Shown: in pieces, positions 1 to 64,000 of the stretch
Numbering within the stretch: position 1 is the stretch's first letter
Layout of the letters: the number at the start of each line of letters is the position of its first letter
Origin: an uncultured Bacteroidales bacterium
Lineage (GTDB): Bacteria > Bacteroidota > Bacteroidia > Bacteroidales > Bacteroidaceae
Assembly: GCA_902801425.1 (NCBI GenBank)
Contig: CADCIQ010000008.1
Span: forward strand, 1 to 64,000
Direction of reading: 5' to 3'
DNA: 64,000 nucleotides
The notes under the pieces: model-generated
Seen by the model: the letters and a program-made list of their open reading frames with translations, nothing else
Databases searched by the model: none
Told to the model about the DNA's origin: nothing
Program-made: the position numbers and the translations under genes

Positions 1-12
1 ATGTTAGGATGA
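1..12 (+). CDS. 3' end of an upstream gene (partial)
   Basis: Frame 1 reads ATG TTA GGA TGA, so an upstream reading frame could end with the TGA at positions 10-12. This overlaps the ATG of the next gene at position 9. Such an overlap is typical of translationally coupled genes. A CarA-like glutaminase subunit would be the natural partner of the carB-like gene that follows, but only three codons are visible and no product can be named. Confidence 0.35.
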
Positions 13-1709
13 TGGAGAAGAAAGAGATAAAAACTGTATTATTGTTAGGCTCTGGTGCCCTGAAAATTGGTCAGGCCGGTGAGTTCGACTATAGCGGTGC
101 ACAGGCATTGAAGGCGCTGAAAGAGGAGGGCATTCACTCGATACTGATCAACCCCAATATCGCTACGGTGCAGACCAGTAAAGATGTGGCTGACACCGTG
201 TATTTCCAACCCGTAACCCCAGAATTCGTAGAACGCGTCATCGAGAAAGAACGTCCTGACGGCATCCTTTTGAGTTTTGGTGGTCAGACAGCACTGAACT
301 GTGGTGTGGAGCTCTACGAAAAGGGCATTTTAGAGAAATATGGTGTTAAGGTGTTAGGCACCCCCGTTCAGGCCATCATTGACACCGAAGACCGTGACCT
401 GTTTGTGAAGCGTCTAGATGAGATTGGCGTGAAGACCATCAAGAGTGAGGCATGTTCTACTGTCGAAGAGGTACAGAAAGCAGCTCACGAATTAGGTTTC
501 CCTGTAATTCTGCGTGCAGCCTACGCCCTCGGCGGTTTAGGCTCTGGCTTCTGCGACAACGAGGAAGAACTCCTAGCACAGGCTGAGGAAGCCTTCTCGT
601 TCTCGCCACAGGTATTGGTGGAGAAATCACTTAAAGGTTGGAAGGAGATAGAATACGAGGTGGTGCGCGACCAATACGACAACTGCATCACCGTCTGTAA
701 CATGGAGAACTTCGACCCCCTCGGCATTCATACGGGTGAGTCCATTGTCGTCGCTCCCAGTCAGACGCTCACCAACTCAGAGTATCACAAACTGCGTGCC
801 CTTGCCATCAAGATTATCCGTCATATCGGCATCGTCGGCGAGTGTAACGTACAGTACGCCCTCGACCCCAACAGCGAGGACTATCGCGTCATCGAGGTCA
901 ACGCCCGCTTGAGTCGTTCTTCCGCTCTGGCTTCAAAGGCGACAGGCTATCCCTTGGCTTTCGTCGCTGCAAAACTGGGATTGGGTTATGGTCTCTTCGA
1001 CTTGAAGAACTCCGTCACCAAGACCACCAGTGCCTTCTTCGAGCCCGCCTTAGACTACGTGGTGGTAAAAATACCTCGTTGGGACCTCACCAAGTTCCAT
1101 GGTGTGAAGCGCCAGCTGGGTTCTTCAATGAAGTCGGTGGGTGAGGTGATGGCCATCGGCCGCACCTTCGAGGAAGCCTTGCAAAAAGGCCTAAGAATGA
1201 TTGGACAGGGCATGCACGGCTTTGTGGAGAACCACGAAATCAAGATTGCGGACATTGCCACTTCACTGCGCGAACCTACGGATATGCGTGTCTTCGTGGT
1301 ATCTAAGGCACTGCAGATGGGTTACAGCGTTGAGCAGATTCATCAGTTGACCAAGATTGACCGCTGGTTCCTTGAGAAACTGAAGCATATCGTCAACATC
1401 GACGAGCAGTTGCACGAATACGCCCACCTGTCGGAGGTTTCAGAATTCATGGAACCCAGCGAGTTCAAGGAATACCTGCAGTCACCAGAGGTTGCTCTGC
1501 TATTGCGTGCCGCCAAGGTCTATGGCTTCAGCGACTTCCAGATTGGTCGTGCCGTTGGCTTGGAACACCGTATGAAGATGGAGCAAGCTGGTCTCACCAT
1601 CCGCAAATGGCGTAAGATGCTGGGCCTTGTACCTACTGTCAATCAAATCGACACTCTCGCAGCGGAATATCCCGCCCAAACAAATTACCTCTACCTCTCA
1701 TATTTATAA
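9..1709 (+). CDS. carB: Carbamoyl-phosphate synthase large-chain homolog, N-terminal half only
   Basis: CarB makes carbamoyl phosphate from bicarbonate, ATP and glutamine-derived ammonia for pyrimidine and arginine synthesis. This 566-residue protein carries the first synthetase unit: the pre-ATP-grasp nucleotide motif ([13 protein letters not shown], residues about 21-33), the ATP-grasp domain with [21 protein letters not shown], and the oligomerisation domain. It stops after the [17 protein letters not shown] segment, exactly where full-length CarB (about 1070 residues) passes into its second synthetase half. The DNA after the stop shows no remnant of that half; asnB starts 35 bases later. 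The N half normally makes carboxyphosphate and carbamate, so alone it could not complete the canonical reaction. It may be a paralog, half of a split enzyme, or a deletion product. Two adjacent ATGs lie at positions 9 and 12. Confidence 0.85.
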
Positions 1710-1744
1710 TCGAAATAACGGTATAACGAAAAAAACGAAATATT

Positions 1745-3490
1745 ATGTGTGGAATCGTAGCAATATTAAACGTCAAGGAGCAGACGCATGCTCTTCGTGA
1801 TAAGGATGCGATTAAGCGAGAGCAGAGTGGAGTTTGCTCCAGCTCTGCCGAGTGTGAGCATCCTCGCGGCGACTTACGCCGCAAGGCATTAAAAATGAGT
1901 CAGAAGATCCGTCACCGCGGACCTGACTGGAGTGGTATTTACAGTGGTGGCTCTGCCATTCTCGCCCACGAGCGATTGAGCATCGTGGATCCTGAATCAG
2001 GCGGACAGCCGCTGTTCTCGCCTGACAAGAAGCAGGTCTTGGCAGTGAATGGTGAAATCTACAATCATCAGGAAATCCGCCGTCGCTATGCCGGACAATA
2101 TGAGTTCCAGACAGGTTCTGACTGCGAAGTCATACTGGCATTGTATCGCGAGAAGGGCATCAACTTCCTCGAAGACCTGAGTGGCATCTTTGCCTTTGTG
2201 CTCTACGACGAAGAACGCAATGAATTTCTGATTGCCCGCGACCCCATTGGCGTCATACCTCTTTACATTGGTTACGACAGCGACGGCACCGTCTATGTCG
2301 CCTCAGAATTAAAGGCCCTCGAAGGACAGTGCGAGCGCTACGAGCCGTTCCTCCCAGGACATTACTATTGGAGTGTCGACCCAGGTCAGAAGTGGTACTA
2401 CCGTCGCGACTGGATGCAGTATGAAGCCGTGAAGGACAATCCCGCCAGTGTTGAGGCCATTCATGATGCACTGGAAGATGCCGTCAAGCGTCAGTTGATG
2501 TCAGATGTACCTTATGGCGTGCTGTTGAGCGGTGGTCTGGATTCATCTGTCATTTCCGCTATTGCTGAGAAATACTCCGAGATGCGTATCGAGGATGATT
2601 CCAAGACGAAAGCCTACTGGCCCCGTCTGCACTCGTTTGCCGTAGGACTGAAAGGGGCACCTGATTTGGCAAAAGCCAAACTCGTGGCTGATCATATTGG
2701 CACCGTCCACCACGAAATCAACTACACTATTCAGGAAGGTCTTGATGCCATCCGCGACGTCATCTATTTCATCGAGACCTACGATGTCACCACCGTCCGT
2801 GCCTCTACGCCGATGTACCTGCTAGCACGCGTCATCAAGTCGATGGGTATCAAGATGGTGCTCTCTGGTGAGGGTGCCGATGAAATCTTCGGTGGCTACC
2901 TCTATTTCCACAAGGCTCCGACAGCCAAGGACTTCCATGACGAGACCGTTCGCAAACTCGGCAAACTCTATATGTACGACTGTCTCCGCGCTAATAAGAG
3001 CCTGAGTGCTTGGGGCGTTGAAGGTCGTGTGCCTTTCCTCGACAAGGAATTCCTTGATGTCGCTATGCGTACCAATCCTGAGGCCAAGATGTGTCCAGGC
3101 TCGACGATGGAAAAGAAGATTGTCCGCGAGGCATTCGCCGATATGCTGCCCAAAGAAGTCGCATGGCGTCAGAAGGAGCAGTTCAGCGATGGTGTGGGCT
3201 ATTCTTGGATCGATACCCTCAAACAGATTACCTCTGAGGCTGTCTCTGACGAGCAGATGGCTCATGCTGCTGAGCGCTTCCCCATCAACCCGCCGAAGAA
3301 CAAAGAGGAATACTACTATCGCAGCATCTTCGCTGAGCACTTCCCATCTGACTCTGCCGCCAAGAGTGTTCCCAGCGAGGCCTCTGTAGCCTGTTCTACT
3401 GCCATCGCTCTCGAATGGGATGCTGCCTTCAAAGGCATGAATGATCCCAGCGGACGTGCCGTCAAGGGCGTCCACGAGCAGGCCTATTAA
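1745..3490 (+). CDS. asnB: Asparagine synthetase B, glutamine-hydrolysing
   Basis: Converts aspartate, glutamine and ATP into asparagine, glutamate, AMP and PPi in the cytoplasm. It starts MCGIVAIL, so Cys2 becomes the N-terminal nucleophile of the class II glutaminase domain. RHRGPDWSG and AVNGEIYNH follow. The synthetase domain has the PP-loop LLSGGLDSS and the LSGEGADEIFGGY motif. The protein closely follows E. coli AsnB but is 27 residues longer (581 against 554). The extra residues lie at about 19-45, inside the glutaminase domain, and coincide with a DNA hairpin at 1822-1848. It lies 35 bases after the carB-like gene and is probably co-transcribed with it; both enzymes use glutamine nitrogen. 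A strong stem-loop follows at 3532-3568. Confidence 0.96.
   Translation: MCGIVAILNVKEQTHALRDKDAIKREQSGVCSSSAECEHPRGDLRRKALKMSQKIRHRGPDWSGIYSGGSAILAHERLSIVDPESGGQPLFSPDKKQVLAVNGEIYNHQEIRRRYAGQYEFQTGSDCEVILALYREKGINFLEDLSGIFAFVLYDEERNEFLIARDPIGVIPLYIGYDSDGTVYVASELKALEGQCERYEPFLPGHYYWSVDPGQKWYYRRDWMQYEAVKDNPASVEAIHDALEDAVKRQLMSDVPYGVLLSGGLDSSVISAIAEKYSEMRIEDDSKTKAYWPRLHSFAVGLKGAPDLAKAKLVADHIGTVHHEINYTIQEGLDAIRDVIYFIETYDVTTVRASTPMYLLARVIKSMGIKMVLSGEGADEIFGGYLYFHKAPTAKDFHDETVRKLGKLYMYDCLRANKSLSAWGVEGRVPFLDKEFLDVAMRTNPEAKMCPGSTMEKKIVREAFADMLPKEVAWRQKEQFSDGVGYSWIDTLKQITSEAVSDEQMAHAAERFPINPPKNKEEYYYRSIFAEHFPSDSAAKSVPSEASVACSTAIALEWDAAFKGMNDPSGRAVKGVHEQAY
1822..1848 (+). repeat. Palindromic hairpin inside the asnB insertion
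   Basis: GCAGAG TGGAG, loop TTTG, then CTCCA, an unpaired G, and CTCTGC. This gives an 11-bp stem with one bulge. It lies in the segment coding for the 27 residues that E. coli AsnB lacks. It resembles small palindromic elements that can enter genes in frame; no second copy was noticed in this window. Confidence 0.6.
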
Positions 3491-3531
3491 CAAGGTGGAT
3501 TCACATAATTTGGAGAAAGAACCTAACGTAT

Positions 3532-3568
3532 ATAAATAAAGCCCGCAACAATTGCGGGCTTTATTTAT
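3532..3568. terminator. Bidirectional stem-loop terminator between convergent genes
   Basis: A perfect 17-bp inverted repeat with a 3-base loop (CAA) and a GCCCGCAA / TTGCGGGC core, flanked by A- and T-rich arms. It sits between asnB (plus) and the small gene plus C10 peptidase (minus), and is suited to stop transcription from both sides. Confidence 0.9.
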
Positions 3569-3581
3569 GATGATGTATTCA

Positions 3582-3752
3582 TTACATTTGAAATATCTCG
3601 AGACCGGGGATAAGTTCAAGTTCGTCGTTGTCGAACGTGGGAGCCATACTAGGATCAGTTTGGTCACCGGCATTAGGTCCACTGCCTGCCAACAATTGCA
3701 TGGTAGGCAACGGATAGACGCTCATTGCGGGTTTGATATATGACTTTTTCAT
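3582..3752 (-). CDS. Small 56-residue protein downstream of the C10 peptidase
   Basis: An uninterrupted 56-codon frame starts ATG at 3752 and ends TAA at 3582. The product begins MKKSYIKPAMSVYPLPTMQ, has an LLAGSG segment at about residues 20-25, and ends in an acidic, proline-containing tail (DNDELELIPGLEIFQM). There is no signal peptide or membrane segment. The start lies only 4 bases after the peptidase stop and is preceded by an A/G-rich stretch with AAGG, so the two are likely co-transcribed. Small proteins opening MKKxYIxPxxxV with a central LLAGS are, as I recall, frequent in Prevotella and often near secreted peptidases, but their role is not known to me. An inhibitor or a processed peptide precursor are possibilities only. 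Confidence 0.72.
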   Translation of the reverse strand: MKKSYIKPAMSVYPLPTMQLLAGSGPNAGDQTDPSMAPTFDNDELELIPGLEIFQM

Positions 3753-3756
3753 AACC

Positions 3757-6615
3757 TTATTTCTTTATAAACAGTTTACCATTCTTGATATACACACCCT
3801 TGGTGGGATTCTCGACGCGACGGCCCTGCAGGTCGTACCACACATCAGACATCACACTTCTGACATCAGACATCGTTTCAATTCCCGTCGTTTCGCCACC
3901 ATTACCAATGCCGAGACTGGTCACTGTGCGGTCAAACATGTCGGCCTTGAAGAACGGACGGAAAGCAGGACTGCCACCAGTGGCTTTCAGTTCAAACATG
4001 TTACCAGCTGCATTGATACAGTAGATTTTTTCTGTGTTTACAGCCTTGGTGTCACCCACGAAGCGGTAGTTGCCGCCAGTGACTACACCAGATGTACTCT
4101 TCTTTACCTCTGCATTTGCACCAATGAACTTGATGGTCTTGCCGCTTAGGTCGTATTCTGTACCCCAGCGGTTACCGGGCAGAGCGATGATATACGGAGT
4201 GTTGGCCTTCATCTCATCTGTGTAATCGAAATAGACCTTGGGGGCACTTGTATCGTCGCCTGTAAATTTCTTCAACCAGAACTGCTTGCCTGTATCACTG
4301 CCGCTGTGGAACCAGTCGATATCTGTTCCATTAGCCGTGACTGAAGTTACATCGAAGGGTAGCATGATGGTATTCCAACCATTGGTTCCATCGGCCCAGC
4401 GATCGTTGCTATAAGTGAACTCAATGTTCGTGGCCGTAAAGTCGATGGGAGAATAGAAGTCGTTACCATCTGTCAATGTAATATTAGCGGCAGTGTAGTT
4501 TGAGCCACTCTTGACAACGATGTTACCAGAACCGCTGGGAGGCGTATCTTCATCACCAATAATAAACAGACAGTTGGGCTCAGCATTTGTAACAGTCGTA
4601 ATGCCCAAACCCGTCAGGTCGACAGCTAGTTTTCCGGCGGGAACATTGTAGCTTGTCGATGTTACTTTAGCTACAGCTGACGTTCCATCTGCAGCATAAG
4701 TAATAATTGCAGGCTGTGGATAATAATAGCCGACTTCGTCCGTTGCTGTCCAAGAAGATCCTCCTTTAAAATATATCACATCTACCTCGAACATGGTTCC
4801 GTATTGCATATCATCGTATTCGATAGGAATGACTACATTACCATTAGCTGGAACGACAACATGTGTAGATTTGTATCCCAATTTTTTCCATCCGCTGTTA
4901 TATTGCCACAAATCATATTGGCAATAACCATCATAATCATACGTAGCACTTGGGTTTGTTATAGTCAGTTGACCCTTGAATATATTACCTAAAACAATGT
5001 ATTGCTTTCCAGAAATATTTTCTGAATTCTCGACAGTGAGAGAATGGCTTAGGTCAACATCGTAGGAAGTGGGATTACCACTGCCACCACCTCCACTGTT
5101 GACGGTCAAAGTAGTATATACGACACCGTTTGTAACGTATGATCCAGATGCATCCGGGACAAAGAACACCAAATTATATGTTCCTGGAGTGTCCGGAGTA
5201 TAATGGATGACACAATTCTTTGTTTCACCTGCTGGAATCACGAAATCGCTTCCTTCAAGCAAATAATAGGAGCTTTCGTAGTAGCCTAAATAGATATCAC
5301 CGCTGTACTCTTTCTCGGTGTCCTTATTGGTGACATTCAAAGTGATATCTACCATTTCGCCAACCGCCACAGTAGCTTTGCTAAGTGTGATGCTGTTACA
5401 TTTGAGATTAGGGGCCTTACCCGTGATAGTTGAAACCTCACCGGATTCTGTCGATTTCTGAATACCAATAACAGCATCTTGTCCGTAATGAAAACCATCA
5501 GTAGAGCTGCTGCCGCCGATACCCTGCGCGTCGGGATCAAGAGCAGACAATTTGAAGTAATCGTCACTCATGCCGCCCCAGCCCCAGTTGATGTGGAAGA
5601 AATCCTCACCTTGATAGCCGTCGCAGACAAATTCGTGGCCACCACCAGTAGATGCTCCGCCATAACATATGGGACGACCCTGACTCAGCTCATGATATAA
5701 CAGGTTTATCCAATCATGATATGTATAGAAGCTGCGACTTACGAACTGAACAGTAGAACTGTTATAGTCAAAATAAGATTTCAGAGCATCAGCTACATTC
5801 GGAGTATTAGAACCTGATTCAGGACCATAGTTCATTTCAAGCGAAACACCACAATACTGCATCAGCTTGGCAACAGCGGCATTTTGCTCTGCAGTCTCGC
5901 TGCCAGTATAGTTTAACTTCATATTAGCCCAGTCGAAGGTTGTGGCAGGTAATCCGCCTATAGTATATCCTTGCCAACTATATGAAGGAATAGCTGCTGT
6001 AGCAGCAGTCGGCCACTGGTTATAATACATTACTTGAGCCATTGCCGTTGCCACGCAGCCAGTAGCGCAGTGTTCGTATCCTGTTTCATCTGTAATTGTA
6101 ACCTTATAGGAGTAACTACCTTCATCGTATTTATAATAGGGGCAATTGTCATTGTAGGGCGATCCCTGATCCCAATGCGTCTTCACCAGCGGGGCAATGG
6201 GCGTTTTGACTGCTGACGGAGTGCGGCGTACGACAGGAACTGTTATGGGCTGGATGTTGTGCTCGTTCAGCCACGCAATCTCGTCGGCATAGCCCTGCAG
6301 CCAGGCACGCATGTTGCAAGGCATGTTGTCCGGGTCGAGGGTGCCCGTCTCGCTATAGCCCAGAATGGGCGCCGTGCGGTCGTCGTTCGACACGATGACA
6401 TAGCCCTGGTTCTGATCTGCGTTAAACACATAGAGTCCGCTGACGCGTCCCGCCATCTTCAGCTGGGGAACCTCAGCCTGACTCCTCTTCATGCCCGATG
6501 GCGTCTGCTGCAGGAATTTCTGAGCCTGTTGCAGTGCCTGCTGGGGCGTCACGTCACCTGCCGTCATGATGACAGTCATCATCACCGACAGAAAGAGTAG
6601 AATTGTTCTTTTCAT
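3757..6615 (-). CDS. Secreted C10-family (streptopain-like) cysteine peptidase
   Basis: A 952-residue precursor. Residues 1-20 form a signal peptide. Residues about 21-120 look like a Spi-type propeptide that keeps the enzyme inactive. The catalytic domain follows, with the nucleophile in ATGCVATAMAQVMYY (Cys187), the histidine in GGGHEFVCDGY (His327) and the Trp-rich FFHINWGWGG segment at about 340-348. After the peptidase domain comes an Ig-like beta region and further beta-rich segments. The tail DLQGRRVENPTKGVYIKNG resembles short C-terminal sorting tails of Bacteroidales secreted proteins. It is much longer than streptococcal SpeB (about 400 residues). Expected location is the cell surface or outside the cell, with a role in protein breakdown. 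A TAnnTTTG promoter lies upstream at 6650-6681. Confidence 0.93.
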   Translation of the reverse strand: MKRTILLFLSVMMTVIMTAGDVTPQQALQQAQKFLQQTPSGMKRSQAEVPQLKMAGRVSGLYVFNADQNQGYVIVSNDDRTAPILGYSETGTLDPDNMPCNMRAWLQGYADEIAWLNEHNIQPITVPVVRRTPSAVKTPIAPLVKTHWDQGSPYNDNCPYYKYDEGSYSYKVTITDETGYEHCATGCVATAMAQVMYYNQWPTAATAAIPSYSWQGYTIGGLPATTFDWANMKLNYTGSETAEQNAAVAKLMQYCGVSLEMNYGPESGSNTPNVADALKSYFDYNSSTVQFVSRSFYTYHDWINLLYHELSQGRPICYGGASTGGGHEFVCDGYQGEDFFHINWGWGGMSDDYFKLSALDPDAQGIGGSSSTDGFHYGQDAVIGIQKSTESGEVSTITGKAPNLKCNSITLSKATVAVGEMVDITLNVTNKDTEKEYSGDIYLGYYESSYYLLEGSDFVIPAGETKNCVIHYTPDTPGTYNLVFFVPDASGSYVTNGVVYTTLTVNSGGGGSGNPTSYDVDLSHSLTVENSENISGKQYIVLGNIFKGQLTITNPSATYDYDGYCQYDLWQYNSGWKKLGYKSTHVVVPANGNVVIPIEYDDMQYGTMFEVDVIYFKGGSSWTATDEVGYYYPQPAIITYAADGTSAVAKVTSTSYNVPAGKLAVDLTGLGITTVTNAEPNCLFIIGDEDTPPSGSGNIVVKSGSNYTAANITLTDGNDFYSPIDFTATNIEFTYSNDRWADGTNGWNTIMLPFDVTSVTANGTDIDWFHSGSDTGKQFWLKKFTGDDTSAPKVYFDYTDEMKANTPYIIALPGNRWGTEYDLSGKTIKFIGANAEVKKSTSGVVTGGNYRFVGDTKAVNTEKIYCINAAGNMFELKATGGSPAFRPFFKADMFDRTVTSLGIGNGGETTGIETMSDVRSVMSDVWYDLQGRRVENPTKGVYIKNGKLFIKK

Positions 6616-6649
6616 TGTTTTATAATTATTGATAATTGGATTGCTGCCT

Positions 6650-6681
6650 GCAAAGATACGAATAAATGAGCAAAATGCAAA
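6650..6681 (-). promoter_or_regulatory. Predicted Bacteroidetes promoter for the C10 peptidase
   Basis: On the minus strand the -7 box TATCTTTG (complement of 6651-6658) is preceded by a TTTG -33 element (complement of 6678-6681) at a 19-base spacing, the pattern expected for the Bacteroidetes primary sigma factor. It lies about 35 bases before the start codon. Confidence 0.7.
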
Positions 6682-6845
6682 ATATATTTTGATTTATTTT
6701 CATTTTCGAATGGAAGTATCTTCTCGCGGAGCGAAAAGATAGTGCAAAATTTCGATTTAGCGAAGGAAATGAGAATAAATTTTCATTCCTGAGCGTGAGA
6801 AAGTTGATTTAATCGAACGAAAAACCAAATTTATTTGGATTTTTC

Positions 6846-6876
6846 TTTGAAATTTTCTCTCTTATTCGTATCTTTG
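6846..6876 (+). promoter_or_regulatory. Predicted Bacteroidetes promoter for the gene at 6926
   Basis: TTTG at 6846-6849, a 19-base spacer, then TATCTTTG at 6869-6876. It lies about 50 bases before the ATG at 6926 and mirrors the promoter of the divergent peptidase gene. Confidence 0.7.
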
Positions 6877-6925
6877 CAGGGAGTAGCGTAAAGGAATAAG
6901 GTCAGACGGTGAATAGATAACAAGA

Positions 6926-7351
6926 ATGATAAAGAAGTTCCTCATAGGCATTACATTGATTATCCTGATAGCAATGGCTCTGGCAGCAATGACGAAGCCA
7001 GAGCGGACTGCTCATTATGACACGCTGAAAAAGGGCCTGACGGTGGTCATAGAAAAAGTAGTGGATAGCCATCCGTTGCTTCAGCAGTATAATGCCATCA
7101 GCACGATGACGGCATTGAACGCAACCGACGAATACCTAAACCGGAACTTCCTGGTCTTCGAACATACGTTCTATAACGTAGGAACCATCCTCTATCAGGA
7201 CATGTTCATCCCCGTATCCATTGGTTTCTTCGGGCAGGTTTGGCTGACCGTTGGCGAAGACGACCTGCAACGTCTGGCCGAACGCCCCGAGGTGATGCAG
7301 ATACTTGGCATAGAGGATGCACTCAAGCAAATCAAGCACAAACTCCCATGA
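6926..7351 (+). CDS. Small membrane-anchored protein of unknown function
   Basis: A 141-residue protein with one N-terminal hydrophobic helix (about residues 4-22), which is an uncleaved anchor or a signal peptide without a clear cleavage site. The rest is soluble and mixed alpha/beta. After the helix it has a charged helical stretch (KPERTAHYDTLKKGLTVVIE) and later aromatic-rich strands (FEHTFYNVGTILYQDMF, SIGFFGQVW). The layout recalls DUF4359-type proteins, but I cannot confirm that. It is transcribed alone from its own promoter and converges with the gene at 7371. Function unknown. Confidence 0.8.
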   Translation: MIKKFLIGITLIILIAMALAAMTKPERTAHYDTLKKGLTVVIEKVVDSHPLLQQYNAISTMTALNATDEYLNRNFLVFEHTFYNVGTILYQDMFIPVSIGFFGQVWLTVGEDDLQRLAERPEVMQILGIEDALKQIKHKLP

Positions 7352-7370
7352 CGTTATTCCCAACAGGTTA

Positions 7371-7733
7371 TCATTTTTTCTTCATGGCGTCCTCAGCCCA
7401 TTTCATTCTGAGACGGGCTTTGTCGCGGGCCTCCTGAGCCCAGCTGAGCCGGAGGCGGGCTTTTGACATGGCATCATTGGCCCAATCGGTATACATCCGC
7501 GACCGCCTGAGATCCTTTTCTTCTGCATACTTATTAGCCTGACGGGTATATTTCTCTGCCTCTTCCGTCAGCCTTTGCGCCTCGCGCTCATATTTTTCCG
7601 CCTCTTCATTATACCGTTGTGCCTCCCGCAAATACTGCTGCGCACGGTCAGACTGAGCAAGGGCAGCTAAGGACATACTTAGGAATAAACAAGCCAGCAA
7701 TAATATTCTTTTAATAACCAATATTGCGTTCAT
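7371..7733 (-). CDS. Secreted helical coiled-coil protein
   Basis: A 120-residue protein with a signal peptide ending near LAALAQ (about residues 1-27). Almost all of the mature part is predicted helix with repeated acidic/basic heptad-like units (REAQRYNEEAEKYEREAQR, then TEEAEKYTRQANKYAEE, then ARLRLSWAQEARDKARLRMKWAE). This fits a periplasmic coiled coil or TPR-like hairpin. No catalytic motif is seen. A terminator at 7750-7803 separates it from the signalling operon upstream, so it is probably its own unit. Function unknown. Confidence 0.75.
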   Translation of the reverse strand: MNAILVIKRILLLACLFLSMSLAALAQSDRAQQYLREAQRYNEEAEKYEREAQRLTEEAEKYTRQANKYAEEKDLRRSRMYTDWANDAMSKARLRLSWAQEARDKARLRMKWAEDAMKKK

Positions 7734-7749
7734 TTGCTTCTTTTTAATA

Positions 7750-7803
7750 AAACAGAGCTGCCCTTCTCACAATGAAAAATCACCAGAGAAGGACAGCTGT
7801 TTA
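7750..7803 (-). terminator. Terminator at the end of the kinase/FHA/PP2C operon
   Basis: On the minus strand, AAACAGCTGTCCTTCTC pairs imperfectly with GAGAAGGGCAGCTCTGTTT across an A/T-rich loop and is followed by a T-rich stretch. It lies 29 bases beyond the stop of the gene at 7833. Confidence 0.8.
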
Positions 7804-7832
7804 TTAATTTACTAAATAATCATTACACAAAA

Positions 7833-10013
7833 TCAATTACACTTTACAAGTATCAACTTGCCTTGCTTGAACAGGGCCTCACCTTCTTGCTTGGAAACTC
7901 GGTCAGACTGAGGTTGTGCAGATTGCTTCGTATCGGAAATCATACTTGGCGCAGAAGATTGTATATGTCCCTGATAAGAATCTGGATTGCCCAACGTCTT
8001 ACCTGAAACGATGGCCCAGGTACAGATTGAGAATTGAGATTCATCACGAGTGATTTGTTTGTCTCCCCAGGCAGAATAAACGGTATCGGAGGTTCCCATT
8101 CCCAATTCGTTATTTTGGATGGCAAAATAGATACGGTAGCGGAAATACCATCTGGACCAATCGTGAACACCTGTACTTTCGTTAAAATAGAGATAATACG
8201 ATGTGGCACTATACTTGGACGTTATGGTATAAAACCAATAGTTGGAGTTGTATTTGAAATCGGACAAAGCTGCCATGGGAAGCGTAGAGGACCTCGTCTT
8301 AAACTCATACCTATTCAGTTCACCTTGATTCCCGCTGCTGTCGAAGCCGACACTGCACAAAACATAATTGGTGTTAGCCGAATACGAATCACCTCCTCTA
8401 TAGAAAACATTATTGTTGAGATTGCTTGCATTTATTTCATCCGTTTTTATCAGGTCTGCAACGATTTCTGCATCAGACTTGGAACTGATGTCAGTTTTCT
8501 TGTAGGCCTTGAAGTAGCCTTTCGAAACTTTTGTATCTACATTCCAATCAGTAACACAACCATCAGTATATGCAAGGAATTTATTGGGCACGAACTTACA
8601 ATTAGCGATGGTGTTTGACTTTTCGGTTATCCACATGTCAACATCGAAATCCCAATAGTTATTTCCTTCTTCCAATTCAAGGGTATAAGTGATTTTTCCA
8701 ACAGTAACGCTACCTGAGGCTTTTTTGCTACCCTCATTTTTCTTCTGATAAGACATCGAAATACCGATATCCTTAAAGTCTTTCACCATTTGGTCCAATG
8801 TTGGATAAGGATCTGGAAGAGCTGTCTTGTCAATCCTAAACGTATAATATACGGGCTTATCTCCAAGATATAAGTCATAGAATGGGATTCCGCAATAAGT
8901 GAGGTATTTAAGACTCTCGTTGCTGGATGCAAAAAACATAACAGTTTTTTCATGATTCGGGTCAGAAGAATCATCATAAGCTTTATACAGACTGACCAAC
9001 TTGTTTTTAATGGTCTCGTAGGAATCAGTCTTCAGATTGACACCTTCAACAATACCGAACGGTTTCTCCAGTAAGTCTTTTAATGTTACTTCTTGCATCG
9101 TAGCAACCCGTGTCCAACCATTACTGCTATAGTTTGAGGCAGTGGGGATAGTGAAGTAGCCGCTTGTACCTGATTTCAGATTGTTGCCATTGAAGGTACG
9201 GGTATAAATGTCATTACCACTCTTTACTGTAATTTTGTTGTTTGATGTAGGATTTTTGAAATGACCATAAACATACGGTGTGTAGCTGCCATTCACTTTT
9301 AGACTAACATCATGATTGGTTACCTCTGTGAAACTTGCTTCGCTTGTAGACCAATTGAACGCATAACAATACCTGATGTCATTATCAACACCGGGCAAAG
9401 TGACGGTAGCTCCATTAGTACCGTTGAAACGCATACGCCAGAAATAAGGAGTCAGCGTTGCCTTAATTGAAAAAGTTGTTTCTGTTGTTGAGTATGTGGC
9501 AGTTGTCGTAGTGTAGACAGCTGTCTGGTCTGACAAATCAAGAGGGGTAATATTCCAAGCAATTTCTGTATGTCTGACCAACGATCCATTGTTATAAATA
9601 TCGAAGCATCCTGTATCCGAATTGAAATGGTAATAGTTACCATCTTCCTGTTGGAAATAGTACAGCTCACACGTTCCAGATCTTGATTGGGAGTTGAACT
9701 CGTTTGTAGAATACATTATCCATCCGTTAGAACTAAGGACCAAGAAACCCTGATAATACGACGACCCACTCTTAAACCTCGCCAAAATAGTAGCTCCATT
9801 ATTCCAATTGTAGGTCACTGCACGTGTAGTGCCTTGGTCATAGCCAGGCGCCTCGCAGATAAAGTCAACATTTTGCACATAAAAACCATTTTCCATCTTA
9901 ACCGCCTTGGGTTCAGACATGGAATCGTCGCTTGAACATGCAGTCAGGCCTATAAGCATGGAGAGAGCCAGACTGAGCACGATAAATATATTTTTCTTTT
10001 TCATTGTTGTCAT
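7833..10013 (-). CDS. Large surface lipoprotein of unknown function
   Basis: A 726-residue protein with a lipoprotein signal (start MTTMKKKNIF, lipobox LTAC, lipidated Cys26). The residues after the cysteine are SSDDS, the kind of acidic signal linked to surface exposure in Bacteroidetes. The mature protein is rich in Tyr, Asn, Ser and Thr and looks beta-rich, with no catalytic motif I recognise. It is the last gene of the signalling operon, 10 bases after the BACON lipoprotein gene. As the largest exported product at the 3' end it may be a target or output of the envelope arm, which is inference only. Confidence 0.82.
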   Translation of the reverse strand: MTTMKKKNIFIVLSLALSMLIGLTACSSDDSMSEPKAVKMENGFYVQNVDFICEAPGYDQGTTRAVTYNWNNGATILARFKSGSSYYQGFLVLSSNGWIMYSTNEFNSQSRSGTCELYYFQQEDGNYYHFNSDTGCFDIYNNGSLVRHTEIAWNITPLDLSDQTAVYTTTTATYSTTETTFSIKATLTPYFWRMRFNGTNGATVTLPGVDNDIRYCYAFNWSTSEASFTEVTNHDVSLKVNGSYTPYVYGHFKNPTSNNKITVKSGNDIYTRTFNGNNLKSGTSGYFTIPTASNYSSNGWTRVATMQEVTLKDLLEKPFGIVEGVNLKTDSYETIKNKLVSLYKAYDDSSDPNHEKTVMFFASSNESLKYLTYCGIPFYDLYLGDKPVYYTFRIDKTALPDPYPTLDQMVKDFKDIGISMSYQKKNEGSKKASGSVTVGKITYTLELEEGNNYWDFDVDMWITEKSNTIANCKFVPNKFLAYTDGCVTDWNVDTKVSKGYFKAYKKTDISSKSDAEIVADLIKTDEINASNLNNNVFYRGGDSYSANTNYVLCSVGFDSSGNQGELNRYEFKTRSSTLPMAALSDFKYNSNYWFYTITSKYSATSYYLYFNESTGVHDWSRWYFRYRIYFAIQNNELGMGTSDTVYSAWGDKQITRDESQFSICTWAIVSGKTLGNPDSYQGHIQSSAPSMISDTKQSAQPQSDRVSKQEGEALFKQGKLILVKCN

Positions 10014-10023
10014 TTTTTAGGGT

Positions 10024-10998
10024 TTACTTATTATTCAAGTTATCATCGTCACCATATTCGTCGCGTCCGATATAGTCATCGTCCTGTGCGCCTTCCTGCG
10101 CAACGCTAACAGTCTTAGTGCCGCTGTTGGCCCCCTTGATGGTAATGGTAGCCGAGCGACTACTGGTTGAGCTGTTGGCAGCGGCTGTCACTTCTATTGT
10201 TCCGTTGTTGCTATCTGACGTCGGAGATACCGTACACCATGACTGATCGGACGAGACAGTCCATGAGTCGTTGGATGTTACAGTGATATTCTTTGTCTCT
10301 CCTGCTGCAGCAAAAGATAGAGATGATGGACTCACGTCAAGTGTATAGGTAATCTGTTTGGCGTCCTGATTGACTGTAATAGTCTTTGATAACAAACCTC
10401 CTTCTCCTAACACCTCAATGGTAGCACTACGACTGGTAGTATTCGGATTCTCTGCTACATTCACTGTAACATTAGCATTGTTAGAGCCAGACGACGGACT
10501 GACAGTACACCAACTCTCATTGCTCTTCACAGTCCAAGAAACATTTGACGTGATGCTGAACGAATTGCTTCCACCAGAAGACGCAAAGTTCAACTTTGAT
10601 GGACTGATGCCCAAGAACGGATCAGGATCGGGAGTTGAACCACTAGCCTTCTCTGTTACTGTGACTCTTGCTGATACTGTGCCTGTATCGTCAGTAAAGG
10701 TAATAATAGCCTGTCTGTTTGCACCAGTATTGTTTGGAGAATTAACAGCAATTTCAATCTCTCTTCCACCAGATGCTCTGTTTGGATTTATACTCAACCA
10801 AATGCCAGAGCTACTGGCAGTCCATGAGGTATTGGAGGTTACCATAATTTTCGCAGATCCGTTAGGCTCGAGGGTAACGGAAGTAGGACTTACTGACAGT
10901 TTCACTCCTTCACCACCTGCAGAGTCTCCTCCACAATTTACTAAGAAGAGCACTGCACATAGTCCAGTTAGCACGCTTAAAATTGTATTTTTCTTCAT
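10024..10998 (-). CDS. Lipoprotein with three BACON domains
   Basis: A 324-residue protein with lipobox LVNC (Cys22). Three Ig-like BACON repeats follow at about residues 32-115, 128-212 and 218-305. Each has the hallmark pattern of a strand, then SNxSWTxxSxxxW, then SPxSGxxN and an SRSATIxV strand. The C-terminal tail is short and acidic (DDDYIGRDEYGDDDNLNNK). BACON domains in Bacteroidetes are thought to bind carbohydrate or mucin, or to act as extracellular spacers. It probably sits on the outer membrane. The gene lies within the signalling operon, 23 bases after the outer-membrane barrel gene. Confidence 0.88.
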   Translation of the reverse strand: MKKNTILSVLTGLCAVLFLVNCGGDSAGGEGVKLSVSPTSVTLEPNGSAKIMVTSNTSWTASSSGIWLSINPNRASGGREIEIAVNSPNNTGANRQAIITFTDDTGTVSARVTVTEKASGSTPDPDPFLGISPSKLNFASSGGSNSFSITSNVSWTVKSNESWCTVSPSSGSNNANVTVNVAENPNTTSRSATIEVLGEGGLLSKTITVNQDAKQITYTLDVSPSSLSFAAAGETKNITVTSNDSWTVSSDQSWCTVSPTSDSNNGTIEVTAAANSSTSSRSATITIKGANSGTKTVSVAQEGAQDDDYIGRDEYGDDDNLNNK

Positions 10999-11021
10999 AA
11001 TACTATAGAATTAATTAGATT

Positions 11022-11909
11022 TTAGAAAATATATCCTACGTTGACACCAAAGTTGTAGTTTTTATAGTTGCCAAAGCCCATCTGGTAGTCAGCACCAATG
11101 GCATAATGTTTTGCAATAACAAGTCTTAGTCCTGCCTGACCACCCATTTGGAATGCCGAATAGATATCGGAGAACTTCACGTCAGCAAGAGTGGGAAGCG
11201 TACGCTTCATATTACCACCAACGTTGATGCTGAAACAGGGGCCGGCAAGTAACTGCAAGGCAAATGATTCGGAGAGCTTGAAATTAAACAAGGCCTGAAC
11301 AGGAATGTCGACAAACTGGAAGTCACCCTTCTCATCGCGATAGAAATCGGAGTATTTATATCCCTTCGTAGCGAAGAATATTCCAACCTGCGCTCCGATG
11401 AGGTCGGTAAACATATAGGCTCCAGTTGCACCAATGTTAAAGCCCGTCACCCACTTGGTATCATTGTCATATCCTGCGCCCAAATCGCTGGCGGTCGTGA
11501 AGTTCACTCCACCATGTATGCCGATGAAGAGACGCTTTTTTGTCAGTTCCAGGACATAGATATTCATGAGATACACCCTGTTGCTCTTTACATCTTGCAC
11601 GCCGAAGTCGTTGAAGACTACTTCCTTAGGCTCGTAGCCTTGCTTGTAGATGGTGAGCTTACGGTCGCCATTGGTCATGTAGGCCCAGACTTCAGCACCG
11701 TTACGCCTTACTTCAAAAGCACCCGACACACTGTCAATCTTGGCACCCTGGATTTTTACCAGGGCACAAATCTCGTTGTCCCAGTCGCGAATCTGGTCAT
11801 CAGCAGCAATAAACTGTGTTGCCTGACCGAACTTCGTTACTTCAATTTCCTGTGAGAAAGCTGTCACAGCAAGCAGCAACAAACATGATAATAATTGTAA
11901 TCGTTTCAT
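11022..11909 (-). CDS. Outer-membrane beta-barrel protein (PorT/OmpW-like fold)
   Basis: The start at 11909 (MKRLQLLSC...) is chosen because it opens a good signal peptide ending at AFSQ; a start at 11972 would add 21 residues without signal character and run into the upstream gene. The 295-residue product has a periplasmic beta-rich N-terminal part (about residues 20-125) and then alternating amphipathic strands with glycines (LFIGIHGGVNF, GFNIGATGAYMF, GAQVGIFFATKGYKY, YAIGADYQMGFG) ending in the aromatic GVNVGYIF, typical of barrels inserted by the Bam machinery. It probably links the signalling operon to the outer membrane. The ligand is unknown. Confidence 0.85.
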   Translation of the reverse strand: MKRLQLLSCLLLLAVTAFSQEIEVTKFGQATQFIAADDQIRDWDNEICALVKIQGAKIDSVSGAFEVRRNGAEVWAYMTNGDRKLTIYKQGYEPKEVVFNDFGVQDVKSNRVYLMNIYVLELTKKRLFIGIHGGVNFTTASDLGAGYDNDTKWVTGFNIGATGAYMFTDLIGAQVGIFFATKGYKYSDFYRDEKGDFQFVDIPVQALFNFKLSESFALQLLAGPCFSINVGGNMKRTLPTLADVKFSDIYSAFQMGGQAGLRLVIAKHYAIGADYQMGFGNYKNYNFGVNVGYIF

Positions 11910-11937
11910 AATACTTATTGTTTTTAGTTGTTTTGTA

Positions 11938-12936
11938 TTATCTGAATGAACGTTTCTTTGCAGGGATTTCAAAATCTAAGATATTGATGATCTTATCCTT
12001 GGGCGTAGGCATACCAGCCATCTTGTCCGGCTGCCAAGTACGGACATGGATGATGGGCGGTTCGTCATTTTCATGGAACTCCCACAACAGGAACACATAT
12101 CCGTCATCTTCATAGCGGTCTGATTTCCAGTGCTGGTGAAGCGTAACACCAAAGAAGTTTGGATTCTTCTTCGACCGCACCACTTCGGGATCGCTGAAGG
12201 TTACCTTGATATACTTGTTGCTTCTGAAGGTTTGTTTCAGTCGCGACAGATATTGCTGTTTGTTTTGCGTACGATAGACTATCTCCGGACGCAACTTTGG
12301 CTGATCGCCCTTGTTGTCGCGCTTCATCACCACAGAGCCCGTAATAATCAGTGCATCGTCGCTGAACACCTGATCCAGTGCTTCAATGTCTTTCTCGTCG
12401 TAATGGCTACGGAAATCCTCAACGAATTTCAGTATTTCCTCGCGACGGGCCATATCTACTGCATCACCTTGTTTGATGATATTGGTATACACATGGTTGG
12501 CCATAGCCATACGTGCACCCGTTATCTCGCCCTGTCGACTCAGACTGATGGTCAGCTGGCGCTCCCGTTCGCCATCATAGTCTTCAATGACAGGGATGAC
12601 CTTGATAGCGATATTGCGCACCTGATAACCATTGACGGTAGTGTTGCAGTGCTCAGTAATCTCACTGTCCTCGCAGACAAAGTGCAGGTTGTTCCACAGT
12701 AGCGATAACGAATGTACGGCATTGTCGGTAATCCTTATTCCGCTAAGTTGCAGTTCGCCACCATTTGTCCCAGCTTTGGTTATCTCAGTCAGGAATTGTG
12801 ATACGTTACTCTCAATATTACTCTTCAGACGTGTATCACTCAATCCGTCGGCAATGGAGAATCTTACGTTTTGCTGTGCAGTGGCCTTCAGGCCAAAACA
12901 AGCAAGAAATGTCAATATTGCTGCTAAATATTTCAT
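11938..12936 (-). CDS. Secreted protein with an NTF2-like domain
   Basis: A 332-residue protein with a signal peptide ending near KATAQ (about residue 20). Residues about 165-325 look like an NTF2/SnoaL-like cone fold: a helix with IEALDQVFSDDALIITG, then strands carrying YIKVTFSDPEVVRSKKNPN, GVTLHQHWKSD and YVFLLWEF. The N-terminal half has no family I can name. No catalytic residues are evident, so this may be a ligand-binding domain in the periplasm. The start codon overlaps the stop of the preceding gene by 4 bases (12933-12936), indicating translational coupling. Confidence 0.8.
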   Translation of the reverse strand: MKYLAAILTFLACFGLKATAQQNVRFSIADGLSDTRLKSNIESNVSQFLTEITKAGTNGGELQLSGIRITDNAVHSLSLLWNNLHFVCEDSEITEHCNTTVNGYQVRNIAIKVIPVIEDYDGERERQLTISLSRQGEITGARMAMANHVYTNIIKQGDAVDMARREEILKFVEDFRSHYDEKDIEALDQVFSDDALIITGSVVMKRDNKGDQPKLRPEIVYRTQNKQQYLSRLKQTFRSNKYIKVTFSDPEVVRSKKNPNFFGVTLHQHWKSDRYEDDGYVFLLWEFHENDEPPIIHVRTWQPDKMAGMPTPKDKIINILDFEIPAKKRSFR

Positions 12937-13913
12937 CTTATCAGTTTTTTATTTGCCTTTATGTTGTCTTCACTTCCGTACATTCCCTCACCATTGATGT
13001 TAGGGATAAACAGATGAGCCTTGCCGCGAAGTTTGGGCTGGGCACTGTTCAGCTCTTCCACAGGACAGCTGAATTCCAGCAGGTGATGATAGCCCACAAC
13101 CTCGTTGCGCATGTGCAGATAGCCCCTGGCAACAGCGTCTTCCGTATCATCATTTATATAGTAAGATGTACATCCTTGACTTTCACAGTAAGCCACCCAC
13201 TGTCGAACGCTGATGTCCGTCGTTTGTTGGCTGTAGTTGCTCAACAGCATCTCAACATGTATGGTGGCATTAGCCAGTTGCGGTGCAGAACTCAAGAAAA
13301 AGTCCGACTTTACGTTGTCAGGATGGTTTGCCATGTTGCGAACAAAATGCTGTTCCAGTTCACGCCGACTCGAAAGGGAAAGCAATTCATAGTCAACGGG
13401 TACTGCCATGTTTATAATCTCGGAACCATCACGTCGCCAAATCACTTGCCACGCCTTATTGTCTCGTAGTGATATGCTGCATTCGTCCGTCGGTTGGATG
13501 CTGCATACGGTCTGCCACGTGCCATTGAACAACAGGATTTTCTGTAACAGCAGGTCATTCTCTGAATGGATCAGACTTCGGTCAAGGGCGGCATATTCTA
13601 TGCAGTCATATATTGGTGACGGTTTCTGCTGGCGCATCATGTCGCTGAATAGCGGAAGACCGATATGCTCAACTTCTCCGTCGGCACCTATTCTCACTGC
13701 TACTGCCTGTCCTGAGGCCAAAGTGATGGTCGAGGTTGTTCCAGCAAAAGCATTATCAATCTGCTGTTCCATATTCAGTTTCGTTGCAGCAGTCTGTAAC
13801 ATCCGGCAGCGATACTCTCTACTGACAACACCATGGGGTATTGCCAATAGACAAAAGACTACTAAAGCGTGTCTGATGTCGAATTTACGGCATAATAGTC
13901 TTTTTCGTTCCAT
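12933..13913 (-). CDS. Secreted protein of unknown function
   Basis: A 326-residue protein with a basic N-terminus and a hydrophobic stretch (HALVVFCLLAIPHGVV, about residues 15-30) that reads as a signal peptide or anchor. The rest is mixed alpha/beta without a recognisable motif; several cysteines (such as CESQGCTSYY) suggest an oxidising compartment. It overlaps the end of the upstream kinase gene by 29 bases and the next gene by 4 bases, so translation of the three is probably coupled. Its place between a transmembrane kinase and an NTF2-like periplasmic protein suggests a periplasmic partner of the kinase's outer domain, which is inference. Confidence 0.75.
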   Translation of the reverse strand: MERKRLLCRKFDIRHALVVFCLLAIPHGVVSREYRCRMLQTAATKLNMEQQIDNAFAGTTSTITLASGQAVAVRIGADGEVEHIGLPLFSDMMRQQKPSPIYDCIEYAALDRSLIHSENDLLLQKILLFNGTWQTVCSIQPTDECSISLRDNKAWQVIWRRDGSEIINMAVPVDYELLSLSSRRELEQHFVRNMANHPDNVKSDFFLSSAPQLANATIHVEMLLSNYSQQTTDISVRQWVAYCESQGCTSYYINDDTEDAVARGYLHMRNEVVGYHHLLEFSCPVEELNSAQPKLRGKAHLFIPNINGEGMYGSEDNIKANKKLIR

Positions 13914-15456
13914 CTGCTTTTATCCAAGTTCCTTGATACAAGTATCCGTCGTCGTCGAATTCTGCATTGCTAATCTTATCTCCTGCCTGAGCGCTTATCG
14001 AGCCGCCATTGCTACAACGAATCGTTGCAGAAGACGTAAACGTCAGCGTCCCGAAACCAATGGGCTTGCCACCACTGACTCTGCCGCTCCATGAACCATA
14101 GCGCAGATTGCCCTTCGCAACCTTAGGTTCTGGTTTGGCTTCCGGCTTAGGTTCTGCCTTTGGCTCTACTTTAGGTTGCGTTTTGGGCTCTGCCTTGGGT
14201 TCTGGTTTGTGTTCTGACTTTGGCTCTGCCTTTGGTTCAGCTTGGGGGGCTGGCTTTGGCTCAACCTTGGGTTCTTCTTTAGGTTCTGCCTTGGGCTCGA
14301 GCGTAGCCTCAGGTTCCGCTGTAGGCTCTGCCTGAGGAACAGCCACTTGTTCATTTTGAACTGCTGCCGTTATGTCCGGTTTCGTCTGTGGCTTTTGCAT
14401 CATGACAAAAACGCCCACGCCTATCAGGGCGAGTGCTGCAACAGCACCGGCGACTATACCGATTATCCGTTTATCGACAGGCTTGGATGGGCCTTTGGGA
14501 GTTATAGGCTTTTTGGCAGCCCATGTGACAGCCTCTAAGTCCACACGCATTTGTGCCGAGGTACGATAGCGTAAGTCCTGCTTCTTCTCGCAAGCCTTTG
14601 CAATAATCTTTCGAAGCTGTTTGTTATGGACGGCCGTCAATGGCAGTTTCGTCTTCAGCTGTTGCTCCAGTATTTCGTGACGTGGCCCCTCAAAGGGAGT
14701 ATGACCGACAATACACTGATAGAGCAGGACACCCATCGCATAGATATCCGTAGTCTGGTTCTGATGCTGAATGTCGCCTAACACCAGTTCGGGAGCAGCA
14801 TATTCCGGCTTTCCCAAAAACTTTCCTGCCACCGTCAGTCCCTTGTCGTTCGTTGTCAGCGTATTCATCTGCTTGGCAATGCCGAAGTCTATCAACTTGA
14901 TATGGCCATCTTGGGTTATCATGATGTTCGAGGGGTCGATGTCACGATGGATATAGCCAGCGTCATGCAGTGCCATCAGTCCGGAAAGGATGTTCATGAC
15001 TACGGTCCGTGCAAAGTGTTCCGAGTCGTTTTGATAGTCGGCTAACAGCTTTTCTGCAAACGGCACGCTAACCCCGTCACGGTCGGTGGTCTTGCCTTCC
15101 ATCAAGTCGGACAACGAGACACCTGTCAGCAGTTCGCTGACCACATGATAGTGCATCTTCACATCACCAAACTGAGTGCGTTCGGCAATCTCTATAAATC
15201 CCAGCATCTCCACCAGATTGTCGTTGCGTAACTGGATGGAGGCCTCACGCCGGGCACGTTCGATGGCATGTTGTGGCAAGTCGTCGAACATGAACTTGAT
15301 AGCTACAGGGCGCGTTGCTCCTGTGTGTTCATTGACACACGTGCCTTTGAACACCTGCCCCATACCACCAACACCGATAGGTTCGTCGCCAGAGTCCAGC
15401 TGGTAGTAGAGCCCTTTCCGCTTCTCAGTTTCTCCCTGTAGTCTGATTGTCGCCAT
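13885..15456 (-). CDS. Transmembrane Ser/Thr protein kinase with P/E/K-rich linker and MORN-like outer domain
   Basis: A Hanks-type kinase that phosphorylates Ser/Thr on proteins in the cytoplasm. Of 523 residues, about 15-315 form the kinase: G-loop GVGGMGQVFKG (28-38), VAIK lysine Lys54, helix-C Glu71, HRD at 170-172, DFG at 190-192, APE at 221-223. The catalytic loop reads HRDIDPSN, with Asp where most kinases have Lys. A transmembrane helix spans about 331-353. A long Pro/Glu/Lys-rich linker (about 375-446) follows, then about 75 residues outside the inner membrane with MORN-like motifs (LRYGSWSGRV, GYLYQGTW). The linker could reach through the periplasm. It is a near-twin of the kinase at 16487 in its kinase domain, but their outer parts differ. 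Confidence 0.95.
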   Translation of the reverse strand: MATIRLQGETEKRKGLYYQLDSGDEPIGVGGMGQVFKGTCVNEHTGATRPVAIKFMFDDLPQHAIERARREASIQLRNDNLVEMLGFIEIAERTQFGDVKMHYHVVSELLTGVSLSDLMEGKTTDRDGVSVPFAEKLLADYQNDSEHFARTVVMNILSGLMALHDAGYIHRDIDPSNIMITQDGHIKLIDFGIAKQMNTLTTNDKGLTVAGKFLGKPEYAAPELVLGDIQHQNQTTDIYAMGVLLYQCIVGHTPFEGPRHEILEQQLKTKLPLTAVHNKQLRKIIAKACEKKQDLRYRTSAQMRVDLEAVTWAAKKPITPKGPSKPVDKRIIGIVAGAVAALALIGVGVFVMMQKPQTKPDITAAVQNEQVAVPQAEPTAEPEATLEPKAEPKEEPKVEPKPAPQAEPKAEPKSEHKPEPKAEPKTQPKVEPKAEPKPEAKPEPKVAKGNLRYGSWSGRVSGGKPIGFGTLTFTSSATIRCSNGGSISAQAGDKISNAEFDDDGYLYQGTWIKADGTKKTIMP

Positions 15457-15464
15457 TTTTATTG

Positions 15465-16469
15465 CTATTTCTGTTGGATGACCGTCATCCTGAACTTTTT
15501 ATCCTCGCTGGAGAAGACAATCTCTCCCTTGCGACCCGTACTGAATTCAGGACTTTTCTTGTCTATTGACTTTGTGACGAGTGTTACTTTTGAGGTCTTT
15601 GTGTCCTGTCCAGTTGATGCTGCAGCAGTGCCTGTCACAGCTTTTTTCAATGCAGAGCCTAACTGACCAAAGATACCTTTTTCTTTCTTCACCTCTACTT
15701 TTACCTCGACCCAGTCTGGCTTCGATTCCACATACCACGTCTGGTCGTAGTTCGTAGAGATGATGGAGTCGGAGTTGGTATAAACCTCTATTGATTTCTT
15801 GCCGCCTTTCAGTCCGAACTCCACCTGATGGTGGTCGGTGCTGAGCGTTACGGACTTACCTAATTGCCGAACCCTAATCTCCTTCTGATTGTCACCATAG
15901 TCTATCTGTATCACCTGCTCACGATCCAGCGTCTGGTCGTTAGCTTCAACAGCAATGTCTATCGACTTGGCATCGTTACTCCGAGTAACTTTCAGGAAAT
16001 TATCCATGCCTCCCACTCCTGCCGGCACACTGAATTTCCAATTCTTCGTAGGTGCGTCCACCCTTACATTGAGTGAGCCTGCCTTATCGCCGTCGAACAC
16101 GATATTGCTATGGCTGACGGAGAATCTCGTGGATGTCGTGGCCGTTGAAGCAGTTTGCGACGCTCCTTTCTTGCCGCTGCCTCCACCGCCACCTCGTTTT
16201 ATCTGCGAAATATTCTTGTTGCAGATGGCAATCTGGTTGTCGCACATCTTTTTCTTGTCAGCGGTTGTGTATGCGACCTTGGCTGCTTTAAACTTCTGGA
16301 TAGCCGCATTTTGGGATGCCACTGTCATTGTCTGCTGCAATTTCTGGCCATCAATAAATAGTTTGTCACCATTCTGTGCCAAGGCCACCGCCGCCACACA
16401 CAGCATGAATGCCATGACCATCAATCTTGATAAAATATGACTCTTTCTCATAATCTTCCCAATTCTCAA
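15465..16469 (-). CDS. Secreted BACON-like protein with N-terminal helical domain
   Basis: A 334-residue protein with a signal peptide ending at AVALAQ; a start at Met7 (16451) would give a tidier signal. The mature N-terminus is helical (GDKLFIDGQKLQQTM) with two nearby cysteines (MCDNQIAICNKN), like a single TPR hairpin. A Gly/Ser-rich linker follows, then at least two BACON-like beta domains (about 112-205 and 208-334; WKFSVPAGVGGMDNFLKV, TWYVESKPDWVEVKVEV). It lies 8 bases before one kinase gene and 17 bases after another, and is probably a periplasmic sensor or ligand for their outer domains (inference). Confidence 0.82.
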   Translation of the reverse strand: MRIGKIMRKSHILSRLMVMAFMLCVAAVALAQNGDKLFIDGQKLQQTMTVASQNAAIQKFKAAKVAYTTADKKKMCDNQIAICNKNISQIKRGGGGGSGKKGASQTASTATTSTRFSVSHSNIVFDGDKAGSLNVRVDAPTKNWKFSVPAGVGGMDNFLKVTRSNDAKSIDIAVEANDQTLDREQVIQIDYGDNQKEIRVRQLGKSVTLSTDHHQVEFGLKGGKKSIEVYTNSDSIISTNYDQTWYVESKPDWVEVKVEVKKEKGIFGQLGSALKKAVTGTAAASTGQDTKTSKVTLVTKSIDKKSPEFSTGRKGEIVFSSEDKKFRMTVIQQK

Positions 16470-16486
16470 TTTTCAACCTTAAACTT

Positions 16487-17914
16487 TCAATTTCCAATTC
16501 CCTTCAAAAAGTCTTCCACGGCTTTTGCCCGTTTCGCATAGCCCTCTGACATCTCGCTCTCACCCAGTTCCTTCATCTCCGCAGCCTGGTTGGAGAAAGT
16601 TTCCTGGGCTTTCTTAAGGGCTGATATAGCCTTTTGCATGTGTGAGTCGATGTCAATCTTTACCTTATACGTTTTGTCTTTGCTTACAGCGTCGGCCACC
16701 TCCTGATAGGCTGTCACGGCTGTCATCAGCGACTGTTCATAGTTTTCCCGTTCGCTGTCCATGCCGTCCTCCATATCCTCGTCGGCCTTACTGATTTTAG
16801 CATTGATGTCTGCCATGAACTGCGTCTTTTGCTTCTCAAACAGAGCCTGTTCAGCCTGAGCTTTGGTAGCCTCCTGTTTGCCTTTAACCACTACACCGAC
16901 AACGGCCAATATGACAACCAATGCCGCAGCAATGCCGGCAAGCATCATCTTCTTCTGCTTGGTCAGTCCGCCCTTCATAGCCTTGGGATTCTCTATTGCC
17001 ACACGCATCTCAGAAGATGTCTGGAACCGCAGTTCCTGCTTCTTCTCACACGCCCTGGCAATGATAGCCCGCAAGTCCTTGTTCTTGATGACGTCCAGCG
17101 GCAATTTGGCCTTCAACTGTTTCTCAAGAATCTCATGACGTGCACCCTCAAAAGGAGTATGTCCAATGATACACTGATAGAGCAGAATACCCATCGCATA
17201 GATATCCGTAGTCTGGTTCTGATGTTGGATGTCGCCCAATGCCAATTCAGGAGCAGCATATTCCGGCTTCCCCATAAACTTGCCAGCCACCGTCAGTGCC
17301 TTGTCACTGGTGGTCAGCGTATTCATCTGCTTGGCAATACCGAAATCAATGAGCTTGATATGTCCGTCCGTTGTCACCATGATGTTCGAAGGGTCAATAT
17401 CACGGTGGATATAGCCCGCATCATGCAGCGCCATCAGTCCAGACAGCACGTTGACGACAATAATCTTGGCAAAGTGTTCCGGGTCGTTCTTGAAATCCTG
17501 CTGCAACTTCACGGCATAAGCCACATCCTCGCCATCACGATCCTGCGTCTTACCCTCGAAGATGTCTGACAAAGACACACCTGTCAGCAGTTCACTGACC
17601 ACGTGGAAATGTTTCTTTACTTCACCTAAAGCTGTAGTCTCATCAATTTCGATGAATCCCAGCATCTCCACCAGGTTGTCGTTACGCAATTGGATGGAGG
17701 CTTCTCGGCGGGCACGTTCGATAGCTTGCGGGGGCAGGTCATCATACATGAATTTGATAGCTACAGGACGCGTTACTCCTGTGCGTTCATTGACACAAAT
17801 GCCTTTGAACACCTGGCCCATTCCACCTACGCCAATGGGCTCGTCCTCAGAGTCCAACTGGAAATAAATGCCTTTCTTCTTTTCGGCTTCTCCTTGTAAT
17901 CTAATAACTGACAT
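16487..17914 (-). CDS. Transmembrane Ser/Thr protein kinase with helical outer domain
   Basis: A 475-residue Hanks-type kinase. The kinase domain (about 15-305) has G-loop GVGGMGQVFKG, Lys54, HRDIDPSN (His170-Asp172) with the same unusual Asp, DFG 190-192 and APE 221-223. It is very similar to the kinase at 13885 along this whole domain, indicating recent duplication. A transmembrane helix lies at about 323-344. The outer part (about 345-475) is instead a charged helical domain, probably a coiled coil (KQEATKAQAEQALFEKQK, ADEDMEDGMDSERENYEQS). It lies 6 bases after a PP2C gene, so kinase and phosphatase are made together. Confidence 0.95.
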   Translation of the reverse strand: MSVIRLQGEAEKKKGIYFQLDSEDEPIGVGGMGQVFKGICVNERTGVTRPVAIKFMYDDLPPQAIERARREASIQLRNDNLVEMLGFIEIDETTALGEVKKHFHVVSELLTGVSLSDIFEGKTQDRDGEDVAYAVKLQQDFKNDPEHFAKIIVVNVLSGLMALHDAGYIHRDIDPSNIMVTTDGHIKLIDFGIAKQMNTLTTSDKALTVAGKFMGKPEYAAPELALGDIQHQNQTTDIYAMGILLYQCIIGHTPFEGARHEILEKQLKAKLPLDVIKNKDLRAIIARACEKKQELRFQTSSEMRVAIENPKAMKGGLTKQKKMMLAGIAAALVVILAVVGVVVKGKQEATKAQAEQALFEKQKTQFMADINAKISKADEDMEDGMDSERENYEQSLMTAVTAYQEVADAVSKDKTYKVKIDIDSHMQKAISALKKAQETFSNQAAEMKELGESEMSEGYAKRAKAVEDFLKGIGN

Positions 17915-17920
17915 CGCTTA

Positions 17921-19387
17921 TTATAATTGTTTTTTAATTTCTTGTATTTTCTTTGACAGTTGCTGTATCTTGTCCTTTGCTGGTCCGGTCGAGATGTACT
18001 CGTTTTTGTTTTTCGGATTGACAGCGACTTTATCCGTAAGGGGATCCGTACTCTTTAACTCTCGATTAATGGCAGCGATTCTTGAGTTGAATTTTCCACC
18101 GGTCTTCTTGTCAAGCATCAACAGCTGCTCCACAATTTTTGTCCGATATTCAGCTTTTTTCTTCGCTGCTTCAGGCCAAGTGCTACCCTTTGCTTTTTCC
18201 ATTTCTGCAAGCAGGTTGATTGCCCGCTGCGCAAGTTCCTGTGCCGTGGCCCCCGATTTTGCTGCCTGGGGCTTACTTTGCGTATTATCACTAGCCTTCT
18301 GCTGAAGTTCAGTGAGCTTCTTCTCCAGTGAGTCAATCTTGGAGATTAATGTCGCCTGCGATTCTTCCAATAATTCCTTTTCGTAACGCAAGACCTCCAC
18401 CTTGGTAATCAATTCCTTGGTATCTCCATCCTTGACATTTTGGTATAATGCCATATTGGATTCCAGCTCCTGATTCTTCTTTTCCAACTCGGCCATCTTC
18501 GGCAAAGCACTCAGCTTGGCGGAACATACAATGTTAAACACAATGCTAACCACCAGTAAAGCCGTAAGTACAGCGAGCGCAATTTTCAGTATTTTACTCA
18601 TCTTATCCTTCAGTATTGAATCCGTATTCATTTCGATGGCAGCCAAAGTGTGGTTGTCGTGATGACCGCCAGTGGAGAAACCTATCTGGTCTATCTCTGC
18701 AGACAAATTGTCCACCAAGTCAGAAAGCGTTTGTTGGGATGTCAGGCGCTGCACCAACTGCTCATGCGGCATGACGCCCCAGACACCATCAGTACACACG
18801 AAGAAACGGTCACCTTTCTGATACGGCACTTCTGTTATCTCGGCCGTATGGTTACTGGTATTCCCCAATCCGCGCATGATGACATTCGACTGTGGCGACG
18901 TACGGGCCTGTTCTTCTGTCAAAGCGTTGTTTCGTACCAACTCTCCTACCAACGAGTGGTCGTCAGTCCGATGTGCAACACGTCCATGGCTAATCCGATA
19001 GCAGCGACTATCGCCAAGATGCGCAATGACGGCAGACTGCTGATTGATCAACACTGCGACCAACGTAGATCCCATCCCCTTAAGTTGGGGACTTTCATCC
19101 ATCTTCTGATAAAGCGCATCGTTAGCCTTGCTGACAGCCATCTTCATGGCCTCAATACGTGACGTATGAGCATTACATCCTTGTAAAACTGCCATCAACG
19201 TATTTTTCGCAATATATGAAGCTGTCTTGCCACCAGGACCACCTCCCATACCGTCACACACCACCAAGAGGAATCCAAGGGGTGTGTCCATGCATCCCCA
19301 GTCATCCTGATTTTCAGGACGACCTCCCTGCATGGAGTTTCCTACTCCTTGTAGTGGGATGATATGGGATGTGAACGCTGTTACCAT
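17921..19387 (-). CDS. PP2C-type Ser/Thr phosphatase with transmembrane helix and coiled coil
   Basis: Removes phosphate from Ser/Thr residues using a two-metal centre. The PP2C domain (about 10-252) shows GGRPENQDDWG, VCDGMGGG (metal ligand Asp45), HLGDSRCYR, VCTDGVWG (Asp200) and the closing GGHHDNHT motif (Asp234). A transmembrane helix at about 267-289 is followed by a long charged coiled coil (about 295-360) and a further helical tail, all expected outside the inner membrane. This layout matches an antagonist of the kinases encoded on both sides. Length 488, against about 240 for soluble bacterial PP2Cs, because of the added outer part. Confidence 0.95.
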   Translation of the reverse strand: MVTAFTSHIIPLQGVGNSMQGGRPENQDDWGCMDTPLGFLLVVCDGMGGGPGGKTASYIAKNTLMAVLQGCNAHTSRIEAMKMAVSKANDALYQKMDESPQLKGMGSTLVAVLINQQSAVIAHLGDSRCYRISHGRVAHRTDDHSLVGELVRNNALTEEQARTSPQSNVIMRGLGNTSNHTAEITEVPYQKGDRFFVCTDGVWGVMPHEQLVQRLTSQQTLSDLVDNLSAEIDQIGFSTGGHHDNHTLAAIEMNTDSILKDKMSKILKIALAVLTALLVVSIVFNIVCSAKLSALPKMAELEKKNQELESNMALYQNVKDGDTKELITKVEVLRYEKELLEESQATLISKIDSLEKKLTELQQKASDNTQSKPQAAKSGATAQELAQRAINLLAEMEKAKGSTWPEAAKKKAEYRTKIVEQLLMLDKKTGGKFNSRIAAINRELKSTDPLTDKVAVNPKNKNEYISTGPAKDKIQQLSKKIQEIKKQL

Positions 19388-19403
19388 AGATAATCCTGCT
19401 GTT

Positions 19404-20054
19404 TTATGACAGTGCGGCTATTAATATAAACACCCAGATTAAGGAGAAAAAGACAGCGAGGCATATCACGATGATAGCTGCTATGTCCCAGTTGGATTGT
19501 GTCTTGACAAAATCCTCTGCACTGTCCCATCTCTTATTCTCCCAGGCCCAGCGAGTACCGTAAATTCCGAAGATAATGTTCGGAATAAGGGGTATCCAGC
19601 TTCCTAAGAAAATGGCTACGAGAAATGCCCACCAGCAACCATTGAAGAATCCCCAGATGCCATAGAGTCCGAAAGCTCCCCAACTCCACTTATGAAGGTC
19701 AACCTGTGGCTCGGCAGCAGCCCTCAGTGCCTGACTCACTGGTGAGTCTGGCACTGATTGATAGGCATTGTTCACTGGCATGGGTTGTCTTTGCACGAAG
19801 AAGGAGTTAATTTGGTTCCAATTGAGCTGATAACGACCCGCAATCATGATGATGTCCCCCTGACGTATAGGCACGGCACGACGTCTCACCATGATGTTGT
19901 TCACCATGGTTCCATTACTACTATTGTCACGATACATCATCTGATTACCGTCATAGTAGATAGAACCATGATTATTGCTGGCATAGATACATCTGTCATC
20001 CAAATAGATGTCACTGGTTTTAGATCTACCTATTGTTATCTCTCGTATGTTCAT
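19404..20054 (-). CDS. FHA-domain membrane protein
   Basis: A 216-residue protein. Residues 1-80 form a forkhead-associated domain that binds phosphothreonine peptides: the GR at the first loop (ITIGRSKTSDIYLD), SNNHGSI, and NSSNGTMVNN. The C-terminal half has four hydrophobic stretches (GAFGLYGIWGFFNGCWWAFL, WIPLIPNIIFGIYG, AAIIVICLAVFFSLIWVF), resembling small DUF2628/DUF4190-like membrane modules. It would place a phosphothreonine reader at the inner membrane next to the kinases. It follows the gene at 20067 by 12 bases. Confidence 0.88.
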   Translation of the reverse strand: MNIREITIGRSKTSDIYLDDRCIYASNNHGSIYYDGNQMMYRDNSSNGTMVNNIMVRRRAVPIRQGDIIMIAGRYQLNWNQINSFFVQRQPMPVNNAYQSVPDSPVSQALRAAAEPQVDLHKWSWGAFGLYGIWGFFNGCWWAFLVAIFLGSWIPLIPNIIFGIYGTRWAWENKRWDSAEDFVKTQSNWDIAAIIVICLAVFFSLIWVFILIAALS

Positions 20055-20066
20055 AACCCTTATACC

Positions 20067-21314
20067 TTATTTAATAGTAAATGGAATGGCTTTCTTGCTC
20101 TTCGCATCATACAGCGCAAAGACTCCCTGGCCGCCTACAATATACTCCGCCTTCGTGGTATGATTCACGCTGGTTTCCAGACTGGCTGGGCGAACCGTTG
20201 CATTAACCAAGTCACGATAGCTGAAGTAGTAATACGATTCCTTACCTTTCTTGTCGGTATATTTGGAAACTTTTACCAACTGATAAGCCTCAAGATTACT
20301 ACCATTGGCACTCCGATATTCCACAGTCACCTTGGTATTGTTATTGGCTTCCCTGTCAATAACCACCTTGTTGCTCAGACTGTCAAACACGATATTGTCA
20401 CCCTGCTCCTTGATATTGACTAAGGCAACCTCCTGACGATTGATGACGACATCGCCTTCTTTCAACAGAATGTCATACTTGGGATCATACTTGGGATTCT
20501 CTTCTTTACGTGTCTCGGCAATATCCGACAACTTAATGCTCTGGATGGCCCCTGACTGCTGCTGCACAAGGAAGTAGTTCTCCGAATCCTTGTCGCTGGT
20601 GTAGTTCTGCTCAATGATGATGCCCTTGGTCTCAGCACCGCTCTTCGTCTTGACAATATCAAGGAGCGGACTTTGAGCAAAGATGTCCTGATTGGGATTG
20701 ATAGGACGGAAGGTGTACTTCACCACATCATTGATTTTGAACGACTGACGCACGCGATTGTTCAAATAGAGTGTCAGCACGGAGTCGTTCTCTTCGGCAT
20801 ATTGTCCTTCAAACTCCATGCCCGACTTCAACTGGTAGATACGGTTAATGCCTGACAGGGCAGTCTTTGAACGAGGCTCTCCCTTAATGGACACCACATC
20901 CTTCCATGCTATCCGATAAGTATTGGGAGCCATCTCCAGATATTTCACCACCTCGCCACGTTCCAAGATCTTTACACGAGACACAGACTTGTTCTTTGAA
21001 GAGACATCGGCAAGCATGAGCGTACGGCTGTCGCCCACACCCTCGAACTCATCGTTCTTTTCTGCCCAGTCAATCCATGCCTTGCCAAGATCTTTTATGT
21101 TATAGTTTTTCTCATTGCTGATGGTGGCATCCTTACTTTTCAGACATATCTCAGCTATGTCAGTATGGAAAGTCAGATTGCCATTACCTTCCTGTTTCTG
21201 GATATAGCCACTCAGCACTGAACCATTCTTCAGATAGATTTTCTGTACGATAACTGCCTCAGCACTGCCTGCAAAGCCCAGTGCAAATGCTATAATGGAT
21301 AATATCTTTTTCAT
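20067..21314 (-). CDS. Secreted protein with repeated beta-barrel-like motifs, function unknown
   Basis: A 415-residue protein with a signal peptide ending near GSAEA. It contains at least three copies of a pattern in which a strand and a small loop precede a glycine and a second strand: IYLKNGSVLSGYI (about 25-37), YQLKSGMEFEGQY and VKTKSGAETKGII. These look like small SH3/Sm-like barrel repeats. The remainder is beta-rich and charged. No enzyme motif is seen. It sits between the FHA-protease and the FHA-membrane protein, so it is probably the periplasmic part of the signalling system (inference). Confidence 0.8.
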   Translation of the reverse strand: MKKILSIIAFALGFAGSAEAVIVQKIYLKNGSVLSGYIQKQEGNGNLTFHTDIAEICLKSKDATISNEKNYNIKDLGKAWIDWAEKNDEFEGVGDSRTLMLADVSSKNKSVSRVKILERGEVVKYLEMAPNTYRIAWKDVVSIKGEPRSKTALSGINRIYQLKSGMEFEGQYAEENDSVLTLYLNNRVRQSFKINDVVKYTFRPINPNQDIFAQSPLLDIVKTKSGAETKGIIIEQNYTSDKDSENYFLVQQQSGAIQSIKLSDIAETRKEENPKYDPKYDILLKEGDVVINRQEVALVNIKEQGDNIVFDSLSNKVVIDREANNNTKVTVEYRSANGSNLEAYQLVKVSKYTDKKGKESYYYFSYRDLVNATVRPASLETSVNHTTKAEYIVGGQGVFALYDAKSKKAIPFTIK

Positions 21315-21328
21315 AGCTTACTATTTTA

Positions 21329-22879
21329 TTATTTTATATGAGGCGAATCCAACAGCTCTTTAATATATTTGGCTTTTATACCATAATTAAATCCTTGAGT
21401 GCTAGTTACGCCAGAATTCAAGATTCCTACCAACATTCCTTTGTCATTGAAAATAGGAGAACCGCTGGCACCGCCGAAAGATGCTGCGTCAAAGCCAAAC
21501 TGGAATTCATTAAGTATCTGCGTGATACTTCCTCCTCTCGCAAGCAACTGGATGCCATTTTCAGACTGCTGATCCTGTAGCGATGTCAACAATGGGAAAC
21601 CAAGGGTGTAGATATGCTCACCAACCTTAAGAGCTTCATCACTGACATCAATACTGTCCTTAACGTTGACAACAGTACATTCGCTGGTTGGTAAGCGTTT
21701 GCTGATGGTTTGGACAAGTGCAACATCCTTGTTGATGTCTTCACCTGCAGAGAGAACCCTGCATTTGTTGATGTTATCAGCGTCAAACACCTCACCATGG
21801 GGAATCAAAGCCACATAATCCAACACACCGGTGACCTTCACCTGAGACAAATAAGCATTGTATTGTGTTGTTCTTAATGCTGAATTCAAGAATGCAACAT
21901 GTCCAGTAAACCATCTCGCAAATGATTGTTGCAGGCGTTCGCCCTCACCATTGAAAAGCCAAGGTTTTACGACGTGGAGATTTGTTATCAGCTGGCCATC
22001 ATTGGAAATAAAAAAGCCAGTACCTCCATACATGCCTTTTTTGTCCAATGCATCAATTAATTGTTTTGAACTATATGAACTGACATCAACATAGTTGTTC
22101 TTTGTTGGCAACAACTTGGTCGGGATACGCGCACTTACGGGTAATAAAGCATTGAGAGCATCCAAGTCCAAATCTCCAATGCTCACTTCGTAATGATAGA
22201 TTCCAACGAGCATGACAACGGAGTGATTATATTTGGCATATAGTTCTGTATCTTCTTGCTTTCCACTCCTTCCTGACATAAACTTGTATATGCCAAATCC
22301 AATACCTACCAGTACGAGCACTGATGCAGCGGCCATCAGGATGGTCTTCCAAAGCTCACTGGGCCACTGGACGGGTGTAGCCTTCAAATTAACAGGAACG
22401 CCACCACAGACAACAGAACTGCTTTTTTTAATACGGTATGGATTGTGAGGCGCAATTTTCTGTCCGTCAACCGTAGTACCATTTTTACTATGGTCAATAA
22501 TATACACCTTGTTATCCTTACCAACCTTAATGGTAGCATGATAACGACTGACAGTACCACCGGAAATCTGAATGTCATTATTGAAATGTGATCCAATGCC
22601 GTAAATAGCCTTATAGGCAGAGTTATCCTCTGGCATAGGTATCTGACTCCACTGTAGTTCGACATCAGCAAAACGGATGGCATCACCTCGGCGAACATTG
22701 ACAGGCTTACCGGGTTTAATGGCCTGGTTCTGAATGAATGTACCATTCTGACTGCCTTTATCCTCTAACAGGATGTCACCACTGTTCATCAAGGTTATTT
22801 CCGCATGGAGGGAACTAACTTTCTCACTATACAAAACGATGTCACATGTAGCATCGCGGCCAATCTTTAAAAGTCTCAT
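21329..22879 (-). CDS. Tandem FHA domains fused through a membrane helix to a trypsin-like serine protease
   Basis: A 516-residue protein. FHA-1 (about 1-75) has IGRDATCDI, SSLHAEI and SQNGTFIQN. FHA-2 (about 88-165) has GSHFNNDIQI, SRYHATI and SKNGTTVDG. A transmembrane helix lies at about 178-200. A chymotrypsin-fold protease (about 210-516) has His302 in TNLHVV, Asp385 in KDVALVQ and Ser472 in GGASGSPIF, as in DegP/HtrA proteins, but no PDZ domain follows. Topology would place two phosphothreonine readers in the cytoplasm and the protease in the periplasm. That suggests kinase activity inside the cell could control proteolysis in the envelope. It is encoded between another FHA protein and a secreted partner. 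Confidence 0.93.
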   Translation of the reverse strand: MRLLKIGRDATCDIVLYSEKVSSLHAEITLMNSGDILLEDKGSQNGTFIQNQAIKPGKPVNVRRGDAIRFADVELQWSQIPMPEDNSAYKAIYGIGSHFNNDIQISGGTVSRYHATIKVGKDNKVYIIDHSKNGTTVDGQKIAPHNPYRIKKSSSVVCGGVPVNLKATPVQWPSELWKTILMAAASVLVLVGIGFGIYKFMSGRSGKQEDTELYAKYNHSVVMLVGIYHYEVSIGDLDLDALNALLPVSARIPTKLLPTKNNYVDVSSYSSKQLIDALDKKGMYGGTGFFISNDGQLITNLHVVKPWLFNGEGERLQQSFARWFTGHVAFLNSALRTTQYNAYLSQVKVTGVLDYVALIPHGEVFDADNINKCRVLSAGEDINKDVALVQTISKRLPTSECTVVNVKDSIDVSDEALKVGEHIYTLGFPLLTSLQDQQSENGIQLLARGGSITQILNEFQFGFDAASFGGASGSPIFNDKGMLVGILNSGVTSTQGFNYGIKAKYIKELLDSPHIK

Positions 22880-22910
22880 AGTCTATATCGTTTTAGTTAT
22901 TATTATTTTT

Positions 22911-23513
22911 TTATCCACGCACACGAGTTGTCTTTGGCTCTTCTTTCTTGGGCTCTGGCTTCTTCGGCTCGGGTTTCTTGGGCTCCGGCTTCTTCGGTGA
23001 GGGCTTGCTGACTTTCTTCTGCTTTACCTTATTCAAAGAGTCTTGCACGTGCTTCGTCATAGAGTCTTGCTTTTGCTTTTCAATCTCCTCTATCTTCTCC
23101 TTTTCTTTCTTCAGCGCAGTAGAATCCACTGCCACAGGAGCAGGCTGGTCGCCACCTGTTGTTTCTTTGTTGGATAAAGCGCTGAAGCCCCAAATGCCTC
23201 CAATAATCAGGAGGAGTGCAACAACACCGATAACAACCCATTTGATGATGGTAGCACCGGTATTGGGAATCAAATTCCAGTCAAGTCTTGCCACATGAGC
23301 GAAGGACACATTGTCCTTGCGGGTTACGGGTACGGGTACGTTCTGGGCAATTCTGATACCATTGACGTATGTACCGTTGTGGCTCAAATCCACAATGGTC
23401 ATCTTTCCAGAAGGTGAAACATTGAGCGTAGCATGTCTGCGGCTGATAACATCACTATTGTCATTGATGATGATATCGCAGCCCATTTCTCTACCAATTG
23501 AGTAAACTTTCAT
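22911..23513 (-). CDS. FHA-domain membrane protein with Lys-Pro-Glu-Pro tail
   Basis: A 200-residue protein. The FHA domain (about 1-80) shows SIGREMGCDI, ISRRHATL and SHNGTYVNG, with all the conserved phosphothreonine-binding positions. A transmembrane helix lies at about 88-110. The outer part is a Lys/Glu-rich helix followed by repeated KKPEPKKPEP units and an Arg-rich end, like a cell-wall- or periplasm-spanning tether. The Pro-rich tail resembles the linker of the kinase at 13885. It probably ties phosphorylation in the cytoplasm to an envelope structure (inference). Confidence 0.9.
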   Translation of the reverse strand: MKVYSIGREMGCDIIINDNSDVISRRHATLNVSPSGKMTIVDLSHNGTYVNGIRIAQNVPVPVTRKDNVSFAHVARLDWNLIPNTGATIIKWVVIGVVALLLIIGGIWGFSALSNKETTGGDQPAPVAVDSTALKKEKEKIEEIEKQKQDSMTKHVQDSLNKVKQKKVSKPSPKKPEPKKPEPKKPEPKKEEPKTTRVRG

Positions 23514-23547
23514 ATCTTTATAGTTTTATTTATTGTTTTCGTTAATT

Positions 23548-24426
23548 TCATCCTTGAACTATGTAAAAAATCACACCTGCCAAACAAAGGAGAGCCAAGG
23601 CTAGTATAATTGTGATGGCACGTTTTGAGATTTTTGTTTTGAGCTTTGAATTATTTTTTGTTTCTACTATTGCTATAGTCATATTATCGTGGTTTCCACC
23701 ATTAGAACGCCCCAAGTTGTCAACGTAAGTGGCAATATCATCTACCAAAGCGCCAAGGGACATCTTCCTGTTTTTCAACATCTTGAGAAGTTCCTTCTCC
23801 GGCATGGCACCATGGATGCCGTCAGAGCATAAGACGAAACGGTCGCCTTTGATATACGGTCGTTCAACGATGTCAACTTCCAAGTCCGGCAGCATGCCCA
23901 AGGCACGCGTAATGACATTCGACTGAGCCGACAGGCGGGCCTGCTCTTCAGTGATAACCTTTTGCTTGACCAGTTCGAACACCATAGAATGATCGTAAGT
24001 GCGAAAAATCTTCTTTCCACCGCGAATCTGGTAAACACGACTGTCACCAACATGAGCTACGAATGCAGACTTCTCGGAAAGCAGCAACACGGTGGCCGTA
24101 GACCCCATTCCTTGCAAACTGGGATTCTCGTTTCCTGCCTCTATAACAGCCATATTGGCACGGCGAATGGCCTTGATGATGATGTTTGCCACCTCTTCAT
24201 CTTCATTAGCTTCGTCGACACCAGTTATGATTTCCTGAACGGCAATGCTTGAGGCTGTCTTTCCGCCAGGACCACCACCCATTCCGTCACAGACGGTAAG
24301 CAGGAATCCCAAAGAAGTTTCCTTATATCCGTAGGAGTCTTGGTTTTCTGGCCGTCCTCCTATTCTGGACTCGGCAAAGCCGACGAAAATGTCGGCATCA
24401 TTTTTATGTAGCGTCTTAAGTTCCAT
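23548..24426 (-). CDS. PP2C-type Ser/Thr phosphatase, tail-anchored
   Basis: A 292-residue protein. The PP2C domain (about 10-262) has GGRPENQDSYG, VCDGMGGGPGGK, HVGDSRVYQ, LCSDGIHG and the closing GGNHDNMT motif, so all expected metal ligands are present. A C-terminal hydrophobic helix (about 269-290) with a very short tail would anchor it to the inner membrane facing the cytoplasm. It resembles the PP2C at 17921 in the catalytic part but lacks its coiled coil. It is encoded 16 bases after a tail-anchored kinase, so these two form a matched kinase/phosphatase pair. Confidence 0.95.
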   Translation of the reverse strand: MELKTLHKNDADIFVGFAESRIGGRPENQDSYGYKETSLGFLLTVCDGMGGGPGGKTASSIAVQEIITGVDEANEDEEVANIIIKAIRRANMAVIEAGNENPSLQGMGSTATVLLLSEKSAFVAHVGDSRVYQIRGGKKIFRTYDHSMVFELVKQKVITEEQARLSAQSNVITRALGMLPDLEVDIVERPYIKGDRFVLCSDGIHGAMPEKELLKMLKNRKMSLGALVDDIATYVDNLGRSNGGNHDNMTIAIVETKNNSKLKTKISKRAITIILALALLCLAGVIFYIVQG

Positions 24427-24442
24427 AGGATAGTCGAAAGTC

Positions 24443-25432
24443 TTATATCAGTAATAGGACGATAACAAATATGACCGTAGCAATAGCTACTGTTCCAAGT
24501 ATTACCAACAGGACATGTTCCTGTATCCAGTCTGAAATACGTTCAGACAGCGGGGGATCCGGAAGTAAGGCATCCTGAATAGCATGTTTGAATTCCAACG
24601 CAGTCTGATAACGCCTGCTTTGTTCCTTCTCCGTCGCTTTCCAGATAACCTGCATCATTTTGTTAGGAATACGTTCGCTGGCAGGCAGCCGCTCCTTCAT
24701 CTGCCTCGTGAGTGTTTCTGCTTCCGACTGGCAGGACATGGGATTTGTTCCTGCCAGCAACTCATAGAAGGTGATGCCCAACTCGTAAATGTCGGTGGTA
24801 GCGTTTATCTGGACATTGGCGCCATTCTGTTCGCGTAGCATCTGCTCTGGGGCAGAATATTCGGGCGTGCCGATAAAACCATAAGATGAAAATTTGTTAC
24901 CACCATTCATACGAGCGATGCCCAAATCCATCAGGCGGACGTTGGAACCATTCTCAATCATGATGTTTGACGGCTTGATGTCGCGATGAACGACACCACG
25001 AGAATGGACATAGTCAAGTGCATCAAGTACCGAGCAAATCGCGCTGCATATCTTCTCCACACGCAAGGGAGAATTCTCGAAACTCTTTGCGTACTTGTCT
25101 ATGTCCTCACCCTGAACGAAATGGCTTAAGATGAAAATAGGACCTGACTCAGGTGCATATTCACAGTAACCCACCATTTCCACAAGATTGGGATGGCGGA
25201 ATGCCAAGGAGGCTTCTTGACGCGCACGCTCGCGAATCATTTTATTATTAGCATAAGCATCCTTTACCTTCTTGACGGCTATCATGGCGCCATTACTACA
25301 CCGATAGCCAAGATACACGTCACCCATGGCACCGCTGCCCAATGGTTTTTCCATAGGATTATAGCAGTACCACTCACCCATCACATACAGATAGATATAG
25401 GGGTCATTGGGACGTTGAACAACAGTCTGCAT
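24443..25432 (-). CDS. Ser/Thr protein kinase, tail-anchored
   Basis: A 329-residue Hanks-type kinase. Features are the G-loop LGSGAMGDVY (31-40), the VAIK-type lysine Lys54 (IAVKKV), HRDIKPSN at 149-156 with the usual catalytic-loop lysine, DLG in place of DFG (Asp169), and SAPEQ near 193-197. A final hydrophobic helix (about 307-329) ends the protein, leaving no outer domain. It differs clearly from the two kinases at 13885 and 16487 and is not part of that duplication. Position second in the operon, right after an FHA gene, suggests the FHA protein is an early substrate or adaptor. Confidence 0.95.
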   Translation of the reverse strand: MQTVVQRPNDPYIYLYVMGEWYCYNPMEKPLGSGAMGDVYLGYRCSNGAMIAVKKVKDAYANNKMIRERARQEASLAFRHPNLVEMVGYCEYAPESGPIFILSHFVQGEDIDKYAKSFENSPLRVEKICSAICSVLDALDYVHSRGVVHRDIKPSNIMIENGSNVRLMDLGIARMNGGNKFSSYGFIGTPEYSAPEQMLREQNGANVQINATTDIYELGITFYELLAGTNPMSCQSEAETLTRQMKERLPASERIPNKMMQVIWKATEKEQSRRYQTALEFKHAIQDALLPDPPLSERISDWIQEHVLLVILGTVAIATVIFVIVLLLI

Positions 25433-25472
25433 CCGAACCTACTTTACTTCTTTAATTCCGTTAGCTTTTTTA

Positions 25473-26240
25473 CTACATTCCAATAGTACCGCCCTTGTCG
25501 CTGCCGGTACCAGAGCCGTCAAAGCCTACTGTTCCACCAGGATTGAATCCGAATGGAGGTGGTGTAGGACCAGCAAACGGTTGGTAGCCATCTCCAGGTC
25601 GTGTAGCATTGGGATCCGTATCAGGCTGCCCGACATAGAAGTCGTCTTCTGTCTCAATAGCGATAAAGTTCTCGGAAACAGACAGGCCTAACGTTGGAGC
25701 ATCAATGAGAATCAATAGCAACTCGTAGTTGTCACCGATAGTGATGATATCGCCATTCTTGCATTCCACAGCTGAGAATCCGAGGCTTTCGCCATTAAGC
25801 ATCGTACCATTGGTGGAACGGGCGTCACTCAGTGAAGCGATAACTTTCTCTGGTTTCTTCATCTTTCTTACTACGAGCACAGCATGTTCCGAGGAAACGG
25901 TGCCCTCTGGCAACATGATATCGCAGTCAGGACTCTGTCCAATTGTATTCTGACCAATTTGCAAAGGCCAGTACTCACCTGCTGCTGTGCGTGAAACGGA
26001 ATAAAGGAAACCGACAACAGGCTTGCCTGTGGTAATAGGTCTTTTCGGCTGTTGTGGTTCTGCGACAGACTGAGCTCCCTGATTGGGAGTCCCTGCGACT
26101 TGATCTGTCATACCGGAAACAACAGTTCCCCGACTTGTGCCACGCGCACCTCTTGTGTAAAAACTAGAACCTGCACCCATATTTTGGTTAGGAGCATCGG
26201 CTGGTTCAAGACCCTGGATAACAGTTTTGTTTTGTGACAT
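25473..26240 (-). CDS. Soluble FHA-domain protein, first gene of the signalling operon
   Basis: A 255-residue protein without signal peptide or membrane helix. The N-terminal 80 residues are low-complexity (Gly, Gln, Pro, Thr). They include several threonines in positions that could be phosphorylated, such as NKTVIQGLEP near the start, reminiscent of FHA proteins that bind their own phosphothreonine. The FHA domain (about 97-180) has IGQSPDCDI, SSEHAVL and STNGTMLNG. The C-terminus is Gly/Pro/Asp-rich. It is likely the cytoplasmic adaptor of the neighbouring kinase. Confidence 0.9.
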   Translation of the reverse strand: MSQNKTVIQGLEPADAPNQNMGAGSSFYTRGARGTSRGTVVSGMTDQVAGTPNQGAQSVAEPQQPKRPITTGKPVVGFLYSVSRTAAGEYWPLQIGQNTIGQSPDCDIMLPEGTVSSEHAVLVVRKMKKPEKVIASLSDARSTNGTMLNGESLGFSAVECKNGDIITIGDNYELLLILIDAPTLGLSVSENFIAIETEDDFYVGQPDTDPNATRPGDGYQPFAGPTPPPFGFNPGGTVGFDGSGTGSDKGGTIGM

Positions 26241-26315
26241 AATACTTATTTTTTTATTAATAGTTATTGTAATTAAACGTCTTTTTCACACTCTAAAAAG
26301 TGCTTTTACTAATTG

Positions 26316-26347
26316 CAAATTTAAACATTAATAATTCATTTGCCAAA
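26316..26347 (-). promoter_or_regulatory. Predicted promoter of the kinase/PP2C/FHA operon
   Basis: Minus strand: -7 box TAAATTTG (complement of 26316-26323), a 20-base spacer, and a TTTG -33 element (complement of 26344-26347). It lies about 75 bases before the first gene. It matches the Bacteroidetes promoter pattern. Confidence 0.65.
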
Positions 26348-26513
26348 TATTCGTATAGCTTTTTGTCGTGCGAAATAGAGGACATTTTAAACAAAAAGTC
26401 GTCTTAACCATAAAATATGTCCTGTTAACTAACAATACTCCTTTTTATAGCAAAAGTATCTCTCTCGCCTCAACAAAAATCCGGGTTTGTATTCGTTTTT
26501 TTGAAAAATGAAC

Positions 26514-26521
26514 TAACTTTG
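26514..26521 (+). promoter_or_regulatory. Candidate -7 box for the LytS-type gene
   Basis: TAACTTTG lies 19 bases before the ATG at 26541. No -33 TTTG is at the ideal distance (nearest at 26486-26489, 24-base spacing). If used, the leader would be very short for a start at 26541; a start at Met14 (26580) would fit better. Confidence 0.4.
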
Positions 26522-26540
26522 CAACGCGAAAAATTGAATC

Positions 26541-28445
26541 ATGACTGTTTGGCCTGTAACAAAAAGAAATTGGTTGAAAATGCTCGTTATGCTGACGAGT
26601 ATTATCGTTCTCTTTTCATGTGGTGAGAAGAGGCCCTCGACTGATGTGTCCCACATGCAGCAGACAATGGACTCACTGAAGATGTGGTATGCCCAGATGG
26701 AGGGCGACTCCATGAATGCTGCAAGCATGCGGATAAAGGCTTTTTTGGATCAGCATCCAAACGACAAGAGTGAGCCGATGCGCCGACTGCGGGCAGAATG
26801 GCTGAAGGCACGGGGTGTGTATTTTACCGCCATCAAAGGACAGCCGGACAGCGGTATCGTATATACAGAACGGGCGTTGGAAGAGATGAAGGACCTGAGG
26901 GGTGTGGACGTGTTGCGCGTGTTGGCCATGGCAAACAGGGCGGAATTCTACCGCCAGCTGGGACAGTTGGACAAGAGTGCCGACGGTTACCTGCAGGCCA
27001 TCCAGATGGCCGATTCTACAGGGACTGGCGACTCGTTGGGAATCCCACTCATGCTGGGCGTCAGTACGGCCTACACCTTTATGGGCGACTACCACAACGG
27101 CCATCGTTGGTGGGAACGGCTGAAGAGCTTGCTGCCAGTGATGAAGCGCGACGACCAGTTCATCTATTACAACAATCTGGGTAACGACTACTTCTTCCAG
27201 GAAAACTATCAGGACGCACGTGACTGTTTCCGGAAAGCTGCCGATCTGGTGAAGGGCGACGAGGCTAAGTTGTGGGACTATTACACGGCACTAGGCAACT
27301 TGGGAGAGATTTACATCTGTCTGCATCAGGCTGATTCGGCACGACAGCTGATAGAGCAGGTGGACTCATTCTTCCATCGGGTCAATTTCCCACCGCTGAT
27401 ATATTATATGGCCACCTCACGCATGGAACTGAAGATGTTGGAGGGCGACATGCAGGGGGCATTGGCCATTGCCTCAGCCAGTCCCAAGGATGACATCAGT
27501 ATTCCTGCCGCTAAGGTGCTGCGACTGAAGGCGCTGGAACAGCTGATGAGGAAGACCGGACGTTGGCAGGAGGCCATGAACGTCCACGAAGAACTGCACG
27601 GACTGAACGACTCGATACATGCAGCACAGTCGGCCATGCGCATGAGTGCACAGCTGTACCAATATAAGCATGACAAGGAGCGCATGAAGCAACAGCAGGA
27701 GATAGACCATCAGCAATTGCGTGCTCAACTGGCATTTGCATTGTCGGCTGTGGCTATGCTGGCGGTTGTGGTGGTGATAGGTCTCAACGAGTTGCGTCGT
27801 CGCAAACACCGTCTGCAGGAAATGGCTACCCGGCAGCAGATTATCAGCCTCCACATGGAGAACGTCCGAAACCGCATCACACCACATTTCATCTATAATG
27901 CACTGAACCATGAGATGCTGGAACAAATGGAAGGCAGGGCAGTGGACCTGAACGCACTGACGCAGTTGTTGCGACGGGGTGTTGACCAGGCTGACATGCT
28001 GGAGACCACGCTGGAGGAGGAACTGCGGTTTGTGGATTACTATGTGGAGATAGAAGGCAGGCAGATGGCCGACAAGCTGCAGTATAGGAAAGAGATTGCC
28101 CCCGACGTAGATACAAGCAAGGTCAATCTACCGGCCATGACGATACAGATATTTGTGGAGAATGCCATCAAGCATGGTCTGCAGCGTCGGGGCGGTGAGC
28201 TCACTATCCGTGTGAGCAGGCAGGATGATAACACGCTGATAGAGGTCATTGACAACGGACAGGGGCTTGGTAAAAGCGCACCGAAGGAACATACCGGTAT
28301 GCGCGTAGTGCGCCAAACCATCCAGATGTTGAACGACCACAATCACCGGCAGATAACGTTTGGCATCGGGACGATTTCAACTACAAAGTCATCAAGAGTG
28401 GTTATAAATAAGGTAAAACACAAAACTAATTATATATATGAATAA
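26541..28445 (+). CDS. LytS-type sensor histidine kinase with periplasmic TPR domain; frameshifted 3' end
   Basis: A 634-residue reading frame. The N-terminus has a lipoprotein-like signal (ending VLFSC); Met14 is an alternative start. Residues about 40-380 are TPR helices. A transmembrane helix lies near 393-415. The histidine-kinase core has TPHFIYNAL (His449) and an HATPase_c domain with FVENAIKHGL and DNGQGLG, then HTGMRVV. Instead of the usual final strand the frame reads into unrelated residues. In another frame, just after position 28369, the DNA encodes DDFNYKVIKSGYK and stops at 28411. That suits the normal end of this family and would leave a natural 26-base gap to the next gene. 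So a deletion with frameshift seems to have replaced the C-terminus, and activity is uncertain. Confidence 0.88.
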   Translation: MTVWPVTKRNWLKMLVMLTSIIVLFSCGEKRPSTDVSHMQQTMDSLKMWYAQMEGDSMNAASMRIKAFLDQHPNDKSEPMRRLRAEWLKARGVYFTAIKGQPDSGIVYTERALEEMKDLRGVDVLRVLAMANRAEFYRQLGQLDKSADGYLQAIQMADSTGTGDSLGIPLMLGVSTAYTFMGDYHNGHRWWERLKSLLPVMKRDDQFIYYNNLGNDYFFQENYQDARDCFRKAADLVKGDEAKLWDYYTALGNLGEIYICLHQADSARQLIEQVDSFFHRVNFPPLIYYMATSRMELKMLEGDMQGALAIASASPKDDISIPAAKVLRLKALEQLMRKTGRWQEAMNVHEELHGLNDSIHAAQSAMRMSAQLYQYKHDKERMKQQQEIDHQQLRAQLAFALSAVAMLAVVVVIGLNELRRRKHRLQEMATRQQIISLHMENVRNRITPHFIYNALNHEMLEQMEGRAVDLNALTQLLRRGVDQADMLETTLEEELRFVDYYVEIEGRQMADKLQYRKEIAPDVDTSKVNLPAMTIQIFVENAIKHGLQRRGGELTIRVSRQDDNTLIEVIDNGQGLGKSAPKEHTGMRVVRQTIQMLNDHNHRQITFGIGTISTTKSSRVVINKVKHKTNYIYE

Positions 28446-29193
28446 GCAGAAACTGACTAGAGTCTTCATCGTAGACGACAATCAAGAGGCTGTAGAGCTG
28501 TTGCAGCGTATGTTGGAGAAGCACTATTCCGTAGAGGTTGTCGGCACGGCCAACGACGCAGAAACGGCGGCAGACATCATTGTCAATGCCGATCCTGACA
28601 TTATCTTCCTGGACGTGGAACTGCCCACGATGTCTGGCTTGGAATTCTGCTCGATGATTCATCAGGACATCAAAACGGAAACCAAGGTGGTGTTTTACAC
28701 AGGGCATGACAAATACATGCTGGAAGCGATTCGCCGACAAGCCTTCGACTATCTGCTGAAACCGCCCACGGAGCAGGACTTAAGTCAGATTATGACACGA
28801 TACTACGAGAACAAACTGGCCGACATGCCTTTCGTGGAGCGCTCGATGGAACAGCAACCCATCATCTTGGTGGTGAACGCCATGAACGAGCATACCACCT
28901 TGCGAATGGACGACATTGCCTATTTCCGCTACAACCAGGAACGGAAGATCTGGGAGGCTGTCTGCATGAATGGTGCCACCTATCTGTTGCGTCATCGTAC
29001 CACCGCCGATGTCATACTGAACTATTCGTCCGCCTTCGTCCAGATTCACAAGCGTTTCATCGTGAACATCAATCAGATCAAGATGATACAGGAGTCAACG
29101 TGCGTCTTGGTGGAACCGATGGAACAAATCAATGAACTGCGCATCAGCAAGAATTACCGTGCACAGTTCATGTCCGCGTTTTATTCGCTATAA
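28438..29193 (+). CDS. LytTR-family response regulator
   Basis: A 251-residue protein. The receiver domain (about 7-125) has IVDD near the start, phospho-acceptor Asp59 in FLDVELP, and Lys108 in YLLKPP. A LytTR DNA-binding domain follows (about 145-245; NEHTTLRMDDIAYFRY, AFVQIHKRFIVNINQI). It should be phosphorylated by the adjacent sensor and bind direct repeats in target promoters. Its start overlaps the frameshifted end of the kinase gene by 8 bases, an overlap that the shift created. A hairpin-like repeat follows at 29225-29252. Confidence 0.95.
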   Translation: MNKQKLTRVFIVDDNQEAVELLQRMLEKHYSVEVVGTANDAETAADIIVNADPDIIFLDVELPTMSGLEFCSMIHQDIKTETKVVFYTGHDKYMLEAIRRQAFDYLLKPPTEQDLSQIMTRYYENKLADMPFVERSMEQQPIILVVNAMNEHTTLRMDDIAYFRYNQERKIWEAVCMNGATYLLRHRTTADVILNYSSAFVQIHKRFIVNINQIKMIQESTCVLVEPMEQINELRISKNYRAQFMSAFYSL

Positions 29194-29224
29194 GCGTTTC
29201 ACGACATATAAGGGAGAATCAGAA

Positions 29225-29252
29225 TCCCTACCCTTACGGTGGAGGGAGGATT
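29225..29252 (+). repeat. Dispersed hairpin repeat, copy 1
   Basis: The core CCCTACCCTTACGGTGG is followed by AGGGAGGATT. It can fold as a stem with loop CTTAC and may act as a terminator after the LytTR gene. A copy differing by one base lies at 31557-31583 in the same direction. Confidence 0.7.
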
Positions 29253-29970
29253 ATGCCATGTCAACACTATCATGATCTCTTTCAATCTGTGCCTGAACCT
29301 TCTTATAGGCCACCTTATGCATCTTTACGCAGAAATAAATAAGGACGAAGAAACTGATGCCGCCGACATATTCGTTCACCATGCCACTCATAGCCAAAGC
29401 GTCGTAGATACCATGAGCAACGACAGGAACCAAGAGCACACAAGCACAGACTTTCGGAGAATGGTCAACGAAGTGATAAACGGAATAGTAGTAGCCCATC
29501 AATACAGCAAAAGCATAATGCCCAGGAACAGCCAACAGCGAACGGGCAATGGCAACTGCCGCCCAGTTCTCTTCCTCGCCCAAAACATATCCGATATTTT
29601 CAAATGCTGCAAATCCAAGTCCGACACATACGGCATAAACGATGCCATCGAAGTGCTCGTCGAAATAAGGATTCTTCCGTAACACCTTCCAAAGTACCAG
29701 CAACTTAAACGTCTCTTCGGGCAATGCGGCTACGAAGAAAGCCATTGCCGTTGTAGCCAAGAAACTGGTTGGTTTGCCTCCAGTGCCAAACAATGTCGTG
29801 GATATACCCATCTCCACAATGGCCACGGGAATACATATCGCTGCGCCCCACAGCACGGCCTTCACCAACCACGAGGTCGGCTCCTTCTGCTTGTCTTTCT
29901 TCCAAATGTAGAAAAGCAGCACCATGGCCGGCAATAACGCTGCCGCAAACGGAATCAGTGTGCTCATCAT
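29251..29970 (-). CDS. PrsW-like intramembrane metalloprotease
   Basis: A 239-residue protein with about seven to eight membrane helices. The PrsW/abortive-infection-type motifs are present: PEETFKL (Glu85, Glu86, Lys89), FEN (in FAAFENIGYV), a histidine in GHYAF and another in HGIYDAL. In Gram-positive bacteria PrsW cuts an anti-sigma factor; in Bacteroidetes its target is unknown. The C-terminal tail is basic and cytoplasmic. The start codon directly abuts the stop of the upstream ATPase gene, so the two form one unit. Confidence 0.85.
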   Translation of the reverse strand: MMSTLIPFAAALLPAMVLLFYIWKKDKQKEPTSWLVKAVLWGAAICIPVAIVEMGISTTLFGTGGKPTSFLATTAMAFFVAALPEETFKLLVLWKVLRKNPYFDEHFDGIVYAVCVGLGFAAFENIGYVLGEEENWAAVAIARSLLAVPGHYAFAVLMGYYYSVYHFVDHSPKVCACVLLVPVVAHGIYDALAMSGMVNEYVGGISFFVLIYFCVKMHKVAYKKVQAQIERDHDSVDMA

Positions 29971-31395
29971 CTACACAGCAAACAAATCATCCATGACAAT
30001 CTCATTCTGCACCATATTGTAGTAGTTATTGTGCATAACGCCATTCGTTGTTACCATGACAAGGTGTAGCGTACGTTTGTCCTTTGAAAATTCCTGATAG
30101 GCGTCATGCTTATTTTGTAAGTCGCAGGCGTAGTCTTTATCTATCGTGAAAACGCTTGTAGAATGTTTCATCTCACAGAGGTCGGTAAATCCGTCAGCGC
30201 GTTGAATCACGAGGTCAATCTGTGCTCCCCGCCGATCGTCTGTGCCGCGTGTAAACCATGAGCACACATTAGTCTGGACGCCAGAGATGCCTAGGGCTGC
30301 TTTAATCTGCGGGACATGCTGGAGACACACCCGCTCAAAGGCATGTCCCTTCCAGGTATTATGGGCTGTTGACGTGCAGGTGTTCGACCAGTAACGTTCA
30401 TCGCTGAAAGCATTCTTCTTGATGCAGAGGTAATAGAATAAGGTGTAGTTGTCTATCAGCTGATACATTGCGTTAGTCTCTGCGGTATCGGCGGAAGCAA
30501 AACGTCGTATGAACCCACACTCCTCCAACTCTTCCAGTACAGTGGAGAAGGTGCCTCCGTCAGAAATTTTGCTCATTGTGAGGATGTCCTCCCTGGTCAT
30601 GCCCGACTTCCTGCCATTACTCAGACATGCTATGACCTTGAGATAATTCTCTGGGCGCTTGAACAGAATGGCATATAGAGCCTCGAACTCGTCACGAAGC
30701 TGTGCCGTCTCAGTAAAGAACAGTTGATCGACATTTTGTGCCACACTTAATCCCTTTTTCAGAAAACTCCAGTAGTAAGGTATGCCACCGAGAATCATGT
30801 AGAGTTCCAGCACGTCCTTCCTGCCTAATGCCAAGTTGGCTCCTTTGGCAAAAAGTTCACATTCTCGGAGTGTGAAGGGCACCAGTTTTATGCGGTTGGT
30901 TAGTCTTCCGCGAAGCCCACCCTTGTCCTTCAGCATTTTCTTGCTAATCCATGAAGTGGCACTGCCGCATACGATGAGTACAATGTCTTTTTCACGGCGT
31001 GCCGTAGCCCATCCGTTCCAGAAGTTTTCCAGCGCACCAATAAGGTTGCCCTTAGGGGTATCCATCCATGGCAGTTCGTCGATAAACAGCACCTTCTTTC
31101 CTGCAGGGGCTTCGGTGATAAGCTGTTTCAGCAGTTCAAAGGCTTCCATCCACGTTTTTGGTATGGCGCACTTTATGCCTGCCGCCACCAAAGAGTTGCG
31201 GAATGCCGTCAGTTGCTGGCGTAGCGTTCCTTTCGACACTCCTGTGTGCTGAAAGCAGAACTGATAATTGAATGTCTCGCGTATGAGATATGTCTTGCCC
31301 ACACGCCTTCTGCCATAAACGGCACAAAACTGTGACTCATCTTTTTCAAGAAGACCCAGCAGTTCACGCTGTTCTTTTTCGCGTCCTATAATCAT
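29971..31395 (-). CDS. AAA-type ATPase with C-terminal DUF234-like domain
   Basis: A 474-residue protein of the archaeal-type ATPase_2/DUF234 family that is common in Bacteroidales. Walker A is GRRRVGKT (28-35), Walker B is VLFIDELPW (102-110). A helical winged-helix region follows (YLKVIACLSNGRKSGMTRED). The C-terminal part (about 330-474) has DRRGAQIDLVIQR and DLCEMKHS, a restriction-endonuclease-like D...(D)xV...ExK arrangement. The exact role is unknown; a DNA-linked or regulatory function is plausible. Its upstream region carries a long inverted repeat (31450-31489) suggesting self-regulation. It is next to PrsW. Confidence 0.9.
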   Translation of the reverse strand: MIIGREKEQRELLGLLEKDESQFCAVYGRRRVGKTYLIRETFNYQFCFQHTGVSKGTLRQQLTAFRNSLVAAGIKCAIPKTWMEAFELLKQLITEAPAGKKVLFIDELPWMDTPKGNLIGALENFWNGWATARREKDIVLIVCGSATSWISKKMLKDKGGLRGRLTNRIKLVPFTLRECELFAKGANLALGRKDVLELYMILGGIPYYWSFLKKGLSVAQNVDQLFFTETAQLRDEFEALYAILFKRPENYLKVIACLSNGRKSGMTREDILTMSKISDGGTFSTVLEELEECGFIRRFASADTAETNAMYQLIDNYTLFYYLCIKKNAFSDERYWSNTCTSTAHNTWKGHAFERVCLQHVPQIKAALGISGVQTNVCSWFTRGTDDRRGAQIDLVIQRADGFTDLCEMKHSTSVFTIDKDYACDLQNKHDAYQEFSKDKRTLHLVMVTTNGVMHNNYYNMVQNEIVMDDLFAV

Positions 31396-31424
31396 AAATA
31401 TAGCATTATAATCAAAATCCGCTG

Positions 31425-31432
31425 CAAATATA
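31425..31432 (-). promoter_or_regulatory. Candidate -7 box for the ATPase gene
   Basis: The minus strand reads TATATTTG followed by CAGCGGATT. It lies 30 bases before the start codon and directly beside repeats of the CCGCTG motif. Confidence 0.5.
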
Positions 31433-31449
31433 ATAAAAATTTATATATA

Positions 31450-31489
31450 ATCAGCGGAAAATGCAATTTTTCTTTCATTTTCCGCTGAT
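31450..31489. promoter_or_regulatory. Perfect 14-bp inverted repeat upstream of the ATPase gene, likely operator
   Basis: ATCAGCGGAAAATG (31450-31463) and its exact complement CATTTTCCGCTGAT (31476-31489) flank a 12-base T-rich spacer. A third half-site, TCCGCTG, lies at 31418-31424 beside the -7 box. The arrangement suits binding by a dimeric regulator, possibly the ATPase itself through its winged-helix part. Confidence 0.65.
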
Positions 31490-31556
31490 AATAAGACAAT
31501 TTTAACTATTTCAAACAAAACACAAAGTCCTTTTTAAACTAAATCAACCGCATTTC

Positions 31557-31583
31557 CCCCCTACCCTTACGGTGGGGGAGGAT
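31557..31583 (+). repeat. Dispersed hairpin repeat, copy 2
   Basis: A near-identical copy of the repeat at 29225-29252 (one base fewer in the G-run). It sits in the gap before the gene at 31602, with no plus-strand gene upstream to terminate. Together the two copies bracket the PrsW/ATPase pair. Confidence 0.7.
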
Positions 31584-31601
31584 TTCTTTGCGGAGTACAG
31601 G

Positions 31602-32297
31602 TTATTTTTCTGAAGCCAATAATACACACGGATAATCACCATTGCAATAGAGCACGGGAAGCGCATCTTTCGGTATATACTCATGGACCATACATTTGTT
31701 TGCTTCCTTGTCTATCTCACTATAGCGATCCATCATGGCCACTGTCAGCGGACTGCGGCTAAAGAAATAGTTGTCATACGACCTCCCGTCACCCGCATCC
31801 GAAGAGTCAAACGTCGGGTAGCTCTCCCATAACTCTCCAATATGCAGTCCGTCCGGGTTCTCCTTATATTTCTCCCTTCTAGACCACCTGCTATCCATCA
31901 GAAATTCGAATATAGGTTTACTGGTCCTTCCCGACATTTCTACCTGAGCCTTAACATCATCCACGCCGTCAAACCAGCTTCCTGCAATATTGAGCCTCGC
32001 ATCTCTAGGGTAACACTGAATGTCATAGTCAGCCAAATGCTCATGCATACCGTTCACCCACCAGTTCTTCAGATTATTCAGTACCGTCTCTTCTCGTGCC
32101 AACCGGGGACATTCATCGAACAGCATCTCCAACAGTCCGTCCATCCCCTTTTCACGCAGACAATCCCGATATCGTACATTATACTGTATGACATGATCTA
32201 GATACGAATGTCCAAGACCCAATTTGTAATCCACTATTTCCTGTAAGCTATTATACCCACAAGGCCCATATTCAGATAAATAAACCTTCATAAGCAA
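31602..32297 (-). CDS. Unknown soluble protein
   Basis: A 231-residue protein with no signal peptide; Met3 is an alternative start. It is rich in Asp, Glu, Trp and Tyr and looks mixed helical, with motifs NLKNWWVNGMHEHLADYD and SRSPLTVAMMDRYSEID. I recognise no family. It is the last gene of the run that starts with the RelA/SpoT homolog, after the Sel1-like lipoprotein. Confidence 0.75.
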   Translation of the reverse strand: MLMKVYLSEYGPCGYNSLQEIVDYKLGLGHSYLDHVIQYNVRYRDCLREKGMDGLLEMLFDECPRLAREETVLNNLKNWWVNGMHEHLADYDIQCYPRDARLNIAGSWFDGVDDVKAQVEMSGRTSKPIFEFLMDSRWSRREKYKENPDGLHIGELWESYPTFDSSDAGDGRSYDNYFFSRSPLTVAMMDRYSEIDKEANKCMVHEYIPKDALPVLYCNGDYPCVLLASEK

Positions 32298-32341
32298 ATC
32301 CTTTCTTTATGACTATTATTATAACGTTATGTGCACATCAT

Positions 32342-33241
32342 TTATTGCACAGCCACCGTATCTATTACTTCAATACTATCGCAATCATCATACTCATAAT
32401 CCGGATTGTCAGATTGCAGGTATTCTTGCACGATAGGATTATCACTACAAAGTTTTTTGATTCGTTCGAAGTCACTTTCACTCAAACTAAAATCCTTGTC
32501 CGTCAGATGAGCAATCAGTAAGTATTGGGCACCACGTTTCGTTAGACAAGCCTGTTCGTCTGCCTTCATGTAATAATATGCCGCCAAACGCTCATTCATC
32601 AAATCAACATTCTCTTTGTCAGAACAGATGTCACCAAGAAGATTGCATGCCCATGGAATCCTTTCTGCCAACGCAGTGAGTTTCTTCATATCCGGCTTAC
32701 TGCAATCCCTCCAGTTCGGAAAACACAAGAGCATTTCCGCCAGACTACTTCCATTCTCAGCGCCTTGTTCGATAAGGTGCTTCCCTTCCAAGCTGTCACC
32801 ACGCTCCATGGTCATAATCCCTTTCATTGTGTACCCATCTACAGCCCCTTGATCTACCAGACGATCCGCCAAGGCCTCTGCCTCTTCCCTCTTTTCCTTG
32901 TCACACTTGTATAGCACCTCTATAGCAAGCCTGTATTCAGAGTTTTCTGGCAAAGAGTTCAGATAATCCTCTACATGATTGATGCCGTCATATTGGCATG
33001 CCATTGCTGCCATACTTAGCATACCGACAAAGTCCTGCTTCACACCCTTTCCGTCCCGATAGCAGTCAGCCAGCTTCACATAAGCCTGACCATCACCCCA
33101 TCTGGCTTTTGCCAGCAGAGCCTTAAACTCACTACTTGTAGATAACGCTTCAGCGTTAGTTCCCAAAGTGCCATCCGACACAAACTGGTCCGTACAACTG
33201 ACGAGCACCAGCGCAACCATTAAGTAAAAAAACTCTTTCAT
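32342..33241 (-). CDS. Sel1-like-repeat lipoprotein
   Basis: A 299-residue lipoprotein (lipobox LVSC, Cys16). The sequence has helical Sel1/TPR-like units, clearest at GDGQAYVKLADCYRDGKGVK (about 49-68) and later helices with ALADRLVDQGAVDGYTMKG and LIEQGAENGSSLAEMLL. Sel1 repeats usually mediate protein contacts in the envelope. The lipoprotein leader (FYLxVxLxxVSCTDQFV) and the final residues (VxDTVAVQ) are shared with the unrelated lipoprotein at 34276. The central part resembles the lipoprotein at 59367. Confidence 0.85.
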   Translation of the reverse strand: MKEFFYLMVALVLVSCTDQFVSDGTLGTNAEALSTSSEFKALLAKARWGDGQAYVKLADCYRDGKGVKQDFVGMLSMAAMACQYDGINHVEDYLNSLPENSEYRLAIEVLYKCDKEKREEAEALADRLVDQGAVDGYTMKGIMTMERGDSLEGKHLIEQGAENGSSLAEMLLCFPNWRDCSKPDMKKLTALAERIPWACNLLGDICSDKENVDLMNERLAAYYYMKADEQACLTKRGAQYLLIAHLTDKDFSLSESDFERIKKLCSDNPIVQEYLQSDNPDYEYDDCDSIEVIDTVAVQ

Positions 33242-33277
33242 ACGATTCTTTTTTTAATAATTCAACAACTTTATTCT

Positions 33278-34279
33278 TTATTTCATATTCAAACACCACT
33301 TGGCCCTGTCTGTCAGGTAAGGTCTCAACCGATTGTAGGGTATGGTAAAGTGGAACGTGCCTGCCGCGAAACAACTGATGGCGTATGGCTGAAAAGAGAA
33401 GACCACGCCCTCTTCTGACAACCCTGGCTGTGGAAGTCTATGCAGACCTGTGGGTTTGTCATTCTCGTCCTTGACACACGCATATTCATCAATATCCGGC
33501 TCCCATTTCTGATAGTTCGGCGATTGCTTGGCCTCCTCTTTAAGCAGTGCCAGAATAGCTTCCATGCAGCCATCCCTAAACAAATATTTATAGTCAATCT
33601 CCTGTCCGTGGACATGGTCAAAGGATATCAGCCGTTCCGTATAATAGCCATGAGCACCACCACGGTAATCATGCTTAAATTGCTGGTAGGTAACGAACCT
33701 GCTGTTTTTTACATATGCACTCAGACACAAGGTAGAGAATAGCGATGATGGAATCTCCATCTCATTCAAACCGTAATCGCCCTTGACTATGGCAAAATAT
33801 ACGTCAGCGGCAAACTTGCATATTCGCTGTCGATTGTGAATGTCACCTTCATACCGCCAACCAGCATTAGTTCTTCTGGCATAGTTGATATAGATTGCAT
33901 TCATTGGAGGTAATTCGCCATCCATATTCCCAGAGTCCTCAATCTTCTCAACGAGCCATTTTGTAACCGCATCAGAATGCGCAATTGACCGTTTGGGAAA
34001 ATCAACAGATATATCATAGTTGACCCTCTCACAAAAGTCAGCTGACGCATTATAAGTGGTCGTAGTGAAACCTGGCAAGGAAACAGTGAGCTTTGGCAGC
34101 CCCTGCAGGCACTCTTCATCTTCGACATCTTCTGCAACATCCTCATATACCAAACTATCTTCCTCGGTGCAGTCAGTAGCAGGTTGGCTACTACTATTGC
34201 ACAAGGTCGGGCTAATGCTGAAAAATCCTCCAATCAACATCAGAGCCATAATTATGACTAAATATCTCATATACTTCAT
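33278..34279 (-). CDS. DUF3298/RsiV-like membrane-anchored protein
   Basis: A 333-residue protein with an N-terminal hydrophobic helix (about 5-24) and an acidic linker. Residues about 60-325 fit a DUF4163-DUF3298 arrangement: the characteristic YRGGAHGYYTERLISFD segment, then helix DGCMEAILALLKEEAKQ, and a final strand pair with VVFSFQPYAISCFAAGTF. In Bacillus the RsiV version binds lysozyme in the envelope. Here it may sense a cell-wall ligand, consistent with the degenerate penicillin-binding protein encoded just upstream with a 4-base overlap. Ligand unknown. Confidence 0.85.
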   Translation of the reverse strand: MKYMRYLVIIMALMLIGGFFSISPTLCNSSSQPATDCTEEDSLVYEDVAEDVEDEECLQGLPKLTVSLPGFTTTTYNASADFCERVNYDISVDFPKRSIAHSDAVTKWLVEKIEDSGNMDGELPPMNAIYINYARRTNAGWRYEGDIHNRQRICKFAADVYFAIVKGDYGLNEMEIPSSLFSTLCLSAYVKNSRFVTYQQFKHDYRGGAHGYYTERLISFDHVHGQEIDYKYLFRDGCMEAILALLKEEAKQSPNYQKWEPDIDEYACVKDENDKPTGLHRLPQPGLSEEGVVFSFQPYAISCFAAGTFHFTIPYNRLRPYLTDRAKWCLNMK

Positions 34280-35346
34280 TGAACAGCCACAGTATCAGCA
34301 ACCTCTATAACTTCGTCTACATTTTCATACTGTTGAGCCAGCATAGGCTGCAACTTATATGTATCTACAAGTAAGTCAACGACTTCCGCGAAAATCGGGC
34401 CACACATCCCTCCAGCGCTTGCCGGTAATCCTTCCTTTTCCAACACAACCATGATAGTATAAAGTGGCTCGTCTGAAGGGAAATATCCATATAACTCCAT
34501 TCGTCTGTGATTTCCTTCCTTTATAAAAGTGCGGCCACATGCTGATACTTTCACATAATCCCGACCTGCCTTGCGCATCAGTCCTTGTGAAACGCTATGC
34601 TCCAAACCGACTTGTAACATCTTTATATACTGAGGCTCGGATATTTGCTCCTGAATAACTATTCCATCTTCACCCTCGGAAACTAGTTCAACCATTTTCC
34701 CACTGTTAGCGATAGCATTATAGAAAGTCAGAATTCCCATCGCACAATTTGGATTTCCTGCAAGATTTGAGTCAATCTGCGCATCAAACTCTGTCATGTT
34801 ACCTCCATAGACACGCTCTTTGGCCATTGTAAAGGCTATCTGGGAACGTACTTCCAATGCTCGTTCCAATGAGATGGCACCATAGCCACCACGTCGCCAG
34901 TTATGGTCACGGACTTCACCATATATGCCATTGCCTGTATCAAACACATGCTCTGGAGTTACGTTTCCACTCGACAGCAAAGCAAGATAAGTAGATGCCG
35001 TTTCCATTGTACTCTGCTCCTGATCATACGTATCGATATAAGGTATAAACTTCTTGCCCTTCCTCTCCAAAGCCACATTTGCCTTAATTCTACCCGTCCT
35101 GGTCTCAACGACACAAACCATCGCCTTCGACCATTTCCAATAATCATTCATTTCCTCTTGAAGAATACCTGTGACAGCAGACTCCAATACAGGATCATTG
35201 TGTCTAATCGTCTCTTGCTCTATTAGACTGTCTACATTACTTTCACGAATTTGGACAGATGCCTTTTCTGCCACTTCATCCATCACAAACTGGTCTGTAC
35301 AGCTGACCATCATCAGCATGACTACCAAATAGAAATACTTTTTCAT
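34276..35346 (-). CDS. Lipoprotein with a degenerate penicillin-binding transpeptidase fold
   Basis: A 356-residue lipoprotein (Cys16). From about residue 70 it follows the transpeptidase domain of class B penicillin-binding proteins: MVCVVETRTGRIKANVALE, DTYDQEQSTMETAST, FDTGNG, GGYGAISLERALEVRSQIAF and SACGRTF. The catalytic motifs are altered: SxxK reads S112-T-M-E115, SxN reads R-S-Q (167-169), and KTG reads CGRT. It should therefore not crosslink peptidoglycan; a role in binding muropeptides or beta-lactam-like ligands is possible. Length is about half that of a normal PBP2/PBP3. It has a 4-base overlap with the DUF3298 gene. Confidence 0.82.
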   Translation of the reverse strand: MKKYFYLVVMLMMVSCTDQFVMDEVAEKASVQIRESNVDSLIEQETIRHNDPVLESAVTGILQEEMNDYWKWSKAMVCVVETRTGRIKANVALERKGKKFIPYIDTYDQEQSTMETASTYLALLSSGNVTPEHVFDTGNGIYGEVRDHNWRRGGYGAISLERALEVRSQIAFTMAKERVYGGNMTEFDAQIDSNLAGNPNCAMGILTFYNAIANSGKMVELVSEGEDGIVIQEQISEPQYIKMLQVGLEHSVSQGLMRKAGRDYVKVSACGRTFIKEGNHRRMELYGYFPSDEPLYTIMVVLEKEGLPASAGGMCGPIFAEVVDLLVDTYKLQPMLAQQYENVDEVIEVADTVAVQ

Positions 35347-35394
35347 ACGATACTCCTTTTTATTATGTTGTTTCCTTGAAAAAATTTATTCTTG

Positions 35395-37260
35395 CTATAC
35401 TCTCTTTACCTCGTCAACGCCATTGATGGCTGATATGTGTGATATAATAGTTTGGAGTTCTCCGAAAGAGTGTACTCCAAATGATATGTTACAGTTCACG
35501 ATGCTATCTGTGGTCTTTGTCGTCAGCGCATCTATTGACAAATGTAGTTCGTTGGTGATACAATTGATGATGTCGCTCAACAAATGATAACGATCAACAG
35601 CTAATATCTGTATGCTGACGGGATAGAGGATAGAAGCCTTTTCCTCATAGTCAACTGAAACTATGGAATCACCTCTTTGTGAAGCCAGCCCAATAGCTAC
35701 AGGACAGTTGCGTTTGTGGATGGTTATCGTGCCGTCTGCCTCCTTGAATCCAATAACCTCTTCACTGGGTATTGGATGACAATCGGGACAGAAATGGTAG
35801 ACGGATTTCTCCTGCTTTGCGAAATAACTCTTCAGAAATCTCTTTGCTTTGTAGGTGAGAACGTGGTCAGACCAGTCCTTCTGCGGTGTTACCTCTGGAT
35901 TAGTGACAATCTCTACGATGTCACCACGCTGCAGTTCAGCCTTGATGGAGGACAGCTGGCCATTGATACGAGCATAGTGGGCATGTTCTCCAATATGACT
36001 GTGAATTTCGAAAGCGAAATCCAATGCTGTAGCTTTCTTCGGAAGATTAATGGATTCGCCCTTGGGCGTAAAGACCATGATGTTATCGTTGTAGAATGCT
36101 GTCACCACATTGTCCATATAGCCGACCTCTTCTTGATGGAAGTCCAAATCGCGTAGTACCTTGCGGAACTTGTCAATCCACATGCGAACGGAATCCTCAC
36201 GACGCTCTGCTACAACACCTATCTGATTATTGCGTACCATACGCTCACTGCTAATGTGGACCTCCTCCCAGCTTCCGAACTCTGATAGCAGTTGGACATG
36301 ATAAGACTGATAGCCATTCTCCTTGGCACTATCGATGTACGATATGACAGAACAAGGTTTTTCGTTAAACACACTTGTCAAGCGCGAGTAGATTCTCAGA
36401 GCTATATCTTTTTCTTGACTCATGTCTTCACAAGAAAAGACAATCTCCACTACGTGACGGAACGGGATATGACTGAAATCGTCCCCCGTCTTCTGCATCT
36501 TACGCCAGATACTGTAAGGTGCACGGAACGAAACATGAACAAACACATTGCCAAACTCCTCGCCCAACACCATACGAATCTTGTCAGTGAAATTATGGAG
36601 TCTGCCTTCATGACAAAGTTCGTCACGCTGGAGCATTCTTGCTATCTCCTCATACTCATGGGGACAGCGATAGCGGAAACTCAGATTTTCCAACTCTATC
36701 TTGATAGGGTAAAGTCCAAGGCGGTTAGCCAGCGGAGCATAGAAGAAATCGGTCTCACCTGCACACTTCATCTGCTTATGGGCGGGCATACTTCCCAGCG
36801 TCCTCATATTGTGCAGACGGTCTGCCAACTTGATAAGCAGCGCACGGATGTCGTAATGGATAGAGTCAAGCATCTGTTTGTAGTTGTCCACTTGCTTCGA
36901 CATAGCGTAGTGCTCCTTACTCTGCTTTGTCAGAACACTCACTAAAAAAGCGACATCCTTTCCAAAACGTTTCTGAACATCGTCAATTGTGAACTTCGTG
37001 TCCTCTACCACATCATGAAGAAAAGCCGCAATAACTGGATTGGAACCCAACTCCAGTTCTCTTGCTACTATACAAGCTACCTCAACAGGATGGATGATAT
37101 AAGGTTCACCAGACTTTCTCTTCTGGTCAGCATGTGCCTTCTTGGCAAATTCAAAAGCCTCCTTGATACGTGTTACATCTTCTTGGGAGACTCTCTTTCC
37201 CATCACTGAGAAAACTCTCTCGGCTTTCTCCTGGATCATCTTGTCGTAATTCTGCATCAT
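35395..37260 (-). CDS. RelA/SpoT homolog with degenerate synthetase domain
   Basis: A 621-residue protein in the order HD hydrolase (about 30-190), synthetase-like region (about 235-345), TGS (about 380-450), ACT (about 545-621). The hydrolase motifs are good (His57 in HPVEVA, HDVVEDT with His82-Asp83, and DRLHNMRTL). The synthetase part is divergent: the Asp-containing strand before IR reads SHIPFRHVVEI, and the later signature reads EVHISSERM rather than EIQIRT. NGYQS remains. So (p)ppGpp hydrolysis is likely and synthesis unlikely. It is shorter than typical RSH enzymes (about 730). Only 48 bases separate it from the downstream lipoproteins, an unusual neighbourhood. Confidence 0.9.
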   Translation of the reverse strand: MMQNYDKMIQEKAERVFSVMGKRVSQEDVTRIKEAFEFAKKAHADQKRKSGEPYIIHPVEVACIVARELELGSNPVIAAFLHDVVEDTKFTIDDVQKRFGKDVAFLVSVLTKQSKEHYAMSKQVDNYKQMLDSIHYDIRALLIKLADRLHNMRTLGSMPAHKQMKCAGETDFFYAPLANRLGLYPIKIELENLSFRYRCPHEYEEIARMLQRDELCHEGRLHNFTDKIRMVLGEEFGNVFVHVSFRAPYSIWRKMQKTGDDFSHIPFRHVVEIVFSCEDMSQEKDIALRIYSRLTSVFNEKPCSVISYIDSAKENGYQSYHVQLLSEFGSWEEVHISSERMVRNNQIGVVAERREDSVRMWIDKFRKVLRDLDFHQEEVGYMDNVVTAFYNDNIMVFTPKGESINLPKKATALDFAFEIHSHIGEHAHYARINGQLSSIKAELQRGDIVEIVTNPEVTPQKDWSDHVLTYKAKRFLKSYFAKQEKSVYHFCPDCHPIPSEEVIGFKEADGTITIHKRNCPVAIGLASQRGDSIVSVDYEEKASILYPVSIQILAVDRYHLLSDIINCITNELHLSIDALTTKTTDSIVNCNISFGVHSFGELQTIISHISAINGVDEVKRV

Positions 37261-37354
37261 AATCGTAACATCTTTATACGTTCAAAATCTGTTTCTTACC
37301 CTTTTATGTAAAGAGAGAGGAAAAAGTAATCAAAACTATCATAAATAAAGAAAA

Positions 37355-37391
37355 AACAGCCCTACCTCAACATTGAGGTAGCCGGACTGTT
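37355..37391 (-). terminator. Terminator after the sigma-led operon
   Basis: An inverted repeat with outer arms AACAG / CTGTT and a perfect inner stem TACCTCAA-CA-TTGAGGTA. On the minus strand it runs into a T-rich tract (complement of 37340-37356). It ends the run that finishes with the gene at 37419 and insulates the RelA/SpoT gene. Confidence 0.8.
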
Positions 37392-37418
37392 CCCTTAAGG
37401 TTAACGACCTGGCTCATC

Positions 37419-37970
37419 TCATCTGTTATTTTTGTTTTCATAAAAGAATAGTCTACTATAATTGAATTGAGTCAGTTCAGATTTGACATCATCCAATTCT
37501 AACATCCTTACGGGTATCTCTTGTAGTTCATACCTATTCATGCAGTCCCTCAAACGACAGGCAAACTTCGTTATCTCTCTACTTATTTCTTCCTGTGTTG
37601 TTTGAATATTCAAATCTATAGCTTCTTGCATCTCTGATATAATCATACCTGAGAAGAGACCAGACAAACCATATTTCTCGGCAAAAAGATTGGCATAGCA
37701 CCAAATACCTATACATGTCTTTTCACGCAAGAATTGTACATGACGGCCTGTAATAAGGAAACGCTTATACTTCCCCTTCTTGTTCGGCTTAGAAAAAAGC
37801 CCATATTGATTACCATGACCCAACATCATGATAGTACTATCTCCACGAATGGCATTTTGTACATCTACATTACTATTTGTTTCACTAATGAATGCAGATA
37901 TATCATCCCTCGCTACATACAATTGTGAAAGTACATCCGTTGTCGGATCTGTTGCATGTATTATTGTCAT
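37419..37970 (-). CDS. Small protein with a His-Gly...Cys pattern (clan CD-like?)
   Basis: The start at 37970 (MTIIHATDPTTDV) is preferred over 38021, because the longer version would begin inside the upstream gene. The 183-residue product has a hydrophobic strand ending in a HG pair (TIMMLGHGNQYGLF, His52) and, 39 residues on, a second strand ending in cysteine (CIGIWCYANLFA, Cys91). That order and spacing recalls caspase/CHAT-type clan CD peptidases. A following helix has SGMIISEMQEA. The protein lacks other domains. It may instead be a non-enzymatic Rossmann-like fold. It is the last gene of its operon. Confidence 0.7.
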   Translation of the reverse strand: MTIIHATDPTTDVLSQLYVARDDISAFISETNSNVDVQNAIRGDSTIMMLGHGNQYGLFSKPNKKGKYKRFLITGRHVQFLREKTCIGIWCYANLFAEKYGLSGLFSGMIISEMQEAIDLNIQTTQEEISREITKFACRLRDCMNRYELQEIPVRMLELDDVKSELTQFNYSRLFFYENKNNR

Positions 37971-37984
37971 ATCAATCTGTATGT

Positions 37985-38863
37985 TTAAAGTGTTAAATCT
38001 ACAGCTACCCCGATTGTGCAATTGATGTCAAATGCCACTCTATGACCGAAGATTGCATCTGCTCCCATCGAAATTGAAAGAAAATCGAAAAGTATAAGGT
38101 TGGCACCTATCTCACTTTCAAAGCCACTAGTATAGTCGTTATAATACTCTACGAGACCTTTGCCTTTTTTCTTTCCGTTTGATCGCTGCGAACCATCATC
38201 GCCATAGCCTGCTCCAAGATAAAGATAAACAGGATAATCTCTACTGATGATACCGTACTTTATGCCTGCCAAATACGAATTACATATTTTACCAACGAAT
38301 GTCTTCTTGCTGACATCAATATCTTCACCCCGCTCATCAGCATTGAAGCCCCTCTTACTGTCACCCAGTTTTACTGATAAATACCCTCCTAGTCGCTTCC
38401 CTGCACTCACACGGAAACCAAAATAGTCTTTCAGTCTCACTATATCAGCTTCCATAGCGACTCTCATTGGGAAATAATCGAATACGCGTACCTTATATTC
38501 ATATATAGACTGTCGCAACTCTTTTCCCGCACCAGGCACAATAATCTCGCGATCTGTCGTATATGGTGTATGCAACACAAATCGGCGGTTAATCATAGTA
38601 TCGCCATGTTCGCGCTCATACCTCAAATCAACATATTGCGTCCATACATTGTTATAATCACGACCTTTCTTCTTGTAGATAGTATCAGACGACATCCCAA
38701 TGACAGTCAGACTATCAAAGTCCGATTTGAAAATAATCGTAGCACAATCTGCAGCCTTCGATTTCTTCCGCACACCCCTTATGTCCAGCCGCTGGGCATC
38801 AGCAGAGGTGCAAACCAACAGAAGTTCTGCAGCTATCAAGGCAAATACTCGAGTACTGTTCAT
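37985..38863 (-). CDS. Exported protein with barrel-like C-terminal half
   Basis: A 292-residue protein with a signal peptide ending near SADAQ. The first 110 mature residues are soluble and beta-rich (IIFKSDFDSLTVIGMSSD). From about residue 130 glycine-rich alternating strands appear (MRVAMEADIVRL, FGFRVSAGKRLGGYLSVKLGD, YLYLGAGYGDDG, SISMGADAIFGHRVAFD) and the end is IGVAVDLTL. This fits a small outer-membrane barrel. It lies in the sigma-led operon. Confidence 0.8.
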   Translation of the reverse strand: MNSTRVFALIAAELLLVCTSADAQRLDIRGVRKKSKAADCATIIFKSDFDSLTVIGMSSDTIYKKKGRDYNNVWTQYVDLRYEREHGDTMINRRFVLHTPYTTDREIIVPGAGKELRQSIYEYKVRVFDYFPMRVAMEADIVRLKDYFGFRVSAGKRLGGYLSVKLGDSKRGFNADERGEDIDVSKKTFVGKICNSYLAGIKYGIISRDYPVYLYLGAGYGDDGSQRSNGKKKGKGLVEYYNDYTSGFESEIGANLILFDFLSISMGADAIFGHRVAFDINCTIGVAVDLTL

Positions 38864-38899
38864 ATCATTATCTCTTCAATAACCATTGCGATAACGGAT

Positions 38900-39046
38900 T
38901 CACAGATGCCCAGTCTCCGAGTCTATTATCCGTTCAAACTCCTTTAGGTCGGTCTGGGAGGCCGAATTCTGCGCCGACAAAAGGTTGGATGGCAGCAAAA
39001 TTGCTGCCAATGCCAACACATTCCCGAAAAACAACTTCCTTACCAT
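38900..39046 (-). CDS. Small 48-residue exported peptide or truncated protein
   Basis: The frame starts ATG at 39046 and stops TGA at 38900. It encodes a clear signal peptide (MVRKLFFGNVLALAAILLP to about SAQ26) followed by only about 22 residues (NSASQTDLKEFERIIDSETG...). The start lies 9 bases after the stop of the WG-repeat gene and the next gene begins 36 bases on, so it is in the operon. It is either a small secreted peptide or the remains of a longer protein lost by frameshift. Confidence 0.55.
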   Translation of the reverse strand: MVRKLFFGNVLALAAILLPSNLLSAQNSASQTDLKEFERIIDSETGHL

Positions 39047-39055
39047 AATAATACC

Positions 39056-40249
39056 CTATTTTACAATTTCACCCTTACCATTCACTATCACTTTATCGCC
39101 ATTTGAGACTTCACAAAGATACAAATCATAACCAATAGCTGATATCTCTTTATAAAGTGGCATCGTGATAACATGACCATCTGCGTTCATCAGTCCTTCA
39201 TAGCCATCACCTGCAACGTATGCTCTCATTCGGGCCGTAGCCTGAGGATGATATGCCTCAATAGTGGTATCCACGACATTGCCATCATCATCCGTTGTCT
39301 TTTCGGTGCGATGTATTACCTCGTCTTTCGAATATTCCAAGGTCCGTACACTCTCAACATAGAAATCGTTAATGAGATTCCCCTTTCGATCTAGCTTGCG
39401 GATTGTATGATCCGGCATGATCATATCCACTATGTTATCACATACCCACAATGTGCATTCAGTCAATGGAATAATAGGCTTCAAGTCCTTATCCAACAGC
39501 CCATTTTCATTCCCCTTTGTGATACGCCACATTTCAAGGTCGTTAGTTGGGCTTATAGAGTTATACTCTTTAGCCAACACAGTCTTACCAGTCTTATCTA
39601 TAAGGCCACAAAGCTCTCCGTCTTCGGTATCCACTACACAATAGCCAGAGTGAAATACATAACCCTCCATATTCAATACGTATGGCATCTTTTGGTCTAT
39701 CATCGTCTTGCCTGTACTGTCAATGAACTTGACATAACCACCTTCCTCAACGCTTGCCAGTCCATCTGAGAACACCCATGCATGGTCGTACTTCGGTTCA
39801 ATCACCACCTTACCCGTGTTCTTGCTGAAGTAGCCACGTTTCTTACCTGTACTAAAGCAGACGAGGGAATCGTTCCCTAATGGCTTAGCAATCCAGTAAA
39901 CATATCTCAAGGTAATTTCTCCTGTCAGTTTGTTGAATATATAACCCTTACCGTCCTCTGTATTGTGGAAGTAGATGTTCCTTGCCACATACTCGGAGTG
40001 ATAGCAATTGGCATATTCACACTGATGCCCTCTGAAATATCGCTTATAACCTTCCTCGCCAAGTGCACACACAAGGACCAAGGCGATAATTGACATAACA
40101 ACGGCTGCACTAGTGGCAAACATGCCCCACACTATCTTGGCAAACTTGCCATCATGTTTATAGCCAAACAGCCCAAAGAACCATCCCAATGCCTGACAAA
40201 TGCCCTTCCACATTACTGCGATAAATAGGCTTACACTAATTTTTTTCAT
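39056..40249 (-). CDS. WG-repeat protein with N-terminal membrane helix
   Basis: A 397-residue protein. A transmembrane helix at about 40-62 follows a short amphipathic N-terminus with Trp/Phe (ICQALGWFFGLFGY). The rest contains WG-type beta repeats: KRGYFSKNTGKVVIEPKYDHAWVF is the clearest, then YVKFIDSTGKTMID, LCGLIDKTGKTVLAKEYNSI, ENGLLDKDLKPIIPL and YEGLMNADGHVITMPLYKEI. Such repeats form a beta-propeller-like or solenoid binding surface. It is expected in the periplasm, with partner unknown. Confidence 0.88.
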   Translation of the reverse strand: MKKISVSLFIAVMWKGICQALGWFFGLFGYKHDGKFAKIVWGMFATSAAVVMSIIALVLVCALGEEGYKRYFRGHQCEYANCYHSEYVARNIYFHNTEDGKGYIFNKLTGEITLRYVYWIAKPLGNDSLVCFSTGKKRGYFSKNTGKVVIEPKYDHAWVFSDGLASVEEGGYVKFIDSTGKTMIDQKMPYVLNMEGYVFHSGYCVVDTEDGELCGLIDKTGKTVLAKEYNSISPTNDLEMWRITKGNENGLLDKDLKPIIPLTECTLWVCDNIVDMIMPDHTIRKLDRKGNLINDFYVESVRTLEYSKDEVIHRTEKTTDDDGNVVDTTIEAYHPQATARMRAYVAGDGYEGLMNADGHVITMPLYKEISAIGYDLYLCEVSNGDKVIVNGKGEIVK

Positions 40250-40278
40250 CTTTCACTCATTTTTTTATTTGTTACACA

Positions 40279-40641
40279 TCATTCGTCTATCAATTCGACA
40301 TACTCCGCATACGCTGGGAACCAGTTGTCAAGAATACGGTCTACTTCATATTCAATTGCCGGAGTGATATAGCGCCTGAGCTTTTGGATTGCTACAGTCG
40401 CGCTGACCAATTCATCCAGCCACCCTATGATAGGGAACCGTCTTGAAGGTATCAGATCTATCGGGAACACCAGATAGGCAATAGCCGAATAGATAAGAAT
40501 TTTCTCTGATCGAGGTGTTTTCGGACTTTTGAGTACAAAGTACATCAGCAAGACGTGCCTGACACCCTCACGGCCTATTCTTTTCGTATTCTCCTTAATC
40601 TTTTCCCATAAAAGGGCGTAATCAATAACATTGTTGCTCAT
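40279..40641 (-). CDS. DUF1232 (YkvA-like) protein
   Basis: A 120-residue protein with the DUF1232 core: KILIYSAIAYLVFPIDLIPS, then PIIGWLDELVSATVAI, a hydrophobic helical hairpin with the conserved P.DLIP turn. Family members are membrane-associated and of unknown function. In the sigma-led operon, after the WG-repeat gene's upstream neighbours. The short helical C-terminus ends acidic (AEYVELIDE). Confidence 0.88.
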   Translation of the reverse strand: MSNNVIDYALLWEKIKENTKRIGREGVRHVLLMYFVLKSPKTPRSEKILIYSAIAYLVFPIDLIPSRRFPIIGWLDELVSATVAIQKLRRYITPAIEYEVDRILDNWFPAYAEYVELIDE

Positions 40642-40701
40642 AATCGTTTTCTTTAACTGATATAAGAGATATGACGAATCAGTACAAATCTATCAGAAGT
40701 C

Positions 40702-41139
40702 TTAATCTTGACTGGAAAAACTATCTTCTATCTGTTTCTCAAAATTCTCTTTGACCTGCATCAAGAAAGCATCAGACTTTACATATTCTTTTATTTCTCC
40801 TAAAGTCTTACCTGCTGAAACGAGAATGGTCGTATTGATAGCTTTATTATACTTTCCTTCAGTTATTTCAAGACAGGCCCCAAGAGAAAAGACTGATGGT
40901 TCAAAATCCATTCGCATTATAGACAGCCCCATACTTTCAACCAATGAGTTGTCATACAAATTCTTTTCTTTAATCTGTAGAAAATTGTCAAATGGAAGTA
41001 ATGAATTTATTGCATTCACATATTCTTCATTTTCAAGGCACATAGCCGCATATTGAAGGAACAATTCAAGAATCCCATTGACTGAGTTCTTTGTCTCTTG
41101 ACACACCTGTATGGCTCTTTGTTCGTTTATTAATTCCAT
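40702..41139 (-). CDS. Small soluble protein of unknown function
   Basis: A 145-residue protein, mainly helical, with no signal peptide. Visible features are an N-terminal helix (NEQRAIQVCQETKNSV), an acidic middle, and a C-terminal helix with alternating charges. No family recognised. It begins 8 bases after the YbjN-like gene at 41148, so it is probably made with the two YbjN-like proteins. Confidence 0.7.
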   Translation of the reverse strand: MELINEQRAIQVCQETKNSVNGILELFLQYAAMCLENEEYVNAINSLLPFDNFLQIKEKNLYDNSLVESMGLSIMRMDFEPSVFSLGACLEITEGKYNKAINTTILVSAGKTLGEIKEYVKSDAFLMQVKENFEKQIEDSFSSQD

Positions 41140-41147
41140 AAATTCAA

Positions 41148-41528
41148 TTATCTGTCTAACTTCCTGTAATTCACTTTCGCTGCCAATACATTATTCAAAG
41201 CTATTTTCACCTGATAGGCCAGATCCTCTTCTTCCATGTAGAAGAACTCTGCTCCAGCTATAAGGACATCGTTAATCGTGTAGAGCTTCACCTGCTTCAT
41301 CTTTTCATTAAGTTTATGACACCTCATGATCACATCTGGGAAGTTCTCTTCTGTAACATCAGCAAAGTTTGGCAACAGGATTGAAACAAATCGGTCTTCC
41401 TCTGAACTGGGACAAATGTGTATTGAGTTCAATTGATACTTGATGACGATATGTTCACCATCATCCTCCAATACTTGGTACTTTCCGTCCTTGACGACTT
41501 TCTGAATCAGTTCATAGTTCTTGCTCAT
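41148..41528 (-). CDS. YbjN-like small protein
   Basis: A 126-residue protein with the alpha/beta pattern of YbjN/secretion-chaperone-like folds: a first helix (YELIQKVVKDG), strands (HIVIKYQLNSIHICP, FVSILLPNFADV), TEENFPDVIMRCHKLNEKM, then LIAGAEFFYMEEEDL. It resembles the product of the gene at 41528 in order of elements and in the TEEN..(V/L) segment. The stop of the upstream gene shares one base with its start. It is likely a chaperone or adaptor; the partner is unknown. Confidence 0.72.
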   Translation of the reverse strand: MSKNYELIQKVVKDGKYQVLEDDGEHIVIKYQLNSIHICPSSEEDRFVSILLPNFADVTEENFPDVIMRCHKLNEKMKQVKLYTINDVLIAGAEFFYMEEEDLAYQVKIALNNVLAAKVNYRKLDR

Positions 41529-41962
41529 TACTCATCCTCCTTCGTTTCGTTGCCATTCTCATCATCGTCCTCACTAGGAAGAGTATCATCTCCCTCGATC
41601 TTTCGATAGAACAGATAGTAGGTGGCCTTCAACAGCAGCATACCATGCTCTATAATCTGCTCCAGATAGTCCTCGCTATAAAGGCGGTACTCATAGAATA
41701 TCCACACATCATCACCATACACAATGGTCTTGCTGTACTTGATACTCATATTGGTATCGTTCACCACCTCCAAGACAAGTTCCTTGTTCTCTTCTGTTAC
41801 ATCATAGATGCCGGGAACGGCAAATCGCAGGAAACTCTCATCGTCATCAGGCATATAGAGGACGTTCAGTTCCTCGTACCTGAAGATAAACCCTAAATCG
41901 CCGGCATCTTCGAGTGTAAAACCAAGTTCTTCCAGTTTTGAAAATACTAATTCTTTGTTCAT
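41528..41962 (-). CDS. YbjN-like small protein
   Basis: A 144-residue protein, a diverged paralog of the next gene: helix (NKELVFSKLEELGF), strands (FIFRYEELNVLYMPDDD, FLRFAVPGIYDVTEEN), then VYGDDVWIFYEYRLYSEDY. It ends in an acidic tail (SEDDDENGNETKEDE), as seen in some chaperone-like proteins. It follows the pseudokinase-AAA+ gene by 64 bases and could be a partner of that ATPase (inference). Confidence 0.72.
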   Translation of the reverse strand: MNKELVFSKLEELGFTLEDAGDLGFIFRYEELNVLYMPDDDESFLRFAVPGIYDVTEENKELVLEVVNDTNMSIKYSKTIVYGDDVWIFYEYRLYSEDYLEQIIEHGMLLLKATYYLFYRKIEGDDTLPSEDDDENGNETKEDE

Positions 41963-42026
41963 AATTTTGATGTTTTAAATCGTTCTTCATCTATAAAGTT
42001 GCGCAATTCTGTTTTATCTCTCATAG

Positions 42027-43613
42027 TTATGCAACAAAACCGATTCTCGGACGTTCAGCATTGCTGCGCTTCACATACTCATCTCTCATTCGCTCGTACT
42101 TACGCACCTCATCACGAGTAACGGATGGTCTTGTCGCTTTCACTACGTTTCGAAGCATCGCCTCACTGATTTTAACTACAGCGTTATCCTCCATCTGTAT
42201 GCTAGCTTCAAAGGCATTCCTTGCGGTTTCTTTCACCATGTAAGATATATCACTCGACGTATATCCGTCCGTTATCCGGGCCAGTTCCTCCATATCGATA
42301 TCTCCTTCATGTGGACGTTTGCTAAGTTCAATCTCAAAGAGCTGCTTCCGACAATCCAAATCGGGCAATCCCACATACATAATAGAGTCGAGCCTCCCAT
42401 GACGAAGCAGAGCTGGCTCTATAGCATCCAATCGATTTGTAGTACCAATCACAAACACATTCTTCTCCACACAATCGTTCAGTTGCGTCAACCACTCTGC
42501 CACCTCGTCCGCTTGATGCTCATTCCCTTTGGCACTGCGGTCACCGCATAAGGCATCCATTTCATCGATTAGGAGAATACATCCCTTCTTATTCTGCTTG
42601 GCTTTGGCTTCGGCCTTCTGAAATAATTCTTTGATCAGACCCTGGGAGCCATGCAACCAAATACTACCCAAATCTGAAGGCTTTACAGAACAAAACGCGA
42701 GTCCACATTCTTCTGCCAGCTTCATACTGATATAGGTCTTACCTGTCCCTGGAGCTCCGTAGAACAGCATATTTGAAGGCTTAATGCCAAACTCTTTCGC
42801 CAGTTCCCGGTGAGAGACTATCTCCACGAAGTCACGGCGGAGTTTCTTCTTGATATCCTCCATGCCAGCAACAGCCTTGAAACCATCACCTACCCTCACT
42901 GACATATCCACATCTACATGTGGTTCCTGAACAGTACGCTGAGTATCTTGCATATCCTTCTTTATACTTTCGTTGCCTTTATTGCATACACCACTGCTTC
43001 TATCCGCAGCATCATCAAAACAACTGAAACGCTTGGGTCTCTCCATTCCCAGATAATCCATCAATGAGAATCCCATCTCCTCTGCATCTTTGAATCTTTT
43101 ACTTGCTTTCTTATCAATCGCTTTATAAATAAGCAAATCCAAACTTGCAGAGACATTAAGTTGCGGTTCAGTTCCCTTCACAACTTTCTGGATTTCACCC
43201 TTTGACATCGACTCGTCTATCTTATAGGGATAGAACCCCTGAACCATATAGGCAAGCAGCATTCCCATAGAGTAAACATCAGAGGCCGGTGCAAATCTGC
43301 CCAGGAAAGTCTCGGGAGCACGGAAGCATTGGTTAAGTACCCCCGTGTCGAAGTCGGGCTTCCCATTGCATGCCTGGTGAGGTGTGTCCTCACCAAGTAG
43401 TTTAATCTTCACCTCCTCACCATCTTTCTTCTGTATCATGACGGTATCTGGATTGATGTTAAAGTGTCCACCACCCTTGGTCTCATACTGCATCTTTTTG
43501 ATGATGATGATCAGCAGATAGACTGCATAAACGCAGTCTCTTTCTGCCAACACTTTCTTGTCAACAACTTCACGCAGGGTCACGTATTTGTCATCCAAGT
43601 TAAACATATTCAT
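42027..43613 (-). CDS. Pseudokinase C-lobe fused to an AAA+ ATPase
   Basis: A 528-residue fusion. Residues about 10-190 match the C-lobe of a Hanks kinase from helix D onward: an HRD-like loop reading HFNINPDT (50-57), a strand with KLLGEDT where DFG should be, FRAPETF (APE 99-101), SDVYSMGMLLAYM and KKASKRF. The N-lobe, G-loop and catalytic Asp are absent, so it cannot phosphorylate. Residues about 240-480 are a classic AAA+ domain: Walker A GAPGTGKT (286-293), Walker B ILLIDE (346-351), sensor TTNRLD, arginine finger in RHGRLD. It resembles FtsH/Cdc48/spastin-type unfoldases, with the pseudokinase as a likely substrate or regulator module. It follows the sigma-like gene by 18 bases. Confidence 0.9.
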   Translation of the reverse strand: MNMFNLDDKYVTLREVVDKKVLAERDCVYAVYLLIIIIKKMQYETKGGGHFNINPDTVMIQKKDGEEVKIKLLGEDTPHQACNGKPDFDTGVLNQCFRAPETFLGRFAPASDVYSMGMLLAYMVQGFYPYKIDESMSKGEIQKVVKGTEPQLNVSASLDLLIYKAIDKKASKRFKDAEEMGFSLMDYLGMERPKRFSCFDDAADRSSGVCNKGNESIKKDMQDTQRTVQEPHVDVDMSVRVGDGFKAVAGMEDIKKKLRRDFVEIVSHRELAKEFGIKPSNMLFYGAPGTGKTYISMKLAEECGLAFCSVKPSDLGSIWLHGSQGLIKELFQKAEAKAKQNKKGCILLIDEMDALCGDRSAKGNEHQADEVAEWLTQLNDCVEKNVFVIGTTNRLDAIEPALLRHGRLDSIMYVGLPDLDCRKQLFEIELSKRPHEGDIDMEELARITDGYTSSDISYMVKETARNAFEASIQMEDNAVVKISEAMLRNVVKATRPSVTRDEVRKYERMRDEYVKRSNAERPRIGFVA

Positions 43614-43631
43614 CTTCTCTTATTTAGTCGT

Positions 43632-44714
43632 TTATGCTGCATGTGAATACCACCACTTTTTGATGGCCTTCTCAAATTTCTCGTTCAGGCGCGAATAGCG
43701 GGTATCAAGCCATCCACGGTCATGCTCAACTTTGTGTGCTACCTCTACAGGAGAAGTATTCTTAATGAAGCGCTCACACCAGATATAGCGGTCACGCTTG
43801 TTCTTCTTCTCCTTCTCTATGCGCTTTTGCTCATCCTTCTCATCGGCCTTATCAATCTTCTCAGGCCACAGTTTTGCAGAGAAGTCATACAAAAACTCCA
43901 CAGTCTTCTGACAAACCTCTTCGTCGGTGAGATTGGTACCAAACACATCGGAAAGAGGATTTACTCCTGTCTTGGCCTTGCACCACTCAGACAGATCAGC
44001 AACAAACTCTGAAGATACAGTAACCACATGCTTAGTTTTGTCACGGAGGACATTCTCTTCAGAGAACTCTACAGAACGCAGCAATGCGTCTTTCAGTTTG
44101 TTCTCGCCAGCCTTCTTGGCAGCTTCGAATTCTGCGGCATTCTTAATGTTCAACTGCTTCATAATCTGCTCCTCTGGAAGTCTGTCTACATAGATAGCAG
44201 TCAGCAAGCGATGATATTTGCTACCAACCATCAGGTCATCAATAATCATCTGACACATAGACGGAGATTGTGAACGCAGCGCAAGACGGGTATTGCCCAC
44301 AGTACGGGAGCGCACATCATCTATCAAATGTTCATCCACCAACCACTCCATGACCGCGTTACGCGCCACCTTCTTCAGCCATGCAAAGAAGGAACTCTCA
44401 CCAAGGTAGCTGTCGAGCGGAGCAAAGGACCCATCGGCCCATAGTGTCCGATAGAGAATAGTACTGAAGTCCTCAGGATTCACTTCTACCCCAAAGTCTC
44501 TCTTCAGATCGTAGATCATCTTCGAACGCAGAGGAGCAATCTGGCACGCTTTCTTCTTGCCCTTTTCGTTCGTCACCTCAGTGTCAAAGAAGAACTGGCG
44601 GCAATATGCCGAGCTGTTCTTCAGGTTCTTGATGAATTCATCACCTTCAGCCTTGTAGTTGTTCTTAGGCTGATTTGTCTCAAAACCGCAGTTGTTGTAA
44701 GTCTGATTGTCCAT
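43632..44714 (-). CDS. Sigma-70-like (ECF-type) protein
   Basis: A 360-residue protein. Residues about 80-130 resemble sigma region 2 (ILYRTLWADGSFAPLDSYLG, then SSFFAWLKKVARNAVMEWL). Residues about 155-215 resemble region 4, with a helix-turn-helix-like EEQIMKQLNIKNAAEFE and KAGENKLKDALL. A long charged C-terminal extension has no known match, which makes the protein larger than usual ECF factors (about 180). Related Prevotella proteins are annotated as sigma-70 family by my recollection. As first gene of its run it may direct expression of this or neighbouring operons. No anti-sigma gene is obvious, unless the pseudokinase-ATPase plays that part. Confidence 0.72.
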   Translation of the reverse strand: MDNQTYNNCGFETNQPKNNYKAEGDEFIKNLKNSSAYCRQFFFDTEVTNEKGKKKACQIAPLRSKMIYDLKRDFGVEVNPEDFSTILYRTLWADGSFAPLDSYLGESSFFAWLKKVARNAVMEWLVDEHLIDDVRSRTVGNTRLALRSQSPSMCQMIIDDLMVGSKYHRLLTAIYVDRLPEEQIMKQLNIKNAAEFEAAKKAGENKLKDALLRSVEFSEENVLRDKTKHVVTVSSEFVADLSEWCKAKTGVNPLSDVFGTNLTDEEVCQKTVEFLYDFSAKLWPEKIDKADEKDEQKRIEKEKKNKRDRYIWCERFIKNTSPVEVAHKVEHDRGWLDTRYSRLNEKFEKAIKKWWYSHAA

Positions 44715-44738
44715 AATCGTCTAAATTTGGGAGCATCA

Positions 44739-44786
44739 AAAATGCCGAATTCTACATCATTTTGTCGATGCAAAGTTCGGCATTTT
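44739..44786 (-). terminator. Hairpin between the two large operons
   Basis: AAAATGCCGAA (44739-44749) and its exact complement TTCGGCATTTT (44776-44786) enclose a 26-base loop; on the minus strand the 3' arm is followed by T and then mixed sequence. It lies in the 189-base gap after the gene at 44904 and before the sigma-like gene. It may be a terminator or an attenuator in the sigma gene's leader. Confidence 0.65.
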
Positions 44787-44903
44787 CTTGCAGTCCGAAA
44801 AGCAATAGACGGTCTATACAAGATGCGGGTTAAATCATATTATATCAACGACTTACATTTTAGTTTTTAAACATTTTAACTATATTTTTAAACTCCGTTT
44901 CAG

Positions 44904-46199
44904 CTATATTGTAAGTTCAATCAAAGTACGAGGTATCGAGAGTTTGTTTTTGAGCACATACAGGTGCTCATTAGGGTCTGTAAGAATAAACGGAGCAGGC
45001 AACTCACGCAGTTTCTCACAACCGTCGCTGACGGCCATGCGGATATCTGAATAGCAGTGCTTAATCTGCGAGGGCATGAGATTACCATTTTCATCCTTAC
45101 CCCGGCCTATTAGTTTGTCAAAACGTGAATCACCCTCGTCTTGTCCATATACAGCCAGATACAAGCTGTTGAACTCACTTCTGTAATCCTCAATATTCAG
45201 AGAGTCCACTTTGTCATGCTCATACTTATCTATTATATATATAAGGTATAGGATGAATGCTTCTCTTCGTCCAAAATGCACATGTATCTGGTCGTAGTTC
45301 TTGTGCAGAAACAGCCGGTAGTTACCATCTGCCCTATTATTGGGGTCGACCTCACCCACATACTTTATTTCCAAGGTCATCGTTGACTCCTGGGCCAATA
45401 TCTTCGGATTGGTGGTCTTGCAGAAGGTTTCCAACTGCTTCTTCGACATTTTGGTCAGCACACGCTTCAGCGATTCAATGTCCAGACTGCTCAGGACATA
45501 GTTCAGTTCAGCTTCTGCCTTTTCATCCCTATTACGACGAAATTTGTTGATGTTCTCCATCATTCGGTCTATCATCGCGCTCTTCTTCTGGTGAGTGATA
45601 ATGCCATCAATTTTCAAGGCCTCCCTGATCTTCGGCAGCGATGCCCGCATACCGAAAGTGGGATGGAACATATCGCTGGCTATAGAGACAAAGTAGTTCT
45701 TCCAGAACTTCTCTGACTTGGCTGCCTCCTTCACACCATCACAAAACACATCTGGCGTATCTATGGCAAAATCCTTCAGCAGTTCGTTAACGCTATGCTT
45801 ACTGATACGCTCTGACGTATAGAGCATCATGGCTAAGTCGCTATACAACTTCTCCCGCTCCGTTTTGAGCAAAAGATACTGCTTATCTGCCTTGCTTGGG
45901 GTGTAGAGCGACATAACAAACTGACACTGCTCTTCCTTGATAGCACTGTCAAGCGTTGGATGGTTATCCAGCACGGGCATCTTCTCCAGTACCTCGAAAT
46001 CATATTTATTCAGCAGTTGTTTCTCACCCATAGAAGCCAGAAGTTTCTCAAACACCTCCTTACCTTCAACGGCAATGGCGTTCACATTCGACGGCAGTGC
46101 ATACAGACAGCAGTCTGCCAACTGTCCGACAGCATACTCTTCTTTCACCAGTCGCCCAACTACTGGCACATCTATCGGGCTATTGTCCATCACATTCAT
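44904..46199 (-). CDS. Unknown soluble protein, end of the GTPase/AAA+ operon
   Basis: A 431-residue protein with no signal peptide. The N-terminal half is helical (LKTEREKLYSDLAMMLYTSE, MIDRMMENINKFRRNRDEK). The second half has FGRREAFILYLIYIIDKYEHD and DIRAMVSDGCEKLRE-like helices. No enzyme motif is recognised. It begins MNVMD, as does the gene at 46196, and overlaps that gene's stop by 4 bases. It is likely a partner of the HExxH protein. Confidence 0.75.
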   Translation of the reverse strand: MNVMDNSPIDVPVVGRLVKEEYAVGQLADCCLYALPSNVNAIAVEGKEVFEKLLASMGEKQLLNKYDFEVLEKMPVLDNHPTLDSAIKEEQCQFVMSLYTPSKADKQYLLLKTEREKLYSDLAMMLYTSERISKHSVNELLKDFAIDTPDVFCDGVKEAAKSEKFWKNYFVSIASDMFHPTFGMRASLPKIREALKIDGIITHQKKSAMIDRMMENINKFRRNRDEKAEAELNYVLSSLDIESLKRVLTKMSKKQLETFCKTTNPKILAQESTMTLEIKYVGEVDPNNRADGNYRLFLHKNYDQIHVHFGRREAFILYLIYIIDKYEHDKVDSLNIEDYRSEFNSLYLAVYGQDEGDSRFDKLIGRGKDENGNLMPSQIKHCYSDIRMAVSDGCEKLRELPAPFILTDPNEHLYVLKNKLSIPRTLIELTI

Positions 46200-47038
46200 T
46201 TCTCGTCCTCCGTCTTTTTATCATCCTTATGTTTCAACCAATATTGCTTCAGCAGATTTGTATCTAGCAACGACTCATAATCAATCGGTTTTCGCTCTGT
46301 TGGTTTTACCGGCTCTTTGGCCGAATCCTCCAAACTTACTCTATCCCATGACTCCTGCAATTCCTGATAGTGTGAATAAACGAAAGCGGGCAGTCCTGTC
46401 AGAATATCCTTGATGCCCTGATAGCGTTTCTGCTGCAGTAGATTTTCTACATATTTCCGTCCATATATCACCACTTCTTCCCTGAGCTTCCCATCGGGAT
46501 GGGTCAATGTGGCCTTTTGTCTTGAAACCACGAATTTATATTTACCCGTCGCAACGTCACCATTCAACACGGAGAAGGCTCCCACCAACAAGTCTGCTGC
46601 CAGTTCTTGAATCCAAAGTTCATTTTCAAACAGCAAGAAGCGAGTCTTATAAAGATACTGGTGTGCAAGCTCATGTAAGCAAGCTAATTTAAGTGCCTCC
46701 CGGTTATTGATGCCCGACTTTTCCATCTCCCGCCAGTCATAGTAGAGTTGACACTCCTCCGCCTTGTCGGATGTTATTACTTCCGCTATCGTTTCAGCCT
46801 TCTCCTTAATTATTGGGACTGGCAACTCGAAGAAGTCTGCCACCTGCTTTACAGTATCCTTGATATCTTCATCCTTAATGTCATAATCCTTATCCAAGAA
46901 CAATGCATCAATGATACCTGCCTTATGTCGCCTCAGAAACCTAACCCACAGCAATGGGTCTTTCTCCATAGCTTCGTGAAACGCGGCTTTCGGTTCATCC
47001 GCATTTGCGATATTCTTTAGTTCATCCATTACGTTCAT
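46196..47038 (-). CDS. HExxH putative zinc metallopeptidase
   Basis: A 280-residue soluble protein. The helix ALKLACLHELAHQYLY contains HELAH (His122, Glu123, His126); 19 residues later WIQELAADLLVGAF gives a possible third ligand (Glu145 or Asp149). This matches ImmA/gluzincin-like peptidases. A downstream segment THPDGKLREEVVIYGRKYV is shared with the product of the gene at 47083 (THPEGTLRAMFIRYGNYHV), so the two are paralogs. The lack of a signal peptide points to a cytoplasmic target. The C-terminus is long, helical and charged. Confidence 0.82.
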   Translation of the reverse strand: MNVMDELKNIANADEPKAAFHEAMEKDPLLWVRFLRRHKAGIIDALFLDKDYDIKDEDIKDTVKQVADFFELPVPIIKEKAETIAEVITSDKAEECQLYYDWREMEKSGINNREALKLACLHELAHQYLYKTRFLLFENELWIQELAADLLVGAFSVLNGDVATGKYKFVVSRQKATLTHPDGKLREEVVIYGRKYVENLLQQKRYQGIKDILTGLPAFVYSHYQELQESWDRVSLEDSAKEPVKPTERKPIDYESLLDTNLLKQYWLKHKDDKKTEDEK

Positions 47039-47082
47039 GCCATCAAAGTTAAGACAGTCCTACACCTTCTTGCAGTTTCCTT

Positions 47083-47757
47083 TCAGAATCTGAAATATTT
47101 TCTTTGTTCTCTCTGTATGTCTAGCAGTATCTGAAGTCTGTATTTGTCAAACTCCGTTATCAGATTCTGTATGGTCAGAGGTATGCCTTGCTGCTGCATC
47201 TCTTTGACATGATAATTACCGTATCTGATAAACATTGCCCTCAGCGTACCTTCTGGATGGGTCTGGCTTCCCGATGTAGTTATCAATCCCATTGTTACCT
47301 TCGACACGTCCATATTCCACAGTCCTGCTCTTACTCCCATAAAATAGTCACAACACAACTCTTGTTCCCATGCACCATTGTTTGGTCCATAGAACTGAGT
47401 ATTCTGAAGTACGCGATGTGCACATTCATGGGTCATCACGAGGCTGAAGGCTTCTTTCGTGTCCACTTTCATGTCAACGAGCTGTTGCATGTTGAAACAT
47501 AGCACATCGTCATAATAGCTTCCCCTGTCCCAATTTACGAACATTGTCTGACCACCAGGAGTATTAGTGAGGTCTTGAATCATTCGTGGTTGTGGTATAT
47601 TGAAGAAGTCACATGCCGATTTGATGGCATCCCTGATGTCATCTTGTGTCAGTCCAAAACGGCTGAATCTCCTGCTCAAAGCAAGAAATTCATCCATTGT
47701 CGGACGCTTGTTGAACGCCTTGAAGATAGGACTATTGAAGAAATCAGATGCACTCAT
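47083..47757 (-). CDS. HExxH putative zinc metallopeptidase, paralog
   Basis: A 224-residue soluble protein with HECAH (His110, Glu111, His114) in a helix, and WEQELCCDYFMGVRAG (Glu133 or Asp137) as candidate third ligand at the same distance as in the neighbour. The shared THPxGxLR segment follows. It lies 44 bases before the second peptidase gene. A pair of such enzymes next to AAA+ ATPases suggests regulated proteolysis, but substrates are unknown. The N-terminus is helical (SASDFFNSPIFKAFN). Confidence 0.82.
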   Translation of the reverse strand: MSASDFFNSPIFKAFNKRPTMDEFLALSRRFSRFGLTQDDIRDAIKSACDFFNIPQPRMIQDLTNTPGGQTMFVNWDRGSYYDDVLCFNMQQLVDMKVDTKEAFSLVMTHECAHRVLQNTQFYGPNNGAWEQELCCDYFMGVRAGLWNMDVSKVTMGLITTSGSQTHPEGTLRAMFIRYGNYHVKEMQQQGIPLTIQNLITEFDKYRLQILLDIQREQRKYFRF

Positions 47758-47778
47758 AAGTCACTACGCCATCTTCTG

Positions 47779-47940
47779 TCATCCTTCTACATTAGGTGTG
47801 TATTCCTTCCGTCGCGGGAACTGTTCTCTGTCTAAATGTGCTTTGAACGTTGCCAGATAGTACACTGTTTCACGAAAGTCAAGCTTTATCAACACCTCTT
47901 CTTTGACCTTGTCAATGTATTGCTGTACTAATTTGTGCAT
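47779..47940 (-). CDS. Small 53-residue protein
   Basis: An open frame from ATG at 47940 to TGA at 47779. The product begins MHKLVQQYIDKVKEEVLIK, is helical and charged, continues with FRETVYYLATFKAHLDREQF and ends RRKEYTPNVEG. No signal peptide or membrane helix. It fits the gap between its neighbours (10 and 21 bases) as a member of the operon. Function unknown; a small adaptor is possible. Confidence 0.65.
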   Translation of the reverse strand: MHKLVQQYIDKVKEEVLIKLDFRETVYYLATFKAHLDREQFPRRKEYTPNVEG

Positions 47941-47950
47941 AACTATAATA

Positions 47951-48337
47951 CTATGTGTTCTTATTCTTTGTTCTCGTTTTTTTCATAAACTGCAAAATAT
48001 TATGGAAAAACAATCTTGTTGATTCCTTTATTGTATTCCACTGTTCTCTACTATTAGAAATAATTTCATACCTATTGTAATATGCATGTAGCAACATAAA
48101 AACTCCAAGGGAAATATAGAATAAAACCAGAACAACTAAAATCCAAGCAACTATTATCCCAATAATAACAAGCCAATAAATCCATATATCCCTATGAGTA
48201 GCATCAATGGATGAGATTAGCCACTTGTAAAATTTACAAGAAACAACAAGTAATGAAATTAAAGTTGCTATACTTAACCATATCGTTGTTTTTTTATTTA
48301 TCTTATACTGCTGCATTAAAAAACACAAAACAAACAA
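47951..48337 (-). CDS. Small membrane protein with two to three helices
   Basis: A 128-residue protein; Met8 (48316) is an alternative start that removes a hydrophobic stub. Hydrophobic helices lie at about 19-37 and 51-82 (WLSIATLISLLVVS, IYWLVIIGIIVAWILVVLVL). The C-terminus is basic (KKTRTKNKNT), expected in the cytoplasm. AT-rich in codon use compared with the flanking genes. Function unknown. Confidence 0.75.
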   Translation of the reverse strand: MFVLCFLMQQYKINKKTTIWLSIATLISLLVVSCKFYKWLISSIDATHRDIWIYWLVIIGIIVAWILVVLVLFYISLGVFMLLHAYYNRYEIISNSREQWNTIKESTRLFFHNILQFMKKTRTKNKNT

Positions 48338-48375
48338 AAAACTTTATCTAATCATTTATTATTCCCAGAGAATTG

Positions 48376-48579
48376 CTATTTCGTAGATTTCGAAGCATCA
48401 CGTTTATACTCATCCCCTTTTGAGTGATAACTCTTAGCCCGAGCTGCATGGTCTTTGGCAGCAGACATATCTCCCTTACGCACTGCTTCTTGGGAGCGTT
48501 TAAGATGCCACTGCTCCCAATCATAATTCTCCTTGGCTTTTTTCAGGTTCCAAGCCCTGTCGTTAACAAATATTCCCAT
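48376..48579 (-). CDS. Small helical charged protein
   Basis: A 67-residue protein without signal peptide. Almost entirely charged helix with repeated Lys, Ala, Glu, Trp and His (NLKKAKENYDWEQWHLKRSQ, AKDHAARAKSYHSKGDEYK), recalling the coiled-coil protein at 7371 in composition, though that one is secreted. It is preceded by a purine-rich stretch and sits between two membrane-protein genes. Function unknown. Confidence 0.65.
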   Translation of the reverse strand: MGIFVNDRAWNLKKAKENYDWEQWHLKRSQEAVRKGDMSAAKDHAARAKSYHSKGDEYKRDASKSTK

Positions 48580-48591
48580 AATTCATAATTT

Positions 48592-49251
48592 TTAGTTCCA
48601 AAATTTCCACCATTTATTTTCGTCTTCCAACTTCTTTCTTAATTCTCTCCTCATAAACTCATTTTCTTCTTCAAGTTCTCTTGCTTTCCTTGCAGCAACT
48701 CTAGCCCTAGATTGATCCCATCGCCAGTTGTTAATATTAATTGCAACAATAAACATAACAACAACACCTAAGACTATAGTACCTAAACTTGCAGTAAATA
48801 GCCATACATCTTGAAGACCACTGTTTTTCCAAACAAAAAGAGCACTGAGTATAGTGAGGAGTCCAATTAGCCAATAATAAAAATTTAATATTAGAAAAAG
48901 GCCAACAACTACCAAGACACCAAAACATACAGTCTTGGTTATTGGCAAAATTTCTTGCAAATCATAAGATTTCCAGAGCAAATATGTACACAAAGCTGCA
49001 TTTATTAACCTAAAGAACCAAAAACCCTTTTTAAACATCCTATCATAATCATATATATTAAAACGTTTCGTGTATGCATCATCCGCATAACTGATTTCTC
49101 CTATTATACTTATTGTTCCACCAAGTATGAAGATAAAAAGTATCAGCCAATCAACCCATGTAAGCGGAATTGGTTGCACACATAATTCATATATTAGCAT
49201 ACATGCAAAAAGCATTATGAAGATTATTCTAAGCACAAGTTGTGTCCACAT
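48592..49251 (-). CDS. Polytopic membrane protein with cytoplasmic coiled coil
   Basis: A 219-residue protein with five or six hydrophobic helices (IIFIMLFACMLIYEL, WLILFIFILGGTISII, VCFGVLVVVGLFLILNFYYW, LFTASLGTIVLGVVVMFIVA among them) followed by a charged coiled-coil tail (about 180-215, ending NKWWKFWN). Function unknown. It may be the membrane anchor of the operon's soluble ATPase or GTPases, by position only. Confidence 0.8.
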   Translation of the reverse strand: MWTQLVLRIIFIMLFACMLIYELCVQPIPLTWVDWLILFIFILGGTISIIGEISYADDAYTKRFNIYDYDRMFKKGFWFFRLINAALCTYLLWKSYDLQEILPITKTVCFGVLVVVGLFLILNFYYWLIGLLTILSALFVWKNSGLQDVWLFTASLGTIVLGVVVMFIVAININNWRWDQSRARVAARKARELEEENEFMRRELRKKLEDENKWWKFWN

Positions 49252-49272
49252 ATGTCTTTCTTGTTTTAGAAA

Positions 49273-49485
49273 TTATAACTCATTGAGCATCTTCTTGTAC
49301 ACTCTTCTTTCTGCATCCGAAGAAGCATTACGACATTTTTGTTCTAATGCCCTCTTTAATTTATTATTGTTAGCTTCTGTTGCATAAATATCAGCTAACT
49401 CTTTCCCCTCTTTTATGGCTTTTTTCGCTAATTTCCTTTGGAGAAAACTAAGAATATCAAAGTCAAAATCAAAATCGTCAAACAT
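49273..49485 (-). CDS. Small helical protein
   Basis: A 70-residue protein that starts with an acidic aromatic repeat (MFDDFDFDFDILSFLQ), then a Lys/Ala/Glu helix (KLAKKAIKEGKELADIYATE) and a basic tail. It lies 11 bases after the CbbX-type ATPase gene. The acidic N-terminus and helical body could suit an adaptor for that ATPase (inference). Function unknown. Confidence 0.65.
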   Translation of the reverse strand: MFDDFDFDFDILSFLQRKLAKKAIKEGKELADIYATEANNNKLKRALEQKCRNASSDAERRVYKKMLNEL

Positions 49486-49496
49486 GATGTTAAAAT

Positions 49497-50831
49497 TTAT
49501 ATATTAATAATATCTTCCTTTTCAATCATACTAAGCTGTTCTCTTGTAGCTCTTGACATGTGTGCCAAACGGTCTGCCTGTTTTTGAATAACCTTTTCAA
49601 AGAGGTTTCTCACAAAACGAGCATTACCGAATTTGGAGTCTTTCTTTGATACTTCTGAATATATAATATGGAATACGGCCTCATGACCTTCTTTGGTAAT
49701 CTGGTATTGTGCCTTCTTCAGATAGAACAAGAATATTTCCATCAACTCCAATGGGTCATAATCATCGAAATGAATATAGCGATTAAAACGTGATTGCAAA
49801 CCTGGATTCATGTCAATAAATTGTTTTATCTCATTGTCGTAACCAGCCAAAATGACAACCAAGCGTTCGCGGTCATCCTCCATCCGTTTTAAAAGAGTAG
49901 CTATGGCCTCGGCGCCAAAATCGTTTTTGTCACCCTGTGCTAAAGTGTATGCCTCGTCAATAAAGAGAACACCATCAAGTGCTTCATCAATCTTTGCGTT
50001 AGTCTTTGGAGCAGTTTGGCCAACATATTCTCCAACAAGGTCGGAACGCTGAACTTCTACCAGATGCCCCTTCTTCAAAATGCCAAGATCTTTATAAATT
50101 CCCGCAACAATTCTAGCCACAGTAGTCTTGCCTGTACCAGGACTGCCAGAAAATACGCAATGGTAGGACACCGAAGTCGTTTTCAATCCATTCTGTTGGC
50201 GCTGCTTTTGGACAACTACAAAATTTCGCAATGATTCTATTTCCTTTTTTACCCTGCTCAATCCTATCAAGGAGTTCAGTTCTGCCATATAATCTTCTTT
50301 TTTGCTAAAGATGGGACTATCAGGCTTCAAATAATAGCAACTATTGTCTTTGTTCCTAAAACGATCTATTAAGTTTGCGCTCTCACCGTTACGGTTTTGA
50401 GAACCAACAATTTCTTGAAGTATGTCCTGAGCCCATAAACACCCACTACCTGCAGAACGATTCAAATATTCTATTGCAGTGTTCCTATCTTGGGGCGTAG
50501 TATAGCCATAATAATATAGTTCGCCAATTGCTGCTAAAGCAAATATATTCCCTTTATTACCTTCTTGTTCTAATTGGCGAATTGCTTGCGTATTGACTAA
50601 TGCGCTCTTGGTAATATACGAATCTCCTTTATTCACCCTTGTTATATATAACAAAAGGTTCTGTGCCCAAATGACATTATTATTTGCTGCCTGTTGCAAT
50701 AAATTAAGCCCTTGTTGCTTAGAAGGCTTTATGTATCTGCCCTCATAAAACAGGATACCCATCTCTGTCATTGCAAATGGGTCTCCATTTTGGCATGCTT
50801 GCCAAATCTGATTTACAGATTCTTGTCTCAT
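49497..50831 (-). CDS. Sel1-repeat protein fused to a CbbX/EccA-type AAA+ ATPase
   Basis: A 444-residue protein. Residues about 1-140 hold Sel1-type repeats (GDPFAMTEMGILFYEGRYIK, GNIFALAAIGELYYYGYTT, then helices with ACNRSAGSG-like turns). Residues about 180-440 are a CbxX/CfqX-type AAA+ domain: LIGLSRVKKEIESL, Walker A GSPGTGKT (229-236), Walker B GVLFIDEAYTLA (Asp292, Glu293), sensor ILAGYDNEIKQF, arginine in PGLQSRFNRYI. Relatives remodel RuBisCO (CbbX) or serve ESX secretion (EccA). Here the context is signalling, not either of those. Probably a remodelling ATPase for a partner in this operon. Confidence 0.92.
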   Translation of the reverse strand: MRQESVNQIWQACQNGDPFAMTEMGILFYEGRYIKPSKQQGLNLLQQAANNNVIWAQNLLLYITRVNKGDSYITKSALVNTQAIRQLEQEGNKGNIFALAAIGELYYYGYTTPQDRNTAIEYLNRSAGSGCLWAQDILQEIVGSQNRNGESANLIDRFRNKDNSCYYLKPDSPIFSKKEDYMAELNSLIGLSRVKKEIESLRNFVVVQKQRQQNGLKTTSVSYHCVFSGSPGTGKTTVARIVAGIYKDLGILKKGHLVEVQRSDLVGEYVGQTAPKTNAKIDEALDGVLFIDEAYTLAQGDKNDFGAEAIATLLKRMEDDRERLVVILAGYDNEIKQFIDMNPGLQSRFNRYIHFDDYDPLELMEIFLFYLKKAQYQITKEGHEAVFHIIYSEVSKKDSKFGNARFVRNLFEKVIQKQADRLAHMSRATREQLSMIEKEDIINI

Positions 50832-50834
50832 ATA

Positions 50835-51563
50835 TTACATCATGTTCTCTAATTGTTGAAGTTCCGATTGTAGGTGTATAAGTCTAGTCTTGTACTGATG
50901 TATCAAGCTTACATGAGAACTATATACAGTTCGTGACGAAATGTCAGTTCCTCTCACTTGCATCATTCTTCTATCCCATTCTGCTTGTTCAACTTTAGAT
51001 TGCAATTCTACAATCTCTTCTCGTATAGCATTAATTTTGCGCTGGCGGTTCTGATTGGAATTTAGACTTTGGGTATTCCCCATAACTTGATGCGCAAGAT
51101 TCGAACCATTTCGGATTGGTACATAACATGTCTGACATACTCCTGTACCATTACAAATGGCACATTGTGAATAAGAATGTATTTGCTTGTGATAAATTGT
51201 TCCACTGCCATTGCATTCTTTGCATCTTTGAGTACCATGACAATCCGGGCATTCACCACTCCCATAGACCTTTACATCTACATCCCAACGCTTTTGTATC
51301 TTATCATTTTTGCCAAGAATTGCAAAGTAATCACCGATACACCAATCCCAACCACAAGAATCAAAATCAAACTTGAATGATTGCTTGGCCTTCAATGTAA
51401 TTTGTCTTCGAATTTGTGGGGGCTGTTGGCCAGAGCCATCAATTATGGCACAATCAAAGGTCTCACTTTGGAATATGTTATCACAATACAGGGTGAAAGT
51501 AATTGCCTTTCTCCCTCCTTGGTGCAACGAGTTAAACCAATTGAAAGTCCCTTTTAATGCCAT
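50835..51563 (-). CDS. DnaJ-type zinc-finger protein without J domain, with coiled coil
   Basis: A 242-residue protein. Residues 1-100 form a beta-rich domain (MALKGTFNWFNSL..., FDFDSCGWDWCIGDYFAILG) shared with the next gene. Residues about 105-147 hold four CxxC pairs in DnaJ style (CPDCHG, CKECNGSG, CAICNGTG, CQTC). A C-terminal coiled coil follows (NQNRQRKINAIREEIVELQS onward). The zinc finger of DnaJ binds unfolded protein; without the J domain the protein could not call DnaK in the usual manner. It may serve as adaptor for the AAA+ ATPase encoded 3 bases downstream. Confidence 0.88.
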   Translation of the reverse strand: MALKGTFNWFNSLHQGGRKAITFTLYCDNIFQSETFDCAIIDGSGQQPPQIRRQITLKAKQSFKFDFDSCGWDWCIGDYFAILGKNDKIQKRWDVDVKVYGSGECPDCHGTQRCKECNGSGTIYHKQIHSYSQCAICNGTGVCQTCYVPIRNGSNLAHQVMGNTQSLNSNQNRQRKINAIREEIVELQSKVEQAEWDRRMMQVRGTDISSRTVYSSHVSLIHQYKTRLIHLQSELQQLENMM

Positions 51564-51571
51564 AGATCATC

Positions 51572-52075
51572 CTACTTAAATCCGTTCCCGATTCCTGTTG
51601 GCGGTCCACCAAAGCTACCAGCTCTTCTTGGTATATCACAAGTGTGACATGTGCCGGTGCCTCCACAAGCGTCACAAGTTTTATACTCCCACATTCTGCC
51701 TCGTGGATATATAAAGCCTTGCCCGTTACATTTCTTACATTTCAGAGTCCCGTGACATTCTGGGCATTCACCTGGTCTATATTCTTTCAGATTAAGTTGC
51801 CATTTCTTAACAACCTTATCATTCTTGCCTAAGATTGCAAAATAGTCATGCTGACACCATTGCCAATCTACCGTGTCAAAATCAAATCGATAAGAATGAC
51901 CAGGCTTGAAAGTTTGCCCTCTAAAATAGAATGGCTGCTGATTATACTCATCGCTAATCATACAATCCACTGTTTCACTCAGGAGCAGATTGGTACATTT
52001 TAAAACAAATGAATGAAATCTAACTCCTGAGAGACGTGTGGATGTAGCAAGTTCAAACTTTCCTTTAAAGCCCAT
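51572..52075 (-). CDS. DnaJ-type zinc-finger protein, short paralog
   Basis: A 167-residue paralog of the preceding protein in map order: the same N-terminal domain (FDFDTVDWQWCQHDYFAILG) and four CxxC pairs (CPECHG, CKKCNGQG, CDACGGTG, CHTC), then a short Gly-rich tail in place of the coiled coil. Duplication in tandem, 8 bases apart. Probably a variant adaptor for the same partner. Confidence 0.88.
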   Translation of the reverse strand: MGFKGKFELATSTRLSGVRFHSFVLKCTNLLLSETVDCMISDEYNQQPFYFRGQTFKPGHSYRFDFDTVDWQWCQHDYFAILGKNDKVVKKWQLNLKEYRPGECPECHGTLKCKKCNGQGFIYPRGRMWEYKTCDACGGTGTCHTCDIPRRAGSFGGPPTGIGNGFK

Positions 52076-52078
52076 TTG

Positions 52079-52456
52079 TCATTGAACTGTTTTAGAAGGA
52101 TCACTGTTTATAGGAGTTTTCAATGCATCAATTACCGTTTTCCCTTTTTCGTACAGATATTCAATGGCATTTATTGCATAAGCAAGTCCTTTCTGTACCC
52201 ACTCACCAACAGATGTTATAAGTTTATCGAAGAATACACTAACTCTGCTAAAGACATCAGGAAGGACTTCTTTAAGCCAATCGCGAGCACCCTCCAAAAT
52301 ACTCTTGATGATGTCTGGGTCATTGGGGGACACATCTTTTCCTTCTTTACTAATGACATTGCTCGCACTCATGTCAATACTAACAGCTGCTTTAATCTGA
52401 TCTTCACTCCACTCAGGATGAAGTTTCTTGTAATGTTCATATCTCTCGTTATACAT
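52079..52456 (-). CDS. Tandem small paralog 3 (HPEWSxxQ family)
   Basis: A 125-residue protein. The N-terminus has the motif KLHPEWSEDQIKAAVSIDM. The middle is ILEGARDWLKEVLPDVFSRV, then long amphipathic helices (VFFDKLITSVGEWVQKGLA, AINAIEYLYEKGKTVIDALK). It lacks a signal peptide. It shares order and motif with the next two genes upstream, so the three form a tandem family. The helices could bind or enter membranes. Function unknown. Confidence 0.78.
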   Translation of the reverse strand: MYNERYEHYKKLHPEWSEDQIKAAVSIDMSASNVISKEGKDVSPNDPDIIKSILEGARDWLKEVLPDVFSRVSVFFDKLITSVGEWVQKGLAYAINAIEYLYEKGKTVIDALKTPINSDPSKTVQ

Positions 52457-52467
52457 AGCAAAATAAT

Positions 52468-52797
52468 TTAGTAATCGTAATAATCGTTTCCAAAATGACG
52501 CGCTATCAATTTAAAGGCAAATTTTAGACCATTTTTTGCCCAATCGGGGAGACTGTCAATGAGTTCTGTAAAGAAGTCTGCCACTTTCATGAATACGTCT
52601 GGTAATACCTCAAATAACCATTCTTTGGCCTTCTCTAGAACAATGCGGATTATTTCCTCCGTTGGATTGACATCGGGACCACCTGAAGTTACTGCATCTG
52701 CACCACTAATCATAATGCTAACTTGAGTCCAAATTTGCTCGTCTGACCAATCTGGATGTTTAGCTTTTAATTCTCTGAAAAGATCATCTTTTGACAT
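52468..52797 (-). CDS. Tandem small paralog 2 (HPEWSxxQ family)
   Basis: A 109-residue protein, closest to the product of 52079: AKHPDWSDEQIWTQVSIMI, then IVLEKAKEWLFEVLPDVFMK and VADFFTELIDSLPDWAKNGL. Strong amphipathic helices near the C-terminus (LKFAFKLIARHFG). No signal peptide. 11 and 3 bases separate it from its neighbours. Function unknown. Confidence 0.78.
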   Translation of the reverse strand: MSKDDLFRELKAKHPDWSDEQIWTQVSIMISGADAVTSGGPDVNPTEEIIRIVLEKAKEWLFEVLPDVFMKVADFFTELIDSLPDWAKNGLKFAFKLIARHFGNDYYDY

Positions 52798-52800
52798 AAT

Positions 52801-53139
52801 CTACAAATTTTTAAAGAAATTAACTATTTCGTTCCAAGTAATTGATACGGCTGTTGAGATACGGTTATAAACGCCCTTAAACGTGTCTCTAACTTGAGGG
52901 TATATTGACGGAAAGTTTGTTTCCATATAGTGATCAGCCTGTTTAACAGTCACCATAAATATCTCTTTTATCTCCTCCCAAGATGTTTTTTCCTTGGGTG
53001 GTTTAAAGCCTGTCGTCACAATAGCATAGGTTAATGCTTGTTGATGAGTCCATTCGGGGTTATGTTTCATCCCCATATTATACATATCCTTCGCTTCTTG
53101 CGAGAGCTTATTGTATTCTTCTAATTCATTTGCTGTCAT
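52801..53139 (-). CDS. Tandem small paralog 1 (HPEWSxxQ family, diverged)
   Basis: A 112-residue protein, the most diverged of the three: KHNPEWTHQQALTYAIVTTG, then IKEIFMVTVKQADHYMETNF, PSIYPQVRDTFKGVYNRIS and VSITWNEIVNFFKNL. The placement of the motif before a first helix and amphipathic helices after is the same. It lies 12 bases after the GTPase gene, suggesting that the family works with the GTPases. Confidence 0.75.
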   Translation of the reverse strand: MTANELEEYNKLSQEAKDMYNMGMKHNPEWTHQQALTYAIVTTGFKPPKEKTSWEEIKEIFMVTVKQADHYMETNFPSIYPQVRDTFKGVYNRISTAVSITWNEIVNFFKNL

Positions 53140-53151
53140 AGCACAAATATG

Positions 53152-54003
53152 TTAGTTTGTATTGCTTTTTCTAAAAAGATCTAGACCTTTAACGCCAGTC
53201 CAAATCCACCCTCGCTTACCTGCTTTAGTTACAACTTTTAGAAATTCACCAAGATTGTAATTATAGACCGCAGAGTAAAATACTACTTGTTCTGGCTTTA
53301 ATGCCGTTGGAGAGTTTAGAAGAACAAGATTCTCAGAAATCAATTTTTCAAAAATGTCTGCTCTTTTTTTCAAAATGCATTCATATAATTTATTTGTTGG
53401 TCTATTTTCTATGCCATCCCACATAAGTTCAGGGTCATCAGGGTCAATTGTTTCTCCTATCGTATCCACTTTATTAACTGCAATAATCAAATTATCTTTT
53501 ATTGAGCTTTCGTTACAGATTGGCAAAACAACTTCCTTTAAAATTTTACAATCATCACCAACATTTCTGGTGTTTGCTTTGATTATATATATAATGACAT
53601 CACATGTAGGAAGAATCTCTTTGTACATCTCTTCATAAACTTGGTCTTTTTTCCTGCTCTGAAGAAGCCCAGGCATATCATAAATAGACAAGTTAAATCC
53701 GTCGCCCATTGGGAATATTTTCTCAATAATTTCTGTTGTTCCCTCTTCTATGTCTGAGGTAGGAAGATTTAAACCAAAAACAGCGTTTAAGGTTGATGAT
53801 TTACCAACGCCTGCTTGTCCTATTATTGCTACCTTAAACGGCCTACCTGTAATTTCTTCATTCAGTTTACCAAAGACTTTCTCTTTGTCTTCTTTAGAAA
53901 CTGCAGCCGCTTTAAAAATTGCGGCAAATAGCTTCTCTATCATAGAGGAATAGTTAGACAATTCCTCCTGATCAACTTCTTCTATAATTATTCTTTTATC
54001 CAT
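53152..54003 (-). CDS. Era/Der-like small GTPase with helical N-terminus
   Basis: A 283-residue protein. The N-terminal helix (about 15-52) precedes a TRAFAC-class GTPase domain: G1 GQAGVGKSS (62-70), G2 threonine in EEGTTE, G3 DMPG (109-112), G4 NKVD (177-180), and a G5-like YSA. The C-terminus is basic (KAGKRGWIWTGVKGLDLF) and might touch the membrane. Bacterial GTPases of this sort near small helical partners appear in stress or conflict systems, but no direct homolog is known to me. Encoded with a second GTPase 6 bases upstream. Confidence 0.9.
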   Translation of the reverse strand: MDKRIIIEEVDQEELSNYSSMIEKLFAAIFKAAAVSKEDKEKVFGKLNEEITGRPFKVAIIGQAGVGKSSTLNAVFGLNLPTSDIEEGTTEIIEKIFPMGDGFNLSIYDMPGLLQSRKKDQVYEEMYKEILPTCDVIIYIIKANTRNVGDDCKILKEVVLPICNESSIKDNLIIAVNKVDTIGETIDPDDPELMWDGIENRPTNKLYECILKKRADIFEKLISENLVLLNSPTALKPEQVVFYSAVYNYNLGEFLKVVTKAGKRGWIWTGVKGLDLFRKSNTN

Positions 54004-54009
54004 ATTTTA

Positions 54010-54609
54010 CTATTTCAAGATTCTTTCTCTTAATTCTTTTATTCCATAATTACGAATTGCGCTGACAGGTATAATCTCAAAAGGTAAGAAGTCTGCATCT
54101 TCGTAATTTTCCTTAATAGTTACTAATCGCTTTTCAATCTTTCTAAGACATTCATTGGAAGGTGTATTATTTTCAACATCCCATGAATTATAGTTAGTCT
54201 CATTCTTTACTCCATTTGAATCTATACGATTTAATGCTATTGTAAATTTTACACTATTACTTTTCAAAAATGACTTTAGACTTGCTAACAAATCCTGAGA
54301 TGTAGAATCTGTTCTATCTAGTGTTACCACTAAAACAATGTGGTCTGCTAGAGCAGCAGCCAGATTATAATAGCTCTGATAGATAGAATTGTTAGAAAAT
54401 TCTCCTATGCCCGGAGTATCATATACAGTTACAAGTCTTTCTCCCTCTTTGGATTTTTGGATTGTTGTAACCGAATATAACTCCTTTGTGCAAGACACCA
54501 AAGGATCAGTATTAAAATGCGAGCCAAAAAGTATATTTATCAGACTACTCTTTCCAAATCCAGTCTGACCTAAAAACACAATGTTATGTGTATTTATTCC
54601 TGAAATCAT
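54010..54609 (-). CDS. Small GTPase, compact
   Basis: A 199-residue GTPase domain without extensions: G1 GQTGFGKSS (14-22), G2 threonine near VSCTKELY, G3 DTPG (64-67), G4 reading NRID (127-130) in place of NKxD, and G5-like VSAIR. The Lys to Arg change in G4 may lower or alter nucleotide affinity. It is encoded directly before the other GTPase and overlaps the upstream gene's stop by 4 bases; the two may form a heterodimer (inference). Confidence 0.88.
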   Translation of the reverse strand: MISGINTHNIVFLGQTGFGKSSLINILFGSHFNTDPLVSCTKELYSVTTIQKSKEGERLVTVYDTPGIGEFSNNSIYQSYYNLAAALADHIVLVVTLDRTDSTSQDLLASLKSFLKSNSVKFTIALNRIDSNGVKNETNYNSWDVENNTPSNECLRKIEKRLVTIKENYEDADFLPFEIIPVSAIRNYGIKELRERILK

Positions 54610-55340
54610 ACCGTTTCTATTGGTGTGACAATCCCTTTGTTTACAACTCTCTTGGAGATCTTTCCATCTGTATCTTCAATAGTTACGACCCAGCAAGGAG
54701 ATTCTACTTTATACTTCACTCCAATTGAAATAGTATCCCCATTTGGAAGATTATATGCTGCTATATTATCTGCTGTGTTACATGTAAATGACTTGCAAGT
54801 GTCGCTCTTTATCTGCCATGAAGCCAACAGTTGTTTCCATCTTTCTTGGATTTTATCCACCTTGACGTACTTTTTCCAAAGTCGAGTTAAATGAGTATCA
54901 TTTACGGACACTATCACCTCTGTCCATTCATTTAGATTGAATGTTTGATTGTTCAATGTATCTAATATCGGAGCGAATTTCTCGATATTTGCAATGAATG
55001 CTTTTTTTGCTAATCGGGGGTTTGCAGGAGGTTCAATTTCAACTCCCCAACTTTTAAGCTCTGCTGCAAGTGCTTTCCTAATACTTTCGGAGTCTCTGTT
55101 ATTATTGCTTACGAGATTTGCCCACCATCTAGTAAGTGTTTTATTGTTTATAGACACAACCTTTTCTGTCCATTTTTCAACACTAAGTTCATTCTCGCTT
55201 AGTTTTCCAAGTAGAGATGAAAATTCTGATTCTCTTTTCAGGAATACGTCTTTGGGATCCTTTTTATAGGAATAAACCAAATAAGCACCTACCGCAACGA
55301 CGGCGATTCCACCAATCCATATAATTGTACTTGTCTCCAT
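54606..55340 (-). CDS. Membrane-anchored protein with two internal repeats
   Basis: A 244-residue protein with an N-terminal transmembrane helix (about 5-24, ending YSYKKD). The cytoplasmic part has two copies of a helical unit, LSENELSVEKWTEKVVSINN (about 47-66) and LNNQTFNLNEWTEVIVSVND (about 128-147), each followed by LTR(W/L)W. A beta-rich end (TISIGVKYKVESPCWVVTIE) follows. It has no known family. Position suggests that it anchors the GTPases at the membrane. Confidence 0.8.
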   Translation of the reverse strand: METSTIIWIGGIAVVAVGAYLVYSYKKDPKDVFLKRESEFSSLLGKLSENELSVEKWTEKVVSINNKTLTRWWANLVSNNNRDSESIRKALAAELKSWGVEIEPPANPRLAKKAFIANIEKFAPILDTLNNQTFNLNEWTEVIVSVNDTHLTRLWKKYVKVDKIQERWKQLLASWQIKSDTCKSFTCNTADNIAAYNLPNGDTISIGVKYKVESPCWVVTIEDTDGKISKRVVNKGIVTPIETV

Positions 55341-55361
55341 AATTTATATATTATACGTTAA

Positions 55362-55715
55362 TTACTTTTGAGGCTTTATATAAATATAATTATTCTCCTT
55401 GTTAAATAATGGGGATTCTATATTTGCGGTACCCTTAAATAAGAGTCTAAACTTATCATTGACGCCTATTAATTCCCACTCATCCCCTTTGCCTTGCCAA
55501 ACTAAGAGAATGGCGTAGAGTTGAGGATAAGAACTCAAATCCATGTTAGGCACAAAACCTGAAGATCTTAAAATTACGACCTTCTCCATAATTGGATTGG
55601 AAATATTTATTGAGTTTAAAGCTAACCTTCTATAAGAGATTATACTATAAAACCAATTCCCAATTCGGTCAAGGAATTTTGTTCCTGTGAGCATATCAAT
55701 GAGTTCTGTAATCAT
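55362..55715 (-). CDS. Unknown small protein
   Basis: A 117-residue protein with a hydrophobic but not clearly transmembrane N-terminus (FLDRIGNWFYSIISYRRL) and a beta-rich remainder (YAILLVWQGKGDEWELIGVN). No family recognised. It sits 2 bases after the first gene of the operon and 21 bases before the anchored repeat protein, so it is surely co-transcribed. Confidence 0.72.
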   Translation of the reverse strand: MITELIDMLTGTKFLDRIGNWFYSIISYRRLALNSINISNPIMEKVVILRSSGFVPNMDLSSYPQLYAILLVWQGKGDEWELIGVNDKFRLLFKGTANIESPLFNKENNYIYIKPQK

Positions 55716-55717
55716 TA

Positions 55718-56641
55718 TTAATATCTATTTTTATAGAGGTTCAACAAGCCATTTATGTCTTTTTCTGTAGGTACAGGGGAAATACTATTAATGAGAGTAG
55801 ATATTGCATCATCTCCACATGATGCATGATGTCCAAAGGTGTTACCAATCCTAAAGGTGTAGGTCATATTCAGTGCTTGGCCCACATTAATTTCATCATC
55901 GCCGTCTATATAATCTCCCAGGTGTTTATACCATTTCTTGTCTTTATTGGTGTTAATATTGATATTGGGGAAAAGTGCTTTAATGATAGTAGGATGACTC
56001 TGTATCATATCGTCTCCTTTTTCAAAAACCTGATATACGGTTCTTATATATTTCCAGTATGGCAATTCTCTATGACAAAGCTGTAACGTTGCTACAGCTA
56101 AAGAAAGAACACACTTTGCAACACGCTTTTTCTCGTCTTGTGTCGGCGAGGTTATTAACCTTATCATCATCGTTCCCCAAATAACGCACAATGATATAGT
56201 CTGAAGTTTTAATACGTCAGGTAAAGAATCAAGCGAAGAACTTGAATATCTGTTATACAACCAAGCAACGCCCCTTAGAACACTAGAACCACCGTCAATA
56301 TACCCAAGAGATGAAACATCCTTTGACAATTCTACATAATATCTTATTATGCTATCGACATCATCTGTTCCATAATAACCACTTCCTGACGAAACTAATT
56401 CCAATGCAACGCTATCTGCCATTTTATTAGGTATCGCCTGCATTAGTGTCCTCATGTCACTGCTACAAAAACTATTAACTGACGAGTATGTCAAAGAAAG
56501 CACCTTTGCTGGATGTCTTATATTCCAGACAAATGTACTTAACCCATCTAATAAATCAGATACGTCCAAATTTATAGTCTGACCATTTAGCAGGGTTGGT
56601 CTATTCATTTCCTTTTGTAAAAATTCCGGCATATTTTTCAA
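55718..56641 (-). CDS. Unknown soluble protein, first gene of the GTPase/AAA+ operon
   Basis: A 307-residue, mostly helical protein without signal peptide; Met4 is an alternative start. Segments include SDLLDGLSTFVWNIRHPAKV, LQTISLCVIWGTMMIRLI and RVAKCVLSLAVATLQLCHRE. No motif recognised. As the first gene it follows a 550-base gap that holds the terminator of the next operon. Confidence 0.75.
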   Translation of the reverse strand: MKNMPEFLQKEMNRPTLLNGQTINLDVSDLLDGLSTFVWNIRHPAKVLSLTYSSVNSFCSSDMRTLMQAIPNKMADSVALELVSSGSGYYGTDDVDSIIRYYVELSKDVSSLGYIDGGSSVLRGVAWLYNRYSSSSLDSLPDVLKLQTISLCVIWGTMMIRLITSPTQDEKKRVAKCVLSLAVATLQLCHRELPYWKYIRTVYQVFEKGDDMIQSHPTIIKALFPNININTNKDKKWYKHLGDYIDGDDEINVGQALNMTYTFRIGNTFGHHASCGDDAISTLINSISPVPTEKDINGLLNLYKNRY

Positions 56642-57191
56642 TTTTCATCTTTTTACATATAATATACGGACATTTCCTATCTTTCTGTCAACTTAAGCAA
56701 AAAAATAAGTTTACTAAATGAACAACCTAATGACCATATAAAAAACGCAGAAAGCCCAACAACGTCAGTCATCTGGCTGAACGTTGAGGACTTTCTTCCA
56801 TATCCCTTCAAACCTTTCGGTGTCTTTATGTTTTTGAGCACAAGCGGAACATCCATATTGTATCTTTACCTTAACGGTTAGTATTTAATTTCTTCAGTTT
56901 TGATACCTCTTGCGAGAAATCGCGTGTAAACTTACAAAAAATCTTAGACATAACGAAATGCAAGGGCAAAAAAGTGAAAAATTGACTCGTTTTTTATTGT
57001 TTTTTAACGCAAAAAGCAACCCTAAACAGCCTTGCTTACTATCTCCTTGTCAGAACAACCGTTTTTTTCAACAAGAAAAACTTTCCCCCTCAACTGAAAA
57101 GTCAGTATAATCCAATTTGGAAGGTTTTGGTTTTTCCACCCAAGTTTTCATCATACCAAAGAAGCTCCTTTATAGAAATATTTTCCGTTTG
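56642..57191. other. 550-base intergenic region
   Basis: It contains the terminator at 56746-56797 for the operon that ends at 57192 and, to its left, the likely promoter region of the gene at 56641, where I could not place a convincing TAnnTTTG pair. The remaining part (56800-57190) is AT-rich with no open frame I would support and no clear RNA structure. Confidence 0.6.
56746..56797 (-). terminator. Rho-independent terminator of the DUF445/PP2C operon
   Basis: On the minus strand AGAAAGTCC and TCAACGTTCAG pair with CTGACGTTGTTGG and GCTTTCT, and GCGTTTTTTAT with a six-T run follows. This is a strong terminator, placed about 400 bases beyond the DUF445 gene. Confidence 0.85.
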
Positions 57192-58109
57192 TCAGAATAG
57201 ACTGTTTACGGTACCAATAATGCAGCCTAACAAGGCTCCAAGCCATACGATGGCACGTAGTTCCTTGTCCATTACGGCCAAGATGATTTTCTCGCCCTCC
57301 TCTATGTCAAGTTCGTTAATGCGATCACGGATAATGCGACTGATATCAATAGTGGAGAGTATTTTGGGCAGGTGGATAGAAATAACCTGTTGGTAACCAT
57401 CAAGTAAGATAGCACGGAGTTGAGTCAATTGTACATCATGACCTCTCAATAAATCACAGACTGGTGTGTCAAGGAGTTTATCAGATTCTTGACCTATAAG
57501 ATTGGAAATAATTTCTTCAGAATTGTTGCTGATAATCTGATTGATTTGCTTTGACAATAGATGCTCAGCAGGTTCTTGTAACAGGATAAGGAACTGTTCA
57601 ACGTTAAAGGCTATTCCCAAAAGGCTGTTTTCCATTTTGCTGATGGCATGTTCAACAGCGGCGTGAGCCAACATCGTACCGAGATTAGAATCGGCAAGTC
57701 TACTGTGAATCTGAGAGGCAAGTTCGCTGCCAACATCGGACTGAATCTTGTTCAGGTCATCCTTAGACAAGAAATGACCAAGGAATGTGCGAAGGGACTC
57801 TGTATTTACCTTTTGCTTGGTAATGAACGTGTCATAGCCTTCTTCTATCTTTGTGAGCATGTCTTCTGATAGGAGGTTCTTCTCCAGAACCTCCCTGTTC
57901 ATTAGGTTTTCACTGATGGAACTACCAACTGCCTCTGCCAAGCGTCCACGCTCCTTAGGGATAAGTCCTGGCGTGAAAGGCATCTTCATTCCGAAAATGT
58001 ATTTGGGCAGGTGTGGCCGGAACATCATCTTTATGGCAAGCCAGTTAGTGAATGCACCTATGACCAGCCCAGACGCTGGTCCAATGAGATAAGAAAGTTC
58101 AATATTCAT
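57192..58109 (-). CDS. DUF445 (YheB-like) membrane protein
   Basis: A 305-residue protein with the DUF445 signature at the start (GPASGLVIGAFTNWLAIKMM, then PFTPGLIPKERGRLAEAVG), a long central helical part, and a C-terminal helix (IVWLGALLGCIIGTVNSLF). Two membrane helices at the ends hold an elongated helical body. The function of the family is unknown. It ends the operon that includes PP2C and the tyrosine phosphatase, 10 bases after the PP2C gene. Confidence 0.92.
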   Translation of the reverse strand: MNIELSYLIGPASGLVIGAFTNWLAIKMMFRPHLPKYIFGMKMPFTPGLIPKERGRLAEAVGSSISENLMNREVLEKNLLSEDMLTKIEEGYDTFITKQKVNTESLRTFLGHFLSKDDLNKIQSDVGSELASQIHSRLADSNLGTMLAHAAVEHAISKMENSLLGIAFNVEQFLILLQEPAEHLLSKQINQIISNNSEEIISNLIGQESDKLLDTPVCDLLRGHDVQLTQLRAILLDGYQQVISIHLPKILSTIDISRIIRDRINELDIEEGEKIILAVMDKELRAIVWLGALLGCIIGTVNSLF

Positions 58110-58119
58110 AATTATTTGT

Positions 58120-58815
58120 TTATTTGTTATAGACTAAGATTCCTGAATAGTTGTCTTTCGAGAATTTCTCACACAGGAAGAGTATAACATCTGTGACATC
58201 TTTTGGTGACTTATCATCCATCAATCTGTCTCTAAGTATGTCTGGATTGACATAGGAACTAACGCCATCCGTACAAAGAAAGAGTCTGTCACCAGGCTGT
58301 AAGTCGAACTGTCTTATCTCCACATCGGCATTCTGGCGGTGATAGGAGAAAAAACTTCGGTTGATATAATCACCCCACACACTTTGTTCGATATGGTCTT
58401 CTGTACGATAGACAATACCCACATTGGGCCGAAGGAGGTAACAACGACTATCGCCACAATGAGCAATAGTTACTTTGCCATTATAGATAGCAGCAAGTAC
58501 CAATGTGGTGCCCATCTCTACTTTGTGGAGGACATCGGCTTTTGCATCTAACGTTTCTGATGCCAGACGGAAAGCTGTCTGTAATACTGGCTCTACACCA
58601 TCGGCAAAGGATGCTTGTTTCCAGTACTCACATATAGTCGTGCCAACAAGGTGACTGGCCACCTCGCCCATGGCGTGGCCACCCATCCCGTCACACACCA
58701 CAAAAAGATAGCGGCCATCGTCAGGATCACTTACGTATTGGCAATAGTCTTCATTATTGCGTCTATTTCCTTGCTCGGAGAAACTTGTATAAGTTATTTT
58801 GTTCATATCGTGCAA
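58120..58815 (-). CDS. PP2C-type Ser/Thr phosphatase, soluble
   Basis: A 231-residue soluble phosphatase; Met4 (58806) is an alternative start. Motifs are NRRNNEDYCQYV, VCDGMGGHAMGE, HCGDSRCYLL, LCTDGVSSYV and the closing FSKDNYSGILV with its Asp-Asn pair, so all metal ligands are present. It lacks the membrane helix found in the PP2Cs at 17921 and 23548. It is not next to a kinase gene, so it may act on substrates of the kinases in the main operon (inference). Confidence 0.94.
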   Translation of the reverse strand: MHDMNKITYTSFSEQGNRRNNEDYCQYVSDPDDGRYLFVVCDGMGGHAMGEVASHLVGTTICEYWKQASFADGVEPVLQTAFRLASETLDAKADVLHKVEMGTTLVLAAIYNGKVTIAHCGDSRCYLLRPNVGIVYRTEDHIEQSVWGDYINRSFFSYHRQNADVEIRQFDLQPGDRLFLCTDGVSSYVNPDILRDRLMDDKSPKDVTDVILFLCEKFSKDNYSGILVYNK

Positions 58816-58878
58816 AATTACAAATAAAACTTTTATTATCTTACAAGGGAGTCCATTTTATAACTATAATTAAGACCT

Positions 58879-59355
58879 TCAAAAGAAGTTCTCTCCATCG
58901 TTTGTCATCTTGGAAATCTTCCATGCAATGGTACTACAGCCCTCTTCTATACGCTGGAGTACGTATGTATACATGTAGCCGGTATCTCCTGAAGGGTCAG
59001 GCAAACCTGTTCTTTCTTCAAAACATATCTCGTTAAAAAGACAGATGCGATTCCAGCGCACGTATGGTAGCCGCTTCTGCACCTCCACCACGTGGAAGTG
59101 TTCCATGCAAATGATGTAGTCTGCAGAATCAAGCATCGGCTGAGAGATAAACTTAGACTTGCCCTTAAGTTCATAACCAGCCTTCTGAGCGTATGAGACT
59201 AGCATACTATCTCTAGGCTCACCAGCATAATCATGTACCCCACCGGAATCTACTTCTACCCCGTCTATTCCTCTCTCTCTTAACTTCTGTTTCAGGACTA
59301 CCTCACAAAGAGCACTCCTACAGATGTTTGCGCTACATACAAAAAGTATTTTCAT
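58879..59355 (-). CDS. Low-molecular-weight protein tyrosine phosphatase
   Basis: A 158-residue protein with the signature loop CSANICRS (Cys7 nucleophile, Arg13) and the general acid Asp120 in LPDPSGDT. Related enzymes act on tyrosine kinases of capsule and polysaccharide export. No bacterial tyrosine kinase is encoded in the window, so its target here is open; it might act on the Ser/Thr-kinase island. In an operon with PP2C, 63 bases upstream of it. Confidence 0.95.
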   Translation of the reverse strand: MKILFVCSANICRSALCEVVLKQKLRERGIDGVEVDSGGVHDYAGEPRDSMLVSYAQKAGYELKGKSKFISQPMLDSADYIICMEHFHVVEVQKRLPYVRWNRICLFNEICFEERTGLPDPSGDTGYMYTYVLQRIEEGCSTIAWKISKMTNDGENFF

Positions 59356-59366
59356 AGTTCATACAT

Positions 59367-60239
59367 TTAGTCAAGCCAAATAACACTATCATTAATCTCC
59401 TGCCTATATAATGACCATAGTCTCTTTTCAATTAATGAATCAACGGCAGGATAACCTTTTATATAGATGGTTTCAAGAACCCATCGAGCTTCTCGTCTAC
59501 CAAGACAAGCATAGTCACTGGCTTTCAGATAATACTCTCGTGCCAAAGGAATGTCGATAGCACTGTCATTGGGAATCTTTGCATAGTGGTCACCCAAAAG
59601 GCGGTAGGCCATCGGGAAACGGTCTGCTATCTTCAAAAGGGTTTCTGGTTTTATGTCTCCCCCATATTCTTCACCTCCTGCAATGATGTCCTTGAAAACA
59701 TCGGCAATGACACTACCACCCAGAATACTCTTATCGCAGAAAGCTATAGCTTCGTCTTTGTTGCCTTTCTTCCATGATACGACTGCCTGCATGAGGATTC
59801 CTTCAGGAATACCCATATCCAGCAGCTCTTTAGACTTTGACAATATGGAGTCTTCGCTCTCTGTATGGTTAAGCATATCTAATGCTTGAAAAGCGATTTT
59901 TAATACATCGCTGTCAGAGACATTCATGAACAGGGCGTTCATGTTAGGAATAGCCATATACTCCTCTGCCATTAATCCCATCGTCATTACATTGAGAAGA
60001 TTCGGCTTCCCAAACATACCGTCAAGCTGATACTGTGCCATCTTCACGTAAGCATCTCCTATACCGAACCGTTCCTGTTCATAGTAATACTCCACACTAT
60101 CTGATGCTATTTCATTCAAATGCGGAGCAGCCTCCTGCAGCGCAACTCTCTCTGCATCGGTAGACAACACTTGTTCTCTACAACTCGTGACAAGAACTAT
60201 TATAAAGACCAGTATTGTAACCCAACCTCTGTAATACAT
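59367..60239 (-). CDS. Sel1-like lipoprotein, paralog of the one at 32342
   Basis: A 290-residue lipoprotein (lipobox VTSC, Cys20). Helical repeats include FGIGDAYVKMAQYQLDGMFG (like GDGQAYVKLADCYRDGKGVK in the protein at 32342), SKELLDMGIPEGILMQAVVS, and MAYRLLGDHYAKIPND (like WACNLLGDICSDKENV). The same order of units over the whole length argues for paralogy. It is probably a scaffold on the inner face of the outer membrane. Confidence 0.85.
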   Translation of the reverse strand: MYYRGWVTILVFIIVLVTSCREQVLSTDAERVALQEAAPHLNEIASDSVEYYYEQERFGIGDAYVKMAQYQLDGMFGKPNLLNVMTMGLMAEEYMAIPNMNALFMNVSDSDVLKIAFQALDMLNHTESEDSILSKSKELLDMGIPEGILMQAVVSWKKGNKDEAIAFCDKSILGGSVIADVFKDIIAGGEEYGGDIKPETLLKIADRFPMAYRLLGDHYAKIPNDSAIDIPLAREYYLKASDYACLGRREARWVLETIYIKGYPAVDSLIEKRLWSLYRQEINDSVIWLD

Positions 60240-60250
60240 ACTAGTACTTA

Positions 60251-60670
60251 TTAGTGATTACGGTATTGGGCTTTGCAGTTGACACATTTATCAGAAAGCA
60301 CAATCTGGTAAGATCCAGTTTTGGAGGTCTCGAAATGCGTCGAGCGAAGGTAGCACTTCTTGGATTTGTCCTCCAAGTGATAAACAGGGGAGTTGGATTT
60401 GAATGAGATGTTACTCTGGGGGCTTGCAACAACTCCACCTCCACCACAGTTTGCGCAAAAAACAGCACCTGTGCCCCAACATCCTGCGCAACGATAACTC
60501 ATAGTCTGCCATCCCCAATATGGGTTGAAGTAGTTCTGAAACACAACTCCATTACCTCCGCATACTCGGCAAATGAGTTTGCCATACCCATTGCACACAC
60601 TGCACTTTGTCTGTGAAAAGGATACTGTGGCTACAAACAATGCCACCAAGATCAAAAATAACTTCTTCAT
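60251..60670 (-). CDS. Secreted DnaJ-type zinc-finger protein
   Basis: A 139-residue protein with a signal peptide (MKKLFLILVALFVATVSFSQ). The mature part begins with four Cys pairs: CSVCNGYG, CRVCGGNG, CAGCWGTG, CANCGGGG. This is a full DnaJ-style zinc-finger core, but it is exported and has no J domain. A pair of later cysteines (CVNCKA) is near the end. A metal-binding or unfolded-protein-binding role in the periplasm is plausible. It precedes the Sel1 lipoprotein by 11 bases. Confidence 0.88.
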   Translation of the reverse strand: MKKLFLILVALFVATVSFSQTKCSVCNGYGKLICRVCGGNGVVFQNYFNPYWGWQTMSYRCAGCWGTGAVFCANCGGGGVVASPQSNISFKSNSPVYHLEDKSKKCYLRSTHFETSKTGSYQIVLSDKCVNCKAQYRNH

Positions 60671-60735
60671 GATTTCTAATCCCGAAATGACTGTCGGGGC
60701 AGTTCTAATGTTATTACTCTGTTGGCTTATTGGAA

Positions 60736-60768
60736 GGAATATCCCCTGCTCAGGTTCGGGGATATTCC
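60736..60768 (-). terminator. Stem-loop after the BACON lipoprotein gene
   Basis: GGAATATCCCC (60736-60746) and GGGGATATTCC (60758-60768) form a perfect 11-bp stem with an 11-base loop. The T-run after it on the minus strand is weak, so it might only reduce transcription into the downstream genes. Confidence 0.65.
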
Positions 60769-60784
60769 ACTTAAAGTCTTAGTA

Positions 60785-62197
60785 CTACTTGATGTTGAAC
60801 AGCTGATACTGGTCAGGGGTGAGCTTACAACCACTGTGATCTATAGATGCGAGCTGCTTTATCATTGCATGAGATGATGCGGATTCTATGCCTTGCGCCC
60901 TTGTCGTGGCAGATGAGGACACCTCACATCCCTTCCAAGTAATTTTGCCGGCCCAAGTTCCATTAGAGGTCTTTCCACGGGTCCACACCGCTATCATGTT
61001 TCCACAGCGTACCTGTCGCCAGTCACCTCCATTGAAGTATTCCGTGGACTTATTACGGCGAATGGCGTCTTCGAGCCACCAGGCCTGTAGCACATCTGAG
61101 GCAAGAGCGATGTCTCGATTCTCAGTCGTAATCATCCAGTATGAGTAGCATGTGGCACTCTTGGTAATACTCCACTCCCAGTAAGAACCATTGCATTCCA
61201 AGTCACTAATCCATCCACAAGGTTCATTGACCTCTTCCTTGCAGGTCTTCACCTCGGTTGACAGCAGGTCACCCCGCTTTCCTTCCATGTCGTAAGCCAA
61301 TGTATAGATAATATACTTCGTGTTAGGCTTCAAGTCTGAAAAGTCTGCCACTTCATCATCAGACGGGAGATGACGCTGGAATTCGCGTTGCAAAGTCGAA
61401 ATGATTTCTGGGTTGGTCATAATACCTGCACGGGAAGCCTCCATATAGCCTCGATAGTAATGGGCCACATTGCTGGCACGACTATAGTCCATATCGAATG
61501 CGATGCCGTTAGACAAAATGGTAATGTGGTTAGGTGTTACCTGACAGTTGGACATCACCCCACCGTACTGTTTAACCGAAATCTGTACTTCCTCGTCAAT
61601 GGTTCCAATAATAACTTTCCCTGTACGGTCTGCAGATGTCTTGTTGGCAGAAAGTGTCGTGAACGAAATCGACTTACTTCCATTCCCACCAGACAAGGAG
61701 GCACGAAGCCAATCTGGAGTGCTCCTTACCTGCCAGTCGCCATTGGACATTACAGATAAGATGTTGTAAGCACCTTCATTGGCTGAAAAATTCAACTCCG
61801 TATCACTGCATGATACTGTCACTAGAGAAGTTTGCTGAGAAACCTTGACCTCTGCCTTTTTCTTGAAATCGTTCAAAGCAAAGACTGTGAGCAGGCACTC
61901 ACGCGTCTCTTTGGTACGATTTGCGTCAACCTGAATAGTGAGCTTGTTGCCGTTACCGTCACGGCTAACATGCAGCCAGTCCTCATCCATAGTATAGGCC
62001 CAATCTTCTTGAGAAGATACCTTCACTGTCTTGGTATCCTCACCAGCCTTGAAATCCAAGTAGTGCTTATCAACATCTACTTCAGGGTAATACGACGTGC
62101 TAACTGTGATCTCGTCCTTCTGGCAAGAGAACAGAATCACACACAGTGTCATAATGGTTGCCATCGAAAAGAGGCTCTTCAAAATGTTCTGTTTCAT
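60785..62197 (-). CDS. BACON-domain surface lipoprotein
   Basis: A 470-residue lipoprotein (lipobox LFSC, Cys25) with QKDE directly after the cysteine, a good match to the K(D/E)2-type surface-export signal of Bacteroidetes. Two BACON domains follow (about 40-125 with SQEDWAYTMDEDWLHVSRDG, and about 128-212 with SNGDWQVRSTPDWLRASLSG). A fibronectin-like part (FSDLKPNTKYIIYTLAYDME) and a C-terminal domain rich in Trp and Cys come next. Probably a surface-exposed ligand-binding protein of this operon. Confidence 0.88.
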   Translation of the reverse strand: MKQNILKSLFSMATIMTLCVILFSCQKDEITVSTSYYPEVDVDKHYLDFKAGEDTKTVKVSSQEDWAYTMDEDWLHVSRDGNGNKLTIQVDANRTKETRECLLTVFALNDFKKKAEVKVSQQTSLVTVSCSDTELNFSANEGAYNILSVMSNGDWQVRSTPDWLRASLSGGNGSKSISFTTLSANKTSADRTGKVIIGTIDEEVQISVKQYGGVMSNCQVTPNHITILSNGIAFDMDYSRASNVAHYYRGYMEASRAGIMTNPEIISTLQREFQRHLPSDDEVADFSDLKPNTKYIIYTLAYDMEGKRGDLLSTEVKTCKEEVNEPCGWISDLECNGSYWEWSITKSATCYSYWMITTENRDIALASDVLQAWWLEDAIRRNKSTEYFNGGDWRQVRCGNMIAVWTRGKTSNGTWAGKITWKGCEVSSSATTRAQGIESASSHAMIKQLASIDHSGCKLTPDQYQLFNIK

Positions 62198-62294
62198 ACT
62201 GTTTCTTTTTTTGTTGTTGCTTATTGGGTTATTTATCTCTTACACTTTTAATAGATGCCGCCAATAACAAGAAACTATCAAATTCGGTATAAAA

Positions 62295-63404
62295 TTATTC
62301 TTTGGACATCAGACCAGAGAGGATGGCACTGATACCTGCATTCCGTTTCTTGCGCTCACTCTCAAAGAGGAGTTTATCGGGCATTCCATTCGCGAACAGA
62401 GGAGCATCCTCCTTGCGTCCCATGGTGATGTTGATATTGAGACGGCAGCGGTCCTTGAAGCGAACAGTGGCTGCATAACGATAGCAGAAACGTTCAAGTT
62501 CAAGGGAGCGTTCAGTAAGCCCCGATACCCAACCGATATGGTTGTAGTACTCTATCTCGTTGTGAAGGACAAACTCACCGACTGCTTCTGCGATGGTGGA
62601 ATAACGTGAAAGCAACATGGGGTGGGCATCCGTAAGTGCCTTTAGGGGCTTCAGCTTCGGTTCAGTCTGCTTCATTAGGTCGTATGCGAGGTCATAGTGT
62701 GCCTGAACATTACGGCACTCAGATGACTGAGCCACATTGAGCGCTTGTTCAATCTTGGCAATAAGCAAGGTGGCCTTGGCCTCCGTCCACAGATCATCGA
62801 TATGACTGATGCCTGAACGCTTCACTGCCTTATCCCACCACCAGCAATCACCATCGGAAGCCACAACTATCTCTTCGAGAAACATGGGCAACAGCTTGTC
62901 GGGCGTGATGACATTGAATCCGTTGGTGATGGTCTGGATAAGTTCTGAGCCGTAATGCTCATACAGGTGCGAAGCAACCTGGATCGCTTTGGAATATGAG
63001 CGAGGATCCTTCAGAAGACAGCATACCAACTGGTTCTGCAGAGCGGGCATGTTCTGTTCACCATCCTCCCATACTTTCCTAGCTTTCAGCAGGTCTCCCG
63101 TCTGACGGAGAACCGCAAGTGCATGGGCATCAGTCTCTGTGAGGTTCATAAACCAGAACAAACCATAGCGCAAACGGTCAACAGGAACGCTCAACGATGA
63201 CATGTACGACAGTAATGAAGACTGGCTACGGTCAGCCTTTGCTCCAAAGACGATGTCCAAGTCCATGGGAAACAAAACGGACTTGCCAATAGCAGCATAC
63301 ACCTTCATGCGGCTGTTGTTGGACGATAGGACGGTAGAGGAGTCGTTGGTGGCGACTCCCATACCTCTAAAAGGATTGTTCTGGATGTAATCTTTGATTT
63401 TCAT
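62295..63404 (-). CDS. Helical protein with NPFRxxG N-terminus, possible chaperone partner
   Basis: A 369-residue soluble protein. The start MKIKDYIQNNPFRGMGVATN followed by NNSRMKVYAAIGKSVLFPMD resembles the opening of Bacteroidales proteins that, by recollection, are encoded next to Hsp70-like genes. The middle is helical and TPR-like (DLLKARKVWEDGEQNMPALQ). The C-terminal section is RFKDRCRLNINITMGRKEDA. No enzyme motif. It follows the partial gene at the window edge by 20 bases. Confidence 0.72.
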   Translation of the reverse strand: MKIKDYIQNNPFRGMGVATNDSSTVLSSNNSRMKVYAAIGKSVLFPMDLDIVFGAKADRSQSSLLSYMSSLSVPVDRLRYGLFWFMNLTETDAHALAVLRQTGDLLKARKVWEDGEQNMPALQNQLVCCLLKDPRSYSKAIQVASHLYEHYGSELIQTITNGFNVITPDKLLPMFLEEIVVASDGDCWWWDKAVKRSGISHIDDLWTEAKATLLIAKIEQALNVAQSSECRNVQAHYDLAYDLMKQTEPKLKPLKALTDAHPMLLSRYSTIAEAVGEFVLHNEIEYYNHIGWVSGLTERSLELERFCYRYAATVRFKDRCRLNINITMGRKEDAPLFANGMPDKLLFESERKKRNAGISAILSGLMSKE

Positions 63405-63424
63405 ACTTCTTTTTATATATTAGT

Positions 63425-64000
63425 TTATCCGAGCAGGCCCTCAGCCTCACGGATTTCTTCCATGCTCTCCTTGACACTGAGGATACGACGGAAGGCCTTC
63501 ATCATCTCTTCCTTGGTGAATTCCTTGTCAATCAGCACAAGGGCCTGGTCTATGCACCAGCGAGCATGCTCCTTATCTGACCACGCTACGTTTTCAAAGT
63601 TGTGGTCGTACCACTTGATAATGCTCGGAATCCGAGTTTTCCATCTCAGGTCAAGCCCAAGAAATTCCACCTCCTCGAGAATCTTCTTAGCAGCAGCCAC
63701 ATCATGGTTCTCCCTGGCACTCTCAATGTACACCTCCAGATAGTGGAAGGCATACTTGCTGTGGTCATCGCCCTTGTTGCCCACAGCCAACTTCAGCAAA
63801 GCCATCTCCTTCTCTACCTTACGGATGATACGCTCCCATGCCGTGTCGCACTCCAGACGATAGATGTCGCGAAGCAGTTCCTTATACTGCTCTACAATGG
63901 CCTTCGCTTCTGTATGACGGTGACTGTTCTTTATGGCATAGAGCCGGTTCTTCAGAACTTCGACAGCCACGTTCTCTGACTCCAGCATATTAAGTGTCTG
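63425..64000 (-). CDS. 3' part of a longer gene, possibly an Hsp70-like protein (partial)
   Basis: The frame is open to the window edge: before the first in-window Met (63988) it reads QTLN without a stop, so the true start is probably outside. The visible 191 residues are helical and charged (SENVAVEVLKNRLYAIKNS, AIVEQYKELLRDIYRLECD, WERIIRKVEKEMALLKLAVG). This looks like the C-terminal helical region of an Hsp70-family or related chaperone, but no ATPase part is visible. It would head the operon that contains DnaJ-type zinc-finger and NPFR proteins. Confidence 0.6.
   Translation of the reverse strand, partial: QTLNMLESENVAVEVLKNRLYAIKNSHRHTEAKAIVEQYKELLRDIYRLECDTAWERIIRKVEKEMALLKLAVGNKGDDHSKYAFHYLEVYIESARENHDVAAAKKILEEVEFLGLDLRWKTRIPSIIKWYDHNFENVAWSDKEHARWCIDQALVLIDKEFTKEEMMKAFRRILSVKESMEEIREAEGLLG

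Follow-up and report, generated by a model that had tools for sequence, protein, structure and literature searches.

A kinase C-lobe without its N-lobe joined to a Cdc48-like AAA+ domain in a Bacteroidales bacterium

The bacterial pseudokinases EssB/YukC and MviN keep both lobes of the kinase fold and are membrane proteins, not AAA+ motors, and pseudokinases are, to our knowledge, usually retained as whole two-lobed folds. EssB is described as a catalytically degenerate kinase fold used as a scaffold in the available part of the bacterial pseudokinase review PMC12599244, and the term AAA is absent from the main text of that review. Kinase domains with disrupted catalytic residues have been reported from the MoxR-vWA ternary conflict systems as well, according to the accessible part of PMC7159879. 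The window analysed here, a stretch of 64,000 nucleotides from an uncultured Bacteroidales bacterium, carries on the minus strand at 42027..43613 a gene for a protein of 528 aa, composed of a pseudokinase C-lobe, a linker and a Cdc48-like AAA+ domain. This anatomy, in which an intact AAA+ domain is fused to a C-lobe whose N-lobe is missing, had been proposed in the initial annotation and was confirmed by sequence, motifs and a confident fold prediction.

The kinase part covers residues 7-189 (43047..43595; this and the other parts of the gene are on the minus strand). Structure prediction of the N-terminal part, called for in the initial annotation, returned with confidence a kinase C-lobe fold which starts at the hinge and has no N-lobe. 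The N-lobe is truly absent from the protein. In frame before the ATG stands TAA GAG AAG, the stop being three codons upstream, and 18 bases separate the start from the end of the preceding gene. The N-terminus, M...KYVTLREVV, aligns to ...FFDFMTLREAV... of the full-length relative P0092, and the window protein thus begins at the inter-lobe hinge. PF00069 matches only from profile position 121; the Gly loop and VAIK Lys that belong to the N-lobe of a whole domain are missing, and the APE Glu, helix-F Asp and final Arg of the C-lobe are present. The loss of the catalytic Asp and of DFG, which had been read from the sequence earlier, stood as well: where an active Ser/Thr kinase has HRD, the loop Asn and DFG, the protein reads HFN, T and GED, and its degenerate catalytic loop, GGGHFNINPDTV, occupies residues 47-58 (43440..43475). 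Alignment A1, of 39 sequences, shows no variation at G47-G49, N52, G84, P100, E101, Y114 and R173, and the window C-lobe is 50-89% identical to the 19 aligned C-lobe-only relatives. A GGG ahead of the lost catalytic loop (43440-43475) stays invariant in the 39 sequences despite the lost catalysis. Mean majority conservation is 0.61 for the C-lobe vs 0.77 for the AAA+ part, a lower value that would fit a recognition part. The two domains are connected by a linker, residues 195-240 (42894..43031), with low model confidence for 195-230. The full-length predicted structure has a pTM of 0.54, so that the relative placement of C-lobe and AAA+ is not given by the model.

The AAA+ module, residues 241-480 (42174..42893), resembles p97/Cdc48 D2 and includes a lid. 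It scores 108.9 bits with PF00004 (cut-off 21.2) and 27.4 bits with AAA_lid_3 (cut-off 27.2), and it has the Walker A, Walker B, arginine-finger region and lid of the classic-clade AAA+ proteins. Both Walker motifs are intact, GAPGTGKT at residues 286-293 (42735..42758) and ILLIDEMD at residues 346-353 (42555..42578), and there is an aromatic pore loop. The latter is IWLHG at residues 318-322 (42648..42662), to which we assign the pore-loop role by presumed analogy with the p97 D2 pore loop; in alignment A1 W319 is nearly invariant, and H321 and G322 are invariant. The protein is not Cdc48/p97 proper, with an N domain and two AAA+ domains, as it has a single AAA+ domain plus a kinase C-lobe, and it reaches 171 bits with the NCBIfam CDC48 model TIGR01243 against a cut-off of 803. 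It also stays below the cut-off of the NCBIfam anti-phage IetA/IteA model NF042959 (91 bits vs 510). At the C-terminus, residues 524-526 (42036..42044) form an IGF tail motif; IGF followed by 1-3 final residues is found in 103/118 listed relatives, and a partner might dock on this tail. The tail is visible in many distant relatives too. In the bacterium's own genome (assembly about 87% complete) no second close AAA+ copy was found, other matches being at 2.1e-10 or weaker.

Relatives were taken from the best 120 of 856 homologues, among which the 520-539 aa bin holds 78, while 28 have at least 580 aa. Motifs were counted in 118 proteins, namely the window protein, its counterpart at locus L189 and 116 proteins from these best 120, leaving out P0001 (the window's own cluster) and P0085, P0111 and P0112 (partial or short rows). 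Among these 118 listed relatives, 89 are C-lobe-only and 29 carry a whole, catalytically degenerate kinase fold. The HRD Asp occurs in 0/89 of the C-lobe-only proteins, the loop Asn in 2/89 and a DFG-column Asp in 24/89, with the next Gly in none; the APE Glu, the helix-F Asp and the final Arg are each present in 89/89. Judged by these motifs, the C-lobe-only proteins are a conserved subfamily, in which the scaffold is retained and the catalytic residues are lost. In the whole-fold relatives the HRD Asp is changed to Asn in 29/29, and the VAIK Lys is kept in 4/29. Distant relatives from whole genomes appear more kinase-like, with the VAIK Lys in 34 of 37 alignment rows; the motif counts by locus cover AAA+ proteins longer than 450 aa in which Walker A was recognised. 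Those linked to Hsp70 have Glu in place of the HRD Asp in 14/17 (Asp in 1/17) and the DFG Asp in 15/17, and the remaining distant relatives (n = 36) have the HRD Asp in 27/36 and the DFG Asp in 30/36. Such distant Bacteroidota proteins carry a fuller kinase domain and are encoded mostly beside YbjN-like chaperones or Hsp70. At ten loci the matching AAA+ type is encoded as a protein of 322-406 aa that lacks the kinase part, which argues that the proposed docking domain is dispensable for the core activity. As far as the alignments tell, the window protein is a reduced form of a wider Bacteroidota kinase-AAA+ family with whole-fold members. Since relatives still carry the whole kinase fold, the kinase has likely been pared down to a handle that would hold proteins for the motor, and we infer that the whole fold came before the half fold.

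Directly downstream of the gene lies YbjNa (41528..41962, minus strand), a YbjN-like or TY-chaperone-like protein and recurrent partner, and next to it YbjNb (41148..41528, minus strand), a second YbjN-like protein. YbjNa gives no PF10722 match and YbjNb scores 18.8 bits, below the cut-off of 22; the partner at locus L013, a YbjNa homologue (E 1.3e-17), scores 25.2 against the same cut-off, and the two partners at L189 give no YbjN match. Directly upstream is a gene recurrent in the operon for a divergent sigma-70/ECF-like protein (43632..44714, minus strand; TIGR02937 E 2.9e-5, 23.8 bits, cut-off 42.9); one of its metagenome relatives, P0359, is named as that of a Bacteroidaceae bacterium. 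A 431-aa protein with no Pfam match at E ≤ 0.1 is encoded at 44904..46199 (minus strand) and has a homologue in the equivalent place at L189. This locus, from genome G526 of another genus of the family, repeats the window's order (431-like, sigma-like, kinase-AAA+, YbjNa, YbjNb) with a homologous sigma-like gene, and its kinase-AAA+ protein keeps the N-lobe; the two operons are a natural with/without pair for this lobe. Among 65 loci, in which L013 and L044 have identical AAA+ parts, 29 have a YbjN-like gene immediately downstream of the AAA+ gene and 4 have one immediately upstream of it; Hsp70 lies at most three genes upstream at 17 loci, and at 12 no gene of either kind occurs within three genes. 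With a same-sized longest contig as a proxy for linkage, not a proof, YbjNa clusters accompanied 16 of the 120 listed kinase-AAA+ clusters (75 of the 120 rows already gave the 16) and sigma-like clusters 20 of the 120, compared with 0-2 for either when sizes were shifted by 1 to 10. YbjN-like chaperone genes are the nearest recurrent neighbours of the kinase-AAA+ family.

Hsp70 of 830-857 aa was seen within three genes at L016, L064, L070, L075-L077, L080-L083, L200, L202 and L204-L208. A TerB-like gene follows in the Hsp70-type loci (PF05099 19.8 bits vs cut-off 24.4 at L207; annotated as TerB in Haliscomenobacter hydrossis), and no description of the Hsp70 plus kinase-AAA+ arrangement was found in the literature searched. 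A stringent-response RSH gene adjoins the AAA+/YbjN cassette in G132, G309, G369 and G114 (L211-L212, L215, L217-L219). The row in G309 reads RSH (SpoT-like), kinase-free AAA+, YbjNa, YbjNb and a homologue of the window's 33278-34279, and the window's own RSH gene (35395-37260) is about 5 kb from the half-kinase AAA+ gene. Genes at 47083-55340 of the window code for a CbxX-like AAA+ protein with Sel1 repeats, for Cys-rich proteins and for two GTPases, and their homologues stand in similar order near a kinase-free AAA+ gene in G261 (L228).

The histories of the two domains were compared in trees from quick searches, of which the free C-lobe search fell 52 log-likelihood units short of a better tree. 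The C-lobe tree comprised 88 rows after thinning of near-copies, P0043 and P0053 having failed the motif search, and the AAA+ tree was built without 13 loci and without P0022 and P0033, in which Walker A is present but escaped a narrow pattern. A single clade of C-lobe-only forms was not rejected by the AU test for the C-lobe (p 0.985), whereas it was rejected for the AAA+ part (p 3e-8; 44 of 91 rows). Two separate losses of the N-lobe, a first reading of the C-lobe tree, were dropped when the AU test found a better one-clade tree. Individual pairs differ in the same manner: P0054 and P0096 agree to 92% over the C-lobe and to 59% over AAA+, whereas for P0087 (half) and P0092 (whole) the values are 48% for the C-lobe and 88% for AAA+. 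The conflict makes the N-domain behave as a swappable cartridge and marks the linker at 195-240 as the boundary between two domains with diverging histories. N-domains thus appear to have been exchanged between AAA+ parts, and the simplest reading would be one loss of the N-lobe, then N-domain exchange, the breakpoint lying close to the poorly ordered linker. Over 17 linked pairs, YbjNa distances give a partial r of 0.64 with AAA+ and -0.15 with the C-lobe; linkage alone can explain this covariation, which is therefore taken as a sign of exchange and not of binding. Distances of the sigma-like neighbour show partial r of 0.40 with the C-lobe vs 0.18 with AAA+, a possible lead to this protein as client, although gene linkage would explain its covariation equally well.

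Matches at E ≤ 1e-40 were found in 44/398 genomes of the genus, 34/301 of the family and 7/395 of the phylum sample, the own genome included in each, and these counts rest on an AAA+-based E-value with all architectures mixed. A named member is WP_013769014.1 of H. hydrossis (Bacteroidota), encoded on plasmid pHALHY02 and annotated as an AAA family ATPase, which by its sequence has a whole kinase fold. The row at L249:3406-12990 of this plasmid consists of a CFI-box protein, a septum-initiator-like protein, Hsp70, the kinase-AAA+ protein and TerB, with BREX adjacent. A single-protein scan of genome contigs gave no relative; a scan with alignment A1 gave at least 319, and the 80 kept all match from residue 195 onward and are thus ordinary AAA+ proteins without a kinase part. 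Viral contigs gave at least 18 matches, to the AAA+ part only among the matches listed, and plasmids 7 records at E ≤ 1e-30, one extending into the kinase part.

We consider it somewhat probable that the half-kinase is a docking domain which brings clients or adaptors to the Cdc48-like motor, and that the motor unfolds them and passes them to YbjN-like chaperones. The half-kinase would play the role of the p97 N domain, its C-lobe docking client proteins or their adaptors; the AAA+ ring would thread and unfold what is docked, and the neighbouring YbjN-like chaperones would receive the threaded clients. On this reading a surface of the C-lobe still mattered but nucleotide binding did not, and the N-lobe could therefore be lost. 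We infer the ring, the threading and a protein-binding C-lobe from knowledge of the families, and the hand-over to YbjN-like chaperones is suggested by the relatives. As basis for docking we count the anatomy, the missing catalytic residues, the invariance of the C-lobe scaffold, the YbjN linkage and the conflicting histories. A bolder version, which we regard as possible but on balance doubtful, is that the kinase lost catalysis and then its ATP-binding lobe in one cut at the hinge, the C-lobe now being the swapped, client-selecting cartridge of AAA+-YbjN units. Dozens of proteins with the C-lobe alone, cut at the hinge and mounted on a motor, are a natural lobe-deletion experiment, through which one can ask directly if a kinase C-lobe suffices by itself as a protein-binding module. 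Related operons supply whole kinase-like, whole pseudokinase, half-kinase and kinase-free AAA+ proteins and so permit a stepwise comparison. If docking is true, this is a bacterial Cdc48-type machine with a recognition domain unlike that of p97.

According to the initial annotation, the half-kinase could receive kinase substrates or mimic a kinase and so draw PP2C and FHA partners to the unfoldase. Kinases, PP2C and FHA genes do occur within one window, and the linkage to PP2C held in part. Orthologues (E ≤ 1e-50) of the PP2C phosphatase at 58120..58815 (minus strand) co-occur with the window's cassette type: 8 of the 11 genomes whose AAA+/YbjN cassettes are window-type or kinase-free have one, vs 0 of the 10 genomes that carry the other kinase-AAA+ type (Fisher p 0.001; chosen genomes, with grouping and E threshold set post hoc). 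Of nine such places, six are within 15 kb of the AAA+ gene (2.7 kb in G526 and some 2.4 kb in G132) and the other three are on different contigs. PP2C, however, also stands beside AAA+ proteins without a kinase part (G132, G608, G488), and of the supposed FHA and kinase linkage almost nothing was left: the FHA2 protein (21329-22879) has a match in 3/21 chosen genomes (G000, G280, G065), and in 65 loci of a few to 26 kb each, the window's own slice being 34-60 kb with its kinase/FHA cluster outside, one neighbour (L048) resembled the window's kinases and none its FHA proteins. With the window's FHA genes some 16-23 kb away from the half-kinase AAA+ gene, we regard kinase mimicry as unlikely. 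The phosphatase may belong with the cassette, and the kinase/FHA cluster at 7.8-26 kb seems to be a separate phospho-signalling neighbour. The stretch 7833-26240 comprises three kinases, each a full Pfam match, along with two PP2Cs, four FHA proteins of which one bears a trypsin-like domain, BACON-domain proteins and an outer-membrane barrel. Beside the PP2C, at 58879-59355, is a low-molecular-weight tyrosine phosphatase, whose homologues in G608 and G488 lie close to the AAA+ cassette.

The wider family might instead be a stress- or conflict-response chaperone machine, anti-phage or for damage, with the window copy as an offshoot, a view compatible with docking but in our judgement rather improbable. 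WP_013769014.1 lies between Hsp70 and TerB and adjoins BREX brxL (PADLOC-confirmed) and pglZ, yet this BREX neighbour is a single case. Occurrence is patchy within the genus (44/398), and PADLOC matched the window protein to IetA (2.9e-25, AAA+ part only), TRIP13 and the kinase PD-T4-6, for which AAA+ and kinase domains in common would be explanation enough; seven other proteins of the operon region have no PADLOC match, the IteA model stays far below its cut-off, and the place beside RSH in G309, G132, G369 and G114 is a housekeeping one. A role of the half-kinase within the AAA+ ring itself, in its assembly or regulation, as oligomer contact, plug or autoinhibitor, we hold to be a poor prospect. 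Scaffold residues invariant in 89/89, the confidently predicted fold and the direct fusion to the motor agree with it, and the pseudokinase domain of EssB/YukC serves scaffolding and dimerisation in the part of PMC12599244 at hand. Ten AAA+ relatives do without the half-kinase, however, the stretch 195-230 between the domains is poorly predicted, and N-domains sitting on rather different AAA+ parts argue against a tightly fitted interface. A decaying, functionless kinase tail carried by a useful motor is hardly credible: half of the fold is missing along with the catalytic residues, and the same ten loci lack the kinase part altogether, but the scaffold residues persist in every one of the 89 C-lobe-only proteins, as do the residues invariant in the 39 sequences and the C-lobe identity to the 19 relatives given above.

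The likeness of the protein to Cdc48/p97 (VCP) and archaeal VAT lies in the D2-type AAA+ domain, but it has one AAA+ domain and not two, with a kinase C-lobe in the place of the N-domain, and it lacks what we take to be the p97-type N domain fold. Compared with PknB-type bacterial Ser/Thr kinases, it is without the N-lobe, the HRD Asp and the DFG, and therefore has no catalytic centre. That no described family has this layout, as the initial annotation had supposed, agrees with our search of the open-licence literature, in which a half-kinase as AAA+ N-domain was not found (including the available parts of PMC7159879, PMC9503650, PMC12839542 and PMC12599244). With the MoxR-vWA systems it has in common the theme of an AAA+ ATPase and a peptide-binding co-chaperone, but the kinase domains there, as described in the part of PMC7159879 available, are effectors, fused to vWA or separately encoded, and not AAA+ N-domains; no MoxR or vWA Pfam match occurred among the window proteins scanned (E ≤ 0.1 for some, E ≤ 0.001 for others). 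The YbjN/TY-Chap peptide-binding chaperones (PMC9503650, available in part) are approached by way of the L013 partner, which passes Pfam YbjN and to which YbjNa is homologous, whereas the window's two proteins are below Pfam cut-offs and their peptide binding is putative. The EssB/YukC and MviN pseudokinases are alike in their degenerate kinase fold, with use as a scaffold for EssB (PMC12599244, available part). Cdc48-like AAA+ motors are already known, and the half-kinase N-domain would be the new element.
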